Assembly (NCBI RefSeq): GCF_000017505.1
Contig: NC_009675.1
Location: 3,729,001 to 3,793,000 of the forward strand
Direction of reading: 5' to 3'
Length of the DNA: 64,000 nucleotides
Origin: Anaeromyxobacter sp. Fw109-5
Lineage (GTDB): Bacteria > Myxococcota > Myxococcia > Myxococcales > Anaeromyxobacteraceae
Shown piece after piece: positions 1 through 64,000 of the stretch (its first letter is position 1; each line of letters begins with the position of its first letter). The notes below the pieces were generated by a model that saw nothing but the letters and a program-made list of their open reading frames with translations, searched no databases and was not told the DNA's origin. A program made the translations under genes and the position numbers.

Positions 1-3
1 AGG

Positions 4-1941
4 ATGGCTCGGAGGTCCGCCGTGAGCACGCCCGTCGACATCGCCCCCGCGAACCAACCGCTCGAGACCGGCGGGCGCGGCGACCTTCTCGGCGCCCTCC
101 GGCGAGAGCGGCTCGCCTCGAGCCTCACCGCGCTGTTCGGCTCCGAGGACGCGGCCCTCACCGAGGGTCTCCTCCGGCAGGGGCAATGGGTGACGGTTCG
201 CGGCGGAGAGCGCCTCTTCCTCCAGGGTGAGCCGGGCGACAGCATGTACATCGTCGTCGGCGGCCGCCTGGTGGCGCTGCGCGAGGACGGCGCCGGGAGG
301 CGCCGCGTCGTGGGCCGGATCCGGCCCGGCGAGAGTGTCGGAGAGATGGGGCTGCTCGCGGGCCAGGCGAGGTCCGCCACGGTGCAGGCGTCGCGCGACA
401 GCGTCGTCGTCCGCATCTCGGCGGACGCGTTCCGTGAGGTCGCCGCCGAGCACCCTCGGCTGCTCGCGACCACTGCGCGCCTCGTCATCCGCCGGAGCAC
501 GGACCTCATGCACGGCGCCCCCTCGTCGGAGCGGCCGAAGAGCATCGCGATCGTTCCGCTGCGGCCGAGCGTCCGGTGCGCCGACTTCGTGGAGCGGCTC
601 CGCAGGGCGCTGGAGCGCCGCGGGCCGACGCTGGTCGTGGACCGCGCGCGGGCCGACGCGGTGCTGGCGGCGAACGGCATCTCGCCCACGCGGGGAGACG
701 ACGCGCGCAGCCTGGTGCTGTCCCGGTGGCTCGACGAGCAGGAGCTCCGCCACGACGCGGTGCTCTACCCCACGGAGGGGATGGCCGATCCATGGACCGA
801 GCAGTGCACCCGTCAGGCAGACGTCGTCCTCCTGCTCGCGCCGGCCGGCGAAGCGCCGGAGCTCGACGCCGACGAGCGCCGGCTCGCGCGCGGGGGCGGC
901 GATGGACCTCGCCGCGAGCTCGTGCTCGTCCACCCTCGCGGCGCGAGCTCGCCCGACGGGACCGACCGGTGGCTCGCGCCGCGCGGCGTCGCGCGCCATC
1001 ACCACGTCCGCTCGGGGAGCGACGACGACTTCCGGCGCCTCGCGCGCTACCTCGCCGGCGAGGCGGTGGGGCTCGTGCTCGGAGGCGGCGGCGCGCGCGG
1101 GTTCGCGCACCTCGGCGTCATCCGGGCGCTCCGCGAGGCGGGCATCCCGATCGACGCGGTCGGCGGCTCGAGCCAGGGCGCCATCGTGGCGGCCGCCGTC
1201 GCGATGGACTGGGACGACGAGACGATCGAGCGGGCGCACCGCGAGGGCTTCACGCGCAGCAATCCGCTCGGCGACTGGGCCCTCGTCCCGCACGTCGCGC
1301 TCGTGCGCGGCAAGCGCCTCGAGAGGGCGCTCGAGCGGTGGTTCGGCACCCGCGACGTCGCCGACACGTGGCGCTCCTTCTTCTGCACCTCGGCGAACCT
1401 CACGCGGGCGCGCGCCGAGATCCACCGGAGCGGCCCCCTCTGGAGAGCGCTCAGGGCCAGCGTCTCGCTCCCCGGCGTCCTTCCTCCCGTCGTGATGAGC
1501 GGCGACCTGCACGTCGACGGGGCCCTGCTCGACAACCTGCCCGTGGAGCCGATGCGCGAGAGCGGGGTCGGTCGCGTCGTCGCCGTCGACCTCTCGGTCA
1601 GGGACGAGGGGGGCATGATCGGCGGCGCGCTGCCTTCTACCGCCGACTTCCTCAAGGGCCGGCTCTTCACCGGAGGCGGGCACGTCGCCTCGCCGGGGAT
1701 CGCCTCCATCCTCGTGAAGTCGGCGATGCTGTCGAGCACGCAGCGCGCCCGGGAGCTCGCGTCGAGCGTCGATCTCTTCCTCGAGCCGCAGCCGGCCGAC
1801 ATCGGCTTCCTGGAGTGGAAGGCGCTCGACCGCGGCATCGACCTCGGGTACCGCTACGCGAAGCGGGAGCTCGCGCGTCGAGACCTCCGGCGATGCGTCG
1901 AGGAGGATGCCCCCCTCGCCGCCGCGGTGGATGATGCGTGA
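4..1941 (+). CDS. cyclic nucleotide-binding domain / patatin-like phospholipase (NTE family)
   Basis: This 645-residue protein joins an N-terminal cyclic-nucleotide-binding domain (about residues 40-160, with the PGD and GEMGLL turns of the cNMP fold) to a patatin-like serine hydrolase (about 350-560). The hydrolase shows the glycine-rich oxyanion loop GLVLGGGGARGFAH near residue 355, the nucleophile elbow GGSSQG near 388 and the DGALLDN Asp near 504, so the Ser-Asp dyad is complete. Family members are esterases or lysophospholipases acting at the membrane; the cNMP domain suggests ligand gating. The start is four bases into the window, so a slightly earlier start cannot be excluded, although the length suits the family. 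No membrane segment is evident. It converges on the PRC-barrel gene. Confidence 0.9.
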   Translation: MARRSAVSTPVDIAPANQPLETGGRGDLLGALRRERLASSLTALFGSEDAALTEGLLRQGQWVTVRGGERLFLQGEPGDSMYIVVGGRLVALREDGAGRRRVVGRIRPGESVGEMGLLAGQARSATVQASRDSVVVRISADAFREVAAEHPRLLATTARLVIRRSTDLMHGAPSSERPKSIAIVPLRPSVRCADFVERLRRALERRGPTLVVDRARADAVLAANGISPTRGDDARSLVLSRWLDEQELRHDAVLYPTEGMADPWTEQCTRQADVVLLLAPAGEAPELDADERRLARGGGDGPRRELVLVHPRGASSPDGTDRWLAPRGVARHHHVRSGSDDDFRRLARYLAGEAVGLVLGGGGARGFAHLGVIRALREAGIPIDAVGGSSQGAIVAAAVAMDWDDETIERAHREGFTRSNPLGDWALVPHVALVRGKRLERALERWFGTRDVADTWRSFFCTSANLTRARAEIHRSGPLWRALRASVSLPGVLPPVVMSGDLHVDGALLDNLPVEPMRESGVGRVVAVDLSVRDEGGMIGGALPSTADFLKGRLFTGGGHVASPGIASILVKSAMLSSTQRARELASSVDLFLEPQPADIGFLEWKALDRGIDLGYRYAKRELARRDLRRCVEEDAPLAAAVDDA

Positions 1942-2043
1942 GCGGAGGCGTCACTCTGCGCGGGCGGTCGGCGCCGCCGGACGCTCGCACGGCTCTGGAC
2001 GGCGTATCGTCCCCGAGCGCCCTGCGCCTGATGCCCTCGGGAG

Positions 2044-2346
2044 TCAGTGGGCGGAGGCGGGCTCGCCCTCGCCGGGAAGCACGTCGCGCAGCCCCCCGAC
2101 CGGAACGGAGAGCACCACGGCGTCGGCCACGGACTGGATCAGCCTGACGGGGATCTCGACGATCCCAGCGTGGAACATCGTCCGGGACGCGCCCAGCTCG
2201 TCCGCGATGTCCTTCCGCAACTTGACCCGCAACGACTCCAGGCTCCAGGTGTCGCTGTCCAGGAACAGGGCGGCGATCTCTCCGACCGCTCTCCCGTCCG
2301 AGCCGATGACCGTACGACCGCGCAGGTTCTCGTCGGAAAGACGCAT
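2044..2346 (-). CDS. PRC-barrel domain protein
   Basis: The 100-residue product matches a single PRC-barrel domain: an N-terminal strand pair with GRTVIGSDGRAVGEI, then an acidic-Trp segment LDSDTWSLESLRVKL typical of this fold. PRC-barrel proteins are small cytoplasmic beta-barrels that bind RNA or other partners (as in RimM and photosynthetic H subunits); the specific job here is unknown. The ATG is preceded by a purine-rich GAGAGGGGG stretch. It stands alone between convergent and same-strand neighbours. Confidence 0.8.
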   Translation of the reverse strand: MRLSDENLRGRTVIGSDGRAVGEIAALFLDSDTWSLESLRVKLRKDIADELGASRTMFHAGIVEIPVRLIQSVADAVVLSVPVGGLRDVLPGEGEPASAH

Positions 2347-2459
2347 ACGCCGCCCCCTCTCGTGTCCGCCAATCCAATGTTAGGGCGGGAATGCGTGAAC
2401 GGCCGGGTACCTCCGCGGCCAGCGCGCCTCACGCCAACCCACCGCACGTGGATCCGGCG

Positions 2460-2660
2460 CTAGCCCGGGCGGCCGCGAGCCGGTCCGGCGGTCTGCGGGA
2501 GCGGCAGAGCGCCCGGCGCTGCCTGACGCAAGGCGGTTCTACAGTCGACGCAGGTGGTGCCGCTCGCGTCGTCGGTCCAGGCCGTGTCCATCGGTCCCCA
2601 GGCACCGCAGCTGGGCTCTGCGTAGACGGCGGCCGATGGTGCAAAGTGAATCACGCGCAT
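2460..2660 (-). CDS. small Cys-containing protein, possible zinc ribbon
   Basis: A 66-residue protein beginning MRVIHFAP and containing CGAWGP followed by a TTCVDCR motif, the spacing seen in short actinobacterial and myxobacterial hypothetical proteins that end in a CxxC(R/L) knuckle. I infer metal binding from the cysteines only. The ATG follows GGGGGATGAA, which can serve as ribosome binding site. The C-terminal third is low-complexity Pro/Ala. No function can be assigned, and the call as a real gene rests on the motif and on the lack of a competing frame. Confidence 0.5.
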   Translation of the reverse strand: MRVIHFAPSAAVYAEPSCGAWGPMDTAWTDDASGTTCVDCRTALRQAAPGALPLPQTAGPARGRPG

Positions 2661-2825
2661 TTCATCCCCCGGGGCGCAAGGGCCCACACCGAGGGCAGTC
2701 GCGTCGTACTGGATGTCTAGCGCCGCGCCGCCGCTCGATCCGCGGTCAGGCGGGGCGCTGCGAGCCTCGGGCGGCGACGGCCTTCACCGCCTCGCCGAGG
2801 AGCTACCCACGGCCGCCGCGGGAGG

Positions 2826-3908
2826 TCAGGGACGGGGGACTTCGCCGGGCGGAGCCCGAGGCCCGGCGGGCGCGTCGCCCGCGTGTCTCGGGTGCCACAT
2901 CCTCACGGCTGCGAGGAAGAACGCCAAGGCGAGCGGTCCGACGATGATCCCGGCCGCGCCGAACGTCGAGAGGCCGCCCAGCAGCGCGAGGAAGACCAGG
3001 GATACGTGCACGGACAGGCCTCGCCGCATGAGAACCGGCTTCAGCAGGTTGTCGACGGTGCCCACCACGCCGAGGGACCACAGGGCGAGGAGCCCGGCGG
3101 CGACGGTGTGCCCCGCTGCGAAGTGGAACGCCGCGACGGGGAGGACGACGAGGTTCGCGCCCACGAGCGGCACGAGGGCCGCCACGAAGGTCACGATCGC
3201 GAAGAACGCCGGCTGCGGGACGCCTGCCACGAGAAAACCCGCGAACGCGAGCGCCGCTTGTACCCCGGCCGTCGCGAGCGCAGAGACGACGACGGCGCCC
3301 ACGGCCCCGTTGAAGGTCGCGAGCAGCTCGCGGAGCTGGCCGGGCTCGAGCGGCGTCATCTCGTCGAGCCACTCGATGAGCCGGTGCCCCTCGGCGAGCA
3401 GGAAGTAGACCGCGACCACCATCACGAGCGTGTTCACGACGAGCGTCCCGGTCGCGGAGATGAGCCCGCCGACGGCGGCGGCCCCACCGGCGCCCTCGAA
3501 CGCCTCTCTCGCCCGCTCCAGCGCGAGCGGCATGTCGGCGGTCACGTCGGTCGCGATCTTGCGCAGCGGCTCCGGGAGCCGCGCCACGAGCCCGGAGACA
3601 CCCTCGCTCTCCAGCGCGGCGCGCAGCCACCGCACTCCCGCAACGACCTGCCATACGAAGGCGGTGACGAGGTACGCGACCGGGCCGACGATCGCCGCGA
3701 CGACCGCCGCGGAGAGCACGCCCGCCGACGCCGCTCGCCGGCCGCGGAGCGCGGCCGTCAGCCGGAGGTGCACGGGATCGAGGATCGCGGCGATCGTCGC
3801 AGCGAGCAGGATGGGCTTGGCGAATGGCGAAGCGACGTACAGGAACAGCACGAGGGCGGCGACCAGCAGCAGCAGCTGGAACCGTCGCGTCGTCGTCGGG
3901 TCGGCCAT
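2826..3908 (-). CDS. AI-2E family transporter (PerM/UPF0118)
   Basis: The 360-residue product is an integral membrane protein with paired N-terminal helices, a large soluble loop (about 70-150) and a C-terminal block of five or so helices, the organisation of the AI-2E transporter family. The conserved region around VPLVGANLVVLP and the DNLLKPVLM motif near residue 300 are diagnostic. Members export small molecules, sodium/protons or autoinducer-2 depending on the lineage, so the substrate is not predicted. An upstream in-frame extension exists but reads through an unrelated desaturase relic, so the ATG at 3908 beginning MADPTTTRR is preferred. No strong Shine-Dalgarno is visible. Confidence 0.88.
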   Translation of the reverse strand: MADPTTTRRFQLLLLVAALVLFLYVASPFAKPILLAATIAAILDPVHLRLTAALRGRRAASAGVLSAAVVAAIVGPVAYLVTAFVWQVVAGVRWLRAALESEGVSGLVARLPEPLRKIATDVTADMPLALERAREAFEGAGGAAAVGGLISATGTLVVNTLVMVVAVYFLLAEGHRLIEWLDEMTPLEPGQLRELLATFNGAVGAVVVSALATAGVQAALAFAGFLVAGVPQPAFFAIVTFVAALVPLVGANLVVLPVAAFHFAAGHTVAAGLLALWSLGVVGTVDNLLKPVLMRRGLSVHVSLVFLALLGGLSTFGAAGIIVGPLALAFFLAAVRMWHPRHAGDAPAGPRAPPGEVPRP

Positions 3909-4044
3909 CGGCGCAGAGGAGAGCACGCCGCCCCGCCGCCTGTCGATTGCGATCCGGTGGCCGTGACGGCGGTCCTCGCGTGGATCGCGGTGTCGCCGGG
4001 CGCGCACGGGTCGTCGCCCCGAGCGTACCCGGCGGCGCGCTGCG

Positions 4045-4128
4045 TCACGACCGAGTGAAGCCGTCGTCGCGGGAGACTCGGACACGGAAAGGGACACCCG
4101 TCACCGGTCGAGTCACCGGGCGGCCCAT
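4045..4128 (-). pseudogene. relic of the 5' end of a fatty acid desaturase gene
   Basis: Within the 345-base gap between the AI-2E transporter and the radical SAM gene, the minus strand encodes a 27-residue peptide containing PFRVRVSRDDGFTR before a TGA. This closely matches PFRVRFSRDDGLHR at the N terminus of the desaturase encoded at 7853-9109, and the DNA is also similar. The similarity stops at the TGA and nothing downstream resembles a desaturase. I interpret it as a leftover of a duplicated or deleted desaturase gene. The rest of this gap holds nothing recognisable beyond the two divergent promoters it must contain. Confidence 0.55.
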
Positions 4129-4253
4129 CGAGAGGGTGTCACCCAGAGTCCGGGCATTGGACGAGGCACGCTTCGGCTGGCCCTTCCGGGCGGCCCCTTG
4201 CTGGAGGGCGTGGCGGTGACCGAGCCGAGACAGCGGCGGAGTATCAACGATCC

Positions 4254-5858
4254 GTGCGCGCCCTCCTCGTCCAAGCCCGGAGCCCGACGACCTACTGGAG
4301 CTTCGAGTCGACGCTGCCGATCATCCGGAGAGACGCCACCTACCCGCCGCTGGCGATCGCCACGGTCGCCGCGCTCTTGCCGGCCGGCTGGGAGTTGCGC
4401 CTCCGCGACCTCAACGTGGCCCCGCTCGACGACGCCGATCTGGCGTGGGCGGACGCCGTGCTCGTCTCCGGCTTGCTGGTGCAGGCGCCCTCGGTGCGGG
4501 AGGTGCTGCGCCGCGCCCGCGCGATGGGCCGGCGCACGGTGGTGGGCGGCGCCGCCGTGAGCTCCGCGCCCGAGCTCTTCGAGGAGGCGGACCACGTGTT
4601 CCTCGGCGAAGCCGAGGGGCGCCTCGATCTGCTCGTGCGCGTGCTCGAGTCGCCCGCGGGCGACTCGCCCCGCCTTCTGTCCCCTGAAGGCGACGAGCGC
4701 CCGGACCTCCGCCTCGCTCGCGTGCCGCGCTTCGATCTGCTCGAGCTCTCGCGCTACGGCAGCCACGCGCTCCAGTTCTCGCGCGGCTGCCCGTTCAGGT
4801 GCGAGTTCTGCGACATCATCGAGCTCTTCGGGCGCGTGCCGCGGGTGAAGACGCCCGAGCAGATCCTGGCCGAGCTCGATGCGCTGCTCGCGCTGGGAGC
4901 CCGCGGCACCCTGTTCTTCGTGGACGACAACTTCGTGGGCAACCGCCGCGCCGTCGCGAGCCTGCTCCCGGCGCTGCGCGCGTGGCAGGAGCGGAACGAG
5001 TTCCCCTTCGTCTTCTGCACCGAGGCGAGCGTCGACCTCGCGATGCATCCCGAGCTGGTGACCGCCATGGTCGACGCGGGCTTCGGGCAGGTCTTCCTCG
5101 GGCTGGAGACGCCCTCGCGCGCCGCGCTCGCGGAGGCGGGGAAGACGCAGAACCTGCGCATGCCGCAGGAGCGCGCCGTCGAGGAGCTGACGCGCGCCGG
5201 GCTGGAGGTGTACGCGGGCTTCATCATCGGCTTCGACAGCGATGGCCCGGACATCTTCGACCGGCAGCTCGCGTTCATCTCGAACCTCCCCATCGCGCGG
5301 GCCATGGTGAACGTGCTGATCGCGCTCCCGGGCACGCGGCTGTGGCGCCGGCTCGAACAGGAGGGACGCCTGCGCGGCGTGACGTCCGGCGACTCGTTCG
5401 AGCGTCCGAACTTCGTGCCCGCGCTGGACGAGCGGACGTTGCTCGCTGGGTACCGCCGCCTGCTCGCGTCCCTGTATTCACCGGACGCGTATCTTCGGCG
5501 TTGCGCGCTCCACCTCGAGCAGGCGCCGCTGCGGCGCGGCGCCGTCGCGCACAGCGTCGGCAACGGCTCCCTCGCGACGCTGGGTCGAGCGGTCTGGCGC
5601 CTCGGCATCCGCAGCCCTCGCAGGATGCTCTTCTGGAGGCTCGTGGCGCGCGCGCTGCGACGCGGCACTGCCGCCCTCCCGCGCGCGGTGATGTTCGCGA
5701 TCGTCGGCGAGAGCCTCATCCGCTACACGGAAGAGGTCGTGCTCCCCCGCCTCGACGCCTCGCTCTCGGGGCTCGACCGCGCCCGCGCCGCCAGCCTCGT
5801 GCACCCCCGCGCCGAAGGCGGCGGCGTGATCACGGCCACCCAACCGCATAGCGTGTAG
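4254..5858 (+). CDS. B12-binding domain radical SAM protein (DUF4070 type)
   Basis: A 534-residue enzyme with an N-terminal cobalamin-binding Rossmann domain (about 1-135), a radical SAM core carrying the cluster motif CPFRCEFC near residue 178, and a C-terminal extension of the DUF4070 type. The core includes FFVDDNF and the GLETPS segment seen in the BchE/HpnJ-like subgroup. Such enzymes perform radical methylations or cyclisations, for example in hopanoid and lipid chemistry, but the substrate is not revealed by neighbours. Translation is assigned to GTG at 4254 because it begins the MRALLVQ strand of the B12 domain directly. It is transcribed alone. Confidence 0.87.
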   Translation: MRALLVQARSPTTYWSFESTLPIIRRDATYPPLAIATVAALLPAGWELRLRDLNVAPLDDADLAWADAVLVSGLLVQAPSVREVLRRARAMGRRTVVGGAAVSSAPELFEEADHVFLGEAEGRLDLLVRVLESPAGDSPRLLSPEGDERPDLRLARVPRFDLLELSRYGSHALQFSRGCPFRCEFCDIIELFGRVPRVKTPEQILAELDALLALGARGTLFFVDDNFVGNRRAVASLLPALRAWQERNEFPFVFCTEASVDLAMHPELVTAMVDAGFGQVFLGLETPSRAALAEAGKTQNLRMPQERAVEELTRAGLEVYAGFIIGFDSDGPDIFDRQLAFISNLPIARAMVNVLIALPGTRLWRRLEQEGRLRGVTSGDSFERPNFVPALDERTLLAGYRRLLASLYSPDAYLRRCALHLEQAPLRRGAVAHSVGNGSLATLGRAVWRLGIRSPRRMLFWRLVARALRRGTAALPRAVMFAIVGESLIRYTEEVVLPRLDASLSGLDRARAASLVHPRAEGGGVITATQPHSV

Positions 5859-5916
5859 ACGTGGGCGCCTGGTCCGCGCGCTGCTCGCCCGCCGGCACCT
5901 CCGCGCCGCGTTTCGC

Positions 5917-6168
5917 TCACCGTGCGTGAGGCCGGCGCCGGAGATCCACGAGCGCCTTGCCCGCCATGGCGAGCAGGAGCACGCTCGCCGCCGCGAGCAG
6001 GACGGCCACCGCGACGGCCGCGGCCTCCTGTGGGCCGCCCCGCGCTCCGCCCACCGTGCCTTGCAGCGCGCCGCGGACGTCGAGCAGCATCGCGCTCCCG
6101 ACGAGGGCCACGGCTGCGGCCAGCGAGAACGCCATCGCGCTCCTCGTCTCCCGCGTCGGATTCCACAC
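5917..6168 (-). CDS. small two-helix membrane protein
   Basis: An 83-residue protein with two hydrophobic helices (about residues 12-30 and 48-70) and a short basic C terminus. A perfect AAGGAGG lies at 6174-6180, five bases upstream of GTG at 6168, so I place the start there rather than at the earlier GTG at 6183, which would bury the ribosome binding site inside the coding region. No family is recognised. It probably sits in the inner membrane. The next gene on the same strand is another small protein, and the two may share a transcript. Confidence 0.65.
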   Translation of the reverse strand: MWNPTRETRSAMAFSLAAAVALVGSAMLLDVRGALQGTVGGARGGPQEAAAVAVAVLLAAASVLLLAMAGKALVDLRRRPHAR

Positions 6169-6242
6169 GACGTCCTCCTTCACGCGTGACGGGCCCGGCG
6201 ACCCGGTGATCGGCCTCGCACCGCCACGTCACGTCATCTAGG

Positions 6243-6437
6243 TCACGCCGGCTTCTTCCGCGGCTGCGTCCGCACCCTGCGCAGCGCCTCGTCCGTGAGC
6301 GCGGTCAGCGCACCCGCCGCGGCGGTCAACGTCGTGGTCGCCACGTTGAGCAGCGTGCGCGCCAGCTCCAGGAACGCATCCCTGACGGCCTCGAGCTCGT
6401 CGAGCGCCGTCGGCTCGCGCTTCGTCCTCGTTGCCAT
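6243..6437 (-). CDS. small hypothetical protein, predicted helical
   Basis: A 64-residue protein: a basic N terminus (MATRTKREP), one long predicted helix rich in Ala, Leu and Thr with regular Thr-Ala spacing, then a basic tail ending RKKPA. The start is supported by GGAGG seven bases upstream of the ATG. Its composition is reminiscent of phasin-like or nucleoid-associated helical proteins, but no motif allows assignment. It precedes the two-helix membrane protein on the same strand. Confidence 0.6.
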   Translation of the reverse strand: MATRTKREPTALDELEAVRDAFLELARTLLNVATTTLTAAAGALTALTDEALRRVRTQPRKKPA

Positions 6438-6523
6438 GAGTCAGCCTCCCCCGCTCGTACATATAGCGAACGCCGGGGCGGCGGACCCGAGCGTTCAGGG
6501 CTGACACGAAGGAGCTTGCTTCC

Positions 6524-6575
6524 AGGGGCGCGCGCCCGCGCGCGCCCCTGAATGCAGCCGATCGAGAACGGCTGC
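6524..6575. repeat. two adjacent perfect inverted repeats
   Basis: Two hairpin-forming palindromes lie side by side in the gap 6438-6731. The first (6524-6549) is a near-continuous palindrome with 12-base arms AGGGGCGCGCGC and its complement. The second (6554-6575) has 7-base arms GCAGCCG / CGGCTGC around an 8-base loop. There is no T-tract. They lie between divergent genes, so a classical terminator is not expected; they could be a regulatory leader or an operator. Confidence 0.5.
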
Positions 6576-6731
6576 AGGAGAACCCCGGTGTGGCCGAAGC
6601 GCCCGTCGATTCATATGATCAGCGCGGTCGCCGATCGGACGTCACGCGCGACCGACCGCCCCACCCGCGCCGAGCCATCGACTCCCCGCCTCTGGAACGC
6701 TCGCTTCGCCGGCGTCGACGAGAAGGGAGCG

Positions 6732-7001
6732 ATGGACATGATCCGCACCGACGAATTGAGACCCCTCGTCGAAGCCTTGGACCGTCAGATGGAGCGGGCT
6801 CACGCGCGAGGAGAAGTGGCAGGCGCCGACACGACGGCGCTGCTCGGCTCGTGGGCGAAGCTCGTCGACTTCCTCGCGCTGGGGCCTCCGGCCGAGCTGC
6901 GGGCGTGCCCATTCTGCGGCGGCGTCGGCATGCGAGCCGCGACACGATGCGGCACCTGCTGGCGGCGCCTCGACCCACCCGCGGCCGTCCCGAGCGCGTG
7001 A
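6732..7001 (+). CDS. small protein with C-terminal zinc-ribbon motif
   Basis: An 89-residue protein with an N-terminal helical half and a C-terminal double-knuckle zinc ribbon: CPFCGG near residue 60 and CGTC about ten residues later. GGGAG immediately upstream of the ATG at 6732 fixes the start; an upstream in-frame ATG at 6552 would add 60 residues without family character. Zinc ribbons of this kind mediate protein or nucleic-acid contacts; the partner is unknown. Its stop overlaps the start of the AtpI-like gene (TGATG), so the two are translationally coupled. Confidence 0.65.
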   Translation: MDMIRTDELRPLVEALDRQMERAHARGEVAGADTTALLGSWAKLVDFLALGPPAELRACPFCGGVGMRAATRCGTCWRRLDPPAAVPSA

Positions 7002-7402
7002 TGCCACTCCGCGCGGCCGTGGAGGGCCCACTTCGGGCCGCGGAGTCCGAGCGCGGGCTCTCGAGCGTCGCGGTTGCCTACCGGCGCGCGGAGCCCTACA
7101 TGGCCGCGTCCAGCACGCTCATGGCGTCGGTGGCGGCGTTCACGGCGCTGGGTTACGCCCTCGACCGCTGGATGGGCCACACGGTGCAGTGGATGCTGGT
7201 CGCGGGCTCGGTCATCGGAATCGCGGTCGGGTTCATCGGCTTCTTCACGAGGGTGTTGCGCGCGGACGCTGCCGCGAGGCGCGAGCGTGCTTGCGCCTGT
7301 CGAGCGCCCCTGCCGCCCGCCCATCACCGGCCCGGCCGCAGAATGGGCCATCCTGAGCCCGACGATCGTCCCTGGGTAGCCTCCCGAGTCCCGGGTAGAT
7401 GA
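7001..7402 (+). CDS. AtpZ/AtpI family membrane protein
   Basis: A 133-residue protein with two transmembrane helices (about residues 35-55 and 63-85). The motif ALGYALDRWMGH between them, followed by a second helix starting at WMLVAGSV and ending with FFTRVL, is the signature of AtpI/AtpZ proteins, which assist assembly of the F-type ATPase c-ring or import Mg2+. It is coupled to the preceding zinc-ribbon gene rather than to an atp operon, which is unusual. The last 45 residues are basic, Pro-rich and atypical for the family; they may be a late-acquired extension. Confidence 0.68.
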   Translation: MPLRAAVEGPLRAAESERGLSSVAVAYRRAEPYMAASSTLMASVAAFTALGYALDRWMGHTVQWMLVAGSVIGIAVGFIGFFTRVLRADAAARRERACACRAPLPPAHHRPGRRMGHPEPDDRPWVASRVPGR

Positions 7403-7412
7403 CGTAACGTCA
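7400..7412. promoter_or_regulatory. perfect palindrome TGACGTAACGTCA, candidate operator
   Basis: A 13-base perfect inverted repeat, TGACGT-A-ACGTCA, lies 27 bases before the lipocalin start and overlaps the end of the AtpI-like gene. Its position fits a promoter-proximal dimeric regulator site. No regulator gene is adjacent, so the binding protein is unknown. Confidence 0.4.
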
Positions 7413-7439
7413 GAGCGGTGAGCACCGAGGAGGGCACCG

Positions 7440-7985
7440 ATGAACCGGCTCAGCGCGCTCGTCGTGAACCTGCTCGCGAGCGCGTGCGCGACCTCGACGA
7501 CCGAGCGGATGCACCTGCCGCCGCTCGAGACCGTCCCGCACGTCGAGCTCCGGCGATACCTCGGCACCTGGTACGAGATCGCCGCCTTTCCACAGCGGTT
7601 CCAGCGCGGCTGCACCATGACGAGCGCGACGTACGCTCTGCGTGACGACGGCGACATCGAGGTCGTGAACCGGTGCCGGAAGGACTCGCCGGACGGTCCC
7701 GAGAAGGTGGCCAGGGGGCGCGCCCGCGTCGTCGATCGCACGACCAACGCTAAGCTCGAGGTGAGCTTCTTCCGGCCGTTCTGGGGCGACTACTGGATCG
7801 TCGGCCTGGGAGAGGACTACGACTTCGCCGTCGTCGGCCACCCCAGCCGCGACTACCTCTGGATCCTCTCCCGGAAGCCGGTCATGAGGCCCGAGCTGTA
7901 CGAGTCCATCCTTCGCAGGCTCTCGGCCCAGGGGTATGACACCGCCCGGCTCGTACGGACCGTACACCGCGCCGCGTCCTCGTGA
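7440..7985 (+). CDS. blc: bacterial lipocalin (Blc-like)
   Basis: A 181-residue lipocalin. The first structurally conserved region is clear at RYLGTWYEIAAFPQRFQRGC (about residues 39-58), followed by repeated beta-strands, the NRCRKD turn and the third conserved region near RDYLWILSRKP. Bacterial lipocalins of this type are outer-membrane lipoproteins that bind lysophospholipids or fatty acids. The N terminus is hydrophobic with Cys16 in LASAC, an imperfect lipobox, so lipidation is likely but not certain. The 3' end overlaps the desaturase gene on the other strand by 133 bases; the pairing of a lipid-binding protein with a desaturase is suggestive. Confidence 0.9.
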   Translation: MNRLSALVVNLLASACATSTTERMHLPPLETVPHVELRRYLGTWYEIAAFPQRFQRGCTMTSATYALRDDGDIEVVNRCRKDSPDGPEKVARGRARVVDRTTNAKLEVSFFRPFWGDYWIVGLGEDYDFAVVGHPSRDYLWILSRKPVMRPELYESILRRLSAQGYDTARLVRTVHRAASS

Positions 7986-9109
7986 GGAGAATCGACATGG
8001 GCGGCAGGCTCGCACCCGGCCGGCGTATCCGGCCGCCGGCCGAGCGCGCGTAGGAACCGCCAGTGCGCCGCGATCGCCGCCCGCAGGGTCGGCTCCGAGT
8101 GGTAAGGGACCCCGTGGGCGAGGCACGTCGCCTCGACGGCCCCGGCGAGCGCCGGGTAGTGCACGTGGCACACGTCCGGCAGCAGGTGGTGCTCGACCTG
8201 GAAGTTCAGCCCGCCGATGTACCAGCCCAGGAGCCGGTTCGAGGGCGCGAAGTCCACGGTGGCCCGCACCTGGTGCTCCGCCCAGCCGGTCGCCATCCGC
8301 TGGTCGCCCGGAACGGCCGCGTGGAACCGTGCGGCGGGTACGGCGTGCGCGAGCTGGAACACCGTCGCCAGCACGATGCCGAGCACGAGCGAGCCGAGCA
8401 GGAACAGCACCGCGACCCATCCGCTGCGGAAGACCACGGCGGGCACGAGGATCGCCCAGGTGAGGAACACGGCCTTCCCGGCCACGAACGCGGCGAGCTC
8501 TCGCCCGCGCGGCCGCGGGTACGGGAGCCGCCCGATACGGCCGCGCACGAGGTCGACGACGTCGTCCACGAACCACCACTTCAGGCCGAGCACGCCGTAG
8601 AGAGGCCAGGCGTAGGCGTGCTGGTAGCGATGGAGGAAGCGCAGGCGCTGCGTCGCGGCGAGCCGCAGGAACGGCGCGCCGTCGATGTCCGCGTCCATCC
8701 CATCGATGTTGGCGTAGGTGTGGTGGTGGACGTTGTGCTTGAAGCGCCACAGGTACGAGCTCGCCCCCACGAAGTCGAGCGAGAGCCCCCACGCGCGGTT
8801 CACCCGCGCAGATCGCGCGTAGGCGCCGTGGTTCGCGTCGTGCATGACGGAGAACCCGATGCCCGCGGTGGCGAAGGCGATGGACACGGTGAGCGCCGCG
8901 GCGAGCCACGGCGACGACCCGCCGAAGACGAGCAGCAGCGCATACGACCCCGCGAACCAGCCGAGGATGGCGGCGGTCTTCGCGTGCATCGCGCGGTCGC
9001 CGGAGCGCGCGCGATCCATCGCCTCGAAGTACGCGGCGGCGCGCTGCTTCACGGCACGGTGAAGGCCGTCGTCGCGCGAGAACCGGACTCGGAAGGGGGC
9101 GCCGTCCAT
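7853..9109 (-). CDS. fatty acid desaturase, membrane di-iron type
   Basis: A 418-residue membrane desaturase with all three histidine boxes: HDANH near residue 97, HNVHHH near 135 and QVEHH near 312, the last being the QxxHH form of acyl-lipid front-end desaturases. Four hydrophobic helices flank the boxes. It introduces a double bond into acyl chains using O2 and an electron donor. The start is set at ATG 9109 (MDGAPFRV); an ATG eight codons earlier is possible. About 45 C-terminal residues are encoded antisense to the lipocalin and look non-conserved, so the stop of this gene may have drifted downstream. Confidence 0.88.
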   Translation of the reverse strand: MDGAPFRVRFSRDDGLHRAVKQRAAAYFEAMDRARSGDRAMHAKTAAILGWFAGSYALLLVFGGSSPWLAAALTVSIAFATAGIGFSVMHDANHGAYARSARVNRAWGLSLDFVGASSYLWRFKHNVHHHTYANIDGMDADIDGAPFLRLAATQRLRFLHRYQHAYAWPLYGVLGLKWWFVDDVVDLVRGRIGRLPYPRPRGRELAAFVAGKAVFLTWAILVPAVVFRSGWVAVLFLLGSLVLGIVLATVFQLAHAVPAARFHAAVPGDQRMATGWAEHQVRATVDFAPSNRLLGWYIGGLNFQVEHHLLPDVCHVHYPALAGAVEATCLAHGVPYHSEPTLRAAIAAHWRFLRALGRRPDTPAGCEPAAHVDSPHEDAARCTVRTSRAVSYPWAESLRRMDSYSSGLMTGFRERIQR

Positions 9110-9253
9110 CCCGGGATCATGCGCGCCGCGCATCACCAGGGCGTCACCGGGAGTTCCAGATCCCTCGAGGGCCGCTCGCCACCCACGGGACAACCCTTCC
9201 TGCGCTCGCCTGCCCCGCGGCTAGAGCCCACGGAAGGCGCTAATCTTTCCGGA

Positions 9254-10351
9254 ATGCTCCACGAGTTCCTGACGCAGCACCGCGACGCGATCATCGAGCG
9301 CGCGAGGGCGCGGGTCGCCGAGAGACGAGTGCCCCTCGCATCACCCGCCGAGCTGGCCCTGGGCGTCCCGATGTTCCTCTCGCAGCTGACGGACCTGTTG
9401 CGCGAGGAGCAGCGGGCCCCGCCGAGAGGGCCCACGGCGACCACCGACGAACGCGCGGAGGAAGCGGTCGGGGCCAGTGCCGACGAGCATGGTAACGACT
9501 TGCTTCGCGGAGGCCTGACCGTTGCACAGGTAGTGGAGGGGTACGGTGACCTCTGCCAGGCGATCACCGAGCACGCCGCTCGGACGAAGGCCGCCATCAC
9601 CGTCGAGGAGTACCGTACCCTCAACCTGTGCATCGACGTGGCGACCGCGCGGGCGGTGACGGCGTTCTCCGACGCGCGCGATCGTCGCACGGAGAAGCAG
9701 GAGACCGAACGGCTGGGCATGCTCGCGCACGAGCTGCGGAACCTGCTGTCGAGCGCCATGCTGGCGTATCAGGCACTGAAGGGCGGGGCGGTGGGGATCG
9801 AGGGCAGCACGGGAGCACTCCTCGGACGCAGCTTGCGCGGCCTGCGGGACGTGATCGACCGCTCCCTGGCCGAGGTGCGCCTCGACGCCACGCTCCGGAA
9901 CCCGGAGCGCGTCGTGCTGGCGCAGTTCATCGAGGAGCTCGAGGTCGGCGCCGCCCTGGACGCGAAGGAGCGGGGGCTGGAGCTGAGCGTGGCGCACGTC
10001 GACCGCGCCATCGCGGTTCATGCCGACCGCCAGCTGCTCGCTTCGGCCGTCGCGAACCTGGTGCAGAACGCGATCAAGTTCACCCGTCCAGGCGGCCGCG
10101 TCTCGCTGACCGTGCAGCAGGAGTCGGGGACGATGCTCATCCACGTCGAGGACCAGTGCGGCGGCCTGGCGGAGGGTCACGCCGAGACGATGTTCGGGCC
10201 GTTCGACAGGCGGCAGGCGAACCGGAGAGGCCTCGGGCTCGGGCTCAAGATCAGCCGGGACGCCGTGGAGGCGGACGGCGGCGAGATCCGCGTTCGTAAC
10301 CTGCCCGGCAAGGGCTGTGTGTTCACGATCGCCCTGCCCGCGGCTGCCTAG
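9254..10351 (+). CDS. sensor histidine kinase with RsbRD-like N-terminal domain
   Basis: A 365-residue soluble kinase. The N-terminal 150 residues (starting EFLTQHRDAIIERARARVAE) resemble the helical RsbRD/RsbT-co-antagonist sensor domain. The phosphoacceptor helix carries AHELRNLL, followed by an HATPase domain with NLVQNAIKFTRPGG (N box), DQCGGL (G1) and GLGLGLKISRD (G2). No membrane segment is present, so it probably senses a cytoplasmic signal. No response regulator is adjacent; it is an orphan kinase divergent from the desaturase gene. The ATG at 9254 is chosen because it begins the helical domain. Confidence 0.85.
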   Translation: MLHEFLTQHRDAIIERARARVAERRVPLASPAELALGVPMFLSQLTDLLREEQRAPPRGPTATTDERAEEAVGASADEHGNDLLRGGLTVAQVVEGYGDLCQAITEHAARTKAAITVEEYRTLNLCIDVATARAVTAFSDARDRRTEKQETERLGMLAHELRNLLSSAMLAYQALKGGAVGIEGSTGALLGRSLRGLRDVIDRSLAEVRLDATLRNPERVVLAQFIEELEVGAALDAKERGLELSVAHVDRAIAVHADRQLLASAVANLVQNAIKFTRPGGRVSLTVQQESGTMLIHVEDQCGGLAEGHAETMFGPFDRRQANRRGLGLGLKISRDAVEADGGEIRVRNLPGKGCVFTIALPAAA

Positions 10352-10450
10352 CCCGGGCGCGCGCCGCTCGGTGCGCGTGCGGCCTGCGCCGGAGGCCACC
10401 CGCGGAGCCGATCGAGCGCCGCCCTGCGCGCCCTCCGCCTGTCCGAGCCC

Positions 10451-10618
10451 CTAGCGACCCGACCTCTTCGTCTGCCCCGCCTTCCGCCGCTGCTTGTTCA
10501 CGGTGCGGGCCGCGATCTCCTTCGCGCGGCGCGGGCTCTTGCCGCGGGCCCTCGCGGACTGCTTGATGTGCTCGTACTGGCGCTTGCGCTTCGAGCTCTT
10601 CACTCCCCTCGGGGGCAT
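10451..10618 (-). CDS. small basic protein of the 'plasmid stabilization' family
   Basis: A 55-residue, Lys/Arg-rich protein. The segment KRKRQYEHIKQSARARGKSP, followed by RRAKEIAARTVNKQRRKAG, is characteristic of short proteins often labelled plasmid stabilisation protein in databases; that label is historical, and the function is not established. The start is secure: AAGGAGG lies at good spacing before the ATG. The strongly basic composition suggests nucleic-acid contact. Confidence 0.75.
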   Translation of the reverse strand: MPPRGVKSSKRKRQYEHIKQSARARGKSPRRAKEIAARTVNKQRRKAGQTKRSGR

Positions 10619-10676
10619 GGGACGCCCTCCTTTCGTTCCGAAGGAAAGCTAGTCACCGTGTCAGGGCTGCACTCGA

Positions 10677-11885
10677 TCACGAAGACAGCCATGACCGCAG
10701 CACCGCGTGGAGCTCGGGCCGGGAGAGCATCGCGACGTGGCTCATGCCGAAGCCCAGCCATGTGTCGGTGAAGGCGAGCGTCAGCCTCGGGTTGCGGTGG
10801 CGGCCGAGCGCGCTGTCGACCGGAACGAGCCCATCGCTCGACAACCGGCCTCCCGGCCGAGGCGTCCGGGTCCCCGCGATCGCGTAGCACCGGACGCCTT
10901 CGGGCAGCTTCAGCTCGCGGCGAACGTCGCCTCCAGGCGCGAAGCGTCCGCGGGCGTCGCGGTGCTCGTCGAGCACGTTGCCGAAGCGCAGGTCCGTCAC
11001 GCCGGCGCTGCGGAGCTTCCCGAGGCGTGCGAGCGGTGCGCTGTACCGGCTGACCTCGAGGAGCACGTCGATCCAGTGCCCGCCGCGCTCGAGCGGTGCG
11101 CCGTGGTGCGGCGAGGCGATGCAGACGAGCTTCCGCAGCGTGCGGCGCCAGGCGTGACCCTCGGCCTCGCCGACGTAGCACGCGCTCCTGGCCACCAGGC
11201 CGCCCATGCTGTGCCCGACGATCGCGAGCTCGTCGACGGGTGCGGGCCACGCGCCGGCGAGCCGCTCGAGCAGCGCCGCGAGGGCGCGTCCGTTCGTCGC
11301 GACGTGCAGGCCGGTGTTGTAGTGGAGGTGGACCGGCGTGAACCCGAGCTCGCGCGCGAGCGCGGCGAGCTGGTCGGGCCCTGGCAGGCTCCACTGGCGA
11401 TCGTGACGGCAGGAGCCGTGCGCGAGGACGAGCAGCTTGCGGCTGGCATCCGGATACGCCGCTCGCAGCGCCGCTCGCTCGAGCTCGAGCGCCCGGCCGT
11501 CGCGGCGAAGGCGCATCTCGATGGCGAGGGGGTTCCCGCTCTCCTCGAGGTGGTCGCCGAGGACGCCGTTCAGCACCGCCAGGACCGTGTCGTGCTCTCG
11601 CTCCGGTATGCCAGGCATCGAGGCCAGCCGGGCGAGCGCGAGGTCGAGCGTGGCGCCGACCATCCGCGTCACGCCGCGGACGCTCGCGTAGACGGGGGCC
11701 GAGAGGACCCGCGTCGGCGCAAGGAGCGGTCGGCCGAGGATGGCCGGCCCGCCGCCCACGACGTGCTGCATCGCCTCGACCAGATCGACGACGCGCGTGA
11801 TCGCCTCGATGGCGAGCCGGCTCGCGCCGCGGAGCTGTTCGACCGTGTTGCGCGGGCGCTTCGTCACGTGGTCACGTGAGCTCAC
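10677..11885 (-). CDS. alpha/beta hydrolase, lipase-like
   Basis: A 402-residue hydrolase. The core domain begins near residue 148 (LLVLAHGSC, oxyanion strand) and has the nucleophile elbow GHSMGG near residue 225, then SPHHGAPLE typical of PGAP1/triacylglycerol-lipase-like enzymes, an SSDGLVPVDSA segment supplying the acid and a MSHVAML His near the C terminus. The N-terminal 140 residues are helical and non-catalytic. Start assigned to GTG at 11885. No signal peptide is visible, so it is probably cytoplasmic. Substrate is likely a carboxylic ester, otherwise unknown. Confidence 0.82.
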   Translation of the reverse strand: MSSRDHVTKRPRNTVEQLRGASRLAIEAITRVVDLVEAMQHVVGGGPAILGRPLLAPTRVLSAPVYASVRGVTRMVGATLDLALARLASMPGIPEREHDTVLAVLNGVLGDHLEESGNPLAIEMRLRRDGRALELERAALRAAYPDASRKLLVLAHGSCRHDRQWSLPGPDQLAALARELGFTPVHLHYNTGLHVATNGRALAALLERLAGAWPAPVDELAIVGHSMGGLVARSACYVGEAEGHAWRRTLRKLVCIASPHHGAPLERGGHWIDVLLEVSRYSAPLARLGKLRSAGVTDLRFGNVLDEHRDARGRFAPGGDVRRELKLPEGVRCYAIAGTRTPRPGGRLSSDGLVPVDSALGRHRNPRLTLAFTDTWLGFGMSHVAMLSRPELHAVLRSWLSS

Positions 11886-11967
11886 CTTCGCACGGGATGA
11901 TCGTCCACGGGGGACCAGGACGAGGGGATTCGTCTCGGCGCGCGCTGGACGAGGAGCGGAGCAGCCG

Positions 11968-13629
<1,662 letters not shown>

Positions 13630-13738
13630 GGCAGGCTCCTGATCGAAGTGAGCTGCACTGGCTCATAACGAGCTGGCCTGGGACGCGCACGCGCCCCTCC
13701 GGCCCAGTGATCTCGGGCGCTTGCGTCTCCGCGGCGCC

Positions 13739-13754
13739 TGGCGCGCCCGCTGCA
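13739..13754 (+). promoter_or_regulatory. candidate sigma-54 (-24/-12) promoter
   Basis: TGGCGCG-CCCG-CTGCA matches the sigma-54 consensus TGGCACG-N4-TTGCA with the invariant GG at 13740-13741 and GC at 13752-13753 exactly ten bases apart. The start of transcription would fall near 13765, about 45 bases before the yceI start codon. The adjacent divergent gene encodes a sigma-54 activator. A weak inverted repeat GCTC-N5-GAGC about 80 bases upstream could contribute to an enhancer site. Confidence 0.6.
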
Positions 13755-13811
13755 GTTCCGACCTGACGAAGCGAACGAAACCCAAACCCCCTACGAGCAG
13801 AGGAGCAGGAC

Positions 13812-14360
13812 ATGGCGAACGAGAGCTGGCAGGTCGACGGCGCGCATTCGGCGGTGAACCTCACCGTCCGGCACATGGTGATCTCGAAGGTGCGCGGTCG
13901 GTTCACGAAGTGGGACGCGAAGCTCGCGCTCGACACCGCCGACCTCGCGCGGTCCTCCGTCGAGGTCGAGATCGACGCCTCGAGCATCGACACGGGCGTC
14001 GGCGACCGCGACGCGCACCTCCGCTCGCCCGACTTCCTCGACGCGCAGAAGTACCCGAAGCTCCACTACCGGAGCCGCCGCGTCGAGGCCGTCGCGAAGG
14101 ATCGCCTGCGTGTCGTCGGTGATCTCACCATCCGTGACGTCACCCGCGAGGTCGTGCTCGACGTCGAGTACGGCGGCCAGGGGAAGGACCCGTGGGGCAA
14201 CCAGCGCGTCGGCTTCACCGCGACGGCGTCGCTCAACCGCAAGGACTTCGGGCTCACCTGGAACCAGGCTCTCGAGACGGGCGGCGTCCTCGTCGCCGAC
14301 CGGGTGGACGTCGAGATCGAGCTGCAGGCGATCCGGCAGTCCGCGACGCAGGTCGCCTAG
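13812..14360 (+). CDS. YceI family protein
   Basis: A 182-residue YceI-like lipocalin-fold protein: the start SWQVDGAHSAVNLTVRHMV, the KVRGRFTKW segment and the GFTATASLNRKDFGL motif are all family hallmarks. YceI proteins bind polyisoprenoids or other amphiphiles in an eight-stranded barrel. This copy lacks a signal peptide, so it is probably cytoplasmic, unlike periplasmic YceI. It is the first gene of a three-gene operon with the hemerythrin and dioxygenase genes, spaced by ten bases from the next, and likely sigma-54 driven. Confidence 0.92.
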   Translation: MANESWQVDGAHSAVNLTVRHMVISKVRGRFTKWDAKLALDTADLARSSVEVEIDASSIDTGVGDRDAHLRSPDFLDAQKYPKLHYRSRRVEAVAKDRLRVVGDLTIRDVTREVVLDVEYGGQGKDPWGNQRVGFTATASLNRKDFGLTWNQALETGGVLVADRVDVEIELQAIRQSATQVA

Positions 14361-14370
14361 GGGAGCGCCG

Positions 14371-14850
14371 GTGAACCTCTGCCCCGAGCTCCGGCGCCTC
14401 CAGGCCGAGCACGCCCGCTGGCTCGCGGCCCTGGGACCCGTGGAACACGAGGGCCGCGCCGCGCGGCTGCTCGCCCTGTGGGAGGAGGAGATCCTCCCCC
14501 ACTGCCGGCGGGAGGAGGAGGTCCTGCTGCCCGAGCTGGCGAGCCGGATCGCGGAGGCGGACGCGGTGATCGTCTTCACGCTGGGCGATCACCTCGCGCT
14601 CCGGCGCCTCGCCCGGGAGCTCCGCGCCGCGGCTCCGACGGCGGTGAGGGAGCTCGTGGCGGCGCTCGAGGAGAAGCTCGCCGAGCACCTGGCCTTCGAG
14701 GAGCGAACGCTCTTCCCGGCCCTGCAGGAGGAGCTCGGCTGCGATCGCCTCGCCGCGCTCGGGGCCGAGCTCGCGAACCACGACGGCGGCCGGCGGGGTG
14801 CGAAAGAGCCATCGCCGGCGCGGCCGAGACGAAAGGAGCCTCCGCCATGA
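14371..14850 (+). CDS. hemerythrin HHE domain protein
   Basis: A 159-residue four-helix bundle with the histidine and glutamate pattern of the HHE family: EHARW, ILPHCRREEEVLLPE, DHLALRRLAREL and EHLAFEERTLFPAL. These coordinate a di-iron centre that binds O2, NO or reports redox state. The GTG start at 14371 lies ten bases after yceI. The stop overlaps the next ATG (ATGA), so it is coupled to the dioxygenase, a likely user of O2 or of iron. The last 25 residues are basic and disordered. Confidence 0.85.
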   Translation: MNLCPELRRLQAEHARWLAALGPVEHEGRAARLLALWEEEILPHCRREEEVLLPELASRIAEADAVIVFTLGDHLALRRLARELRAAAPTAVRELVAALEEKLAEHLAFEERTLFPALQEELGCDRLAALGAELANHDGGRRGAKEPSPARPRRKEPPP

Positions 14851-15674
14851 CGCCCACGACCTCTACCTCTCCACGGTCCGCCTCCACGGCCCGGGCGGCG
14901 CCCATGCCCGTCGTGTTCGTCGGCCACGGCAGCCCGATGAACGCGATCGAGGACAACGTCTGGAGCCGCGGCTTCCGCGAGCTGGGCCGGGCGCTGCCCC
15001 GCCCGAAGGCGATCCTCGCCGTCTCCGCGCACTGGTACGTCGAGGGGACCTTCATCACGGGGGGCGAGCGGCCCGAGACGATCCACGACTTCTACGGCTT
15101 CCCTGACGAGCTCTCCCGCGTCCAGTATCCGGCGCCGGGCCACCCCGAGCTCGCGAGGCGCGCCGTCCAGCTCGTCGGCGAGCGCCGGGCCTCGCTCAGC
15201 ACGGAGTGGGGGCTCGACCACGGGACCTGGAGCGTGCTCGTGCACCTGCGCCCTGGCGCGGACGTGCCCGTGGTCCAGCTCAGCATCGACGCCCGGCTCG
15301 CGCCGGCTGAGCACCTCGCCATCGGCCGGGCGCTCGCGCCGCTCCGCGAGGAGGGCGTCCTCGTGCTGGGCAGCGGCAACGTCGTGCACAACCTCCGGCA
15401 CGCCTTCGGCGCGTGGCAGCGGGGCGAGACGCGGACGCCGGAGTGGGCCAGGGAGCTCGATGAGGGCATCGCCCGCGCGCTCGAGCACCACGACGCGGAC
15501 CACCTCGTCCGCGCGCTCGCGACCGAGGCCGGCCAGCGCTCCCACCCCACGCCCGAGCACTACCTGCCGCTCCTCTACGTCGCCGGGGCGAGCACCAGCG
15601 CCGACCCGGTCCGCTTCCCGATGGAGGGTTTCGACATGGCGTCGCTCTCGATGCGCTCGGTGGTCCTCGGATGA
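14847..15674 (+). CDS. ygiD: 4,5-DOPA-extradiol-type ring-cleavage dioxygenase (LigB/YgiD family)
   Basis: A 275-residue class III extradiol dioxygenase. Metal-binding and catalytic histidines appear in GHGSPMN, SAHWYV, HGTWSVLVHL and GSGNVVHNL; the length equals that of E. coli YgiD. The family opens catecholic rings such as DOPA using Fe or Zn. It ends the yceI - hemerythrin operon and is coupled by ATGA to the hemerythrin gene. Because the divergent activator is of the aromatic-sensing V4R type, I infer the operon responds to a phenolic compound. The first 20 residues are Ser/Thr-rich and dispensable; a start at the Met before PVVFVGHG is possible. Confidence 0.88.
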   Translation: MTPTTSTSPRSASTARAAPMPVVFVGHGSPMNAIEDNVWSRGFRELGRALPRPKAILAVSAHWYVEGTFITGGERPETIHDFYGFPDELSRVQYPAPGHPELARRAVQLVGERRASLSTEWGLDHGTWSVLVHLRPGADVPVVQLSIDARLAPAEHLAIGRALAPLREEGVLVLGSGNVVHNLRHAFGAWQRGETRTPEWARELDEGIARALEHHDADHLVRALATEAGQRSHPTPEHYLPLLYVAGASTSADPVRFPMEGFDMASLSMRSVVLG

Positions 15675-15723
15675 GCGACGGCTTTCCCCGACGGTGGGCG
15701 GCCGCGCGCGAGCGCGCACGTCG

Positions 15724-17079
15724 TCAGCGAGCCGCCAGGTGCCGCAAGCCCGCCGCGATCGCGGGGGCGATGCTCGCCGGGTCGTCGTAGAAGTGGAACT
15801 GGGACGCGGCGTCCGTCCACACGAGCTCCTTCGGACCCTGGAGCCCGGCGTAGAAGCGCCTCGCTCCGTCGGGGATGGCGGCCTTGTCGCCGTGCACGAG
15901 CAGCGTCGGCACCTTCACGTTCGGAGCGAGCGCGACGGCGTCGAGCTCCAGCCACTCGGGCCATGACTGGACCGCGAACCGGTTCGTCCACTCGGGGATC
16001 GCTCCGCGAGCCGGGTTCAGATAGTAGTCGAGGGCGTCCCCCTCCCAGTACATGGCGGCCGCCGGGTCGGTGTTGCTCGCGGCCGGCACGTACTCCGGCT
16101 CGCCCCCGCCGTCGTACCGCTCCTTCGCGGCGCGGCCCTTCGAGCTCCGCTCGCGAACGCCCCGCTCGCCGCCGTACATCGCCTCGACGAGCGGCCTGTC
16201 GTGCAGCCACGGCGCGACGAGCACCAGGGCGCGGACGCGCGGGTCCGCCGTCGCGACCTGCGCGGCGTAGCCCGAGCTGGCGCAGATACCCCACAGCGCC
16301 AGGCGCGCCGGATCCACGGCGGGGTGCTTCTCTAGGAAGGAGATCGCGCTCTGGAGGTCCTGTACCTTCCGCGCCGGCGACTCGTACTGACGCGGCTCCC
16401 CGCCGCTCTCCCCGAAGCCCCGGAAGTCGAACACGAGCGCGACGAGCCCCTCCGCGGCGAGGCGCCGGGCGTACTCCGCGGACATCTGCTCCTTGACGGT
16501 GATCCAGGAGCCCGTCACGACGACGGCGGACGCCCGCCCCCCGGCCGGAAGCCGCTCCGGCACGTAGAGCGTGCCGACGAGCGGCGTGCCGTGGCTCTCG
16601 AACCGGACGTGCTCCAGCCGTACGCCGGCCGGCGGCGCCCGCACCGACCGCTCCGCCTGCTCCTTCGCTCGCTCGGGGAGCGTCGCGTCTCCCGAGGAGG
16701 CGCCCGGCACCATGCGCATCACCGCCACGCGCCAGCCCCTCGGCGTCCTCACCACCTCGTGCTCGTACCGGCCCTCGAGGATCCACGCGTCCGGCGCGAG
16801 GCGATGCGTCGCGGAGAACCCGCTCCGCACCGTGGCGCGGTCGCCGTCCTGCTGGACGACGACGTCGCGCAACACGTGCTCGGTCGAGTCGAAGGCCGAC
16901 AGCAGCGGCCGCCATCGCGACACGATCTGGCCCGGCGTGAGGCGCTCGGGTGACCCGTAGTCGAGGACGACGTCGTCCACGAAGCGCGTGATGAGCGACT
17001 CCCAGCGGCGGCGGTCCGCGTCGGAAAGGACGCCGCGCAGTACCTGCTCGATTCGCTGCGCCTCGGGCGGCGAGGTCAT
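15724..17079 (-). CDS. SnoaL-like domain fused to dienelactone-hydrolase-like alpha/beta hydrolase
   Basis: A 451-residue two-domain protein. Residues 1-125 look like a SnoaL/NTF2-type cone (FVDDVVLDYGSPERLTPGQI and a final WRVAVMRMV strand). Residues 150-450 form an alpha/beta hydrolase with VFDFRGFGESGG, a GICASSG elbow carrying Cys in the position used by dienelactone hydrolases, the acid in LLVHGDKAA and a late QFHFYDD His. Similar hydrolases act on bulky esters or polyketides. The NTF2-like fusion is uncommon. It lies downstream of the PLP enzyme on the same strand with a 166-base gap, so co-transcription is uncertain. Confidence 0.8.
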   Translation of the reverse strand: MTSPPEAQRIEQVLRGVLSDADRRRWESLITRFVDDVVLDYGSPERLTPGQIVSRWRPLLSAFDSTEHVLRDVVVQQDGDRATVRSGFSATHRLAPDAWILEGRYEHEVVRTPRGWRVAVMRMVPGASSGDATLPERAKEQAERSVRAPPAGVRLEHVRFESHGTPLVGTLYVPERLPAGGRASAVVVTGSWITVKEQMSAEYARRLAAEGLVALVFDFRGFGESGGEPRQYESPARKVQDLQSAISFLEKHPAVDPARLALWGICASSGYAAQVATADPRVRALVLVAPWLHDRPLVEAMYGGERGVRERSSKGRAAKERYDGGGEPEYVPAASNTDPAAAMYWEGDALDYYLNPARGAIPEWTNRFAVQSWPEWLELDAVALAPNVKVPTLLVHGDKAAIPDGARRFYAGLQGPKELVWTDAASQFHFYDDPASIAPAIAAGLRHLAAR

Positions 17080-17245
17080 GGAGGGGATGCTAAGCGGCGC
17101 CGCGCCTGGTGCACCTGAACGTCTCGACCATGGGCTGGCCGCGCTCGCCCACCCGGCCCGTGCATCCCTCCTCGGGCGTACGGCCCGCGGACGGGACGTG
17201 AGCCCCCTGCCCCGCCGTCTCCTCGTTCCCCGCCTCGGCGACCGA

Positions 17246-18526
17246 TCAGGCCGGGAGCGTGCGCAGGGCAGCGTCCAGATCGGCGATCAGATCCGCGGGC
17301 TCCTCGATCCCGACGGAGAGCCGGATCACGCCGTCGGTGATGCCGGCGCGCTGGCGGGCCTCGGGCGTCATGGACGCGTGCGTCATCGAGGCGGGGTGCG
17401 CGACCAGGCTCTCCACGCCGCCCAGGCTCTCCGCGAGCGTGAACCAGCGCAGGGTCCTCAGCACGTGGTCGACTCGCTCGCGCCGCCCGTCGGCCAGCTC
17501 GAAGCTCACCATGCCGCCGAAGCCGGTCTGCTGCCGCCGCGCGAGCGCGTGCTGCGGGTGGCTCGCGAGCCCCGGGTAGTGCACCTTCGCGACCGCCGGG
17601 TGCGCGGCGAGGAAGTCGGCGACGGCGCGGGCCCCGGCCTCGTGCGCGCGCATGCGGAGCAGCAGCGTCTTGAGGCCGCGCAGCACGAGGAAGCAATCGT
17701 GCGGGCTCTGCGAGGTGCCGAGCAGGTTGTTGACGCTCTGGATGCGCTGGACCAGCGCGCTCCTGCCGGGCGCGGCCACGACCGCGCCGCCCACCACGTC
17801 GCTGTGTCCGTTCAGGTACTTCGTGGTGGAGTGGACCACGAGCTCGGCGCCGTGCCGGAACGGCTGCTGGGACGCCGGGGAGAGGAACGTGTTGTCGACG
17901 ACGGTGAGCGCGTCGTGGCGTCGCGCGAGCGCGGCGACCGCGGCGACGTCGGTCAGGCGCAGGAGCGGGTTCGAGGGCGTCTCGATCCAGACCATGCGCG
18001 TGTTCGGCCGGAAGGCCGCGGCGACCGAGTCGAGATCGGCGAGGTCGAGGTAGGTGACCTCGAGGCCGTAGGCGGCCTTCGCGTGCTCCAGCGCGCGGAA
18101 GGTGCCTCCGTAGCAGTCCACGGTGCAGAGGAGGTGGCTTCCGTGGGGGAGGAGGTTCAGCGCGACGATCACCGCGCTCATGCCGGTGCTGGTACAGGTG
18201 GCGCCCGAGCCGCCCTCGAGGATCGTGAGCGCCTCCTCGAGCGCCGCGCGCGTCGGGTTGCCGCTGCGCGTGTAGTCGTAGCCGGCGTTCGTGCACACGT
18301 CGCGGAACGCGAAGGTCGACGATTGATAGATCGGCGGCATCACCGCGCCGTAGGTGGGATCGGGCTGCACGCCGGCGTGGACGCACTGCGTGCCGGGGTG
18401 GGCGCCGGGCACGAGCGCCGCGCGATCCGCCCAGCCCGCCCTCGCGGGCGACCCCGGCGGCACGATGGTGAAGTGGTACGCGGGGTTCCCGGGGATGTTC
18501 GGGTCCAGATGAGCTTCGTCGGACAT
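17246..18526 (-). CDS. Cys/Met metabolism PLP-dependent enzyme (cystathionine gamma-synthase / gamma-lyase family)
   Basis: A 426-residue PLP enzyme. It shows YDYTRSGNPTR (phosphate contact), CYGGTFR, VVDNTFLSP and the lysine loop HSTTKYLNGHSDVVGG near residue 240, all of the trans-sulfuration family. Sequence alone does not separate cystathionine gamma-synthase, methionine gamma-lyase and related enzymes. An extra 45-residue N-terminal stretch precedes the usual start of homology. Upstream lies a copy of the ATCCG-N6-CGGAT operator that also precedes the YeiH exporter, suggesting shared sulfur-responsive control. Confidence 0.88.
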   Translation of the reverse strand: MSDEAHLDPNIPGNPAYHFTIVPPGSPARAGWADRAALVPGAHPGTQCVHAGVQPDPTYGAVMPPIYQSSTFAFRDVCTNAGYDYTRSGNPTRAALEEALTILEGGSGATCTSTGMSAVIVALNLLPHGSHLLCTVDCYGGTFRALEHAKAAYGLEVTYLDLADLDSVAAAFRPNTRMVWIETPSNPLLRLTDVAAVAALARRHDALTVVDNTFLSPASQQPFRHGAELVVHSTTKYLNGHSDVVGGAVVAAPGRSALVQRIQSVNNLLGTSQSPHDCFLVLRGLKTLLLRMRAHEAGARAVADFLAAHPAVAKVHYPGLASHPQHALARRQQTGFGGMVSFELADGRRERVDHVLRTLRWFTLAESLGGVESLVAHPASMTHASMTPEARQRAGITDGVIRLSVGIEEPADLIADLDAALRTLPA

Positions 18527-18610
18527 GCAACCTCCCCGCGGCGCTGCGGTCGTGCAGCGCGTACGCGATCGCTAGATGTATCTGGGCCACGGTCGTGCGG
18601 CAGACGCCGC

Positions 18611-18626
18611 ATCCGCTATACCGGAC
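18611..18626. promoter_or_regulatory. palindromic operator, copy 1 (upstream of PLP enzyme)
   Basis: ATCCGCTATACCGGAC, an ATCCG-N6-CGGA(T/C) palindrome, lies 85 bases upstream of the PLP enzyme start. Two further copies precede the yeiH gene. Arms, spacing and the central CTAT are shared, so one regulator probably binds all three. Confidence 0.55.
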
Positions 18627-18719
18627 GTGCGTCCTGGATGCAAGACGGGGTGGCGTCCTGGCCGAGCAGGCCGATCGTCAGCTCGTGCGGGGGCCCCCAC
18701 CGAGCCGCGGCGGCCTAGG

Positions 18720-20345
18720 TCAGTTGAACACAGGGCCGGAGAAGATCACCCCACCGAAGATCAGGTACGCCAGCGCGAGGGTCCACACGACGTTGAACGC
18801 CTGCGCGAGGACGAAGGCTGCCGCCGGCCGGCCGCCCTGCATCGAGACGAGGTTCGACAGGCGCGTCTCGAGTCCGATGCAGACGAAGGCGAGCGCGAAC
18901 AGCGCGGTGCGCAGCGACCCCAGGGTCGCCTTGGTCGCCTCGACCGTCGCCGCGTCGAGGGCGAACGAGAATACGAGCGACGCGACGAGGAACCCGAGGA
19001 CGAACTTCGGAAAGCGATCCCAGATGACGCGTCCGCTCGTCCGCTCTCCGGAGGCCTTCCCGCGGCGCAGGGCCCACCACACCGACAGCGCGAACGCGGC
19101 GACGCCGAGCAGCACGTTCTGCGAGAACTTCACGATGACGCCGGTCTTCATCGCGCTCTCGCCGATGAGCGCCCCCGCGGCCACGACCGACCCGCTCGTG
19201 TCGAGCGTCCCGCCGAGCCACGCGCCCCCGACGATCTCGGGGATCCCGAGCGTCCGCACGGCCCACGGCATCAGCACCATCATGGGGACGGCGACGAGGA
19301 GCACGAGCGACGTGACGTAGGAGAGCTTCTTCTTGTCGCCCTGGATCGCACCGCAGGCGGCGATCGCGGCGGACACACCGCAGATCGACACGGCCGTCGA
19401 GAGCATCACCGCGAACTCGTCGTCCACGCGGAGCTTCCGCGCGACCCAGAAGCAGGCGTACCAGACGACCGACACGACCAGCACCGCCTGGAGGATTCCG
19501 AGCGCTCCCGCCTGCAGGATCTCGGTGAACAGGATGCTCGTGCCGAGGACCACGAGGCCGGCCTTGATGAAGTATTCCGTCCGGACCGCCTCGCGAAGCC
19601 AGGCCGGCACCCCGGTCACGTTGCCGATGAACAGGCCGATCGACAGGGCGAAGATGACGTACTCGAGCCCCCAGTAGCTCACGGTCGAGTTCCCGGCGAG
19701 CACGAGGGCGAGCGAGGCGAGCGCGTAGACGGCCGTGAACCCGAGCGCGTACCGGCGGACGCTTCCGCCGAGCAGCGCGACCCCGATCGCGGAGAGGAGC
19801 AGGAGCCCGAGGCCGACGACCGCCGTCGCCTTCAGGTTCTCGGCCGAGAAGACGCCGCTCACGTAGGCGCTCGCGTCCGAGAGGCCCTTCGCGACGGCCG
19901 CCGCCTTCTTCTTCAGACCCGGGTCCTTCGTCCCCCTCGCGACGTCGCCCAGCGCCTTCGCGGCCCCGCCGATCCTGGCGCGGTCTCCGGACCGCAGCGC
20001 GCCCTGGAGCGCCGCCGTCGCGGTCGCGACGTCCTGCGCGCCCTTCGCCGACGCGTCCGCGAGGAGCGCCTCGACGGCGGGCCGCTGTTCCGCTGCCTTG
20101 CTCGCGATCGCGGCATCCGTGGCCCACTTGAACCTGGGCGCCTCCGGGCGGACCCCGGCGAGCACGAGCCCGACCACGATCAGGCCGAGGAACGCCGCGA
20201 GCCAGTCCTCGTTCCTGAGGAAGCTGAGGCGCGCCGGCCGGACCGGGGCCTGACCGCGCGCCGGCGGGGCGAGGAGGTCGTTCGCAGCGGCGGGAGCCAC
20301 GGTGCCGGCGACTTCGATTCGCCGCGCAGGATGGGAGGGGGCCAT
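18720..20345 (-). CDS. YeiH family putative sulfate exporter
   Basis: A 541-residue membrane protein of the YeiH/PSE family: about ten transmembrane helices and the motifs SICGVSAAIAACGAI and GAWLGGTLDTSGSVVAAGAL characteristic of these putative sulfate/sulfonate exporters. Members are normally near 340 residues; here about 200 extra N-terminal residues include one helix and an Ala/Lys-rich soluble segment with coiled-coil character (ASKAAEQRPAVEALLADASA). The start is ATG 20345 because an upstream extension would run through two operator copies. It may relieve sulfite or sulfonate stress. Downstream on the same strand is the Cys/Met PLP enzyme. Confidence 0.85.
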   Translation of the reverse strand: MAPSHPARRIEVAGTVAPAAANDLLAPPARGQAPVRPARLSFLRNEDWLAAFLGLIVVGLVLAGVRPEAPRFKWATDAAIASKAAEQRPAVEALLADASAKGAQDVATATAALQGALRSGDRARIGGAAKALGDVARGTKDPGLKKKAAAVAKGLSDASAYVSGVFSAENLKATAVVGLGLLLLSAIGVALLGGSVRRYALGFTAVYALASLALVLAGNSTVSYWGLEYVIFALSIGLFIGNVTGVPAWLREAVRTEYFIKAGLVVLGTSILFTEILQAGALGILQAVLVVSVVWYACFWVARKLRVDDEFAVMLSTAVSICGVSAAIAACGAIQGDKKKLSYVTSLVLLVAVPMMVLMPWAVRTLGIPEIVGGAWLGGTLDTSGSVVAAGALIGESAMKTGVIVKFSQNVLLGVAAFALSVWWALRRGKASGERTSGRVIWDRFPKFVLGFLVASLVFSFALDAATVEATKATLGSLRTALFALAFVCIGLETRLSNLVSMQGGRPAAAFVLAQAFNVVWTLALAYLIFGGVIFSGPVFN

Positions 20346-20356
20346 GGCGGCGGAGC

Positions 20357-20406
20357 ATCCGCTATGACGGATGGCTCTGTCAAGCAGACCGTCCGCCATA
20401 GCGGAT
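20357..20406. promoter_or_regulatory. tandem palindromic operators, copies 2 and 3 (upstream of yeiH)
   Basis: ATCCGCTATGACGGAT at 20357-20372 and GTCCGCCATAGCGGAT at 20391-20406 are two ATCCG-N6-CGGAT palindromes whose centres are 34 bases apart, about three helical turns. They lie 12-61 bases before the yeiH start, where a promoter must be, so they fit a repressor that binds cooperatively. The third copy is at 18611. Confidence 0.6.
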
Positions 20407-20641
20407 GGCGCTGAGCGCGGCTTCGCCACGGCGGGACGACCCAGACCCCGTCATTCGTCACATCGGCTCGCGCTGGACTCGGGACGAGGTGCCGACCGCG
20501 CGCCCGCGGTGGGCACGCACGAGGGAGCAGTACGAGCGAGGGAAAGCGGCCTACGAGGGCCGGAGGGGCGACGTCGCCGCGCGTCCGCCGCGTCGCCGGA
20601 AGGCGCTGCGGTCGGCTTTGCTCCCGTTCCGCCGACCGCGG

Positions 20642-21808
20642 TCACGTTGCCCACAAGCCCTGCTGAATGGCAGCTGGCGCGGCGCCGGCATGCCCCGTCC
20701 GCTCGGAGGCGCTCTCACGCCGGAAGCGGTCCATGTGCTCGCGCCCGTAGGTCTGTTCGGCGTGCAACAGGTTATGGGGCTTGCAGGCGACCCGGAGATT
20801 GTCGAGCGTCGAGAGACCCCCCAGGGCCTGCGGCTGGATGTGGTCGAGCTCCAGCTGCCAGCGGCTGTTGCAGCGCCGCCCGTCCGGAGCGACCCAAGCG
20901 CAGCGTCCGCCGTCGCGCTTCCAGACCTCGCGCCGCACTGCCGCCGGGATCGTGCTCGTGGGCGCGGCGGACTCGGCAGAGGGCCGTGGGTCCCCGTCCG
21001 CTTTCCGCTGCCGCTCCGGCGCGATCGCGCCCTTGCGCTTGCCGTGCTTCTCGACGGCGCAGCGGATGGCCTCGCGGAGCACCGCCGCGAGGTCGCCGTC
21101 CGGGATCTTGTGCGAGAGCAGCGCGGCGAGCGTCTCGAGGTCCTCCTTGCAGGACGCGTCGATGGTGACCCGCAGCGACCAGTCGCTCTCGCTCACCGCG
21201 CGGGTCTCCGCCCGCGCCTTCTGGCGAGGAACGTCGGGCAGCGCGGAGACCGTGGGCGGCAGCGACCCACCAGCCGCCGCCGGCGCGGGGATCGCCTCCT
21301 GCGGCTCGGCAGGTCCGGCATGGACTGTCGCCAGCGGCAGCGCCGGGGCGCTCGCGGCTGAGGCGCGGTCGGGCAGCTTGCGCAGGCCCGCCCGCTGAGC
21401 GGTGCGCGCCTGGAGCGAGGCGACGAGGTGATCCACCTCCGCCTTGGTGCGGTACGCGGCCCGGGCGACGAGGTCGGGCAGGTTCTCCTCGGTCAGCACC
21501 TGGCCGAGCAGCTGGACGGTGGACAAGCAAAGGCGGCCATTGCGCAGGGCGTCCTCGAGGCTGGGGAACCGGCGCAGCACCCGCATCGCCTGGATTCGTC
21601 GCCCGGCCGCGCCCTCGCGCAGGTGGAGCACCTCCAGGCAATACGCCCAGAGCGAGGGATAGCCGGCCTCCACGTAGGCGCGGCGGCGATCGAACTCCTC
21701 GAGGTGGAGGAGGAACTCGACCTGGACGTCGCGCTCCTCGCCGGCGAGCTCGCGCAGGCGCTGGGCGAGCAGGGTCGAGTCGAGGGCGGAAGGGGCGATC
21801 GCGGGCAT
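20642..21808 (-). CDS. DUF222-like protein with C-terminal HNH endonuclease domain
   Basis: A 388-residue protein. The N-terminal helical half (LRELAGEERDVQVEFLLHLEEFDRRRAY) is typical of multi-copy HNH proteins in myxobacteria and actinobacteria. A Pro/Ala linker follows, and the C terminus is an HNH nuclease: paired cysteines at GGRCAW and RRCNS, then LELDHIQPQALGG and CKPHNLLHAE. An AGGAGGTG ribosome site before ATG 21808 fixes the start. The family is often mobile-element associated or of unknown function; no restriction or toxin partner gene is adjacent. Confidence 0.85.
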   Translation of the reverse strand: MPAIAPSALDSTLLAQRLRELAGEERDVQVEFLLHLEEFDRRRAYVEAGYPSLWAYCLEVLHLREGAAGRRIQAMRVLRRFPSLEDALRNGRLCLSTVQLLGQVLTEENLPDLVARAAYRTKAEVDHLVASLQARTAQRAGLRKLPDRASAASAPALPLATVHAGPAEPQEAIPAPAAAGGSLPPTVSALPDVPRQKARAETRAVSESDWSLRVTIDASCKEDLETLAALLSHKIPDGDLAAVLREAIRCAVEKHGKRKGAIAPERQRKADGDPRPSAESAAPTSTIPAAVRREVWKRDGGRCAWVAPDGRRCNSRWQLELDHIQPQALGGLSTLDNLRVACKPHNLLHAEQTYGREHMDRFRRESASERTGHAGAAPAAIQQGLWAT

Positions 21809-22391
21809 GGTGCACCTCCTGTGCACCCTTCGTAACACGCGATTTCCGCACCTCCCGAGACGCACCAGGATCGCGCCTGCGCCGCTTTCCGGGCCCGCCC
21901 CTTCGCCGTCCACGCGGCGCGCCCGACGCGCACGGCGCGCCCTGCCTGCGCTCGCGAGGAGCGTGCTCTCGACGTGCCGAGGACGTCGAAGCGCGTTTCG
22001 CCTCGAACCTCGTCAAGAGGGCAACGTTCACCCACCGCAACTGGGACTCGCGTGGCTCGGCAAGCGCTGTCGCTGGAGATGGCAGGGACTCTAAGTGAAT
22101 GACGCTAGACAGTTGCGCGACCTCGGACCTGCTCCGCCCGCTCCCCCAGCGCTCGCGTCGACGGCGACGAAGACCCGCCCGAGTGACGCGCGAGGCGCGC
22201 CCGGAACCGAGCGCTTCTCCCCTCGATGCCCGAGCCCCTCCGTCGACCGGCGGCACACGACCACCCCGCGCGCGTGCTGTCCCCGTGGATGTGATGAATG
22301 AAAGCGACCCCGACCCCGACCCCGACCTCGACGGGCGGGACTCCGGCGTCGAGCGCCAGCAGGGGCGTTCATCCGATGAGAGGAGAAGACG
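21809..22391. other. 583-base intergenic region without a recognisable gene
   Basis: No frame here shows a ribosome site with family-like coding content. It must contain the HNH gene promoter. Near its far end a tandem hexamer GACCCC occurs three times (22306-22323) followed by two degenerate copies, just past the stop of the antiporter gene. Otherwise nothing stands out. Confidence 0.5.
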
Positions 22392-24023
22392 CTAGCCGTG
22401 CGGGGGCTCGTCGCCGCGACCGAGCTGCTGGAGATCCAGCTCCTCCCAGTCGAGCTCCTGCTCGATGCGCTGGAAGGCCGCGTCGCCGATGGTTCCGTCC
22501 GCCCGCAGCGCGAGGAGCCGCTGCCGCTCGGCCGAGGTCGCCGCGCGCGCGATGGTCGCGTCGCCGTCGAACGCGCGACCGTCACCCGGATCCGCCCCGC
22601 TCTGCGCGGCCGCGGCGCCGGCCAGCGCTGCTTCGGCGCGCCGGAGGAGCACCTCGTAGCGGCGTCGCAGCAGCTCCGCCATGTCGTCTCCGGGCACCTC
22701 GGCCGTGGCCGAGAGCCCGGCGCGCAAGGTCTCGACGCGGGCGAGTCTCACCTCGCGCTCCACCGAGCCGTCGTCCCTGAGCTGAAGCACGTTCATCAGC
22801 GGGCGCAGCGTCACGCCTTGAACGACGAGCGTCCCGAGCACGACGGAGAAGGCGGTGAAGAGGATCAGGTCGCGGTACGGGAATGCGGGCCCGCCGCCCC
22901 CGCCCGCCGGAAGGGCGAGCGCGGTCGCGAGGGTCACGATGCCCCGCATGCCGCACCACCCGACGACGGCCGCGGCCCGCTTCGAGAGGCCCACGGCGTC
23001 GCGCCGCCCCTCCCCGCCTTCCCGCGCGGGACGCCACAGCCAGCGGCTGAACGCCGCGGCGCCGGACACCCACGCGATACGCGAGAGGATCGTCGCGAGG
23101 CACACCGCCAGCGCGATGCCGCCGTAGCCGATCAGCGTGGGCGTGTCGATCCGGCCGAGGATCGCCTTCAGCTGGAACCCGACGAGGATGAACGCCAGCA
23201 CGTTCAGCACGAACACGGCGAACTCCCACACCGCGTACGACGGGATCCGCACGCGTGCCGGGATGACGTCCGCGGCGCGCCGGGCGCTCGCCATCGCGAA
23301 GACCACGACGGTGAGGATCCCCGAGAGATGGAGCCGCTCCGCGAGGATCCAGACCGCGAACGTCCCGCAGAACTGGACGACCACCGCGATGGCCACGTCG
23401 TGGATCCGGGCCGTGAGCTGCATCACCACGCGCGACAGCACGAACCCGAGGACCACGCTGCCGGCGGTGACGACGAGGAGCAGCGGGGCCACGCTCGCCG
23501 GCGACAGCGCGCCCGCGAGCGTCACGCCGACGGCGAGGCGGTAGGTCAGCAGCGCGCTCGCGTCGTTGAAGAGGCTCTCGCCCTCGAGGATCACGAGGAG
23601 CCGATGCGGCGGACGGAGCTGCCTCAGCACGGCGGTCGCGGCCGCCGCGTCGGGCGGAGCGACGATGGCGCCGAGCGCGACGGCGACCGCCCAGGGCATG
23701 TCGGGCACGAGCAGGCGGACCACGACCGCCACGACGACGACGGTCAGCGCGACCGCCCCGACGGCGAGGCCGGCGACCGTCCGCCAGTTCGCTCGGAGGT
23801 CGCGCGGCGACGCGTCGAACGCGGCGTCCAGCAGCACCGGGGCGACGAAGAGCGTGAGCGCGAGCTCGGGATCCAGCACGAGCGTCGGCGTTCCGGGGAC
23901 GAGGGCCAGGCAGGCACCGGCGAGCGCCACCATCGCCGGGTAGGGAGTCCCGAGGCGGCGGGACAGCGCGGTGAGGCCCGCGCCCGCGAGCAACAACGCG
24001 ATGACGACCTCGAACACGTACAT
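22392..24023 (-). CDS. CPA1 family Na+/H+ antiporter
   Basis: A 543-residue antiporter with about 12 membrane helices and the CPA1 signature: LVPGTPTLVLDPELAL, GAIVAPPDAAAATAVLR (the membrane Asp pair region), EGESLFNDASALLTYR and GWCGMRGIVTLATALALP. A cytoplasmic C-terminal tail of about 110 residues is helical and acidic. It would exchange Na+ or K+ for protons at the inner membrane. The start is placed at the Met preceding the first helix (MYVFEVVIALLL); an ATG 13 codons upstream is possible. Transcribed alone, divergent from the regulator gene. Confidence 0.9.
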   Translation of the reverse strand: MYVFEVVIALLLAGAGLTALSRRLGTPYPAMVALAGACLALVPGTPTLVLDPELALTLFVAPVLLDAAFDASPRDLRANWRTVAGLAVGAVALTVVVVAVVVRLLVPDMPWAVAVALGAIVAPPDAAAATAVLRQLRPPHRLLVILEGESLFNDASALLTYRLAVGVTLAGALSPASVAPLLLVVTAGSVVLGFVLSRVVMQLTARIHDVAIAVVVQFCGTFAVWILAERLHLSGILTVVVFAMASARRAADVIPARVRIPSYAVWEFAVFVLNVLAFILVGFQLKAILGRIDTPTLIGYGGIALAVCLATILSRIAWVSGAAAFSRWLWRPAREGGEGRRDAVGLSKRAAAVVGWCGMRGIVTLATALALPAGGGGGPAFPYRDLILFTAFSVVLGTLVVQGVTLRPLMNVLQLRDDGSVEREVRLARVETLRAGLSATAEVPGDDMAELLRRRYEVLLRRAEAALAGAAAAQSGADPGDGRAFDGDATIARAATSAERQRLLALRADGTIGDAAFQRIEQELDWEELDLQQLGRGDEPPHG

Positions 24024-24162
24024 GCGGCGTAGAGCGTTGCGGCCCCGCGGCGCAGCCGCCATTCGCACTCCGCGCCCGCGAGGGGCGGTCGTCAGGATCG
24101 GGCGGCCGAGGCCGGGAGCCGCGGGCCCGACCGCCCGTGCTCGGCCGGCGGGATCGTGAAGG

Positions 24163-24183
24163 AATCCTGAAGAGCCCATCCCC
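24163..24183 (+). promoter_or_regulatory. repeated upstream element, copy A
   Basis: AATCCTGAAGAGCCCATCCC plus one C matches 16 of 21 positions of the element found upstream of the alcohol dehydrogenase gene (32067) and is also related to that at 29185. It lies in the divergent gap between the antiporter and the helix-turn-helix gene. No matching -10 box was found at the equivalent distance, so the assignment is tentative. Confidence 0.3.
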
Positions 24184-24316
24184 TTCCCGCCCGTTCCGCC
24201 TTTCGTCGCGGCGGGGCGCCTCCCCGGCCTCGGCAGGGCCGACCCTGCGCAGGAGGACTCGTGAGGGCCGACGAGTGGAGCGGGAGTAGCAACGGCGACG
24301 CCGTTATGACGGCACC

Positions 24317-25537
24317 ATGGACTGCGCGATCTCCGCCGCCGGGCGCGCGCTGGGCGCCGGAGATCCGCTCCTCGCCCTCAAGCGCGTCGCCCTGCGGGAC
24401 GACCCGGCGGCCCTCGCGCTGCGCGGGATCGCGATGGCCCAGCTCGGGGACCTGCCGCGCGCGCGGGAGCTGCTGAGACGCGCGGCGCAGAGGTTCGGGC
24501 GGCACGAGACGCTCGCGCGGGCGCGCTGCCTCACGGCGGAGGCGGAGGTGGCGCTGGCGTCGCGCGATCTCGCCTGGCCACCGCGGGCGCTGACCGAGGC
24601 GCTCCGCACGTTCGCCGCCCGCGGGGATCGGGAGAACGCCGCCCACGCCAGACTGCTGCAGATCCGGCGCCTCCTGCTGCTCGGCCGGGTGGACGAGGCG
24701 GACGCCGCGCGCGCGACGCTCGACCTCGGCGCCGCACCCGCGCGGCTCGCGGCCATCGCCGCCCTGGTCGGCTTCGAGATCGCGCTGCGCCGCGGGCGAG
24801 CCGAGCAGGCGCGCGAGGCCCTCCGCCGCGCCCGGGACGCCGCGGCGCGGTCGGGCATCGGGGCGCTGCGCGCGGAGGTCGAGCAGGCGGGACGCACCCT
24901 CGCGCTGCCCGCTGCGCGCCTCCTCGCCGCGGGCGAGGCGCGGTCCCTGACCCTGGCCGAGGTCGAGGCGGTGCTCGCCTCACCGGACCTGGTGGTCGAC
25001 GGATGCCGGCGGCTGGCACGCCGGGAAGCCCGGGTCGTGCGGCTCTCTCGGCGGCCGGCGCTGTTCGCGCTGCTCCAGGGGCTCGCGGAGGCGTGGCCCG
25101 GGGAGGCGAGGCGCGATGCCCTCATCGAGCGCGCGTTCGGCGCGCGCCGGACGAACCCGTCTCACCGGGCGCGTCTGCGGGTCGGGATGGGACGCCTCCG
25201 CCGCGAGCTTCGTCCGCTCGCCGGGATCCATGCCACCGGCGGCGGCTTCACCCTGATGCCACGCGAGGCGGGCACGGTTCGGCTGCTGGCACCGCCGATC
25301 GAGAGCTCCGACGCCGCCGTGCTGGCGCTGCTGGCCGACGGCGAGGCCTGGTCGACCTCGGCGCTGGCGCTGGCCCTGGGGTCCAGCCAGCGAACGGCGC
25401 AGCGGTCCCTGGTCGCCCTCGTGGAGGCCGGTCAGGTCCGCGCGCTGGGTCGCGGCCGCGCCCAGCGCTGGCTCTCCGCGCCAGTGGCCGGATTCGCGAC
25501 GACCTTGTTGCTCCCCGCGTCCGACGGACTCGGTTAG
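24317..25537 (+). CDS. TPR-like / winged-helix transcriptional regulator
   Basis: A 406-residue protein with three parts. Residues 1-190 are alpha-helical repeats with alternating Ala/Leu/Arg, TPR-like (DPAALALRGIAMAQLGDLPR). Residues 215-310 look like a winged-helix of the OmpR/SARP type (RRPALFALLQGLAEAWPGEA, then LRVGMGRLRREL and GGGFTLMP). The C terminus is a second helix-turn-helix (LALALGSSQRTAQRSLVALVEAGQV). It is therefore a DNA-binding regulator. The gene 22 bases downstream encodes a small beta-propeller that may act with it or be its target. Confidence 0.7.
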   Translation: MDCAISAAGRALGAGDPLLALKRVALRDDPAALALRGIAMAQLGDLPRARELLRRAAQRFGRHETLARARCLTAEAEVALASRDLAWPPRALTEALRTFAARGDRENAAHARLLQIRRLLLLGRVDEADAARATLDLGAAPARLAAIAALVGFEIALRRGRAEQAREALRRARDAAARSGIGALRAEVEQAGRTLALPAARLLAAGEARSLTLAEVEAVLASPDLVVDGCRRLARREARVVRLSRRPALFALLQGLAEAWPGEARRDALIERAFGARRTNPSHRARLRVGMGRLRRELRPLAGIHATGGGFTLMPREAGTVRLLAPPIESSDAAVLALLADGEAWSTSALALALGSSQRTAQRSLVALVEAGQVRALGRGRAQRWLSAPVAGFATTLLLPASDGLG

Positions 25538-25559
25538 GGAAGGAGAGCGGGGCGAGGCG

Positions 25560-26222
25560 ATGGGCAAAGAGAGCGACACGGAACGGCGGGCCGAGATCGT
25601 GCGCGAGTACGGGCCCTTCCCCGGCGCACCTCGAGTGAACGGCGTCAGCTTCGACGGCAGCCTGGTCTGGGTCGCCGGCGGCGAGAAGCTGCAGGCCTTC
25701 GAGCCGGCGAGCGGCGAGAGCGTGCGCGCCCTGGACGTGGCCTGTGATGCCGGGACGGCCTTCGACGGCCGGCACCTCTTCCAGATCGCGGAGGGCCGTA
25801 TCCAGAAGATCGATCCGGCGACCGGCGAGGTCCTGTCGACGATCCCCGCCCCCGGCGGTGGGCGCGACTCGGGGCTGGCCTGGGCCGAGGGTACGCTGTG
25901 GGTCGGGCAATACCTCGACCGGAAGATCCACCAGATCGATCCCGACACCGGCGCCGTCCTGCGCACGATCGAGTCGAGCCGCTTCGTCACCGGCGTCACC
26001 TGGGTGGCCGGTGAGCTCTGGCACGGGACCTGGGAGGGGGACGACGCCGAGATCCGCCAGGTCGACCCCGAGACCGGCGAGGTGCTGACCCGCCTGACGA
26101 TGCCAGCGGGCACGCAGGTGAGCGGGCTGGAGTCGGACCAGGGGGACCTCTTCTACGCCGGCGGCGGCGGGAGCGGCCGCGTCCGCGCCGTGCGGAAGCC
26201 ACGCCGCCGGCCAGGGCGCTAA
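25560..26222 (+). CDS. glutaminyl cyclase/Vgb-like beta-propeller protein
   Basis: A 220-residue protein built from four to five repeats of the type IDPATGEVLSTI, IDPDTGAVLRTI, VDPETGEVLTRL, each preceded by a WVAGG/LWVGQ/LWHGT strand. This is a compact beta-propeller as in glutamine cyclotransferase and virginiamycin-B-lyase-like proteins. No signal peptide is present, so it is cytoplasmic. Enzymatic residues cannot be confirmed. It forms a two-gene unit with the upstream regulator. Confidence 0.72.
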   Translation: MGKESDTERRAEIVREYGPFPGAPRVNGVSFDGSLVWVAGGEKLQAFEPASGESVRALDVACDAGTAFDGRHLFQIAEGRIQKIDPATGEVLSTIPAPGGGRDSGLAWAEGTLWVGQYLDRKIHQIDPDTGAVLRTIESSRFVTGVTWVAGELWHGTWEGDDAEIRQVDPETGEVLTRLTMPAGTQVSGLESDQGDLFYAGGGGSGRVRAVRKPRRRPGR

Positions 26223-26304
26223 GGCGGAGACCACTTGGCCTGATTCGCCACTGCGGCGCGCGCTGGCTGGCTGCGCCGGGCAGACTCGGCCCTGCGCTGC
26301 TCGA

Positions 26305-26477
26305 CGTGCCTTTCAGGCACGCCTCCGCTGCTCGGCCCTCGTGTGCCCGGCTCGCCGACGCCATCGTGCGCCTCGCTACGCGACTCAGACCAAGCGGGCT
26401 CCGCTTTAGCCGCAGCGATGGCCTCGCGACGTGGTGGCGAGGAGCTGCGTTCGAGCGGCGCAGCGCACTTCAGCGCT
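26305..26477. repeat. cluster of five stem-loops in a 303-base intergenic region
   Basis: The gap 26223-26525 between convergent genes contains no coding frame that I support but several perfect inverted repeats: CGTGCCT/AGGCACG (26305-26321), GCCATCG/CGATGGC (26360-26422) enclosing AAGCGG/CCGCTT (26392-26406), CCTCGC/GCGAGG (26422-26442) and AGCGC/GCGCT (26462-26477). One or more may terminate the flanking genes; the density suggests a REP-like or structured RNA element. Confidence 0.45.
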
Positions 26478-26525
26478 CCGGGAAGGCCGGACGCGTCGGT
26501 CGCGTCGCGGCCCCCGGGCCAGGCC

Positions 26526-27638
26526 TCACTCCGTCACGACGGTCCCGGCCACGACCCCGGCGTTCGCGTCGCCGGCGCGGAAGCGGAACTTCACGCGCGC
26601 GACGCCGCCGTTCAGCTCGACCTGGTGCTCGTACTGGTACTCGCCGGGCGGCAGCGGCATCGTGACGCCGTCCCGGCGGGCGGTGGTGAACTCGCGCGCG
26701 ATCTCCTGGAACAGGTACGCCACCTGGTCGCTGTTGGGGTTCGACACGAACCGGCCGTGCCCCGTCTCGGCGATCGCCGACAGCTCGGACGCCTTGATCG
26801 TGTTCCCGAGGCCGATGACGTGGACCTGGAGCTGGGGAAACGCGCGGAGCTTCTCGAGCAGTCCGTCGAGCGTCATGGGCGCCGTTCCGGCGCAGGAGAA
26901 GGTGCCGCCCGCCGCGGAAAGGCTGAACGCCGCCGCGGCGGAGTTGTCGAACCAGCTGTAATTGTCCCAGCCGTCGGTGAAGACCACCATCGCGAACTGG
27001 TCGGACGGACCCGGCGCCACGATCGCGTCGTACTGCTGCTTCATCCGGTCGACCATCCGCGCCGTCGCCGCGAAGAGCTTCGTCGCGTCCCCCGGAATGG
27101 GCGTGGGGATGTCGAGGACCGCCGCGTCCGGCAGGGCGGGCGACCCGTCGCAGACGTACTCGTCCTGGAACCAGTCGAGCAGCGCAGAGAACGTCCCGGT
27201 GTTCCAGGCCGTGAACTGATTGCGGATGGACACCTGCGTGTCGAGCGCCGCCTGCTTCATCGGCTCGAACGCCGGGGGCTGCCACTGCGTCATCGAATAG
27301 CTGGCGTCGAGCACCATCCCGACGCGCAGGTTCGCCGACAGCTTCGTGTCCCGGAAGTCGGGGACCGACTCGATGTCGACCTCCTGCCCGTTGACGAGCC
27401 TCCGAATCTGCGCCGTCGCAGGATCGACGGGTTTCCCGCCCGGGTCGCGCACGAGGAAGTCGAGCGCGACGGTGGTCTTCCCGGTCGTGGGCTGGAAGAT
27501 CGCGACCGGCGCGCCCTGCAGCTCGACGTGCGGCCGCCGCGGCGGCCCCTGCAGAAAATCGCTCCCGCCGCACGCGGCGACCGAAACGGCGAGCGCGAAC
27601 ACCGTCCAGGAGGAAGGCTTATGCGGTTCGAGCGTCAT
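26526..27638 (-). CDS. lipoprotein with von Willebrand factor A domain
   Basis: A 370-residue secreted lipoprotein. The signal peptide ends at a VAAC lipobox with Cys23. A vWA domain occupies about residues 100-330: MIDAS motif DASYS near 110, VVFTDGWDNYSW as the second metal strand and a late HVIGLGN strand, so metal binding should be intact. An N-terminal beta domain (about 30-95) precedes it. Such proteins mediate adhesion or complex assembly on the cell surface; in myxobacteria many vWA lipoproteins have no known partner. Cysteines in YVCDGSP and FSCAG may form a disulfide. Confidence 0.85.
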   Translation of the reverse strand: MTLEPHKPSSWTVFALAVSVAACGGSDFLQGPPRRPHVELQGAPVAIFQPTTGKTTVALDFLVRDPGGKPVDPATAQIRRLVNGQEVDIESVPDFRDTKLSANLRVGMVLDASYSMTQWQPPAFEPMKQAALDTQVSIRNQFTAWNTGTFSALLDWFQDEYVCDGSPALPDAAVLDIPTPIPGDATKLFAATARMVDRMKQQYDAIVAPGPSDQFAMVVFTDGWDNYSWFDNSAAAAFSLSAAGGTFSCAGTAPMTLDGLLEKLRAFPQLQVHVIGLGNTIKASELSAIAETGHGRFVSNPNSDQVAYLFQEIAREFTTARRDGVTMPLPPGEYQYEHQVELNGGVARVKFRFRAGDANAGVVAGTVVTE

Positions 27639-27831
27639 TCTCGTGCCGTACCATGATCACGGGACGACGCAAGAAAACGATCCGAGGACCACGAAGCCCC
27701 GCCAGCGGCGGGCCGCGTGATCGTCTGCTCCCCTCCACAGGGGTTCGATGGAATCGACTCCTGCTGGCCAGCCCATCGAAGCACCTCGCCCTGCGCGCGT
27801 CGCGCTTAGTCCAGTGCCGACGAGGACGGTC

Positions 27832-28329
27832 ATGGACGATCGCCGCATCGAGCTGCTCCAGCGCACGCCCATCTTCGGCGCGATCCAGGCACCGACGCTG
27901 GAGGTGCTTCTGCGGGGTACCGTGAACGTGGAGGTCGCGGGCGGTGCCCTCTTCTTCCGCGAAGGCGAGGCGGCCAACGCGATGTTCGTCCTGGAGTCGG
28001 GCCGGGTGTCGGTGGTGAAGCGCCGGGGAGGAGTCGACCACCACCTCCGCGTCCTGAGCGCCGGCGACTGCTTCGGCGAGATGGCTCTCATCGACATGTC
28101 CCCGCGCAGCGCGTCGGTGATCGCGCTCGAGGACTGCTCGGCCATCCGCCTGACGAACGCGGACCTCTATCGTGTGTACCAGTCCGACCTGGAGCAGTTC
28201 GCGCTCATCCAGATGAACCTCGCGAGGGAGCTCAGCCGGCGCCTACGCATCGCCAACGAGCGCCTGTTCGGCATCGAGGTGGAGCCCGAAAGCCGCGGTG
28301 ATCCCGCGTCGAGCTTCACGGACATCTGA
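27832..28329 (+). CDS. cyclic nucleotide-binding domain protein
   Basis: A 165-residue single-domain cNMP-binding protein with FFREGEAANAMFVLESGRVSV, CFGEMALIDMSPRSASV (phosphate-binding cassette with GEMAL and RSA) and a C-terminal helix. There is no helix-turn-helix, so it is not a Crp-like regulator; it probably transmits a cyclic nucleotide signal to a partner. ATG 27832 follows a GAGGACGG stretch; an upstream in-frame ATG at 27748 adds non-conserved residues. It is divergent from the vWA lipoprotein gene. Confidence 0.85.
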   Translation: MDDRRIELLQRTPIFGAIQAPTLEVLLRGTVNVEVAGGALFFREGEAANAMFVLESGRVSVVKRRGGVDHHLRVLSAGDCFGEMALIDMSPRSASVIALEDCSAIRLTNADLYRVYQSDLEQFALIQMNLARELSRRLRIANERLFGIEVEPESRGDPASSFTDI

Positions 28330-28363
28330 GCACGTCCTCGGCTGCACCTCGCGCGCGTGAACG

Positions 28364-28438
28364 AGGGCGTCGCCGAGTCGACGACGCCCTTCGGGATCTT
28401 CGCCCGCCGGGTGACGCCGCGTGGCGGTTACCCGGCGG
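28364..28438. terminator. bidirectional hairpin terminator region
   Basis: Between convergent genes ending at 28329 and 28460 are two stem-loops: AGGGCGTC/GACGCCCT (28364-28390) and the longer CCGCCGGGT/ACCCGGCGG (28404-28438), the latter with an inner GCCGC/GGCGG stem. No T-tract is seen, as is common in very GC-rich genomes. Position between two 3' ends supports a terminator role. Confidence 0.55.
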
Positions 28439-28459
28439 CGACAGCTCAGGCCTCGGCCG

Positions 28460-28936
28460 TCACAGGACACACATGAACGTGAAGTCCCGGTTGGCGAGGG
28501 CGAAGCTTCCCGTCGTGGGGTTGTAGGACCAGCACGCGATCGCGACGCCAGCGGCGCTGAGGGTCGTGTTGATCGTGTCGCAATACTCCACGGCATTCAC
28601 TGCGGGATTGATGATGTCGGCAACACAGTCGGGAGCGCTGCTCAGGGGCAAGCTGAACGTGATGACGTACTGCCCGGGCTGGGGGCTCGTGTACGTGAAG
28701 CCGCGCGCCCCGTTGGTGTAGGCGTTGTTCCCGATCACGGAGCCGTGAATCACCTCGGGGACGTTCAGCTGGATCGGGTCCTCGTTGGGCCGGCACTCTG
28801 CACCGGGGCTGATGGCGCGCAGGTCTCCGGTCGCCTTGTTGGCGCACTGATAGTACGTGGTGAAGCCCAGGGCGCGGCCGGGCATGAGCATCGCCGCCAA
28901 CCCCAGCATGGACGCTACGCAGATCTTCCTCGTCAT
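28460..28936 (-). CDS. small secreted protein of unknown function
   Basis: A 158-residue protein with a Sec signal peptide (MTRKICVASMLGLAAMLMPG, likely cleaved after GRALG) and a mature part rich in Asn, Ser, Thr and aromatic residues. Mature cysteines occur in YQCANK, AECRP, PDCVAD, EYCDT, IACWS and the final FMCVL, so up to three disulfides are possible. A beta-rich extracellular fold is likely. I recognise no family. Upstream is a purine-rich GAGAGGGAC ribosome site. Confidence 0.7.
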   Translation of the reverse strand: MTRKICVASMLGLAAMLMPGRALGFTTYYQCANKATGDLRAISPGAECRPNEDPIQLNVPEVIHGSVIGNNAYTNGARGFTYTSPQPGQYVITFSLPLSSAPDCVADIINPAVNAVEYCDTINTTLSAAGVAIACWSYNPTTGSFALANRDFTFMCVL

Positions 28937-29184
28937 CTTCCGTCCCTCTCGTTCCGTCGAAACGAACCGCCGACTGCTTCCTTGGAGCCGTCCGTCTCTG
29001 CTGCTGCGCCCGCGCGTCGCCCGTCCTGACCTTCATCGGACCGGCTCTGGAAGCAGCTTCGGGATGGGCGACCGGCGGAGCCGCGAACATGGAGCGGTGC
29101 TGGTCGATCGGGCACGTCCCAGTCGAACCCGCCCGTTCCACGTACTCCGAAGGCGCGCGACCTCGCGGCCGTGGATCGTGAAGG

Positions 29185-29244
29185 TTTCCTGCACGGGCCA
29201 TCCACGATCGACCCCTTTCGAGATCGCCGCCGCGCACGTAGGTT
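29185..29244 (+). promoter_or_regulatory. repeated upstream element B with sigma-70-like promoter
   Basis: TTTCCTGCACGGGCCATCCA at 29185 is 18/21 identical to the element at 32067. A -35-like TTCGAG (29217-29222) and -10 TAGGTT (29239-29244) with a 16-base spacer follow 11 bases after the element; the dehydrogenase relic starts only 10 bases further. The rest of the 318-base gap 28937-29254 shows no gene. Confidence 0.5.
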
Positions 29245-29254
29245 CCCGTCGACG

Positions 29255-29494
29255 ATGACGAACCTCCTCATCCTCGGCGCCACCGGCGTCATCGAAGCCT
29301 CGGACCTCGATCACACGATCCTGCGCCCGGGCTGGTTCACGCGGGACGACGAGGTCTCGTACCAGATCACGCAGAAGGGCCAGCCGTTCCTGGGCCACGA
29401 CGTGTCCCTGAACGGCCTCTCGGCCCTGATCGTGAAGCTGGCGCTCACGCCGCGGATGGAGAGCCGCCACAGCATCGGCGTGAGCCAGGGCTGA
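29255..29494 (+). pseudogene. NAD(P)-binding short-chain dehydrogenase relic with internal in-frame deletion
   Basis: The 79-residue frame begins with an intact first Rossmann strand and glycine motif, MTNLLILGATG, then jumps directly to VIEASDLDHTILRPGWFTRDD, which in full-length NAD(P)H-binding epimerase-like proteins (about 210 residues) lies in the C-terminal half near residue 140. The remaining 55 residues match the family end. So about 130 codons are missing with the frame preserved. The product cannot form a complete dinucleotide fold. It still has a promoter and lies 24 bases before the aldo/keto reductase gene. Confidence 0.7.
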
Positions 29495-30496
<1,002 letters not shown>

Positions 30497-30608
30497 CCGC
30501 TCTCGTCGCAGCGCCACAGGCGGCGAAGGGCTGCCGCGCGATCGCGCGATCGAGACGCTCCTGCGCCCGTAGCACCTGCGCCGTGCCACATCGAATGGAG
30601 GTCCCACC

Positions 30609-31844
30609 GTGAAGAACCAGATCACGAGGCTGCCGGACGAGCGGGAGCCGGCTTCACCCGAGAACACGAACCTGGGCCGGCGCGGCTTCATGTGGACGAG
30701 CGCCCTCGCCGCGGCAGGCGCGGGCGCCGCCGGGCTCTTCAGGCCCTCGACGGCGGAAGCCACCCCGGCCGTCGAGAAGGCGACCTTTGGACATGGCCCC
30801 TTCCCTGCCGAAGGGATGGCCCTCCACTCGTCCCAGGGGCCGCACGAGCGGCTGAAGTTCCAGCGGCGCGCGCTCGGGCCGAAGGACGTCGCGATCAAGC
30901 TCCAGTACTGCGGCATCTGCCACTCCGACATCCACCATGGGCGCGAGCACTGGCGGAAGGAGACGTTCCCGCTCGTCACCGGGCACGAGCTGGCCGGCGT
31001 GGTGGTCGCCGTCGGCTCGAGCGTCAGCAAGCTCGAGGTGGGCTCTCGCGTGGGCGTGGGCTGCATGGTGAACTCCTGCCGTCGCTGCGGTCCGTGCGAG
31101 GCCGGCATGGAGCAGTACTGCGAGAACGGCAACGTCCTCACCTACGGCTCGAAGGACCGCGACGGCTCGATCACGCAGGGCGGCTACTCGACGTTCAACG
31201 TCGTGGACGAGGACTTCGTCATCGCGATCCCCGACGCGATCGATCTCGCGCACGCGGGACCGATGCTGTGCGCCGGGATCACCGTCTACTCCCCGTTCCG
31301 CAGGTGGAGCGTCGGCCCCGGGAAGAAGGTCGGCGTGGTCGGGCTCGGCGGCCTCGGTCACATGGCGACGAAGATCGCCACCGCGCTGGGCGCCGAGGTG
31401 ACGGTGCTCACGACGTCGAGGAGCAAGGTCGACGATGCGAGGCGGTTCGGCGCCAGGACGGTCATCGTGAACGACCCGGGAGCCGATCTCTCGAAGCACC
31501 GCCGGTCGCTGGACTTCATCCTCGACACCGTCCCGTACCAGCACGACCTCGAGCGCCTCCTCCCGCTGCTGAAGATCGACTCGACGCTGTGCATGGTCGG
31601 CGTCGGGAAGACCACCGAGCCGCACCAGATCGGCCCGTTCTCGCTCCTGAGGGATCGCACCTCGTTCGCGAGCTCGCAGATCGGCGGGATCCGGGAGACG
31701 CAGGAGCTCGTCCACTTCTGCGCGCTTCACGGCATCAGGCCCGAGATCACCCAGGTCCCCATGTCCAGGATCGACGACGCCTGGGCGAAGGTGGTCGACA
31801 AGGCGGCGCGCTACCGCTTCGTCATCGACGTGACGAGCGCCTGA
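30609..31844 (+). CDS. zinc-dependent alcohol dehydrogenase with twin-arginine signal
   Basis: A 411-residue MDR alcohol dehydrogenase of the YahK/cinnamyl-alcohol type: CGICHSDIHHGREHW and GHELAGVV for the catalytic zinc, CRRCGPCEAGMEQYC for the structural zinc, and VGLGGLGHMATK for NAD(P). A 50-residue N-terminal extension contains GRRGFM followed by a hydrophobic Ala/Gly stretch and an AEA-type cleavage site, which looks like a Tat signal. Export of a nicotinamide-dependent enzyme is unusual because the cofactor must be carried in the folded protein. A paralogue without the signal follows at 32181. Confidence 0.87.
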   Translation: MKNQITRLPDEREPASPENTNLGRRGFMWTSALAAAGAGAAGLFRPSTAEATPAVEKATFGHGPFPAEGMALHSSQGPHERLKFQRRALGPKDVAIKLQYCGICHSDIHHGREHWRKETFPLVTGHELAGVVVAVGSSVSKLEVGSRVGVGCMVNSCRRCGPCEAGMEQYCENGNVLTYGSKDRDGSITQGGYSTFNVVDEDFVIAIPDAIDLAHAGPMLCAGITVYSPFRRWSVGPGKKVGVVGLGGLGHMATKIATALGAEVTVLTTSRSKVDDARRFGARTVIVNDPGADLSKHRRSLDFILDTVPYQHDLERLLPLLKIDSTLCMVGVGKTTEPHQIGPFSLLRDRTSFASSQIGGIRETQELVHFCALHGIRPEITQVPMSRIDDAWAKVVDKAARYRFVIDVTSA

Positions 31845-32066
31845 CACGACGCGGGCCGACCGAGGGTGACCTTCACGCACGGCCTCGGGACTCGCGGTCC
31901 AGGCGGCGTCTCCCGGGGGCCTGCACGGACCTGAGGAAGGCGTCGTGTTCGGAGCACGAGGCGTTACCGCGCTCGCAGGCGGCTACGGAGCGAGGTGCAG
32001 GATCGTTCCCTGTTCGAAAGCGGGCGGGGGCTCCCCAAGTCAGGGGTCAGGCTTGCGGCGTTGAGC

Positions 32067-32125
32067 TTTCCTGAATGGCCCATCCACTCACCGCCCGTTG
32101 CGCGGGCTCGGCGCGCGCGTAGGTT
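32067..32125 (+). promoter_or_regulatory. repeated upstream element C with sigma-70-like promoter
   Basis: TTTCCTGAATGGCCCATCCA at 32067 pairs with element B at 29185. It is followed by TTGCGC (32098-32103), a 16-base spacer and TAGGTT (32120-32125). The distance from element to -10 is 32-33 bases in both copies. Transcription would begin near 32132, about 50 bases before the alcohol dehydrogenase. The remaining part of the gap 31845-32180 holds nothing recognisable. Confidence 0.55.
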
Positions 32126-32180
32126 TGACCGCGCCCGGCTCGTGCAGGGCCGCAGCACGACGCAGAGGGAGAAACAGTCC

Positions 32181-33239
32181 ATGTTCCATGCGAAGGCCTA
32201 CTCCGCGGCGAGCGCGACCTCGCCGCTCGCCCCCACCCGGATCGCCCGTCGCGATCCCACCCCGCACGACGTCCAGATCGAGATCCTGTTCTGCGGGATC
32301 TGCCACTCCGATCTCCACACCGTCCGGAACGAATGGAGCAGCCTGATGGCCACGGTGTACCCGTGCGTTCCCGGCCACGAGATCGTCGGCCGCGTGGCGA
32401 GGGTCGGGTCCGCCGTGACGAAGTTCGCGCCCGGTGACCTCGCCGCCGTCGGCTGCCTCGTCGACTCCGACCGCACCTGCCCCGAGTGCCAGGCCGGCCT
32501 CGAGCAGTTCTGCCCCGGGCAGGTCCTCACCTACAACGCGCCCGACAAGCACCTCGGCGGCGTCACCTACGGGGGCTACTCGGACGGCATCGTCGTCGAC
32601 GAGCGCTTCGTCCTGTCCGTCCCCTCGAACCTCGACCTCGCCGGCGTCGCGCCGCTGCTCTGCGCCGGCATCACGACCTGGTCGCCGCTGCGCCACTGGG
32701 AGATCACGGAGGGGAAGAAGGTCGGCGTCGTGGGCATCGGCGGGCTCGGCCACATGGGCGTGAAGTTCGCCCGCGCGCTCGGCGCCCACGTGGTCGCCTT
32801 CACGACCTCGCCCGGCAAGCAGGAGGACGCGCTCCGCCTCGGCGCGCACGAGGCCGTCGTGTCCCGTCATGCCGACGAGATGCGGAAGCACGCCGGCAGC
32901 TTCGACTTCATCCTCGACACCGTCTCCGCCGAGCACGACCTCGGCGCGTACGTCCAGCTCCTCCGCCGCGACGGCACCCTCACGCTCGTCGGCGCGCCGG
33001 AGAAGCCGTCCGCCCTCGCCGCCTTCGGGCTGATCTTGGGGCGCCGCAGCATCGCCGGCTCGCCCATCGGCGGCATCCCGGAGACGCAGGAGATGCTCGA
33101 CTTCTGCGGCAAGCACGGCATCACCGCCGACGTCAAGGTGATCCCGATGCAGAAGGTGAACGAGGCCTACGAGCGGATGCTGCGGTCGGACGTGAAGTAC
33201 CGCTTCTCGATCGACATGGCTTCCCTGAAGGCGGAGTAG
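32181..33239 (+). CDS. NAD(P)-dependent zinc alcohol dehydrogenase (YahK-like)
   Basis: A 352-residue cytoplasmic MDR dehydrogenase. Catalytic zinc ligands are in CGICHSDLHTVRNEW and GHEIVGRV; the structural zinc loop is DRTCPECQAGLEQFC, slightly shortened, with only three obvious Cys; the nucleotide motif is VGIGGLGHMGVK. Closely similar to the Tat-bearing enzyme at 30609. It reduces aldehydes with NADPH in known relatives. AGAGGGAGAA lies before ATG 32181. Promoter element C directly precedes it. Confidence 0.92.
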   Translation: MFHAKAYSAASATSPLAPTRIARRDPTPHDVQIEILFCGICHSDLHTVRNEWSSLMATVYPCVPGHEIVGRVARVGSAVTKFAPGDLAAVGCLVDSDRTCPECQAGLEQFCPGQVLTYNAPDKHLGGVTYGGYSDGIVVDERFVLSVPSNLDLAGVAPLLCAGITTWSPLRHWEITEGKKVGVVGIGGLGHMGVKFARALGAHVVAFTTSPGKQEDALRLGAHEAVVSRHADEMRKHAGSFDFILDTVSAEHDLGAYVQLLRRDGTLTLVGAPEKPSALAAFGLILGRRSIAGSPIGGIPETQEMLDFCGKHGITADVKVIPMQKVNEAYERMLRSDVKYRFSIDMASLKAE

Positions 33240-33285
33240 TCCGTGGTGCTCGGCGCCATGGACGTGCTCGCAGTCATCGTGTCCC

Positions 33286-33492
33286 TCTCCGTCCGGACCG
33301 GCCGAGTGGTTCACCGGCTCGGTCCGGGTCGACCCGCTGTTCCAGGCGGCCGATCCGGCGCGCTCCTCCGGCGTCCAGGTGCTCCTCCACGGGACCTCCC
33401 CACCGCTGGACGCGCCCGACACCGGAGGTCACGATCAGGATCTGACCGAGCGGATGCGCGTGCCACGCGCTGCGGCCGCCGGGCTCGAACGC
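33286..33492. pseudogene. cupin gene disrupted by internal inversion
   Basis: On the plus strand 33286-33381 encodes the family N terminus ([15 protein letters not shown], then DPAR-SGV). The very next base begins, on the minus strand (33492 down to 33382), the following segment of the same domain: [16 protein letters not shown], then [19 protein letters not shown]. In intact cupins of the carboxymuconolactone/mandelonitrile-lyase-like type these segments are contiguous on one strand. The C-terminal metal-binding part (GEKHWHGA in relatives) is not found. No start codon is in frame. This fills most of the gap between the alcohol dehydrogenase and lysR genes. Confidence 0.75.
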
Positions 33493-33583
33493 CGAGGGCC
33501 CGCCCGTCGCCTGAAGCTCGTATCGGTCGAGCGTCGCCGCGGCGGCCTGCTCTGGGTCCGGTATCGCGTGCGATGACTCGACC

Positions 33584-34498
33584 ATGGCCTTCACGCCCCT
33601 CAACGCCCTGAACTCGTTCATCGCCGTCGCGCGGCATCGCAGCTTCGCCGCCGCCGCGAGGCACCTCGGGGTCTCCACCTCCGCGCTGAGCCAGTCCGTC
33701 CGGCAGCTGGAGGCGCGCCTCGGGGTCACGTTGCTCACGCGGACGTCGCGGACGGTGGCGCTCACGGACGCCGGGCAGCGCCTCCTCGAGAACGCGGGTG
33801 GGGCGGTCGACCAGGCGCTGGAGTCGCTCAAGACGGTGACGGTCCGGGCGGGCGAGGTCACCGGCCGTGTCCGGCTCTCCGTGCCGGCGTCGGCGGGTGC
33901 GCTCGTCCTGGCGCGACTCCTGCCGCGGTTCATCGAGCGCCATCCCAAGGTGGAGGTCGAGGTCCAGGTCGAGAACCGCTTCGTGAACATCATCGCCGAG
34001 GGCCTCGACGCCGGCATCCGCCTCAGCGAGGCCATCGAGCGCGACATGGTCCAGGTGCGGCTCACGGAACCCGGCCGCTTCGTCGTGGCCGGGGCCCCCT
34101 CCTACCTCGCGCGACGGGGGACGCCGCAGAAGCCGCAGGATCTCCTCCAGCACGACTGCATCTGCATCCGCACGTCCTTGCGCGGAGCGCGCTACGCGTG
34201 GGAGCTCGAGCGCGGAAGGAAGACGTGGCGCGTTCCCGTCGAGGGAACGGTGACGACGAACGACACCGCGCTGATGCGACTCCTCGGCGTGGCCGGCGTG
34301 GGCCTCCTCTACATGTTCGAGCCGGAGCTCGCCGACGAGCTCCGCCGGGGGAGCCTGCGCCTCGTCCTCGAGCCGTACGCGGCGGCCGTGCCGGGCTTCT
34401 TCCTGTACTTCCCGAGCCGCGCGCAGGTCTCTCCCGCGCTCCGGGCGTTCGTCGACGTCGCGCGAGAGATGGCCGGGGAGTCCAGGCGGGCGAGCTGA
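33584..34498 (+). CDS. LysR family transcriptional regulator
   Basis: A 304-residue LysR-type regulator: winged helix at residues 5-65 with [20 protein letters not shown] and [15 protein letters not shown], then a substrate-binding domain ending [10 protein letters not shown]. The subgroup resembles regulators of oxidoreductase/quinone genes. It follows the disrupted cupin and the alcohol dehydrogenase, and is the natural candidate to control the oxidoreductase island through the repeated upstream elements. LysR proteins of this type normally stand divergent to their targets; here the target may have been reshuffled. Confidence 0.92.
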
Positions 34499-34791
34499 GC
34501 GGCGCGATGGCGACGAACGACGAAGCCTGGGGCGAAGGTGGTCTCGAAGGACGCTCGGTCCCGCTTCGTCGCCGACATGACGAACGCGACGCGAACGGCC
34601 CGGCGGGCCCAACCTCCGCGTCCGCCCGCCGATCGGGCCTCCCGCGCGGGCGGGCGGGGGCATCACCGATCGGCGCGACGTCCGGTGTGCGGACGATCCG
34701 CGGCCTGCGCGCCGCGCGCCGCTGCGGGCCGTGAGGCCGGTCCACAGCTTTGCGAAGGCGCGGGGTGCCGGGGCCGCCGCGCGGAGGGCGC

Positions 34792-35871
34792 ATGCGGCTC
34801 GTCGTCTTCGGCCTGACGGTCAGCTCGTCGTGGGGGAACGGCCACGCCACGCTGTGGCGCGGCCTCGCGGCGGCGCTCGCGCGGCAGGGGCATCGGCTCG
34901 CCTTCTTCGAGCGCGACGTGCCGTGGTACGCACGGAGCCGCGACCTCGTCGCGCTGCCCGGCGGCGCGCTCCACCTGTACGGCCGCTGGGAGGACGTCCT
35001 GCCGGCTGCCCGTGCGGAGCTCGATCGCGCCGACGCCGTCCTCGTCACCTCCTACTGCCCGGACGGCCCCGCCGCGTCGGAGCTCATGCTCTCCTCCGGC
35101 GCGGCGGTCCGCGCGTTCTACGACATGGACACGCCGGTGACGCTCGCGCGCGCGCGGGCCGGCGAGCGGGTCGAGTACCTGCCGCCCGAGGGGCTGGGCG
35201 GGTTCGACCTCGTCCTCTCCTTCACCGGCGGCGAGGCGCTGACCCAGCTCGAGACCCTGCTCGGCGCGCGGCGGGCGGCGCCGCTGTACGGGAGCGTCGA
35301 CCCTGCGGTCCACTGCCCCACCGCGCCGCGCCCCGAGTTTCGCGCCGATCTCTCCTACCTCGGCACGTACGCCTCGAACCGGCAGGCCGCGCTCGAGGCG
35401 CTCCTCCTCGAGCCGGCGCGGCGCCTCCCGCACCGCACCTTCGCGATCGCCGGGTCGCAGTACCCCGCCGACTTCCCCTGGCGCGAGAACGTCCTCTACT
35501 TGAACCACCTCCCGCCCGAGGACCACCCGGCCTTCTATGGATCGTCCCCGCTGACGCTCAACGTCACGCGCGCGCCGATGGCGGCGCTCGGCTGGTGCCC
35601 GTCGGGGCGCCTCTTCGAGGCGGCCGCGTGCGGCGTGGCCGTCCTCACGGACCCGTGGCCCGGCCTGGGCGACTTCTTCGAGCCTGGGCGCGAGATCCTC
35701 GTCGCGCGGAGCCCCGAGGAGGCGGTCGCGGCGGTGGAGCGGGCGCACGACGAGCTGGCGCGGATCGGCAGGGCCGCGCGTGAGCGGTGCCTGGCGGCGC
35801 ACACGGCGGACGCGCGGGCGAGGGAGCTGGTCGGCTTGCTCGAGCGGGCCGGGGGAGAGAGGGCCGCGTGA
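34792..35871 (+). CDS. CgeB-like glycosyltransferase
   Basis: A 359-residue GT-B enzyme of the CgeB/DUF3880 type: N-terminal Rossmann half starting MRLVVFGLTVSSSWGNGHA, central DLSYLGTYASNRQ and a C-terminal glycosyltransferase group-1-like half with FGxx-type CPSGRLFEAAACGVAVLTD and FEPGREILVA, then RHT-like AHTADARARE. No signal peptide. It presumably transfers a sugar to a cytoplasmic acceptor. GGAGGG precedes the ATG. The stop overlaps the nucleotidyltransferase start by four bases (GTGA). Three paralogues lie in the same region. Confidence 0.85.
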   Translation: MRLVVFGLTVSSSWGNGHATLWRGLAAALARQGHRLAFFERDVPWYARSRDLVALPGGALHLYGRWEDVLPAARAELDRADAVLVTSYCPDGPAASELMLSSGAAVRAFYDMDTPVTLARARAGERVEYLPPEGLGGFDLVLSFTGGEALTQLETLLGARRAAPLYGSVDPAVHCPTAPRPEFRADLSYLGTYASNRQAALEALLLEPARRLPHRTFAIAGSQYPADFPWRENVLYLNHLPPEDHPAFYGSSPLTLNVTRAPMAALGWCPSGRLFEAAACGVAVLTDPWPGLGDFFEPGREILVARSPEEAVAAVERAHDELARIGRAARERCLAAHTADARARELVGLLERAGGERAA

Positions 35872-36638
35872 GCATCTGGGGCCTCATCCCGGCGGCGGGC
35901 GCGGGCAGCCGCATCCAGCCGCTCGCGTTCTCGAAGGAGCTCCTGCCGGTCGGCACGCAGCTGCTGGACGGCCAGGATCGGCCGCGCGCCGTCTCCGAGT
36001 ACCTCGTGGAGCGGATGCTGCGCGGCGGCGCGGACCGCCTCTGCTTCGTCATCTCGCCGGGGAAGAGCGACATCGTCGAGTACTTCGGCGGGCAGGTCGG
36101 CGCCGCGCACGTCTGCTACGTGGTGCAGCCGCGCCCGACCGGGCTGTGCGACGCGCTCTTCCGCGCGCTGCCGCTCGTCGCCCCGGGGGACGAGGTGCTG
36201 GTGGGCCTGCCGGACACCGTCTGGTGGCCGGACGACGGCTTCGTCCGGCTCGGCGGGGGTCTCCAGTTCCTGCTCTTCCCGGTGCAGCGCCCGGAGCTCT
36301 TCGACGCGGTGGCGGTGCAGGGCGACGGCACGGTGCGGCGCATCGAGGTGAAGTCGCCGGGGGCGTCCACGCACTGGATCTGGGGGGCGTTCAAGCTGAC
36401 CGGCGCGATCCTCGCCGAGCTTCACGACCTCTGGCGCGCGCGCGACCGGCGCGACGAGTACGTCGGCACCCTCGTCAACGCGTGGCTCGCGGCCGGCGGC
36501 GTGGCGCGCGCGGTCCCCGCCGGGGAGCGCTACGTCGACGTTGGGACGCTGCACGGCTATCACGAGGCGATCGGGGCGCTTCGAGAGCGGCAGGAGCGGT
36601 CCGCGCCGCCGCCCGCTCCGGAGCCCGCCGCGCCGTAG
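35868..36638 (+). CDS. NDP-sugar nucleotidyltransferase
   Basis: A 256-residue nucleotidyltransferase: GLIPAAGAGSRIQPLAFSKE near the N terminus is the nucleotide-binding and catalytic loop of the glucose-1-phosphate thymidylyl/uridylyltransferase superfamily, and GLPDTVWWPDD supplies the metal-binding Asp. It would activate a sugar-1-phosphate for the glycosyltransferases. The enzyme is shorter than RmlA and lacks its C-terminal part, so the sugar and nucleotide are not assigned. GTG start is coupled to the upstream gene. Its 3' end overlaps the ugd gene on the other strand by 164 bases. Confidence 0.82.
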   Translation: MSIWGLIPAAGAGSRIQPLAFSKELLPVGTQLLDGQDRPRAVSEYLVERMLRGGADRLCFVISPGKSDIVEYFGGQVGAAHVCYVVQPRPTGLCDALFRALPLVAPGDEVLVGLPDTVWWPDDGFVRLGGGLQFLLFPVQRPELFDAVAVQGDGTVRRIEVKSPGASTHWIWGAFKLTGAILAELHDLWRARDRRDEYVGTLVNAWLAAGGVARAVPAGERYVDVGTLHGYHEAIGALRERQERSAPPPAPEPAAP

Positions 36639-37986
36639 CACGGGGACGCCGCCCCGCTGCGAGCGCCTCGGGCGCAGGGGGCGCCGCGCGGCCGATCCCG
36701 TAGTAGACGAACCCTGCGTCGCGGAGCTCCGCCGGGTCGAAGAGGTTCCGCCCGTCGAAGATCACCGGCGTCTTCATCAGCCGCCGCAGCCGCCCGAGGT
36801 CGGGCCGGCGGAACTGGCTCCACTCGGTCACGACGAAGAGCGCCTCCGCCCCCTCCGCGCAGTCGTAGGGGCCGTCGGCGTAGGAGACCTGCGACCCGGC
36901 CTTGCGGAAGTGGCGCATGGCGACCGGCTCCGCGACGGGATCGTGGCAGCGCACGCTGGCGCCCTTGCCGGTGAGCCCCTCGATGAGCGCGAGCGCGGGC
37001 GACTCGCGGATGTCGTCCGTCCCGGGCTTGAACGAGAGCCCCCACACCGCGAAAGACCGGCCGGCGAGCGAGCGAAAGTGGCGCACCGCCTTCTGCAGGA
37101 GCGCCGCCTTCTGCCGCTCGTTGATCCGCTCCACCGCCTTCAGGATCTCCAGGTCGACGCCGTGCTCGCGCCCGGTGGAGACGAGGGCGGAGACGTCCTT
37201 CGGGAAGCAGGAGCCGCCGTACCCCACCCCGGCGTGGAGAAACGCCGCCCCGATGCGCCGGTCGGCGCCCACCGCGTCGCGCACGAGGTTCACGTCCGCG
37301 CCCACGTGCTCGCAGAGGAGCGCGACGTCGTTCATGAACGAGATGCGCGTCGCGAGCATCGCGTTCGCGGCGTGCTTCGTGAGCTCCGCGGAGCGGTGGT
37401 CCATGAACAGGATGGGCGACTCGTCGGAGACGATGGGCGCGTACACCTCGCCCATCGTCCGCCGTGCCCGCGGCGAGCCGGTACCGATCACGATCCGATC
37501 CGGGTGCAGGAAGTCGTCGATGGCCGAGCCCTCGCGGAGGAACTCGGGGTTCGACACCACCTCGACGGCGGTGCCGGCCTCGCGCCTGACGAGCGCCGCC
37601 ACCTCGTCGGCGGTGCCCACCGGCGCGGTGCTCTTCACCACGACCACCGCGTCGCTCCGGAGCGCGGGGGCCGCCTGCCGTGCGGCGGCGAGCAGGTACG
37701 AGAGATCCGCCGAGCCGTCCTCGCCCGCCGGCGTGCCGACCGCGAGGAACACCACCTCGGCGCCGGCGACCGCCTCGTAGTTGCTGGAGAAGGCGAGCCG
37801 CCTCTGGGCCACGTTGCGCTCCACGAGCTCGTCCAGCCCGGGCTCGTAGATGGGGCTCCGGCCCCGCCGAAGGAGCGCGATCTTCTCCTCGTCCGTGTCG
37901 ATGCACGTGACGAGGTGTCCCGAATCGGCGAGGCAGGCCCCCGCGACCAGGCCGACGTACCCCGTGCCGATGACGCAGATCTTCAC
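36475..37986 (-). CDS. ugd: UDP-glucose 6-dehydrogenase
   Basis: A 503-residue UDP-sugar dehydrogenase: VIGTGYVGLVAGACLADSGH for NAD, NPEFLREGSAIDDF, the KHAANAMLATRISFMNDV central helix and the catalytic Cys in GYGGSCFPKD near residue 262. It oxidises UDP-glucose to UDP-glucuronate. The usual C terminus is at VYYGIGR near 430; the last 70 residues are Arg/Ala/Pro-rich, unlike any homologue, and are encoded antisense to the nucleotidyltransferase, indicating loss of the original stop. GTG start overlaps the stop of the upstream glycosyltransferase (GTGA). Confidence 0.92.
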   Translation of the reverse strand: MKICVIGTGYVGLVAGACLADSGHLVTCIDTDEEKIALLRRGRSPIYEPGLDELVERNVAQRRLAFSSNYEAVAGAEVVFLAVGTPAGEDGSADLSYLLAAARQAAPALRSDAVVVVKSTAPVGTADEVAALVRREAGTAVEVVSNPEFLREGSAIDDFLHPDRIVIGTGSPRARRTMGEVYAPIVSDESPILFMDHRSAELTKHAANAMLATRISFMNDVALLCEHVGADVNLVRDAVGADRRIGAAFLHAGVGYGGSCFPKDVSALVSTGREHGVDLEILKAVERINERQKAALLQKAVRHFRSLAGRSFAVWGLSFKPGTDDIRESPALALIEGLTGKGASVRCHDPVAEPVAMRHFRKAGSQVSYADGPYDCAEGAEALFVVTEWSQFRRPDLGRLRRLMKTPVIFDGRNLFDPAELRDAGFVYYGIGRAAPPAPEALAAGRRPRATARRAPERAAARTAPAALEAPRSPRDSRAASQRRRSAPRRGPRAPRRRPRATR

Positions 37987-39059
37987 GCGAGGTAACCCTC
38001 CAGCTCCCGGACCCGGTGCGCCGCCGTGTGCTCGCGCAGCACGCGCGCGCGGGCCGCCTCGGCGATGCGGCGCCGCTCCGCCTCCGGCGTGCCGCGCACG
38101 AGCTCGAGCGCCTCCTCCGTGCTCTCGGCGAGCAGGATCTCCCGGCCGGGCTCGAAGAACGCGTCGATCCCCTCCCATACGTCGGACACGACCGGCGTCC
38201 CGCAGGCGGCGGACTCGAAGAGCCGCACCGAGGGAGACCAGCCGGCGCGCACCATGTCGGCGCGCGTCACGTTCAGCGCGAACCGCTGGGCGTTGTAGAA
38301 CGAGACGTGCTGCGCCGGCGCGACGTGCTCCATGCGCGCGACGTTGGGCGGCCAGCGGAGGTCGCGCGGGTACTGCGGGCCGGCCACCACGAAGCGCCCC
38401 TCGCCCCAGCGGCGCGCCGGCTCGAGCAGGAGCCGCTCCAGCGCGGGCTGCCGGTCGGTGCTGTAGGTCCCGATGTAGCCGAGGTCCCAGCGCGCCTCGC
38501 GCGGCTCGGGGCGGTAGTGGCCGGCGTCCACCGCGCAGTGGAGCGGCACCGCGCGCTTCGCGCCGAACTCGCGCTCGATGCGGTGCAGCGTCGGCCCGCC
38601 GGTGAAGGAGAGGTACAGGTCGAAGCGCGGCACGAGGTCGCGCGTCAGGTACTCGCACGCGTCGGTCTCGAGCCGGGCGAGCGTGACCGGCGTGTCGATG
38701 TCGTAGAAGGCGGTGCGCCCCTTCGCCTCGGCGAGGACCCACCGCGCCGCCTCGATGCCGTCGGGGACGTACGAGCCGACGATCACGGCGTCGGCCCCGC
38801 GGAGCGCCGGGGCGAAGCGATCCTTCAGCTCGGGGAGGGAGCGGTAGATCTCGGTGCGCCCCCAGGGCGGCCGCGGGAGGTCGCGGTTGTCCGCGTACCA
38901 CGGCAGGTCGCGCTCGAGGAAGGTGACCCGGTGGCCGCGCGCCGTCAGCTCGCGCACGAGGCCGCGGTAGGTCACCGCGTGGCCGTTCCCCCACGAAGAG
39001 GTGATGGAGAGCCCCAGCACCACGACGTCGAGCGGCTGCGGAGCGCTCGCGGCTCTCAC
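37983..39059 (-). CDS. CgeB-like glycosyltransferase
   Basis: A 358-residue paralogue of the enzyme at 34792: GLSITSSWGNGHAVTYRGL near the N terminus, DLGYIGTYSTDRQPALERLL in the linker and SPSVRLFESAACGTPVVSD in the C-terminal nucleotide-sugar domain. The GTG at 39059 overlaps the preceding stop and its own stop overlaps the ugd start, so three genes form one coupled minus-strand operon. It may use the glucuronate donor made by Ugd. Acceptor unknown. Confidence 0.86.
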   Translation of the reverse strand: MRAASAPQPLDVVVLGLSITSSWGNGHAVTYRGLVRELTARGHRVTFLERDLPWYADNRDLPRPPWGRTEIYRSLPELKDRFAPALRGADAVIVGSYVPDGIEAARWVLAEAKGRTAFYDIDTPVTLARLETDACEYLTRDLVPRFDLYLSFTGGPTLHRIEREFGAKRAVPLHCAVDAGHYRPEPREARWDLGYIGTYSTDRQPALERLLLEPARRWGEGRFVVAGPQYPRDLRWPPNVARMEHVAPAQHVSFYNAQRFALNVTRADMVRAGWSPSVRLFESAACGTPVVSDVWEGIDAFFEPGREILLAESTEEALELVRGTPEAERRRIAEAARARVLREHTAAHRVRELEGYLA

Positions 39060-40159
39060 GGCGCCCCCTGCACCGCGCCGGCGCCGCGGCGCTCCGGCGC
39101 CACTCCGAGCGCGGCCTCCACCTCGAGGGCGCGGCGGGAGTAGGTGTGCTCGGCGAGGACGCGGCGCCTCGCGGCGGCCCCGACGGCGCGGGCGCGCTCG
39201 CGCGAGAGCGCGCCGACGGCGGCGGCGACGTCGTCGCCGCTGCGCGCCACGATCACCTCGCGCCCCGGCTCGAGGAAGGTCTCGAGCCCCTCCCACGCGT
39301 CGCACACGATGCAGGCGCCCGCGCCCGCCGCCTCGAACACCCGCGTGGGCGGCGAGAAGCCGAAGCGGGCCATCGAGTCGCGGTTCACGTTCAGCACCGC
39401 GAGCGCCGAGGAATTGAGCGCGTTGTGGTCGGCGGTGGGGACGTGCCCGAGCCAGGACACGTTGGGCGGCAGCGGGAGGTCTCCCCACCCCGCCCCGCCG
39501 AGCACGAAGCGTCGCTGCGGCAGCCGCGCCGCGGGGTCGAGGAAGAACTCCCGGACGCGCGCCTCGCGATCCGGCAGCCGGTTCGCGAGCAGCGCGAGGT
39601 CGCAGGCGAGCCGCGCCTCGGGCATGGCCGGGTGGTGCGTCTCGGGGTCGAGCGCGTTGTAGACCGGCACGCAGCGCCGCGCGCCCAGCGCCTCGTACGC
39701 GGCCACGACCGGGGGCCCCCCTCCGTAGGTGAAGACGAGATCGTAGCGCGGGACCAGCGCGCGGAAGGGATCGCTCCGGTCGGCGTCGACGCGCTCGAGC
39801 GTGGCGGGCGCGTCCACGTCCCAGAAGACGACGCGGTTTCCCGGTCGCCGAAGCTCCAGGACACGCGCCTCGAGCAGCGCGTCGTGGACTCCTACGCCGC
39901 TCGCCTTCACCACCAGATCGGCGTGGCCCGCCTCTTCGAGGCAGGCTTCGAGCGATCCGGCATCGGACGGCCAGACGACCACCCGCGCCCACGGGGGGTC
40001 CTCGATGTCTCGATGCGACTGTCGGTCGTACGCGTCGGGCTCGTAGAACGTGACGCGGTGGCCGCGCGCGGCGAGCGCGCGCAGGAGCCCCCGATAGTAG
40101 GTGGCGGCGCCGTTCCAGTAGGCGCTGACGAGGCTCGAGCCGAAGAAGGCGATGTCCAT
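39056..40159 (-). CDS. CgeB-like glycosyltransferase
   Basis: A 367-residue third CgeB-like enzyme: MDIAFFGSSLVSAYWNGAA, then RGLLRALAARGHRVTFYEPD, FVLGGAGWGDLPLPPNVSWL and SPPTRVFEAAGAGACIVCD. It is more divergent than the pair at 34792 and 37983. The ATG at 40159 starts directly at the first Rossmann strand; a longer upstream frame adds non-conserved sequence. It heads the minus-strand operon ending with ugd and is divergent from the epimerase operon, so both share the 192-base gap 40160-40351. Confidence 0.85.
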   Translation of the reverse strand: MDIAFFGSSLVSAYWNGAATYYRGLLRALAARGHRVTFYEPDAYDRQSHRDIEDPPWARVVVWPSDAGSLEACLEEAGHADLVVKASGVGVHDALLEARVLELRRPGNRVVFWDVDAPATLERVDADRSDPFRALVPRYDLVFTYGGGPPVVAAYEALGARRCVPVYNALDPETHHPAMPEARLACDLALLANRLPDREARVREFFLDPAARLPQRRFVLGGAGWGDLPLPPNVSWLGHVPTADHNALNSSALAVLNVNRDSMARFGFSPPTRVFEAAGAGACIVCDAWEGLETFLEPGREVIVARSGDDVAAAVGALSRERARAVGAAARRRVLAEHTYSRRALEVEAALGVAPERRGAGAVQGAP

Positions 40160-40351
40160 CGGTGCGTGTGGGCGGACCGTCGGGTGGGCCGCGCCACGTG
40201 CAGGAAATGTAGGCGTTGCGTCAGCCCGGGCATCTCCGCCCGACCTCACGCCTTTCGCCCGTCACCGCCGCACGGTCGGAGACGCGGGCGACGAACCCGC
40301 TCGGTTGCCGATTGGGCGCGCGCCGCACAGCTTTTCCCGAGGACCGCACAC

Positions 40352-41473
40352 ATGCACGGAAAGCTGATCCTCGTCACCGGCGGTGCCGGTTTCATCGGGT
40401 CGCACCTCGCGGACCAGCTCCTCGAGCGCGGCTACCGCGTGCGCGCGCTCGACGATCTCTCGCCGCAGGTGCACGGGGAGAACGCCCGCCGGCCCGACTA
40501 CCTCTCCGAGGGCGTCGAGCTCTTGCTCGGCGACGTGCGCGATCCGGACGCCGTGTCCCGCGCGCTGGAGGGCGTCGACGCCGTCGTCCACCTCGCGGCC
40601 CGCGTCGGGGTGGGCCAGTCCATGTACGAGGTGGAGCGCTACGTCTCGGTGAACGGCGTCGGTACGGCGGTCCTGCTCGAGGCGCTCATCAAGCGGCCGG
40701 TGGAGCGACTCGTGGTCGCATCCTCGATGTCGATCTACGGCGAGGGGCTCTACCGCGGTCCCGGGGGGGAGGTCGTGCAGGGCAGCGAGCGCACCGACGC
40801 GCAGCTCCGGGCGCGCTCGTGGGAGGTGCGCGGGCCCGGCGGCGAGCCGCTCTCGCCGGTGCCGACCCCCGAGACCAAGGCGCCGGCGCTCCCGTCGGTG
40901 TACGCGCTCACGAAGTACGACCAGGAGCGGCTCTGCCTGACGGTGGGGCGCGCGTACGGGATCCCCACCACGGCGCTCCGGTTCTTCAACGTCTACGGCA
41001 CGCGCCAGGCGCTCTCGAACCCGTACACCGGCGTGCTCGCCATCTTCGCCGCGCGGCTGCTCAACCGCCGGCCGCCGCTCGTGAACGAGGACGGGCTGCA
41101 GCGCCGCGACTTCGTCCACGTGCAGGACGTGGCCCGCGCGTGCCTGCTCGCGCTGGAGGCGCCCGAGGCGGCGGGGCTCGCCCTGAACGTGGGGAGCGGC
41201 CGGAGCTTCACGGTGCGCGAGATCGCCGAGCGGCTCGCGACGGCGCTGGGCGAGGAGCGGATCGTCCCGGAGATCACCGGGAGGTACCGCGCCGGCGACA
41301 TCCGCCACTGCTTCGCGGACGTCTCCCTCGCCCGCCGGGTGCTGGGGTACGAGCCGCAGGTCGCGTTCGACGAGGGGCTCACGGAGCTGTGCGGCTGGCT
41401 CGCGGGCCAGGTGGCGCACGACAAGGTGGCGGAGGCGAGCGCGATCCTCGCCGAGATGGGGTTGTCGCGATGA
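40352..41473 (+). CDS. NAD-dependent sugar epimerase/dehydratase (extended SDR)
   Basis: A 373-residue extended SDR: LVTGGAGFIGSHLADQLLER for NAD, catalytic Ser in SSMSIYGEG and YALTKYDQE supplying Tyr-x3-Lys. An insertion of about 40 residues between the Ser and Tyr motifs (ARSWEVRGPGGEPLSP) distinguishes it from GalE. Probably epimerises or dehydrates a nucleotide sugar such as UDP-glucuronate. It is the first of eight coupled genes; GAGG lies upstream of the ATG and the stop overlaps the next start (ATGA). Confidence 0.88.
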   Translation: MHGKLILVTGGAGFIGSHLADQLLERGYRVRALDDLSPQVHGENARRPDYLSEGVELLLGDVRDPDAVSRALEGVDAVVHLAARVGVGQSMYEVERYVSVNGVGTAVLLEALIKRPVERLVVASSMSIYGEGLYRGPGGEVVQGSERTDAQLRARSWEVRGPGGEPLSPVPTPETKAPALPSVYALTKYDQERLCLTVGRAYGIPTTALRFFNVYGTRQALSNPYTGVLAIFAARLLNRRPPLVNEDGLQRRDFVHVQDVARACLLALEAPEAAGLALNVGSGRSFTVREIAERLATALGEERIVPEITGRYRAGDIRHCFADVSLARRVLGYEPQVAFDEGLTELCGWLAGQVAHDKVAEASAILAEMGLSR

Positions 41474-42534
41474 GGGGGCGCGGTCACGTGCTGATCACCG
41501 GCGGAGCCGGGTTCATCGGCTCGAACCTCGCCGACCGGCTGGCGCGCGCGGGGGAGCGCGTCCTGCTGCTGGACGATCTCTCCCGCCCGGGAGTGGCGCG
41601 GAACCTTGCCTGGCTGCAGGCGGAGCACGGCGACCGCATCGACCTCGAGCGGGCCGACGTACGCGACGCGGCGGCGGTGGCGCGCGCTGCGCGCGAGGCG
41701 ACCTCGGTGTTTCACCTCGCGGCGCAGGTCGCGGTGACGACGAGCCTCGAGGACCCGGTCGGCGACTTCGAGGTGAACGCCCGCGGCACGCTCAACGTGC
41801 TGGAGGCGGTGCGCGGGCGGAGCGAGCCGCCGCCGCTCCTCTTCACCTCCACGAACAAGGTGTACGGCGCGCTCGAAGACCTCGCGCTCGTCCGGAACGG
41901 CGACCGCTACGGTCCGCCCGCGGGCTCCCCGTACGCGCGCGGGGTCTCCGAGGCGCGCCCGGTCGAGTTCCACAGCCCCTACGGCTGCTCGAAGGGCGCG
42001 GCGGATCAGTACGTGCTCGAGTGGGCGCGCACCTTCGGCGTGCCGGCGGTCGTCTTCCGCATGAGCTGCATCTACGGGCCGCACCAGCATGGGAACGAGG
42101 ACCAGGGCTGGGTCGCCCACCTGCTCCGCGCCGCGCTGCGCGGCGACACCGTCACCATCTATGGCGACGGCCGGCAGGTGCGCGACGTGCTCTTCGTCGA
42201 GGACCTCGTGGACGCCTTCCTGCTCGCGCGCGGGGGCGCGCGGAAGCTCGCCGGCGAGGCGTTCAACGTGGGGGGCGGGCCCGACCACACCCTGTCCCTG
42301 CTCGAGCTCGTGGATCTCATCGAGGCCCTCGACGGCGAGCGGCCGAAGGTGACCTTCTCCGGCTGGCGGGTCGCCGATCAGCGCTGGTACGTGTCCGACA
42401 CCAGCAAGCTGCGCGCCGTCACCGGCTGGGCCCCGCGGGTGCCGGTGGCGGAGGGGATCGGGCGGCTCCACGCGTGGCTCCGCGCGGCGTTCCCCGCGCC
42501 CGTCGGCGCCGCGCTCCCCGAGGCACAGCCGTGA
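41470..42534 (+). CDS. NAD-dependent epimerase, CDP-paratose 2-epimerase-like
   Basis: A 354-residue extended SDR with LITGGAGFIGSNLADRLARA, catalytic STNKVYG and YGCSKGAADQY. The segment RMSCIYGPHQHGNEDQGWVA is a hallmark of the CDP-paratose/tyvelose 2-epimerase subgroup, which inverts C2 through a keto intermediate. No CDP-sugar pathway is otherwise present, so the substrate may differ. It overlaps both neighbours by four bases within the operon. Confidence 0.88.
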   Translation: MRGRGHVLITGGAGFIGSNLADRLARAGERVLLLDDLSRPGVARNLAWLQAEHGDRIDLERADVRDAAAVARAAREATSVFHLAAQVAVTTSLEDPVGDFEVNARGTLNVLEAVRGRSEPPPLLFTSTNKVYGALEDLALVRNGDRYGPPAGSPYARGVSEARPVEFHSPYGCSKGAADQYVLEWARTFGVPAVVFRMSCIYGPHQHGNEDQGWVAHLLRAALRGDTVTIYGDGRQVRDVLFVEDLVDAFLLARGGARKLAGEAFNVGGGPDHTLSLLELVDLIEALDGERPKVTFSGWRVADQRWYVSDTSKLRAVTGWAPRVPVAEGIGRLHAWLRAAFPAPVGAALPEAQP

Positions 42535-43529
42535 CCGTATCGTCCGCGCCTTCGCGGGCCACCCTGCCCGCGCGGATGCGCGCCGCGGTGATGACCGCAC
42601 CCGGCCGCTTCGAGGTGCGAGAGGCGCCTCGGCCGGCGCCCGGGCAGGGCCAGGTGCTCGTGGCCGTCGACGGCTCGGGGATCTGCGGCTCGAACCTGCC
42701 CGTCTTCGAGGGGCGACCGTGGTTCGCCTACCCGCTCGCGCCGGGCGCGCCCGGGCACGAAGGATGGGGGCGCGTGGTCGCCGCCGGCCCGGGCGCGGAG
42801 GGCGCCTTCACCGCTGGGGCGCGCGTCGCCTTCCTCTCCGGCGCCGCCTTCGCGGAGTACGAGGCCGTGGACGCCGCCGCCGCGCTCGCGGTCCCCGCCG
42901 CGCTCGGGGATCTGCCGTTTCCCGGCGAGCCGGTCGCCTGTGGCGTGAACGTGTTCCGGCGCGCGCGGATCGTCCGCGGCGACGTAGTGGCCGTGGTGGG
43001 GATCGGCTTCATCGGCGCGGTGGTGGCCCGCCTCGCCGCAGCCGCGGGAGCGCGCGTCCTCGCCGTGGGCCGGCGCCCCTTCGCGCTCGATCTCGCCGGG
43101 GCGCTCGGGGCGGAGCCGGTGCCGTGGGGCGAGCGCGGCGCGGTCGTCGAGGAGATCCGCCGGCGCACCGGCGGCGCGCTGTGCGACGTCGCGGTCGAGG
43201 CGGTGGGCCTGCAGGCGCCCCTCGATCTCGCCTCGGACCTCGTCCGCGAGAGCGGCCGGCTCGTCGTCGCGGGGTTCCACCAGGATGGGCTCCGCACCGT
43301 GGACCTGTGCGCCTGGAACTGGAAGGGGCTCGACGTCGTGAACGGCCACGAGCGGCGGCGCGAGGTGATGATGGACGCGATGCGAGGCGCGGCCGAGGCC
43401 GTCGCCGACGGCACCCTCGACCTCGCCCGGCTCGTCACGCACGCCTTCCCGCTGGAGGCGATCGGAGAGGCGTTCGCGGCGCTGCGTGATCGGCCGGACG
43501 GGTTCCTGAAGGGGGTCGTGAGACCATGA
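42531..43529 (+). CDS. medium-chain dehydrogenase (zinc-type alcohol/sugar dehydrogenase)
   Basis: A 332-residue MDR protein. GSGICGSNLPVFEG and PGHEGWGRVV give the catalytic-zinc region; the structural zinc loop is absent, and VVGIGFIGAVVARLAAAAGA binds the nucleotide. The short form and neighbours suggest oxidation of a sugar hydroxyl, as in the inositol and aminocyclitol pathways where an MDR enzyme and a Gfo/Idh/MocA partner work in sequence. GTG start overlaps the upstream stop (GTGA); its stop overlaps the next ATG. Confidence 0.87.
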   Translation: MTVSSAPSRATLPARMRAAVMTAPGRFEVREAPRPAPGQGQVLVAVDGSGICGSNLPVFEGRPWFAYPLAPGAPGHEGWGRVVAAGPGAEGAFTAGARVAFLSGAAFAEYEAVDAAAALAVPAALGDLPFPGEPVACGVNVFRRARIVRGDVVAVVGIGFIGAVVARLAAAAGARVLAVGRRPFALDLAGALGAEPVPWGERGAVVEEIRRRTGGALCDVAVEAVGLQAPLDLASDLVRESGRLVVAGFHQDGLRTVDLCAWNWKGLDVVNGHERRREVMMDAMRGAAEAVADGTLDLARLVTHAFPLEAIGEAFAALRDRPDGFLKGVVRP

Positions 43530-44542
43530 GCACCGCGCCCGCACGGGCGGCAGCGACGCGCCCGCGGCTCGGCTTCCTCGGCGTCGGCTGGATCGGCCGC
43601 CACCGCATGGAGGCGGTGGCGAAGAGCGGCGCCGCCGAGGTGGCGGCGGTCGCCGATCCCGTCGGGGACGCGGCGCGGGAGGCGGCGCAGTCCGCGCCCG
43701 GCTGCGCGGTCGCGGCGTCGCTCGACGAGCTCCTCGCCCTTCCGCTCGACGGGATCGTCATCGCCACGCCGAGCGCGCTCCACGTGGAGCAGGCGGTGCG
43801 CGCGCTCGAGCGCGGCCTCGCGGTGTTCTGCCAGAAGCCGCTCGGGCGTACCGCGGCGGAGGCCCGGCGCGCGGTCGACGCCGCGCGCGCGGCCGATCGG
43901 CTCCTCGCCGTCGATCTCTCCTACCGCCACGTGCGCGGCGTCCCTGAGGTGCGGCGCCTCGTGCAGGAGGGGGCCCTCGGGCGCGTCCACGCGGTGAACC
44001 TGGCCTTCCACAACGCCTACGGCCCGGACAAGGCCTGGTTCTACGACGTCCGCCAGTCGGGCGGCGGCTGCGTGATGGACCTCGGCATCCACCTCGTCGA
44101 CCTCTCCCTGTGGGTGCTGGGGTTCCCGAAGGTGCTCGACGTCGCGAGCCGCGTCACCTCGAAGGGCGCCCCGCTCGCCGGCCGCGACGCCGTGGAGGAC
44201 TGCGCGCAGGCGCTCCTCCTGCTCGAGGGCGGCACCGCCGCGCAGCTCGCCTGCTCGTGGCGCATCTCCGCCGGGCGCGCCTGCGCCATCGAGGCCGCGT
44301 TCTACGGCACCGAAGGCGGCGCTGCACTGCGCAACGTGGACGGCTCGTTCTACGACTTCACGGTCGAGCGCTACCGCGGCACGGCGCGCGAGGTGCTCGC
44401 CACGCCGCCCGACGCCTGGGGGGGACGCGCCGCCGTGGCCTTCGCCGAGGCGCTCGCCGCCGGGCGCGGCTTCGACGCCGAGGTGGAGGGGCTCGTCCGC
44501 GTCGCGGAGGCGCTGGACGCGATCTATGAGCGGGCACGATGA
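43526..44542 (+). CDS. Gfo/Idh/MocA family oxidoreductase
   Basis: A 338-residue oxidoreductase: nucleotide motif FLGVGWIGRHRME, the catalytic Lys in FCQKPLGRT (usually EKP, here QKP) and the DLGIHLVDLSLW His/Asp in the alpha/beta C-terminal domain. It oxidises or reduces sugars or cyclitols with NAD(P). It directly follows the MDR dehydrogenase, with which it probably forms a two-step redox conversion. The next gene starts 17 bases before its stop. Confidence 0.9.
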   Translation: MSTAPARAAATRPRLGFLGVGWIGRHRMEAVAKSGAAEVAAVADPVGDAAREAAQSAPGCAVAASLDELLALPLDGIVIATPSALHVEQAVRALERGLAVFCQKPLGRTAAEARRAVDAARAADRLLAVDLSYRHVRGVPEVRRLVQEGALGRVHAVNLAFHNAYGPDKAWFYDVRQSGGGCVMDLGIHLVDLSLWVLGFPKVLDVASRVTSKGAPLAGRDAVEDCAQALLLLEGGTAAQLACSWRISAGRACAIEAAFYGTEGGAALRNVDGSFYDFTVERYRGTAREVLATPPDAWGGRAAVAFAEALAAGRGFDAEVEGLVRVAEALDAIYERAR

Positions 44543-45674
44543 GGCACCCCGGGGCGCGGCCCGCGGGCCGCGCGTCCTCCTGACGGCGGACACCGTGGGC
44601 GGCGTCTTCGCCTACGCGGCGGAGCTCTGCGCCGCGCTCGCGCAGCGCGGCTGCGCCGTCGCGCTCGCGACGCAGGGGCGCCCGCTCTCCGCGGACCAGC
44701 GGGCGGAGCTGGCGCGTGTTCCCGGCCTCGAGGTGCACGAGGGGACGGGCAAGCTCGAGTGGATGCAGGATCCCTGGGACGACGTCGCGCGGGAGGGAGA
44801 GCGGCTCCTCTCGATCGCGCGGCGGTTCCGGCCGGACGTCGTGCACCTCAACGGCTACGCGCACGGCGCGCTGCCGTTCGGGGTGCCGAAGGTGGTCGTG
44901 GCCCACTCCTGCGTCCTCTCCTGGTTCGAGGCGGTGCGCCACGCGCCCGCGCCGCCGTCGTTCGACCGCTACCGCCTCGAGGTGCGCCGCGGGCTCGACG
45001 GCGCCGACGCGGTGGTGGCGCCGACGCGGGCCATGCTCCGCGCCCTCGAGCGCCACCACGGCAAGGTCCGGCGCGGGCTCGTCATCGCGAACGGCCGCGC
45101 CCCCGAGCGCTACCCGCCGCGCCCGAAGGAGCCGTTCGTGCTCTGCGCCGCGCGGCTGTGGGACGAGGCGAAGGGGGCAGCCACGCTCGACGCGGCCGCA
45201 GGCCGCCTCGCCTGGCCGGTGCTGCTCGCAGGCGATGAGATGAGCCCGGACCTCGCCCACCCCGGCGCCTCGGCGCCGCGCCACGCGCGCCCCCTGGGAC
45301 GGCTCGCGCCCGACGCGCTCGCCGTGTGGTACGGCCGCGCCTCGATCTATGCGCTCCCCGCACGGTACGAGCCCTTCGGCCTCTCCGCGCTGGAGGCGGC
45401 GCTCGCCGGCTGCGCCCTGGTGCTCGGCGACGTCCCGAGCCTCCGTGAGGTCTGGCTCGGCGCCGCGGCCTTCGTCCCGCCCGGGGACGTGGAGGCGCTC
45501 GCCTCGACGCTCGCGGGGATCGTCCACGACGCGCCGGCGCGCGCCGAGCTCGGGCGCCAGGCGCGGCGGCGCGCCTTGCTCTTCGGGCGCGAGCGGATGG
45601 CGGAGCGCTACCTCGCGACGTACGGCGGCCTGCTCGCGCGGGCGGAGGAGGGGGCGGTCCCGTGCGCGTCGTGA
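44526..45674 (+). CDS. glycosyltransferase family 4
   Basis: A 382-residue GT4 enzyme: N-terminal VLLTADTVGGVFAYAAELCA, VHLNGYAHGALPFG, and the donor-binding E-x7-E in YEPFGLSALEAAL near residue 290, followed by GDVPSLREVW. It should retain anomeric configuration. Unlike the four CgeB-like enzymes it belongs to the classical group. It overlaps the upstream gene by 17 bases and the downstream one by 13, consistent with one transcript and coupled translation. Confidence 0.9.
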   Translation: MSGHDEAPRGAARGPRVLLTADTVGGVFAYAAELCAALAQRGCAVALATQGRPLSADQRAELARVPGLEVHEGTGKLEWMQDPWDDVAREGERLLSIARRFRPDVVHLNGYAHGALPFGVPKVVVAHSCVLSWFEAVRHAPAPPSFDRYRLEVRRGLDGADAVVAPTRAMLRALERHHGKVRRGLVIANGRAPERYPPRPKEPFVLCAARLWDEAKGAATLDAAAGRLAWPVLLAGDEMSPDLAHPGASAPRHARPLGRLAPDALAVWYGRASIYALPARYEPFGLSALEAALAGCALVLGDVPSLREVWLGAAAFVPPGDVEALASTLAGIVHDAPARAELGRQARRRALLFGRERMAERYLATYGGLLARAEEGAVPCAS

Positions 45675-46792
45675 CGTTCTGCCACTCGCTCCTCTCCGAC
45701 TGGAACCACGGGAACGCCCACTTCCTGCGGGGCGTCGCGACCGAGCTCGTCGCGCGCGGCCACGCGGTGCGCGCCTTCGAGCCAGCCGGAGCCTGGTCGC
45801 TCCTGAACCTGGTCGCCGACGCCGGCCAGGCGGCGGTCGAGGACGCGCGCCGCGCCTACCCGACGCTCGACGTCGCGCGCTACGACCCCGCCACGCTCGA
45901 CGTCGACGCGGCGGTGGACGGGGCGGACCTCGTCCTCGTGCACGAGTGGAACGACCCCGAGGTGGTGCGTCGCGTCGGCGATCACCGCCGGCGCTCGCGC
46001 CGGCCGTACCTGCTCCTCTTCCACGACACGCACCACCGCGCCGTCACCGCCCCCGAGGAGATGGCGGCCTACGACCTCTCCGGCTACGACGGCGTGCTCG
46101 CCTTCGGCGAGGCGCTGCGCGAGGTCTACGTCGCGCGCGGCTGGGCGCGGCGCGCCTTCACCTGGCACGAGGCGGCGGACGTGCGGGTGTTCCGGCCGCT
46201 GGAGGCGCCGCCGGAGGGCGACCTCGTCTTCGTGGGGAACTGGGGGGACGACGAGCGGACGCGCGAGCTCGCCGAGTTCCTGCTCGAGCCGGTGAAGGCG
46301 CTCCGCCTGCGCGCGCGCGTGCACGGCGTGCGCTACCCGCCGGAGGGGCTCGCCGCGCTCTCGCAGGCCGGCGCGGCGTACGGCCGGTACCTGCCGAACC
46401 ACCGCGTCCCAGAGGTGTTCGCGCGCCACCGCGTGACGGTGCACGTGCCGCGCGGCCCGTACGCCCGGGCCCTGCGCGGCATCCCCACCATCCGCCCGTT
46501 CGAGGCGCTCGCCTGCGGGATCCCGCTCGCCTCCGCGCCGTGGGAGGACGCCGAGGGGCTCTTCGCCCCGGGCGAGGACTTCCTCGTCGCCCGCACCGGC
46601 GACGAGATGCGCGCCCACCTGCGCGCCGTGCTCGAGGATCCCGCGCTCGCGGCCTCGCTCCGCGCGCGCGGCCTCGCGGCCATCCGCGCGCGCCACACCT
46701 GCGCGCACCGGGTCGACCAGCTGCTCTCCATCCATGCGCGCCTCGCGGGCGAGGCCCTGGCCCACGCCCCCGACCCGGGGAGGCAAAGATGA
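45662..46792 (+). CDS. CgeB-like glycosyltransferase
   Basis: A 376-residue fourth CgeB-type enzyme: VVTFCHSLLSDWNHGNAHFL at the start, then VHEWNDPEVV, GDLVFVGNWGDDERTRELAEF in the linker and RPFEALACGIPLASAPWEDA in the C-terminal nucleotide-sugar domain, ending ARHTCAHRVDQLL. GTG start at 45662 lies inside the GT4 gene. The distinct WxDDERT linker motif separates it from the other three, suggesting a different donor. Confidence 0.87.
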   Translation: MRVVTFCHSLLSDWNHGNAHFLRGVATELVARGHAVRAFEPAGAWSLLNLVADAGQAAVEDARRAYPTLDVARYDPATLDVDAAVDGADLVLVHEWNDPEVVRRVGDHRRRSRRPYLLLFHDTHHRAVTAPEEMAAYDLSGYDGVLAFGEALREVYVARGWARRAFTWHEAADVRVFRPLEAPPEGDLVFVGNWGDDERTRELAEFLLEPVKALRLRARVHGVRYPPEGLAALSQAGAAYGRYLPNHRVPEVFARHRVTVHVPRGPYARALRGIPTIRPFEALACGIPLASAPWEDAEGLFAPGEDFLVARTGDEMRAHLRAVLEDPALAASLRARGLAAIRARHTCAHRVDQLLSIHARLAGEALAHAPDPGRQR

Positions 46793-47556
46793 ACCGAAGC
46801 TCGCTGTCGCGTCAGGAGATCGAGGCGCGGGTCCAGGCGCTCGGACCCTGGTTCCACAACCTCGACCTCGACGGCGTGAAGACGGCGCCGCAGCACTTCC
46901 TGGGCGACTACCCGGCCGTCGCCTGGGAGCGGGTGTCGCACGTGCTGCCCGAGCGGCTCGACGGCCGGACGGTGCTGGACATCGGCTGCAACGCCGGCTT
47001 CTTCTCGCTGGAAATGGCCCGCCGCGGCGCGGCCCGCGTGGTGGGGGTGGACTCGGATCCCCGCTACCTCGCGCAGGCGCGGCTCGCCGCGGAGGTGAGC
47101 GGCCTCGACGTCGAGTGGCGCGAGCTCTCCGTCTACGACGTCGCTCGGCTCGGCGAGAAGTTCGACGTGGTGCTGTTCATGGGCGTGCTCTACCACCTCC
47201 GCCACCCGCTGCTCGCGCTCGACCTCGTGCGCGAGCACGTCGCCCGCGACACGCTCGTCTTCCAGTCGATGATCCGCGGCGCGCAGGGACGGCTGCAGGT
47301 GGCGCCGGACTACCCGTTCTCCGAGACGGAGATCTTCGACCACCCCTCGTGGCCGAAGCTGCACTTCGTCGAGCACGAGTACGCCGGCGACTGGACCAAC
47401 TGGTGGGTGCCGAACCGGCCCTGTGTCGAGGCGATGCTGCGGAGCGCGGGGTTCGCGCCCGAGCCCGTCCCGAGCAGCGAGATCTACGTGTGCCGCGTGA
47501 CGGAGCGCACGGCGCGCGCCGGGGCGGTCTACCCGGCGGAGGGGATGCGGCCGTGA
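46789..47556 (+). CDS. class I SAM-dependent methyltransferase (CmoB-like, TIGR04290 type)
   Basis: A 255-residue methyltransferase: VLDIGCNAGFFSLEMARRG is motif I, VVGVDSDPRYL motif II and FDVVLFMGVLYHLRHPLLAL motif III. The N-terminal PWFHNLDLDGVKT and the later DWTNWWVPNRPCVEAML match the CmoB-related subgroup named TIGR04290 by recollection, which recurs in saccharide clusters of unknown product. It would methylate, or carboxymethylate, a sugar hydroxyl. It is coupled by ATGA and GTGA overlaps on both sides. Confidence 0.87.
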   Translation: MNRSSLSRQEIEARVQALGPWFHNLDLDGVKTAPQHFLGDYPAVAWERVSHVLPERLDGRTVLDIGCNAGFFSLEMARRGAARVVGVDSDPRYLAQARLAAEVSGLDVEWRELSVYDVARLGEKFDVVLFMGVLYHLRHPLLALDLVREHVARDTLVFQSMIRGAQGRLQVAPDYPFSETEIFDHPSWPKLHFVEHEYAGDWTNWWVPNRPCVEAMLRSAGFAPEPVPSSEIYVCRVTERTARAGAVYPAEGMRP

Positions 47557-48437
47557 TCGAGGCGGTGATGCTCTGGAACGAGCCGAACAACCTCTCTCAC
47601 TGGAACTTCCACCTCGATCCCGAGTGGAGGACGTTCTCGGCGATGGCGCGGGTCGCCGGCGCCGCGGTGCGCGCGGTCGCGCCTGGGCTCACGCGCGTCC
47701 TGGGCGGCACCTCGCCCATCGACCCGGCCTTCTTCGCGCTCCTCGCCTCGCACGGCGCGCTCGAGGAGGTGGACGCCGTCGCGGTGCACGGGTTCCCGCT
47801 CGACTGGAACCACTGGCAGATCCACGAGTGGCCGGCGCGGCTCGAGGAGGTGCGCGTCGTCGTCCCCCTCCCCGTCTGGATCTCCGAGGTGGGCGTCTCC
47901 TCCTTCGGCGCCGAGGAGGTGCAGGAGTGGGGGCTCCGCCGGACGGCGGCGCTCGTCCTCGGCAAGGCGCCGCGCGTGCACTGGTACAGCCTCATGGACC
48001 TCCCGCGCGCCTGGCCCGCCACGACGCGTCACCGCGAGGCGGAGGGCTCGTCCTATTACCGGCACTTCTACATGGGGCTCATCCGCGAGGACGGCACGCC
48101 CAAGCCGGCGCTGCGCGCCTTCGGCGACTTCGTCCCCGACCTCGGCCTGTGCCAGTGGTTCCACTTCGAGGATCACCGCCTCGAGGCGGCGGTGCGCTGG
48201 ATGAAGGAGCTCGGGGTGCGGAAGCTCCGCACCGGCCTCTCCTGGGCGGACTCCTTTTGCCCGAACGCGCTCGCCTGGTTCGACCGGCAGATGAAGGCGC
48301 TCGAGCCCTTCGACGTGACGCTCACCTACTGCTTCACGCCGGAGCATCGCGGCCTGGAGGCGCACCACACCTCTCCGCCGCAGCGGATCGAGGAGTACGC
48401 CGAGTTCTGCGCGACCATGACCCGGCGCTATGCCTGA
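47553..48437 (+). CDS. TIM-barrel glycosidase-like protein, apparently circularly permuted
   Basis: A 294-residue protein. It opens with MLWNEPNNLSHWNF, the beta-4 acid/base motif of GH39/GH5-like barrels, and has the nucleophile strand WISEVGVSSFG near residue 110 and WYSLMDL near 145. Residues from about 205 (WFHFEDHRLEAAVRWMKELG, RKLRTGLSWADSF, DVTLTYCFTPEH) look like beta strands 1-3, which in ordinary enzymes come first; the end CATMTRRYA would normally lead into the WNEPNN strand. Both acid residues are present, so activity is possible. No signal peptide: a cytoplasmic role in the pathway is implied. Last gene of the operon. Confidence 0.75.
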   Translation: MIEAVMLWNEPNNLSHWNFHLDPEWRTFSAMARVAGAAVRAVAPGLTRVLGGTSPIDPAFFALLASHGALEEVDAVAVHGFPLDWNHWQIHEWPARLEEVRVVVPLPVWISEVGVSSFGAEEVQEWGLRRTAALVLGKAPRVHWYSLMDLPRAWPATTRHREAEGSSYYRHFYMGLIREDGTPKPALRAFGDFVPDLGLCQWFHFEDHRLEAAVRWMKELGVRKLRTGLSWADSFCPNALAWFDRQMKALEPFDVTLTYCFTPEHRGLEAHHTSPPQRIEEYAEFCATMTRRYA

Positions 48438-48521
48438 TCCGGGGCGCTCCGAGCCGGCGGCGCAGGGTCGTCCCCGCGCCCCCGCAGACCGATGCGGGCG
48501 CGCCCGCCGAGGCGGCTCGCC

Positions 48522-49205
48522 CTAGCGCCCGCGCCCGCGCCCGCCTCCGCGCGACCCGCCGCGCGAGGACGACCCGCCGCGGGACTTCGAGCCCGCGGCC
48601 GACGACCGGCGCGCCGCGCCGCCGCGCCGCCCCGAGCTCCGCGCCGCCGTCCGTGCCGGCGCCTTCCGCGCGGCGCGCCCCGCGGTCGCGCGCTTCGCGC
48701 CTCCGCGCGAGGATGCGGCGCTGCGACCCCCCACCTTCGGCGTCCGGCCTCCCGCCTTCCGGCTGCGGGCCGCCCCCGCCTTCCGCGTCCCGGCTCCGGC
48801 TCCCGCCTTCCGGTCGCGGGCCGCGCCCGCGCGCGACCCCGCCGGCCGCGCGCCGGCCCGGCCTCGGCTGCCACCGCGCGCCGATTTCCGGGAGGCCTTG
48901 CTCTCCCCGCGCGATCGCGCCGCGGCGGTCTCACGCGCGACCAGCTTGTTGAAGTTGCTCCGCTCCCCGCCGCGGGTCGTGTCCTGGTAGATGAAGGCGA
49001 GCCCGGACTCGTCGAACTTCCGGAACCACTCGTCCCACCCGATCCGCGCGAGCTTCCCCTCGCCGGACCAGCCCGGGAAGTCGATCCGGATCATCCCGGT
49101 CTCCTCCCCGGCGCGCTCGGTCCCCCGCACCTCGGCGGGCCACCCGCCGCGCTCCTCGACCCAGCGGCGGATCTCCTCGTGATCGGTCGTCGTCTTGTTC
49201 GCCAT
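48522..49205 (-). CDS. small DUF-type domain fused to a histone-H1-like basic tail
   Basis: A 227-residue protein. Residues 1-95 (DHEEIRRWVEERGGWPAEV, IRIDFPGWSGEGKLARI, WFRKFDESGLAFIYQD) match a short domain often mislabelled 1,4-alpha-glucan branching enzyme in databases; it is too small to be one. Residues 100-227 are almost entirely Arg, Lys, Ala, Gly and Ser, with SRKAGGR-like repeats and a final run of RGG/GRGR. Such tails bind nucleic acids (AlgP, histone H1-like). No enzymatic function is supported. ATG at 49205 begins the domain. Confidence 0.72.
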   Translation of the reverse strand: MANKTTTDHEEIRRWVEERGGWPAEVRGTERAGEETGMIRIDFPGWSGEGKLARIGWDEWFRKFDESGLAFIYQDTTRGGERSNFNKLVARETAAARSRGESKASRKSARGGSRGRAGARPAGSRAGAARDRKAGAGAGTRKAGAARSRKAGGRTPKVGGRSAASSRGGAKRATAGRAARKAPARTAARSSGRRGGAARRSSAAGSKSRGGSSSRGGSRGGGRGRGR

Positions 49206-49309
49206 TCCCGCACCCTCGCGCGCGCAGCGCGCGCCACGGGCACCGCGCGCGCGGCGCCCTCGCCAGACGCTAGGTACGGCGGCCGCTCCCTGCACCGGGA
49301 GCGCCGTCC

Positions 49310-51010
49310 CTACTCGATCCGCTCCACGAGGGCGGCGACGTGGCGCGCGAACGGCGGCACGTCCAGCGGGAGCGGGCCGGACGCGTCCCGCTCCTCGACC
49401 GCGATCACCTCGCCGGAGACGTCCTCGACCCAGGTGACGCGCCAGCGGCCGGGCGCAATCCCGGCGAGCGTCAGGCGCGCCCCTTTCACGCGCCCCCCGT
49501 AGCCGGGACGGGGAGCGAGGAGCCACACCGCGGCGGCCCGCTCGCCTCCGAGCGCGAGCGCCCGCAGGCCGGGCGCGCGCCGCACCGCGGGTTCGGGCGC
49601 GGGCGCGAGCGGCCCCCGCGCCTCCGCGCGGCGCAGGAACGCCGCGAGCGTGCGGAAGTGGCGCGCCCGCGCCGGCGTCATCGGCTCGTCCGAGTCCTCG
49701 GTGAAGGGCGGCGCGGAGTGGGAGAGCACCCCGGCGCCGGCGAAGGTCGCCGCCCAGATCCCGACGTGCGTGTGGTCGTGCTCGGGCTTCGCATCGCCGC
49801 CCCAGCCGAACTCGCCGATCAGCACCGGCTTCCCGTAGCGCGCCGTGTCGCGCGTCGTCTCGACGAGCGCCTCGGCGAGGTCGTGCACGTCGTGCACGTC
49901 CGGGCCGTAGCGGTGCCACTGGACGATGTCGCAGGCGGCGGACGCCCACCAGGCGCGCTCGTCCTCCTCCACGTTCCAGTGGAGCCCCACCGGGCCCGCG
50001 GTGACCGGGTGGCCGTACGGGTCCTCCGCGCGCCAGGTGCGCGCGAGGTCCTCCGCCCAGGGGATCCAGTGATCCTCCGGGATGGCGCCGTCCCACTCCG
50101 GCTCGTTCAGGAGGTCGATCGCGAGCAGGGCGGGCGACGCGCCCCAGCGTGCGAGCACGTAGCGGAGCCGCGCGCGCGCCGCCTCGCGGGCGCGGGGGTC
50201 GAGGAAGAAGTCGGTGTTCCCCGCCGCGGGCCCGCCGCGCGCGGCGGAGTAAGGGTTCTCCTCCCACCCCTTCCACGCGTCGCCGGGCGTGAACCCGATC
50301 GCGAAGACGGAGAGGACGACCTTCACGCCGTGCGCCTCCGCCGCCGCGAAGATCGCGTCGTAGCGCGCCGCCGCGGCCTCGTCGAACGCGCCGAGCACGG
50401 GCTCGAGGCAGCCGGGGTTCGGCATCGTGCCCGCCCGGCCGCATGCGGTGAAGACGAACACGCGCAGCGCGTTCATCCCGTCCGCCGCCATGCGCGCGAC
50501 GTAGTCCGCGGGGGAGAGGCCGTCCGACCAGGTGGGGTCGTAGACGTTGAAGCGGTTCTCGCCGAGCGGGCGGAAGGGGCGGCCGTCCTCGGTCCGGAGC
50601 GTGCCGCCCGAGACGATCACCTGCCCCGCCAGCCCGCGGTCCTCCGCCATCACCTCGCCGCGCGCCACCTCGGCGGCGGCCGCGCCCTCGCCGGAGCGGG
50701 CCACCCAGCGGTGGCGCCCCGGCTCGCGGGGCCGGAACCGCGCCGCCCAGCCCCCCGGGACCGGGAACGCCGGCACGTGGATTCGCGCGCCGGAGGGGGC
50801 GAGCACCTCGGCGCGCACCGGCGCGCCGGCGGGGACGGCGAGCCGCAGCTCGACCACGCCGTTCACGGCGGCCTCGCGGCCGCCGGCAGCGTCCGCGCCC
50901 GGCCGGACCGGCGCCCGCGCGCAGCCGAGCGCGAGCGCGGCGGCGAGCATCGCGGCCGCGGCGGAGCGCGGCCCGGTGCAGTGGAGACGTCGTGTCGTCA
51001 CGCCGCTCAC
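49310..51010 (-). CDS. lipoprotein glycoside hydrolase with DUF5060-like domain (GH5/GH-A clan)
   Basis: A 566-residue secreted glycosidase. An N-terminal signal with LALGC suggests a lipoprotein. Residues 45-125 form a DUF5060-like beta domain; the TIM barrel (about 140-460) has the acid/base Glu in LLNEPEWDG and the nucleophile Glu in LIGEFGWGG; a C-terminal beta domain (about 500-566) follows. It would cleave a beta-linked polysaccharide at the cell surface. The GTG start overlaps the ABC transporter stop (GTGA), so the two work together. Confidence 0.87.
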   Translation of the reverse strand: MSGVTTRRLHCTGPRSAAAAMLAAALALGCARAPVRPGADAAGGREAAVNGVVELRLAVPAGAPVRAEVLAPSGARIHVPAFPVPGGWAARFRPREPGRHRWVARSGEGAAAAEVARGEVMAEDRGLAGQVIVSGGTLRTEDGRPFRPLGENRFNVYDPTWSDGLSPADYVARMAADGMNALRVFVFTACGRAGTMPNPGCLEPVLGAFDEAAAARYDAIFAAAEAHGVKVVLSVFAIGFTPGDAWKGWEENPYSAARGGPAAGNTDFFLDPRAREAARARLRYVLARWGASPALLAIDLLNEPEWDGAIPEDHWIPWAEDLARTWRAEDPYGHPVTAGPVGLHWNVEEDERAWWASAACDIVQWHRYGPDVHDVHDLAEALVETTRDTARYGKPVLIGEFGWGGDAKPEHDHTHVGIWAATFAGAGVLSHSAPPFTEDSDEPMTPARARHFRTLAAFLRRAEARGPLAPAPEPAVRRAPGLRALALGGERAAAVWLLAPRPGYGGRVKGARLTLAGIAPGRWRVTWVEDVSGEVIAVEERDASGPLPLDVPPFARHVAALVERIE

Positions 51011-52776
51011 GCCGCCATGGGCAGGAGCCCGCGCGCCTGCTTCTCGACGAGGCTCGCGTAGTAGCCGCCGCGCGCGAGGAGGTCCGCGTGCCGGCCCTCC
51101 TCGACGATGCGCCCCTCGCGCAGCACCACGATCCGGTCGGCGTCGACGACGGTGGACAGCCGGTGCGCGATGACGAGCGTGGTCCGGCCGCGCGTGGCGC
51201 GGTCGAGCGCCTGCTGGACGAGCTGCTCCGACTCGGCGTCCAGCGCGGAGGTGGGCTCGTCGAGGATCACGATCGGCGGCGCCTTGAGGAGCGTGCGGGC
51301 GATGGCGACGCGCTGCCGCTCGCCGACCGACAGGCGGCTGCCCCGCTCGCCGACGACGGTGTCGTACCCGTCGGGCAGACGCTCGATGAACTCGTGCGCG
51401 TTGGCGTCGCGGGCCGCCTGCTCGATCTCGGCGCGCGAGGCGCCCGGCCGGCCGTACGCGATGTTGGCGAGCACCGACTCGTTGAAGAGGAGGGAGTCCT
51501 GGAAGACGACCGCGATCTGCTTGCGGAGCGAGACCTGCTTCAGCCGGCGCACGTCGATGCCGTCCACGCGCACGACGCCCTCGGTGGGATCGTAGAACCG
51601 CTGCACGAGCGCCACGAGGGTGGACTTGCCCGAGCCCGAGGGGCCCACGATGGCGAGCCGCTCGCCCGCGCGCACGCGCAGGTCGATCCCGTCGAGGAGC
51701 GGCGGACCCTCCGGCTCGTAGGCGAAGCGGACGCCGCTCCACTCGACGTCTCCGCGCAGCCCGATCACCTCGCGCGCGTCCGGCGCGTCGCCGAGGTGGT
51801 CGTGCGCGTCGAGGATGCCGTACACCTCCTCCGCGGAGACGCGCGCGGTGTTGACGGTCTTGTAGATGCCGGAGAGGCCGAGCACCGGGCCGAAGAGGCC
51901 GCCCACGTACCCGAGGAAGGCGACGAGCGTGCCGACCGTCACCTCGCCGCGCGCGACGAGCACGCCGCCGAGGGCGAGCGCCGCGACGCGCGCCGCGATC
52001 TGCACGAGGTTCTGGGCCGCGCCCACGCCCGAGTCGACCCCCACGCCGCGGATGACCACCTCGTTCGCCGAGTTGACCTCGTCGAGGAAGCGCTTCTTCT
52101 CGGCGGCCTCCATCGTGAAGCTCTTCACCGTCACGATCCCGGAGAGCACCTCGTTGAACCGCGAGTAGATGCGCGCCCAGCGCTGGAGCAGGCTCCGCTC
52201 GCGGCGCGTCTGCATGGGGGCGGCGAGCCGCGCGATGAGCGCGGGCGCCGGAGCGAAGACGAGGACGAGCAGCGCGAGACGCCACTCGAGCCGCGCCATC
52301 ACCGCGACGGAGAGCGCGAGGTAGACGGCGGCGGGCACCGCGTTGAAGGCGATCTCGGAGAGCGCGCCCACGAGCCCCTGGATGGAGCGATCGAGCCTCG
52401 TCATCACCGCGCCGACCCCCTCCGCTCGGTGGAAGGTGAGGGGCAGCCGGTGCAGCCGCTCGACGGTCGCCTCGGTCAGCCTGAAGTGGATGCCGATCCG
52501 CGTGCGCCAGGTGAGCCAGTTGGAGACGCCCTGCAGCGCCTCGCGCAGCAGGCCCAGCACGACGAGGGCGAGGACGCCCTCCGCGAACCCGCGCGCCGCG
52601 TGGCCACCGGCGAGCCCGTCGAAGACGTGGCGGAGCGCCAGCGGCTCGGCGGCGTTCAGCGCCGCCAGCGCGATGGCGATGGCGAGGATGGCGGAGATGG
52701 CGCCGCGGGCGGGGTCGAGAAACTCGGTCGCACGCCGCAGGCCCGCACGGCGCCTCGGAGGGTGAGGGGCGGTCAC
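51007..52776 (-). CDS. ABC transporter, fused permease and ATPase (exporter type)
   Basis: A 589-residue ABC half-transporter: six membrane helices (about 30-310), then an ATPase with Walker A GPSGSGKST, Q loop VVFQDSLLFNES, signature LSVGERQR (variant of LSGGQ), Walker B IVILDEPTSALD and H loop AHRLST. It most resembles lipid or saccharide exporters of the MsbA/CydC-like group and presumably acts as a homodimer. GTG at 52776 is preferred; the upstream frame is non-conserved. Coupled to the lipoprotein glycosidase, it is the only export machine in the saccharide region. Confidence 0.88.
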   Translation of the reverse strand: MTAPHPPRRRAGLRRATEFLDPARGAISAILAIAIALAALNAAEPLALRHVFDGLAGGHAARGFAEGVLALVVLGLLREALQGVSNWLTWRTRIGIHFRLTEATVERLHRLPLTFHRAEGVGAVMTRLDRSIQGLVGALSEIAFNAVPAAVYLALSVAVMARLEWRLALLVLVFAPAPALIARLAAPMQTRRERSLLQRWARIYSRFNEVLSGIVTVKSFTMEAAEKKRFLDEVNSANEVVIRGVGVDSGVGAAQNLVQIAARVAALALGGVLVARGEVTVGTLVAFLGYVGGLFGPVLGLSGIYKTVNTARVSAEEVYGILDAHDHLGDAPDAREVIGLRGDVEWSGVRFAYEPEGPPLLDGIDLRVRAGERLAIVGPSGSGKSTLVALVQRFYDPTEGVVRVDGIDVRRLKQVSLRKQIAVVFQDSLLFNESVLANIAYGRPGASRAEIEQAARDANAHEFIERLPDGYDTVVGERGSRLSVGERQRVAIARTLLKAPPIVILDEPTSALDAESEQLVQQALDRATRGRTTLVIAHRLSTVVDADRIVVLREGRIVEEGRHADLLARGGYYASLVEKQARGLLPMAA

Positions 52777-52804
52777 CGGTCCGGAACGCCCCGGGTGCCG
52801 CCGG

Positions 52805-53416
52805 TCATTCCCTCCGGGCCCCTCCCGCCGGCCCGCCGGGCGGCGCCGCGGCCGGGGGCGGGTCATCCGGGACGCCCTGCTCCTGGACGCGCTCCATCTC
52901 GTTGAGGACGGCCTCCGGCCTCACGTCGCGCTCCAGCTCCGCGAGGTCCTCTGCCTGGGCGTCCTCGATCCCCATGCGCGCCGCGATCGCCGCGACCAGC
53001 CGCACCAGGCGCGTCACCTCGTGCTCGGAGAGCAGGCTGATCTGCAGATCCAGGTCCGCGCGCTTCTCCGCCACCGCCGCCATGCGGTTCTGCATGATGA
53101 GCACGAAGGTGGAGAGGAAGATCGCCTCGACGGAGGCGGCGGTGGCGAGCTTCACGAAGTCGCGGTCGAACCGGGGTACGCCGGGCACGAGCCCTGCGTT
53201 CACCGCGATCCAGAGCGCGACGACGGCGAGGTGGATCCAGACGAAGGTCATGGACCCCGAGAAGCGCCCGATCGCCGCCGCGACCCGGTCGCGCCGCCGC
53301 TCGCTCTGCTCCTCCTCGCGCCGGCGGGCGAGCAGCACCGAGATGTTCCGCGCGACGACGCCCGCCAGCCCCGGGCGCTCTCCCGCACCCCCTCGCTCGC
53401 CCGCCGCCACGCGCAT
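52805..53416 (-). CDS. DUF1003 membrane protein
   Basis: A 203-residue protein with two membrane helices and the complete DUF1003 signature: ITR-type amphipathic start, FVWIHLAVVALWIAVNAG, then LATAASVEAIFLSTFVLIMQ and NRMAAVAEKRADLDLQIS. Function unknown; the conserved cytoplasmic part is acidic. ATG at 53416 starts the conserved region, and the long upstream frame is not used. It ends 29 bases before the ABC transporter start, so co-transcription is plausible. Confidence 0.88.
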   Translation of the reverse strand: MRVAAGERGGAGERPGLAGVVARNISVLLARRREEEQSERRRDRVAAAIGRFSGSMTFVWIHLAVVALWIAVNAGLVPGVPRFDRDFVKLATAASVEAIFLSTFVLIMQNRMAAVAEKRADLDLQISLLSEHEVTRLVRLVAAIAARMGIEDAQAEDLAELERDVRPEAVLNEMERVQEQGVPDDPPPAAAPPGGPAGGARRE

Positions 53417-53559
53417 GTGCCCGTGCGAAGGTTGGCCACGCGCGGGCGCCGGCGCGCCCCCGGCGGACGAGCCGCCCGACGTCGCCCCGAGGTGCGGGCC
53501 CGCGGCGGCCGCCTCGGACCCCGGCCTGGCGGAGCCGGCCGAGGCAAACGTTCGCCGGC

Positions 53560-54723
53560 CTACTTCGCAGCGACCACGCCGGTCGGGACGGGCCGAGCCC
53601 GGCGTGGGAGGATCACCTCGAAGACCGTGAGGTCGCTCTCCGGCGTGCGGACGGAGATGTCTCCCCCGTGAGCGCGGACGATCTCCCGCGCGATGAACAG
53701 CCCCAGGCCGAGTCCTCTCTCGCGGGTGGCGCTCGAAGCGGTCCGCCTGAACGGCTCGAACAGTGTCGGGAGCACGTCGCTGGAGATGGTCCCGAAGTTC
53801 CGGACCCGTGCCCGAACCAGCCCGCCGTCCGTACCCTCCAGCTCGACCGTCGTCGTCGTCCCCCTCGTTCCGTGCTGCACCGCGTTCGCAGCGAGGTTCG
53901 ATAGAACCTGTGCAAGGCGGTCCGGGTCCCATTCACCGGACAGGTCCCCGGACCCGCGGACCTCGATGGTGGCGTGCGGGTTCGCTGCCTCGATCTCCTG
54001 GAGCACCGGGCGGGCGATGTCGTCGAGGTGGGCAGGACGAAGCTGCAGCTCGATCCCGCTGCCCTGCCGCACGCGCGCGAAGTCGAGCAGCTGCTCGATC
54101 ATCCGGGCCATCCGCTCGGCGGAGTTCAGGATGCGGCCGGCAGGACGAAGCGCCGCCGGATCTTGTGAACCTCGCACGATGGCGTCTGCCGAGAGCTTGA
54201 TGGCAGCGAGCGGCGTCCGGAGATCGTGACCGAGGATGCTCGCGAACAGCTCGCCGAGCTGGACCGCGCGCTCGAGCTCGTGGTGCAGGTCGCGGATCTG
54301 ATACTGCCGGCGTCGCGCTCGAACCGCCGAGCGGACCGCGCTCAGGAACAGGGGAACCGGCAACGGTCGTTGCAGGAGCATGACGTTCGCGCGCTCCAGG
54401 AGCGCAACCGCCGGATGCGCGTGAGGCGCCCGCCTCGACAGCGGGAACGTCAAGAGCAGGATCGGCAGGTCCGACCAGTGCTCCTGCGCGTCGAGCGCCG
54501 ACAGCAACGGCTCCGTGCCGCCGTCGTTCAGCCCTTCCTGAGCGACGACGACGGCCCCTGCCCCGCGCCTCATCTCCTGGACGAGCCGGTCGACGTCCTG
54601 GCAGCTCGTGCACTGCAGCGACTCACCGGCCGCGAGCTGCTCGGACATCATGTCCGCGTCCCTGCCCGTGGGGGCGAGGATCAGGACGCGCCGTTCCGTC
54701 GCGTCATCGCTCAGAGGAGCCAC
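53560..54723 (-). CDS. histidine kinase with degenerate receiver domain
   Basis: A 387-residue kinase. Residues 1-125 have the alternating pattern of a receiver domain (RVLILAPTGRDADMMSEQLA, LLSALDAQE), but the strand normally ending in the phospho-Asp reads VVVAQEG, so it is probably inactive in phosphotransfer. Residues 150-220 hold the phosphoacceptor motif ASILGHDLRTPLAAIKLSAD, and the ATPase domain has NLAANAVQHGTRG and GLGLGLFIAREIVRAHGG. It overlaps the KaiC-like gene by 20 bases on the same strand, implying that the two proteins act together. Confidence 0.87.
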   Translation of the reverse strand: MAPLSDDATERRVLILAPTGRDADMMSEQLAAGESLQCTSCQDVDRLVQEMRRGAGAVVVAQEGLNDGGTEPLLSALDAQEHWSDLPILLLTFPLSRRAPHAHPAVALLERANVMLLQRPLPVPLFLSAVRSAVRARRRQYQIRDLHHELERAVQLGELFASILGHDLRTPLAAIKLSADAIVRGSQDPAALRPAGRILNSAERMARMIEQLLDFARVRQGSGIELQLRPAHLDDIARPVLQEIEAANPHATIEVRGSGDLSGEWDPDRLAQVLSNLAANAVQHGTRGTTTTVELEGTDGGLVRARVRNFGTISSDVLPTLFEPFRRTASSATRERGLGLGLFIAREIVRAHGGDISVRTPESDLTVFEVILPRRARPVPTGVVAAK

Positions 54724-56188
54724 GCTTTGCTCGCAGCGCGTCGGGATCGAGGATCTGCGGTATCCCGGAGAAGATTCCCTGGAACTTGAGGAGCGGCTCG
54801 CCGACGACCACGCCGGATGGCTCGAAGCGCAGCTCGCGGATCGTCCGCTCGTGACCCCCGGTCCGCTTCTTCACGACCGAGAGCGCCTGCCGGACCTCGC
54901 CGGCGACCTCGAAGTACCGGAACAGCAAGACGGTGTCCGCGATGTAGCTGATGTTGAACGGCGACTCCGAGGAGGCAACGAACCCGTGCTGCGCCAGCGT
55001 GAGCAGCGTGGCGACGCCCTTCTCCGAGAGATACGCGAGCAGCTCGTGAAGATGCGCTGCGAGGAACCGCTCCCCGGGCATCGCGTTGATGTAGCCGTTC
55101 AAGCTGTCGAGCACGACGATGCGATGATCCTCCTCGACCAGCTGCCGGACGCTGTCGGACAGCTGCCCCGGACTCATCTCGGCCGGGTCGACGGCGCGCA
55201 CCTCCACGGTTCCGGCTTCGACGTGGCTCCGCAGCGGTATACCGAGCCCGGTCGTCCGGATGAGCAGGTTCGTCGGGCTCTCGTCGAAGCACAGGATCGC
55301 ACCCTTCTCGCCGCGCGACGCGGCACGGGCCACGAACTGCGCCGCGATCGTCGACTTACCCGTTCCCGCGGGGCCGACGAGGACGGTGCTCGTGCCCCGG
55401 TCGAGGCCGCCCCCGAGGAGCCTGTCGAGCTCCGCGATCCCGCTGAGGACCTCGCTGCTCGAGTGCATCGTGCGGTGTTGCGAGGCGACGAGCCGCGGGA
55501 AGACGTGCACGCCTCCTGCGCCGATCTCCATGTCGTGGTAGCCGCCGACGCTCTGTGACGCCCTCAGCTTCCGGACGCGGAGCCGACGTCGATCGCCACC
55601 GTAGTCGGGGGAGAGCTGCTCGAGCTCCAGGACCCCGCTGACCAGTGTCTCGGCGACGACTCCCTGCCCAGGTTCGGTGTCGACGTCGATGAGGAGCCCG
55701 GTGCAGTTCCTGCCGGCGATCTGGTCGCCCAGCCTCAGCAGCGCGCGACGGTAACGGAACGAGTCGTCCGCGAGCAGGCGGATCTCCGACAGGGAGTCGA
55801 GGACCAACCGGCTCGGCTGAACGCGATCGACCTGCGCCAGGATCTCCTTCGAGATCTCCTCCAGCTCCACCTCGTGAGGGCTGAACACCGTGTACGCGCC
55901 GCGCTGCTGCTCTGCTTCTCCCCGCCGACGCATGTCATGGACTTCGACGCCGTCCGTGCTCCAGCCGAACGAGCTCGCGAGCGCGTCGACCTGCCCCCTC
56001 GTCTCCGACAGGCCCAGGTACAGGCACTTCTCGCCGCGTCTCGCGCCCTCGAGCAGGAACTGCAGGCCGATCGTGGTCTTCCCCGTCCCAGGTGCGCCTT
56101 TCAGCAGATACAAGGAGTTTCGTATCAACCCACCGTTCAGGATCGGGTCGAGACCGCGCACGCCGGTCTGGACACGCTCGTTTTCCAT
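54704..56188 (-). CDS. KaiC-like double-domain RecA ATPase
   Basis: A 494-residue protein of the KaiC/RadA superfamily with two RecA domains: Walker A GAPGTGKT at residues 31-38 and GPAGTGKS near 272, each with its own Walker B strand (RLVLDSLSE and RIVVLDSLN). In cyanobacterial KaiC the second domain is phosphorylated on an adjacent Ser-Thr; here the aligned segment reads NISYIADT, so Ser is kept but Thr is replaced by Tyr. No KaiA or KaiB gene is near. It is co-transcribed with a histidine kinase, as in many bacterial KaiC-like systems of unknown output. GGAGG precedes the ATG. Confidence 0.9.
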   Translation of the reverse strand: MENERVQTGVRGLDPILNGGLIRNSLYLLKGAPGTGKTTIGLQFLLEGARRGEKCLYLGLSETRGQVDALASSFGWSTDGVEVHDMRRRGEAEQQRGAYTVFSPHEVELEEISKEILAQVDRVQPSRLVLDSLSEIRLLADDSFRYRRALLRLGDQIAGRNCTGLLIDVDTEPGQGVVAETLVSGVLELEQLSPDYGGDRRRLRVRKLRASQSVGGYHDMEIGAGGVHVFPRLVASQHRTMHSSSEVLSGIAELDRLLGGGLDRGTSTVLVGPAGTGKSTIAAQFVARAASRGEKGAILCFDESPTNLLIRTTGLGIPLRSHVEAGTVEVRAVDPAEMSPGQLSDSVRQLVEEDHRIVVLDSLNGYINAMPGERFLAAHLHELLAYLSEKGVATLLTLAQHGFVASSESPFNISYIADTVLLFRYFEVAGEVRQALSVVKKRTGGHERTIRELRFEPSGVVVGEPLLKFQGIFSGIPQILDPDALRAKRGSSER

Positions 56189-56223
56189 GATGGTGCGCCT
56201 CCGTAGTAGCTACGCGCGGGTCG

Positions 56224-56351
56224 CGACGCCCCCCAAGGTGGCGTCGGGAGCCTACCAAACGTAGCGGGGACTCCCCCGACGGAAGAGTCCCACCGAAGAA
56301 GGGTCTGCCCGCCGCCCCGGCCGGCGTAGTCCCCCGGCGGGTACGCCGGCC
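56224..56351. repeat. three consecutive perfect stem-loops between kaiC-like gene and small ORF
   Basis: Three hairpins lie in the 209-base divergent gap: CGACGCC/GGCGTCG (56224-56246), GGGACTC/GAGTCCC (56267-56291) and GGCCGGCGTA/TACGCCGGCC (56319-56351), the last with ten-base arms. Divergent genes make a terminator unlikely. They fit tandem operators or structured 5' leaders. Confidence 0.5.
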
Positions 56352-56397
56352 CGGCACGGCCTCCGCACATATCTTCCTGCCAAGGAGGGGTGCGACC

Positions 56398-56649
56398 ATG
56401 ATCGTGCGTCTGCTCGGGCTCGCGTCGGTGGCGGACGCGGCGTGGCAGCTCGTGGACCGCAAGGGCTGGGTCCGTTTCTGGGGAAGGTCGCTCGTCAAGC
56501 TGCGCAAGCCCACTGCGAAGGCGAAGGCGCTCGCGGCGGGTGAGCTGCTGCTCGGCGCGTGGCTCGTCCTCGGCCGGGCGCGCCGCCGGGGCACCGGGAC
56601 GGCAGCGAAGTTCCGCCTGGCGGAAGGTCATCCGATCACCGCGGCCTGA
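56398..56649 (+). CDS. small hypothetical protein
   Basis: An 83-residue protein with AAGGAGG 12 bases before ATG 56398. The sequence has an N-terminal amphipathic helix (MIVRLLGLASVADAAWQLVD), a basic middle (SLVKLRKPTAKAKA) and a hydrophobic segment (GELLLGAWLVLG) that could be one membrane helix. No family recognised. Its stop TGA is immediately followed by the TCA that is the opposite-strand stop of the LysR gene, so the two genes end back to back. Confidence 0.65.
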   Translation: MIVRLLGLASVADAAWQLVDRKGWVRFWGRSLVKLRKPTAKAKALAAGELLLGAWLVLGRARRRGTGTAAKFRLAEGHPITAA

Positions 56650-57543
56650 TCAGGTCTCGGCTCCCGGGAGCTCGGCCTCGAGCACGAACTCGACGAACGC
56701 GCGGGCCGCCCTGGACAGGTACGCTCCCGCCTTCCAGGCGATCCCCGCCTCGATGAAGACGGCTGGCCTGAGCGACAGCGGGATCACGCGAGGTTCGGAC
56801 TCGGCCGCCATCCGCAGGACGGTCGTGATTCCCCCGCCGCGCGAGGCCGCGTCGAGGAGCAGCGGGACCAGGTCGGACTCGAGCGCAATCTGCGCCTTCA
56901 GGCCGCGCGCCTCGATCGCGGCGAGCACGAGGTCCCGCTGGAAGAACCCCGGTCCGAACAGGAGGAGCGGCTCCTTCGCGAGCTGCTCGACGGAGAGGCT
57001 CCGGCGGCCCGCGAGCGGGTGTCCTCGGGCGACGCACGCGACGACCTCGTCCCGGAGCAAGCGACGGTAGACCAGGTCCTCGCGTACGCCGTCGCGAGCC
57101 ACGATCCCGACATCGACGGCGCCCGCCGCGATCCGGTGCTCGATGGTGCGCGCCCCGCCCGTCTCGACGGCGAGGCGGAGGCGCGGGTGGCGAACTCGGA
57201 AGGCCGAGAGCACGCCGGGGAAGGCGTACGTCGCGAGCATCGCCGGGAGCGCCACGACCAGCTCACCGCGCACGAGTCCTTGCCGTTCCTGCATCTCCAG
57301 CTCGAGTCCCCGAACGCGGCTCAGGATCTCCTCCGCGTGCGCCAGGAACGCACGCCCGTCGGGAGTGAGCGTGACCTGGCGCCCTCCTCGGTTGAGGAGC
57401 CTGACGCCCAGCTCCGCCTCCAGGTTCCGGATCGCGGAGCTGAGGGCGGGCTGCGCCACGCGGATCGCGTCGGCGGCGCGCGTGAAGCCGCCCCGGCGGA
57501 CGATCTCGACGAAGTACGTGCCGGAGGTCCATGGCGTCTCCAT
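56650..57543 (-). CDS. LysR family transcriptional regulator
   Basis: A 297-residue LysR regulator: winged helix at 8-65 with AADAIRVAQPALSSAIRNLE and LLNRGGRQVTLTPDGRAFL, then an effector domain. It is divergent from the methyltransferase-thioesterase pair and a TATC-N5-GATA site lies between them, so it probably controls that pair. It converges on a small ORF with abutting stops. Confidence 0.9.
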   Translation of the reverse strand: METPWTSGTYFVEIVRRGGFTRAADAIRVAQPALSSAIRNLEAELGVRLLNRGGRQVTLTPDGRAFLAHAEEILSRVRGLELEMQERQGLVRGELVVALPAMLATYAFPGVLSAFRVRHPRLRLAVETGGARTIEHRIAAGAVDVGIVARDGVREDLVYRRLLRDEVVACVARGHPLAGRRSLSVEQLAKEPLLLFGPGFFQRDLVLAAIEARGLKAQIALESDLVPLLLDAASRGGGITTVLRMAAESEPRVIPLSLRPAVFIEAGIAWKAGAYLSRAARAFVEFVLEAELPGAET

Positions 57544-57553
57544 CGCGCTACGT

Positions 57554-57566
57554 TATCGCATGGATA
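57554..57566. promoter_or_regulatory. candidate LysR binding site TATC-N5-GATA
   Basis: TATCGCATGGATA is a 13-base inverted repeat of the T-N11-A class in the 83-base divergent gap between the lysR gene and the methyltransferase. Its AT content stands out from the GC-rich surroundings. A -10-like TAGGTT (57603-57608) precedes the methyltransferase. Confidence 0.5.
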
Positions 57567-57626
57567 CAAACGATATATTGGCGCGATGCACGGCCGGGCG
57601 CCTAGGTTGGCGTCGGGAGGCGCGGG

Positions 57627-58402
57627 ATGGCGGAGACGTTCAAGGATCACTTCTCCGGGGTCGCTGCGAGCTACCAGGCCTTTCGGCCCGGATACCCGCC
57701 GGCGCTCTTCGACTGGCTCGCCTCGGCTGCGCCCCGCCGGGAGCGCGCGGTCGATCTCGGCTGCGGAACCGGTCAGGCGTCCGTCGCGCTCGCTCGGCAT
57801 TTCGACCAGGTGATCGCGCTCGACCCGAGCGCAGCGCAGATCGCCCACGCCGCCGCGCACCCGAGGGTGACCTACCGGGTCGCGCCGGCGGAGGCGACGG
57901 AGCTCCCGAGCGCGAGCGCCGATCTCGTCGTGGCGGCGCAAGCCCTGCACTGGTTCGCTCCAGCGCGGCTGCATCCCGAGCTGGCGCGCATCGCGCGTCC
58001 GGGCGCGATCTTCGCCGCGTTCACGTACGCCCTCTGCCGTGTCGATCCCGCCGTGGACGCGGTCGTCGAAGGGCTGTACCGCGCCACGCTCGGCCCATTC
58101 TGGCCGCCGGAGCGCGCCCACGTCGACGCGGGGTACCGGACGTTGCCGTTCCCCTGGCCGGAGCTCGCCGCGCCGCCCCTCGCGATCGAGGAGTCCTGGA
58201 GCCTCGACCGGTTCGTCGGGTACCTGGGCACCTGGTCCGCGGTGAGCGCCTATCGCCGGAAGAACGGCGAAGACCCCGTGGCGCTCGTCACGCCGGCGCT
58301 GCGAGAGGCGTGGGCCTCCGGGCGAAGCGAATCATCACCTGGCATCTCTTCGTTCGCGCGGGACGCCTCTCGACGTCATCGAGCGGAGGAACCACCGAAT
58401 GA
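57627..58402 (+). pseudogene. class I methyltransferase with 3' frameshift
   Basis: The frame starting at ATG 57627 encodes a methyltransferase (motif I VDLGCGTGQASVALA, then ALDPSAAQI and AAQALHWFA) up to about LREAWASG. The expected C terminus, KRIITWHLFVRAGRL, continues in the next frame and ends at 58402, where its TGA overlaps the thioesterase ATG in the usual coupled manner. So one base is lost near 58311-58325; in the original frame reading runs on without homology. Either a true mutation or a sequencing error. The remaining protein would lose about 25 conserved residues. GGGAGG precedes the start. Confidence 0.75.
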
Positions 58403-58827
58403 AGAGCACCCTCGCCCCCGGCGTGTCGCTGACGTTCAGATACCAGGTGCCAGAGACCAAGACCGTCCCCCACGTCTTTCCGGAGTCTCCGCGGTTCGTC
58501 GAGATGCCCCAGGTCTTCGCGACGGCGTTCATGGTCGGGCTCTTGGAGTGGGCGTGCATCGAAGCGATGCAGCCGCACCTCGATGGCGGCGAGCAGTCGG
58601 TCGGCACGGGCATCTGGGTCACCCACGGCGCGGCGACGCCGCCCGGATTCACGGTCACCGTCGACGTCGCGGTGACCAAGGTGGAGGGCCGGCGGCTCAC
58701 GTTCTCGGTGCGTGCGCACGACGGGGTCGACGCGATCTGCGAGGGCACGCACGAGCGGTTCGTCATCGATCGCGCGCGGTTCGACCGCAAGATCCAGGAG
58801 AAGCTCGCCGCCTCGACCTCCTGCTGA
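58399..58827 (+). CDS. thioesterase, hotdog fold (FlK-like)
   Basis: A 142-residue hotdog protein similar to fluoroacetyl-CoA thioesterase and related enzymes: VFATAFMVGLLEWACIEAM contains the active-site-region helix with a Glu, then GEQSVGTGIWVTHGAATPPG and the beta strands VTVDVAVTKVEGRRLTF and ICEGTHERFVI. It hydrolyses acyl-CoA esters in relatives. Coupled (ATGA) to the frameshifted methyltransferase. Both may be under control of the divergent LysR protein. Confidence 0.87.
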   Translation: MKSTLAPGVSLTFRYQVPETKTVPHVFPESPRFVEMPQVFATAFMVGLLEWACIEAMQPHLDGGEQSVGTGIWVTHGAATPPGFTVTVDVAVTKVEGRRLTFSVRAHDGVDAICEGTHERFVIDRARFDRKIQEKLAASTSC

Positions 58828-58976
58828 CCCGAGCCTCCATCCGGCGCCCGCGCCGTATCCTGAAGAGCTCGATCCGAGTCGAGTCAGTGGCTCGTGGCGA
58901 TCTCGCGATACCCGCGGCCGCGCGAGCCGGCGTGCGCGCGCAGCTCGAGTCCGAGCACGGGCTCTCGCCCAACTCT

Positions 58977-60170
58977 TCAAGCGTGCGAGCGCGCCACCTC
59001 CGCGAAAGCTCTCCGGACGTCCGCCGCCGGCCGGCCGGCGCGGAGGAGCGCGGCCATCGCCCGCATCGGCCCATCCACGTGCCGGAAGAACGTCCGGTAC
59101 CCCGCGCAGAGGTAGTTGAGCCCGGGCTCGCCGTCCGGCGTCTCGGCGAACCGGTCCTTGGGGCAGCCGCCGTGGCAGGCGAACCGGACGTCGCAGCGGC
59201 GGCAGTAGTCCGGGAGGGTGTCGCGCTTGTCGCTCCCGAACCTGCGCTGCCGGTCCGACGCCACGAGCTCGGCGAGCGGCGTCTCCCGCACGTCGCCGAG
59301 GCGGTGCGCGCCGTCGACGAAGTGATCGCACGAGTAGACGTCGCCGCGGTGCTCGAGCACGACGGCGTCGCCGCACGTCTCCGCGAACACGCAGAGCGAA
59401 GAGCGGCCCAGGACCCACGACTCGAGCGCCACGTCGAACGCCTGCACGAACACGTCGCCGACGTCCTCGCGGATCCACTCGTCGAAGATCTCGACGAGGA
59501 ACCGGCCGTAGTCCTCGGCGCGCACGGAGCGCGCGGTCACCGCGCCCGCGCCCTTCGCCTCGTCCCGCTCGACGATGGGGATGAGCTGGATGAACGGCGA
59601 CACCTCCTCCTTCAGGAAGCGGTACACGTCCACCGGGTACGCCGCGTTCGCGGCGTGCACCGCGGCGAGCGCGTTGAGGCGGACGCCGCGGGCGCGCAGG
59701 AGCCGCACGCCGCGCATCACGCGATCGAAGGTCGGACCGCCGCCCCTGTCCACCCGGAAGGCGTCGTGCAGCGCGCGCGGGCCGTCGATGGAGACTCCGA
59801 CGAGGAAGTCGTGCTCGGCGAGGAACGCGCACCACTCGTCGTCGAGCAGCGTGGCGTTCGTCTGGAGCACGTGCTCGACCGTGGTGCCGGGGCGCCGGTA
59901 CCGCTGCTCGACCGCGATCGACCGCCGGAAGAAGTCGAGGCCCATCAGCGTCGGCTCGCCACCCTGCCACGCGATGGTGACGGCGCCGTCCCGCCCCGCC
60001 TCGAGCCGCTGCCGCACGAAGGCCTCGAGGACCTCGTCGGACATCCGGAACGTCGAGCCCGGATGGAGCCGCTCCTTCTCGAGGTAGAAGCAGTACTTGC
60101 AGTCGAGGTTGCAGCTCGCACCCGCCGGCTTGGCGAGGACATGGAACGCCGCTGTCGCGGGCGCGGCCAT
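58977..60170 (-). CDS. anaerobic sulfatase maturase (radical SAM/SPASM)
   Basis: A 397-residue formylglycine-generating radical SAM enzyme: cluster motif CNLDCKYC (Cys 20, 24, 27), GGEPTLMG, VSIDGP, and the C-terminal SPASM cysteines in CGDAVV, YSCDHF and DYCRRCDVRFACHGGCPKD. anSME enzymes convert a Cys or Ser of a sulfatase to the catalytic formylglycine without O2. The ATG overlaps the sulfatase stop (TGATG), so maturase and substrate are translated together. Confidence 0.93.
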   Translation of the reverse strand: MAAPATAAFHVLAKPAGASCNLDCKYCFYLEKERLHPGSTFRMSDEVLEAFVRQRLEAGRDGAVTIAWQGGEPTLMGLDFFRRSIAVEQRYRRPGTTVEHVLQTNATLLDDEWCAFLAEHDFLVGVSIDGPRALHDAFRVDRGGGPTFDRVMRGVRLLRARGVRLNALAAVHAANAAYPVDVYRFLKEEVSPFIQLIPIVERDEAKGAGAVTARSVRAEDYGRFLVEIFDEWIREDVGDVFVQAFDVALESWVLGRSSLCVFAETCGDAVVLEHRGDVYSCDHFVDGAHRLGDVRETPLAELVASDRQRRFGSDKRDTLPDYCRRCDVRFACHGGCPKDRFAETPDGEPGLNYLCAGYRTFFRHVDGPMRAMAALLRAGRPAADVRRAFAEVARSHA

Positions 60171-62533
60171 CAGTCGAACCGGATCTGCTCCTCGAGCCGC
60201 TCCGCCGCGGTCGGCTCCGCCGCCTCGCCGAGCTCGAGGTGGACGCGCTGGATGATCCCCGTGAACCGGAACGGGAGGCGATCGCGGTAGCCGCCCCACA
60301 CCGGCGAGAGCGAGTCCTGCCCCACGTCGAAGCACTCCCCGAACCTGCCGGTCACCTGCTTCTCGACCCGCCCCTCGCCGACGACGCGGCCGTCGCAGAG
60401 GAGCCGCACCGTCGCGCCGCCTCCCCGCTTGCGCGGATCGTCGCACCGGAACTCGAGGCGCAGCTCCACGCGGCCGGCCGGGAGCGGCGCGTCGGAGACG
60501 ACGTCGTACCGATCGTAGTCGAAGCGGTTGTAGTGGTAGCGGAGCCGGCCGCCGTCGACGAACAGCGTCCACCCAGAGCAGTCCCCGCCCATGCAGGCGA
60601 GGACGCCTTCCGCGCCGCCCTCCGGGAGCTCGGCCATGACCGTGAGGACGTGGTCCACGTTCGCCGTCCGCGGCGCGCTGCCCTCCGGCAGCCGCACGAG
60701 GCCGGGATCGAGCACCAGCCGGGTCCGCCCGGTGAAGAACCCGGGGCGCAGCGACGGATCGGACCGCTCCACGAAGCGGTCGTCGAGCGGCAGCACCCCG
60801 TGCTTCGCGGCCTCGGCGAGGAACAGGTCCCGCAGCTCGCGCAGCTTCTCCGGATGGCGCGCCGCGAGGTCCTCGGCCTGGCTGAAGTCGTCGCGCAGGT
60901 CGTACAGCTCCCAGCGGTCCTCGGCGAAGTCGGCGCTGCCGCTCGTCTCCCACGGGAGCCGTCCGTGGCGGCAGGCCGCGAACCAGCCGTCGCGGTACAT
61001 GCCGCGATTGCCGAGCATCTCGAAGTACTGCGTCTCCTTGCGGGTGGGCGCGTCCGCGTTCAGCCGGTCGAACGTGTAGGCCATGCTGACGCCCTCGATC
61101 GGCTTCTGCGTCACGCCGTCGACCATCGCCGGCTCCGCGATCCCGGCCACCTCGAGCAGGGTCGGCACCACGTCCACGACGTGGTGGAACTGGAACCGCT
61201 TCGCGCCGCGATCCGCGATCCACGCGGGCCAGCTCACGACGAGGCCGTTGCGCGTCCCGCCGAAGTGCGAGGCGACCTGCTTCACCCACTGGTACGGAGT
61301 GTCGCCCGCCCACGCCCAGCCCACGGCGTAGTGCGGCCAGGTCCCGGGGAGCCCGATCTCGTCGATGCGCGCGAGGGTCTGCGCGAGCGGCGGCTCGACG
61401 CCGCTCATCGACGCCGTCTCGTTGATCGTGCCGTGGAGGCTCCCCTCCGCGCTCGAGCCGTTGTCGCCGAGGATGTAGAGGAAGAGCGTGTTCTCGAGCT
61501 CGCCGAGCGCCTCGAGCGCCTCGACGAGGCGGCCGACCTCGAAGTCGGTGTGCTCCTGGAAGTCGGCGAAGTTCTCCATCTGGCGCGCGAAGAGCCGCCG
61601 CTCCTCCGGACCGAAGGAGTCCCAGGCCGGCAGCTCCGCGGGGCGCGGCGTCAGGCGCGTTGCGGGGGGGATGACGCCGAGCTCGAGCTGGCGCGCGTGG
61701 ACGAGCTCGCGGCAGCGGTCCCAGCCCATGTCGAACCGCCCCGCGTTGCGGCCGCGCCACGCGAGCGGCGGCTGGTGCGGGCCGTGGACGGCGCCGGGCG
61801 CGAAGTGCACGAACAGCGGTCGCTCCGGCGCGATCGCCTTCTGGCGGCGCATCCAGGCGATGCAGTCGTCCGCGAGGTCCGTGGTGAGGTGATACCCCTC
61901 CTCCGGTGTCCTCGGCGGCGCGACGGGCGTCGTGTCGCGATACAGCGCGGGATAGAACTGATCCGTCTCGCCGCCGACGAACCCGTAGAAGTAGTCGAAG
62001 CCACGCCGGCTCGGCCAGTGGTCGAACGGCCCGGCCGCGCTCGTGTGACCATCGGGCACGTTGTGGTTCTTGCCCCACCAGCCCGTCGCCCAGCCGTTCT
62101 GCGACAGGATCTCCGAGATCATCGCGCAGCTCCGCGGGATCATCCCCGAGTAGCCGGGATAGCCGGTCGCCATCTCGGCCACGACACCCGTCGCGGCGGA
62201 GTGGTGGTTCCGGCCGGTGAGCAGCGCCGCGCGCGTCGGCGCGCACAGCGCCGTCGTGTGGAACGCGCAGTACTGCAGCCCTTCGCGAGCGAGCCGCTCC
62301 GCCGTCGGCATCCGGCAGAGCCCCCCGTACGCGCTCGACACCGCCCAGCCGGCGTCGTCGAGCAGCACGATCACCACGTTCGCCGCGTGCGGCGGCGCCT
62401 GCTCGGGCGCCGGGTAGTCGGGGCGCGAGTCCTCGTGCGTGAGGCCGATCTTCGCGCCGGCGAAGCGGTGCTCCGGCTTCGGGTAGACCTCGCGCTCCAC
62501 GTGCCTCGGAAAGCCGTTCTTCTCAGCCGCCAT
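60170..62533 (-). CDS. arylsulfatase, type I (Cys-type)
   Basis: A 787-residue sulfatase. Metal ligands start with VVIVLLDDAGW; the formylglycine motif is CAPTR with Cys97, followed by LLTGRNHH. Later residues (HGPHQPPLAW, ILGDNGSS, HVVDVVPTLLEVAGI) fit arylsulfatases of the PF00884 group. About 150 C-terminal residues form a beta domain with cysteine pair CMGGDC. No signal peptide or lipobox is evident, so it appears cytoplasmic, which is compatible with the anaerobic maturase. GGGGAG lies before the ATG. It hydrolyses sulfate esters to sulfate. Confidence 0.92.
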   Translation of the reverse strand: MAAEKNGFPRHVEREVYPKPEHRFAGAKIGLTHEDSRPDYPAPEQAPPHAANVVIVLLDDAGWAVSSAYGGLCRMPTAERLAREGLQYCAFHTTALCAPTRAALLTGRNHHSAATGVVAEMATGYPGYSGMIPRSCAMISEILSQNGWATGWWGKNHNVPDGHTSAAGPFDHWPSRRGFDYFYGFVGGETDQFYPALYRDTTPVAPPRTPEEGYHLTTDLADDCIAWMRRQKAIAPERPLFVHFAPGAVHGPHQPPLAWRGRNAGRFDMGWDRCRELVHARQLELGVIPPATRLTPRPAELPAWDSFGPEERRLFARQMENFADFQEHTDFEVGRLVEALEALGELENTLFLYILGDNGSSAEGSLHGTINETASMSGVEPPLAQTLARIDEIGLPGTWPHYAVGWAWAGDTPYQWVKQVASHFGGTRNGLVVSWPAWIADRGAKRFQFHHVVDVVPTLLEVAGIAEPAMVDGVTQKPIEGVSMAYTFDRLNADAPTRKETQYFEMLGNRGMYRDGWFAACRHGRLPWETSGSADFAEDRWELYDLRDDFSQAEDLAARHPEKLRELRDLFLAEAAKHGVLPLDDRFVERSDPSLRPGFFTGRTRLVLDPGLVRLPEGSAPRTANVDHVLTVMAELPEGGAEGVLACMGGDCSGWTLFVDGGRLRYHYNRFDYDRYDVVSDAPLPAGRVELRLEFRCDDPRKRGGGATVRLLCDGRVVGEGRVEKQVTGRFGECFDVGQDSLSPVWGGYRDRLPFRFTGIIQRVHLELGEAAEPTAAERLEEQIRFD

Positions 62534-62590
62534 GCTCGCACTCCCCGCCGGCTCCCGCCGTGCCGAGAAGATAGGTTGGAGCGAGCGCCC

Positions 62591-64000
62591 ATGCGAACGA
62601 CCACGCTGCCCAGGGATACGCTCGCCGGCCTGCTCAACGCGGTGGTGAGCGTGCCCGACGGGCTCGCCTCGGCGGCGCTCGCGGGCGTGAACCCCGTGTA
62701 CGGCCTGTACACGAGCATCGCGGCGCCCCTCGGCGGGAGCCCGATCGTGAGCGCCCAGCTGATGCAGATCGCGACGACGAGCGCCGCCGCGCTCGTCGCC
62801 GGTCAGGCGGTCGCAGCCCAACCCGCAGAGCGCCGCGCGGAGGCGATCTTCCTCCTCGCCATCGTCGCCGGGCTGTTCCTCGCGGTCTTCGGCCTCCTCC
62901 GGCTCGGCCGTCTCGCCCGCTTCGTCTCTCACGCGGTGATGACCGGCTTCCTCGCCGGCGTCGCGGTGGTGCTGATCCTGGATCAGCTCGCGCCCCTCGT
63001 CGGGTTCGCCGCTCGGGGACGCAACCCCGTGGGCGAGCTCGCGAACCTCGTCGCCAACGTCGACCGGTTCGACCTTCGCACCGTCGTGGTCGGCGTGCTG
63101 GCGCTCGCCCTCGCGTCGGGGCTCGGCCGCACGCGGCTCGCGACGTGGTCGTCCCTCGTCGCGCTCCTCGTGCCGACGATCCTGGTCCTCGTCGCGGGGT
63201 GGGAGAGCGTGAGGCAGGTCGAGGACGTCAGCCCGATCCCGCGCGGCCTTCCGCTCCCCGCGCTCCCGCGCCTCGATCTCGTCTCCGCAGAGCTGATCGC
63301 CTCGGCGTTCGCGCTCGCGGTCGTCATCGCGGTCCAGGGTGTGGGCGTCAGCCAGACGGTGGAGAACCCCGACGGCCGCCCCGTCGATGCGTCGCGCGAC
63401 CTGCTCGCACAGGGGGCGGCCAACGTGGCGAGCGGGCTGCTCTCCGGGATCCCCGCGGGTGGCTCGGTCGGGCAGACCGCGCTCAACGTCGCCGTCGGCG
63501 CTCGGAGCCGCTGGGCGGGGATCCTGTCGGGCGTGTGGATGCTCGTGATCGTGCTGCTCGTGCCCGGGCTGGTCGGCCTGGTCCCGATGGCCGCGCTCGC
63601 CGCCCTCATGATCGTCGCGGGTCTCGGCGCGCTCGACCTGCGCGAGGCGCGGTCGATCTGGGCGACGAGCCGCGCGGCGCGCTGGGCGATCACGGTGACC
63701 TTCGCCGCGACGCTCGTGCTGTCGGTGCCGGCTGCGGTCGGGGTCGGTGTGCTCCTGTCGATCATCCTGCACCTCGCGTCCGAGAGCGACGTCACGGTGC
63801 GGGCGCTGGTGCGGCTCCCCGACGGCCGGTTCGCGGAGGAGCAGCCGCCGCCGCGCCTCCCCAGCGAGGAGGTCACCGTGGTGCACGTGCAAGGCAGCCT
63901 CTTCTTCGCCGGCGCGCGGCGCCTCGAGGAGGCGCTCCCGAGCCCCGCGGGCGCGGTCCGCCCGGTGGTGGTGCTGCGGCTCCGGGGAAGGACGCGCATC
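62591..64000 (+). CDS. SulP family anion transporter (partial, runs off window)
   Basis: The 470 visible codons encode a SulP permease: start LPRDTLAGLLNAVVSVPDGL, then AAPLGGSPIVSAQLMQIAT, FVSHAVMTGFLAGVAVV, SGLLSGIPAGGSVGQTALN and the beginning of a STAS domain at VTVVHVQGSLFFAGARRLE. It continues past 64000. SulP proteins import sulfate or other anions, sometimes in exchange for bicarbonate or protons. A -10-like TAGGTT lies 13 bases upstream. Divergence from the sulfatase across 57 bases suggests uptake of the sulfate it frees. Confidence 0.9.
   Translation, partial: MRTTTLPRDTLAGLLNAVVSVPDGLASAALAGVNPVYGLYTSIAAPLGGSPIVSAQLMQIATTSAAALVAGQAVAAQPAERRAEAIFLLAIVAGLFLAVFGLLRLGRLARFVSHAVMTGFLAGVAVVLILDQLAPLVGFAARGRNPVGELANLVANVDRFDLRTVVVGVLALALASGLGRTRLATWSSLVALLVPTILVLVAGWESVRQVEDVSPIPRGLPLPALPRLDLVSAELIASAFALAVVIAVQGVGVSQTVENPDGRPVDASRDLLAQGAANVASGLLSGIPAGGSVGQTALNVAVGARSRWAGILSGVWMLVIVLLVPGLVGLVPMAALAALMIVAGLGALDLREARSIWATSRAARWAITVTFAATLVLSVPAAVGVGVLLSIILHLASESDVTVRALVRLPDGRFAEEQPPPRLPSEEVTVVHVQGSLFFAGARRLEEALPSPAGAVRPVVVLRLRGRTRI

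Follow-up and report, generated by a model that had tools for sequence, protein, structure and literature searches.

Histone-H1-like basic arms in bacteria have so far been described for a few model proteins. Bacterial H1-like proteins include Hc1, Hc2 and BpH1, and HU, which constitutes a defined Pfam family, carries basic tails in Mycobacterium, Streptomyces (HupS) and Deinococcus. In AlgP and PhaF of Pseudomonas, according to one report, a folded part chooses the cargo while an H1-like arm grips DNA; the histone-H1-like arm of AlgP is C-terminal and is reported to bind DNA and to be needed for the spacing of polyphosphate granules (PMC9239181).

Here, we analysed a window, a stretch of 64,000 nucleotides, from the genome of Anaeromyxobacter sp. 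Fw109-5 (5,277,990 bases in a single contig). Read from the letters of the window, a gene on the minus strand with its ATG at 49205 and a TAG at 48522 encodes a protein of 227 residues with the organization given below. The frame is open for 640 amino acids, with no stop upstream of this ATG, and homology with relatives in the family alignment begins at the ATG of 49205.

48921..49205, minus strand: conserved folded domain, residues 1-95 (family alignment and AlphaFold2)
48525..48920, minus strand: basic low-complexity arm, residues 96-227, predicted to be disordered (composition, charge, pLDDT and orthologues)
48522..48524, minus strand: stop codon TAG (read from the sequence)

A preliminary description of this DNA had proposed a small domain joined to a long histone-like Arg/Gly/Ser/Ala tail that makes up over half of the protein and ends in RGG/GRGR repeats, and this anatomy was borne out in each part. 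An acidic domain of 95 residues (computed pI 5.2) is followed by a basic tail of 132 of the 227 residues, in which A (31), R (31), G (31), S (20) and K (9) together account for 122 of the 132 positions and the acidic residues are a single E and a single D. The computed charge of the tail is +37.8, with a pI of 12; it holds six RGG motifs, and its C-terminal end reads GRGRGR. AlphaFold2, run with 60 sequences, predicted the domain with a mean pLDDT of 82.7 and the order E-H-E-E-E-H-E-E, while in the arm, from residue 101 on, the block means of pLDDT were about 43-59, and no secondary structure was predicted past residue 98. From this model we infer that the arm is probably disordered in the cell as well.

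The preliminary description had also raised the prospect of a tail that is absent from relatives and arises from a frameshift. This objection falls, because a basic tail rich in A/R/G/S/T/K follows the domain in all nine other orthologues of the bacterial family to which Fw109-5 belongs. Orthologues were present in 10 of the 24 genomes of this family, its own included, at E below 1e-38, and the alignment of the ten domain sequences has a mean column identity of 81%. The tail reaches a stop codon in five of the nine orthologues, after 119-180 residues, and in the other four the contig ends inside the tail, leaving 9 to 56 tail residues visible. Four draft Anaeromyxobacter assemblies break at this point (L010/L028, L013/L029, L015/L030 and L016/L032), and the tail sequence itself seems to break them. 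Between the tails of G002 and G005 we counted 26 synonymous and 26 non-synonymous codon differences over 138 aligned codons; third positions held 33 of the 61 mismatches, and all five indels were multiples of three. A frameshift or assembly artefact was therefore rejected, the tail being in frame with a conserved domain, kept in 9/9 orthologues and biased towards third-position change; the in-frame continuation, the orthologue tails and the codon-like substitutions identify it as real coding sequence. The same orthologue comparison shows that the arm is kept in composition and not in sequence. A similarity search of the genome with the tail matched only the tail itself, a kind of search that tails of similar composition could escape.

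The domain is unnamed by any family library that we searched, although it is widespread. Even with hits up to E 1 allowed, the window protein had no counterpart in Pfam or NCBIfam, nor did it match any PHROG, PADLOC model or PDB sequence, and a HU or histone domain in particular was absent from its Pfam, NCBIfam and significant PDB sequence matches. A profile of 60 relatives gave no PDB chain with an E below 0.69. In a Foldseek search with the predicted domain no PDB entry reached E 0.001, a missing match that in itself proves nothing, and calpain-3 was the only VIA row (Z 2.2, rmsd 4.5, 62 aligned). Weak matches to Prim-Pol (PF09250) were found in 31 of the 60 relatives, with a best E of 2.3e-4, the window member having none at E 0.1, and weak matches to the Lsr2 DNA-binding domain (PF23359) in 6 of the 60, with a best E of 0.032. 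The E-H-E-E / E-H-E-E order gave us the idea of an internal duplication, which was dropped when hhalign of the two halves yielded nothing. The claim that the domain is commonly misannotated was not confirmed in the annotated records of relatives that we opened, which read 'hypothetical protein'; one further record carries no annotation. The name 1,4-alpha-glucan branching enzyme, which we presume to be one in use for the domain, was rejected: the absence of any Pfam or NCBIfam match leaves the window protein without a glycoside hydrolase catalytic domain. Within the part of the literature searched, we found no paper tied to the domain.

A scan of a genome collection recovered relatives of the domain on at least 227 contigs from many phyla (Acidobacteria, Actinobacteria, Planctomycetes, Bacteroidetes, Chloroflexi, Verrucomicrobia, a cyanobacterium and others), most of them tailless, and the best 80 of these 227 relatives formed our locus set. 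Plasmids added 178 records, with Alphaproteobacteria, a Xanthomonas and the haloarchaeon Halocatena among them; phages gave no match. The distribution is patchy: of 195 genomes in the window's own phylum 17 gave strong matches, as did 6 of 247 in the phylum of L037, an Acidobacteria genome; the order of L037 has the domain in 43 of 249 genomes, and the Dyadobacter family of L045 in 33 of 222. Fw109-5 itself holds a second, divergent copy (L024, G000:C1:4479022-4479216) that is about 40% identical and lacks a basic tail. In two further myxobacterial genomes, G110 and G082, a second segment of folded appearance comes after the domain (L116, around 1501-1737, and L120) and presumably resembles DUF2188. 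A relative from a Bacillota MAG (L087) has an in-frame stop within the domain, which is preceded by an Arg/Ala/Gly-rich arm.

We scored as arms stretches of at least 30 residues in which K+R made up at least 18% and exceeded D+E, and in which at least 70% of residues were R, K, G, S, A, P, T, Q or N. Among the best 80 of the 227 relatives, 16 had C-terminal and 5 had N-terminal arms. In the order of L037, 21 of the 29 loci examined (from 44 matches) bore C-terminal arms and one an N-terminal arm, while in the Dyadobacter family the arms were N-terminal in 20 of 29 loci (from 33 matches) and C-terminal in none; five of six matches were examined in the phylum of L037, and L149 and L151, the centre genomes' own matches, were not counted, these genomes being represented by L037 and L045. 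Repeated basic low-complexity arms at the C- or N-terminus of one domain are what is new here. C-terminal arms are borne by Anaeromyxobacter, by other myxobacteria (48-98 residues in G078, G080, G082, G083, G103 and G121) and by Acidobacteriota; N-terminal arms by the Dyadobacter family, a single Verrucomicrobia genome and a single Dehalococcoidia genome (L061 and L077 are single genomes each, and the N-terminal arm of L165 depends on the chosen start). None of the actinobacterial loci in the set has an arm. Since many distant relatives are without a tail, we regard it as a lineage-specific addition. On a domain tree of 91 columns and 90 rows, the state of the C-terminal arm changes at least seven times, a rough count on a poorly resolved tree with 50 of its 87 inner branches open (L029, L056, L087 and L091 were set to unknown arm state, and L116 and L120 were left out).

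The suggestion in the preliminary description of a nucleoid-organising or RNA-binding protein agrees with the charge of the arm. One reading of this kind is a nucleoid compactor, a protein that would itself bridge DNA and condense it in the manner of histone H1, the domain serving for dimerisation or as an end module. The length and charge of the arm agree with it, as do H1-like Lys/Ala repeats in the relatives L041, L173, L177 and L183 and a protein (G518/L164) with two domains, a basic linker between them and a basic arm after them. However, the domain is the conserved part and is mostly armless, and most genomes lack it even inside a single phylum (the 17/195 and 6/247 given above); we regard a compactor as rather unlikely.

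As a control for arm frequency, we used neighbouring ORFs. Arm-like C-termini were found in 3 of 139 of these against 37 of 143 family rows (16/80 plus 21/63), a clear excess in a Fisher test, with the caveat that the control and family criteria differ slightly in length and that the 143 rows hold duplicates (at least L160=L035, L172=L096, L165=L044 and L191=L053). Arm-like N-termini were present in 13 of the 139 neighbouring ORFs, so that the N-terminal comparison with controls is unusable; these are probably for the most part start-codon artefacts, the first start having been taken in GC-rich DNA. Because of this poor control, we base claims on N-terminal arms on the Dyadobacter family, whose loci have a GC of 0.37-0.53, and on codon evidence. 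Third positions held 295 of 480 mismatches in eight pairs of N-terminal arms and 171 of 322 in C-terminal arms; 54 of the 81 indels in arm pairs were multiples of three, and most of the others, which may be alignment artefacts, fell in three C-terminal pairs.

In 21 arms spanning a locus GC of 0.54-0.75, the K+R fraction lay between 0.20 and 0.40 and hardly tracked GC (r = 0.19), whereas S/T fell (r = -0.55) and G rose (r = 0.48) with it. Judged by composition, charge thus seems to be kept while the filler residues drift. Arg-leaning arms (K share 0.08-0.53) stand beside Lys arms (0.80-1.00) within the order of L037, where they are Arg/Ser-rich or Lys/Ala-rich, and the N-terminal arms of the Dyadobacter family are Lys/Ala/Thr/Ser-rich. 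This interchange of Arg and Lys, together with a basic fraction nearly independent of GC, points to selection that may act on the charge of the arm rather than on RGG motifs. Five Acidobacteria loci (L035, L037, L048, L170 and L175) have a strongly acidic block beside basic stretches, which gives a mixed-charge arm, and in L175 D+E exceeds K+R.

Two other readings of the arm can be weighed against these data. The first, an RNA-binding RGG protein that acts in condensates or as an RNA chaperone and for which Arg and Gly content is essential, matches the RGG motifs, the GRGRGR end and the predicted disorder of the window tail. RGG is nonetheless not kept among armed relatives, many of whose Lys-rich arms hold 0-5 Arg, and Lys-rich arms almost without Arg are found in L041, L173, L176, L184, L186 and the Dyadobacter family; we consider this reading very unlikely. 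The second is neutral low-complexity drift, in which slippage in GC-rich DNA leaves an inert tail that is tolerated. The tail has a GC of 0.75, 0.91 and 0.91 at codon positions 1, 2 and 3, arm length is highly variable, and a candidate motif from the other myxobacterial tails, PRSEAART, was rejected when only L014 passed a held-out shuffle test (p 0.0003; p 0.07 for the window tail), all of which drift would allow. It sits poorly, however, with basic arms at loci of 0.37-0.57 GC, with the third-position bias and with a charge that is kept while filler residues change, and it appears to us highly improbable.

The gene lies in a large glycan cluster (window positions 34735-52866) with several PF13524 glycosyltransferases, which we take to be CgeB-like, and two of its neighbours are the following.

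46780..47556, plus strand: neighbouring methyltransferase of the TIGR04290 family (366.8 bits, cut-off 300)
47610..48437, plus strand: glycosidase-like gene, convergent with the domain gene (inferred from its sequence)

The domain gene is 1.4 kb from the methyltransferase gene. The putative glycosidase gene, with no NCBIfam match, owes its label to its own sequence and to an annotated beta-xylosidase beside a TIGR04290 methyltransferase in the locus of a relative; relatives 77-80% identical to it occur in all five long loci of the own family (L124-L128). Further away, an ORF apart from the domain gene (54707-56209) is ATPase-like by sequence and presumably KaiC-like. The cluster comprises CgeB-like and family-4 glycosyltransferases, a nucleotidyltransferase, an epimerase, a Gfo/Idh oxidoreductase and the TIGR04290 methyltransferase, for which a search by name in the part of the literature covered found no paper. 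Counterparts of these genes lie beside the orthologue in 5/5 long family loci (the Anaeromyxobacter loci L028-L032, which duplicate genomes included otherwise, were left out of the comparison), and similar sets occur in Planctomycetota, Xanthomonas and Bradyrhizobium. In two Planctomycetota loci the domain gene stands between an oxidoreductase and a glycosyltransferase gene on the same strand, among relatives of the cluster genes; on a Xanthomonas plasmid an armless domain gene lies inside an operon, between glycosyltransferases and the methyltransferase; in Bradyrhizobium it is near the methyltransferase; and on a Tistrella plasmid it is near the methyltransferase and adjoins Ku and LigD. An ATP-dependent DNA ligase domain was matched by 3 of 150 neighbour ORFs (150 of 154 adjacent ORFs were kept) and by none of ten large neighbours scanned. 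In a Sinorhizobium meliloti relative, a stress sigma-factor promoter was rejected, with two pattern matches in 12 kb, a number reached in 12 of 200 shuffles, and neither directly upstream; guessed locus tags for this relative found no confirmation in the portion of the literature searched.

Such surroundings would suit a protein accessory to a set of glycan or stress genes, with an arm that would bind polysaccharide or polyphosphate as its acidic polymer instead of DNA. Among the 195 genomes of the phylum, 17 have the domain, 17 the methyltransferase and nine both, six of these nine within 4 kb; the Xanthomonas operon and the two Planctomycetota loci tell in the same direction, and AlgP is reported to associate with polyphosphate granules (PMC9239181). 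The co-occurrence is, however, carried by one family: methyltransferase genomes have the domain in 7/7 cases inside it and in 2/10 outside (hypergeometric p 0.055), and outside it only two of seven domain genomes have the methyltransferase. Most of the 75 loci beyond the family (L033-L107) are also without cluster genes: L040 and L042 hold seven to eight, L082 two and L057 a nucleotidyltransferase stretch and an ABC transporter, while the remainder have at most a distant epimerase or transporter. Since armless members share the same context, it does not explain the arm. We judge the accessory reading unlikely and treat the glycan-cluster and Ku/LigD surroundings as a suggestive lead on the domain.

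The sequence comparisons suggest that the arm may fasten the domain to a negatively charged polymer, be it DNA or another. By analogy with described proteins, we infer polyanion binding with DNA as its main target. In the resulting two-part tether, the conserved domain of about 90 residues would fold and bind a partner or ligand, and the disordered arm, at about +38, would grip polyanions irrespective of their sequence, with chromosomal DNA as the most likely target, and thereby keep domain and partner on the nucleoid. An arm acquired independently of the domain, at the N- or the C-terminus and with Arg or Lys as the basic residue, favours such a generic anchor over an RGG-specific role on RNA. 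Against the tether, most relatives are armless, so the domain works without one; the domain is acidic and without a nucleic-acid-binding family match; the genome has a very high GC content, which readily produces R/A/G runs; and the arms of L035, L037 and L048 contain an acidic block, the arm of L175 being acidic on balance. We consider the tether the best of these readings and about as likely as not. A broader proposal, which we put forward only tentatively and with some doubt, is a new family of chromatin-like proteins built on a so far undescribed, widespread domain of about 90 residues from bacteria and some archaea. Evolution would repeatedly have added H1-type arms to it, Arg- or Lys-based and at one end or the other, and these would tether a single conserved activity, possibly one in stress survival or the synthesis of glycans, to either the nucleoid or polyphosphate. 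The acquisition of arms by one domain, at each of its ends and in several phyla, amounts to a natural experiment, in which what stays constant (charge) and what varies (end, length, Arg/Lys, filler) can reveal the purpose of the arms, and it would provide an entry point to a widespread domain without a name in the libraries searched.

Compared with known systems, the TIGR04290 glycan cluster adjoins the domain gene in the Anaeromyxobacter family and encloses it on the Xanthomonas plasmid, whereas most relatives examined lie outside such a cluster. Like tailed HU, the window protein joins a folded domain to a basic low-complexity arm at an end that depends on lineage, but it matches no Pfam family. 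It resembles the eukaryotic H1 tail and Hc1, Hc2 and BpH1 in arm composition, charge and predicted disorder, with Lys/Ala/Pro repeats in L041, L173 and L177; in contrast to these proteins, its arm is joined to an unrelated conserved domain. AlgP (AlgR3) and PhaF would be its closest working analogues, likewise combining a folded N-terminal part with a long basic C-terminal arm of H1 type, which in the window protein is predicted to be disordered. They differ in that the N-terminal domain of AlgP is predicted to be alpha-helical (PMC9239181) and that of the window protein alpha/beta. The folded part of PhaF is a phasin, whereas the window protein has no Pfam family at E up to 1; the arms there are built of KPAA repeats and here of Arg/Gly/Ser/Ala; and the relatives of the window protein also bear their arms at the N-terminus.
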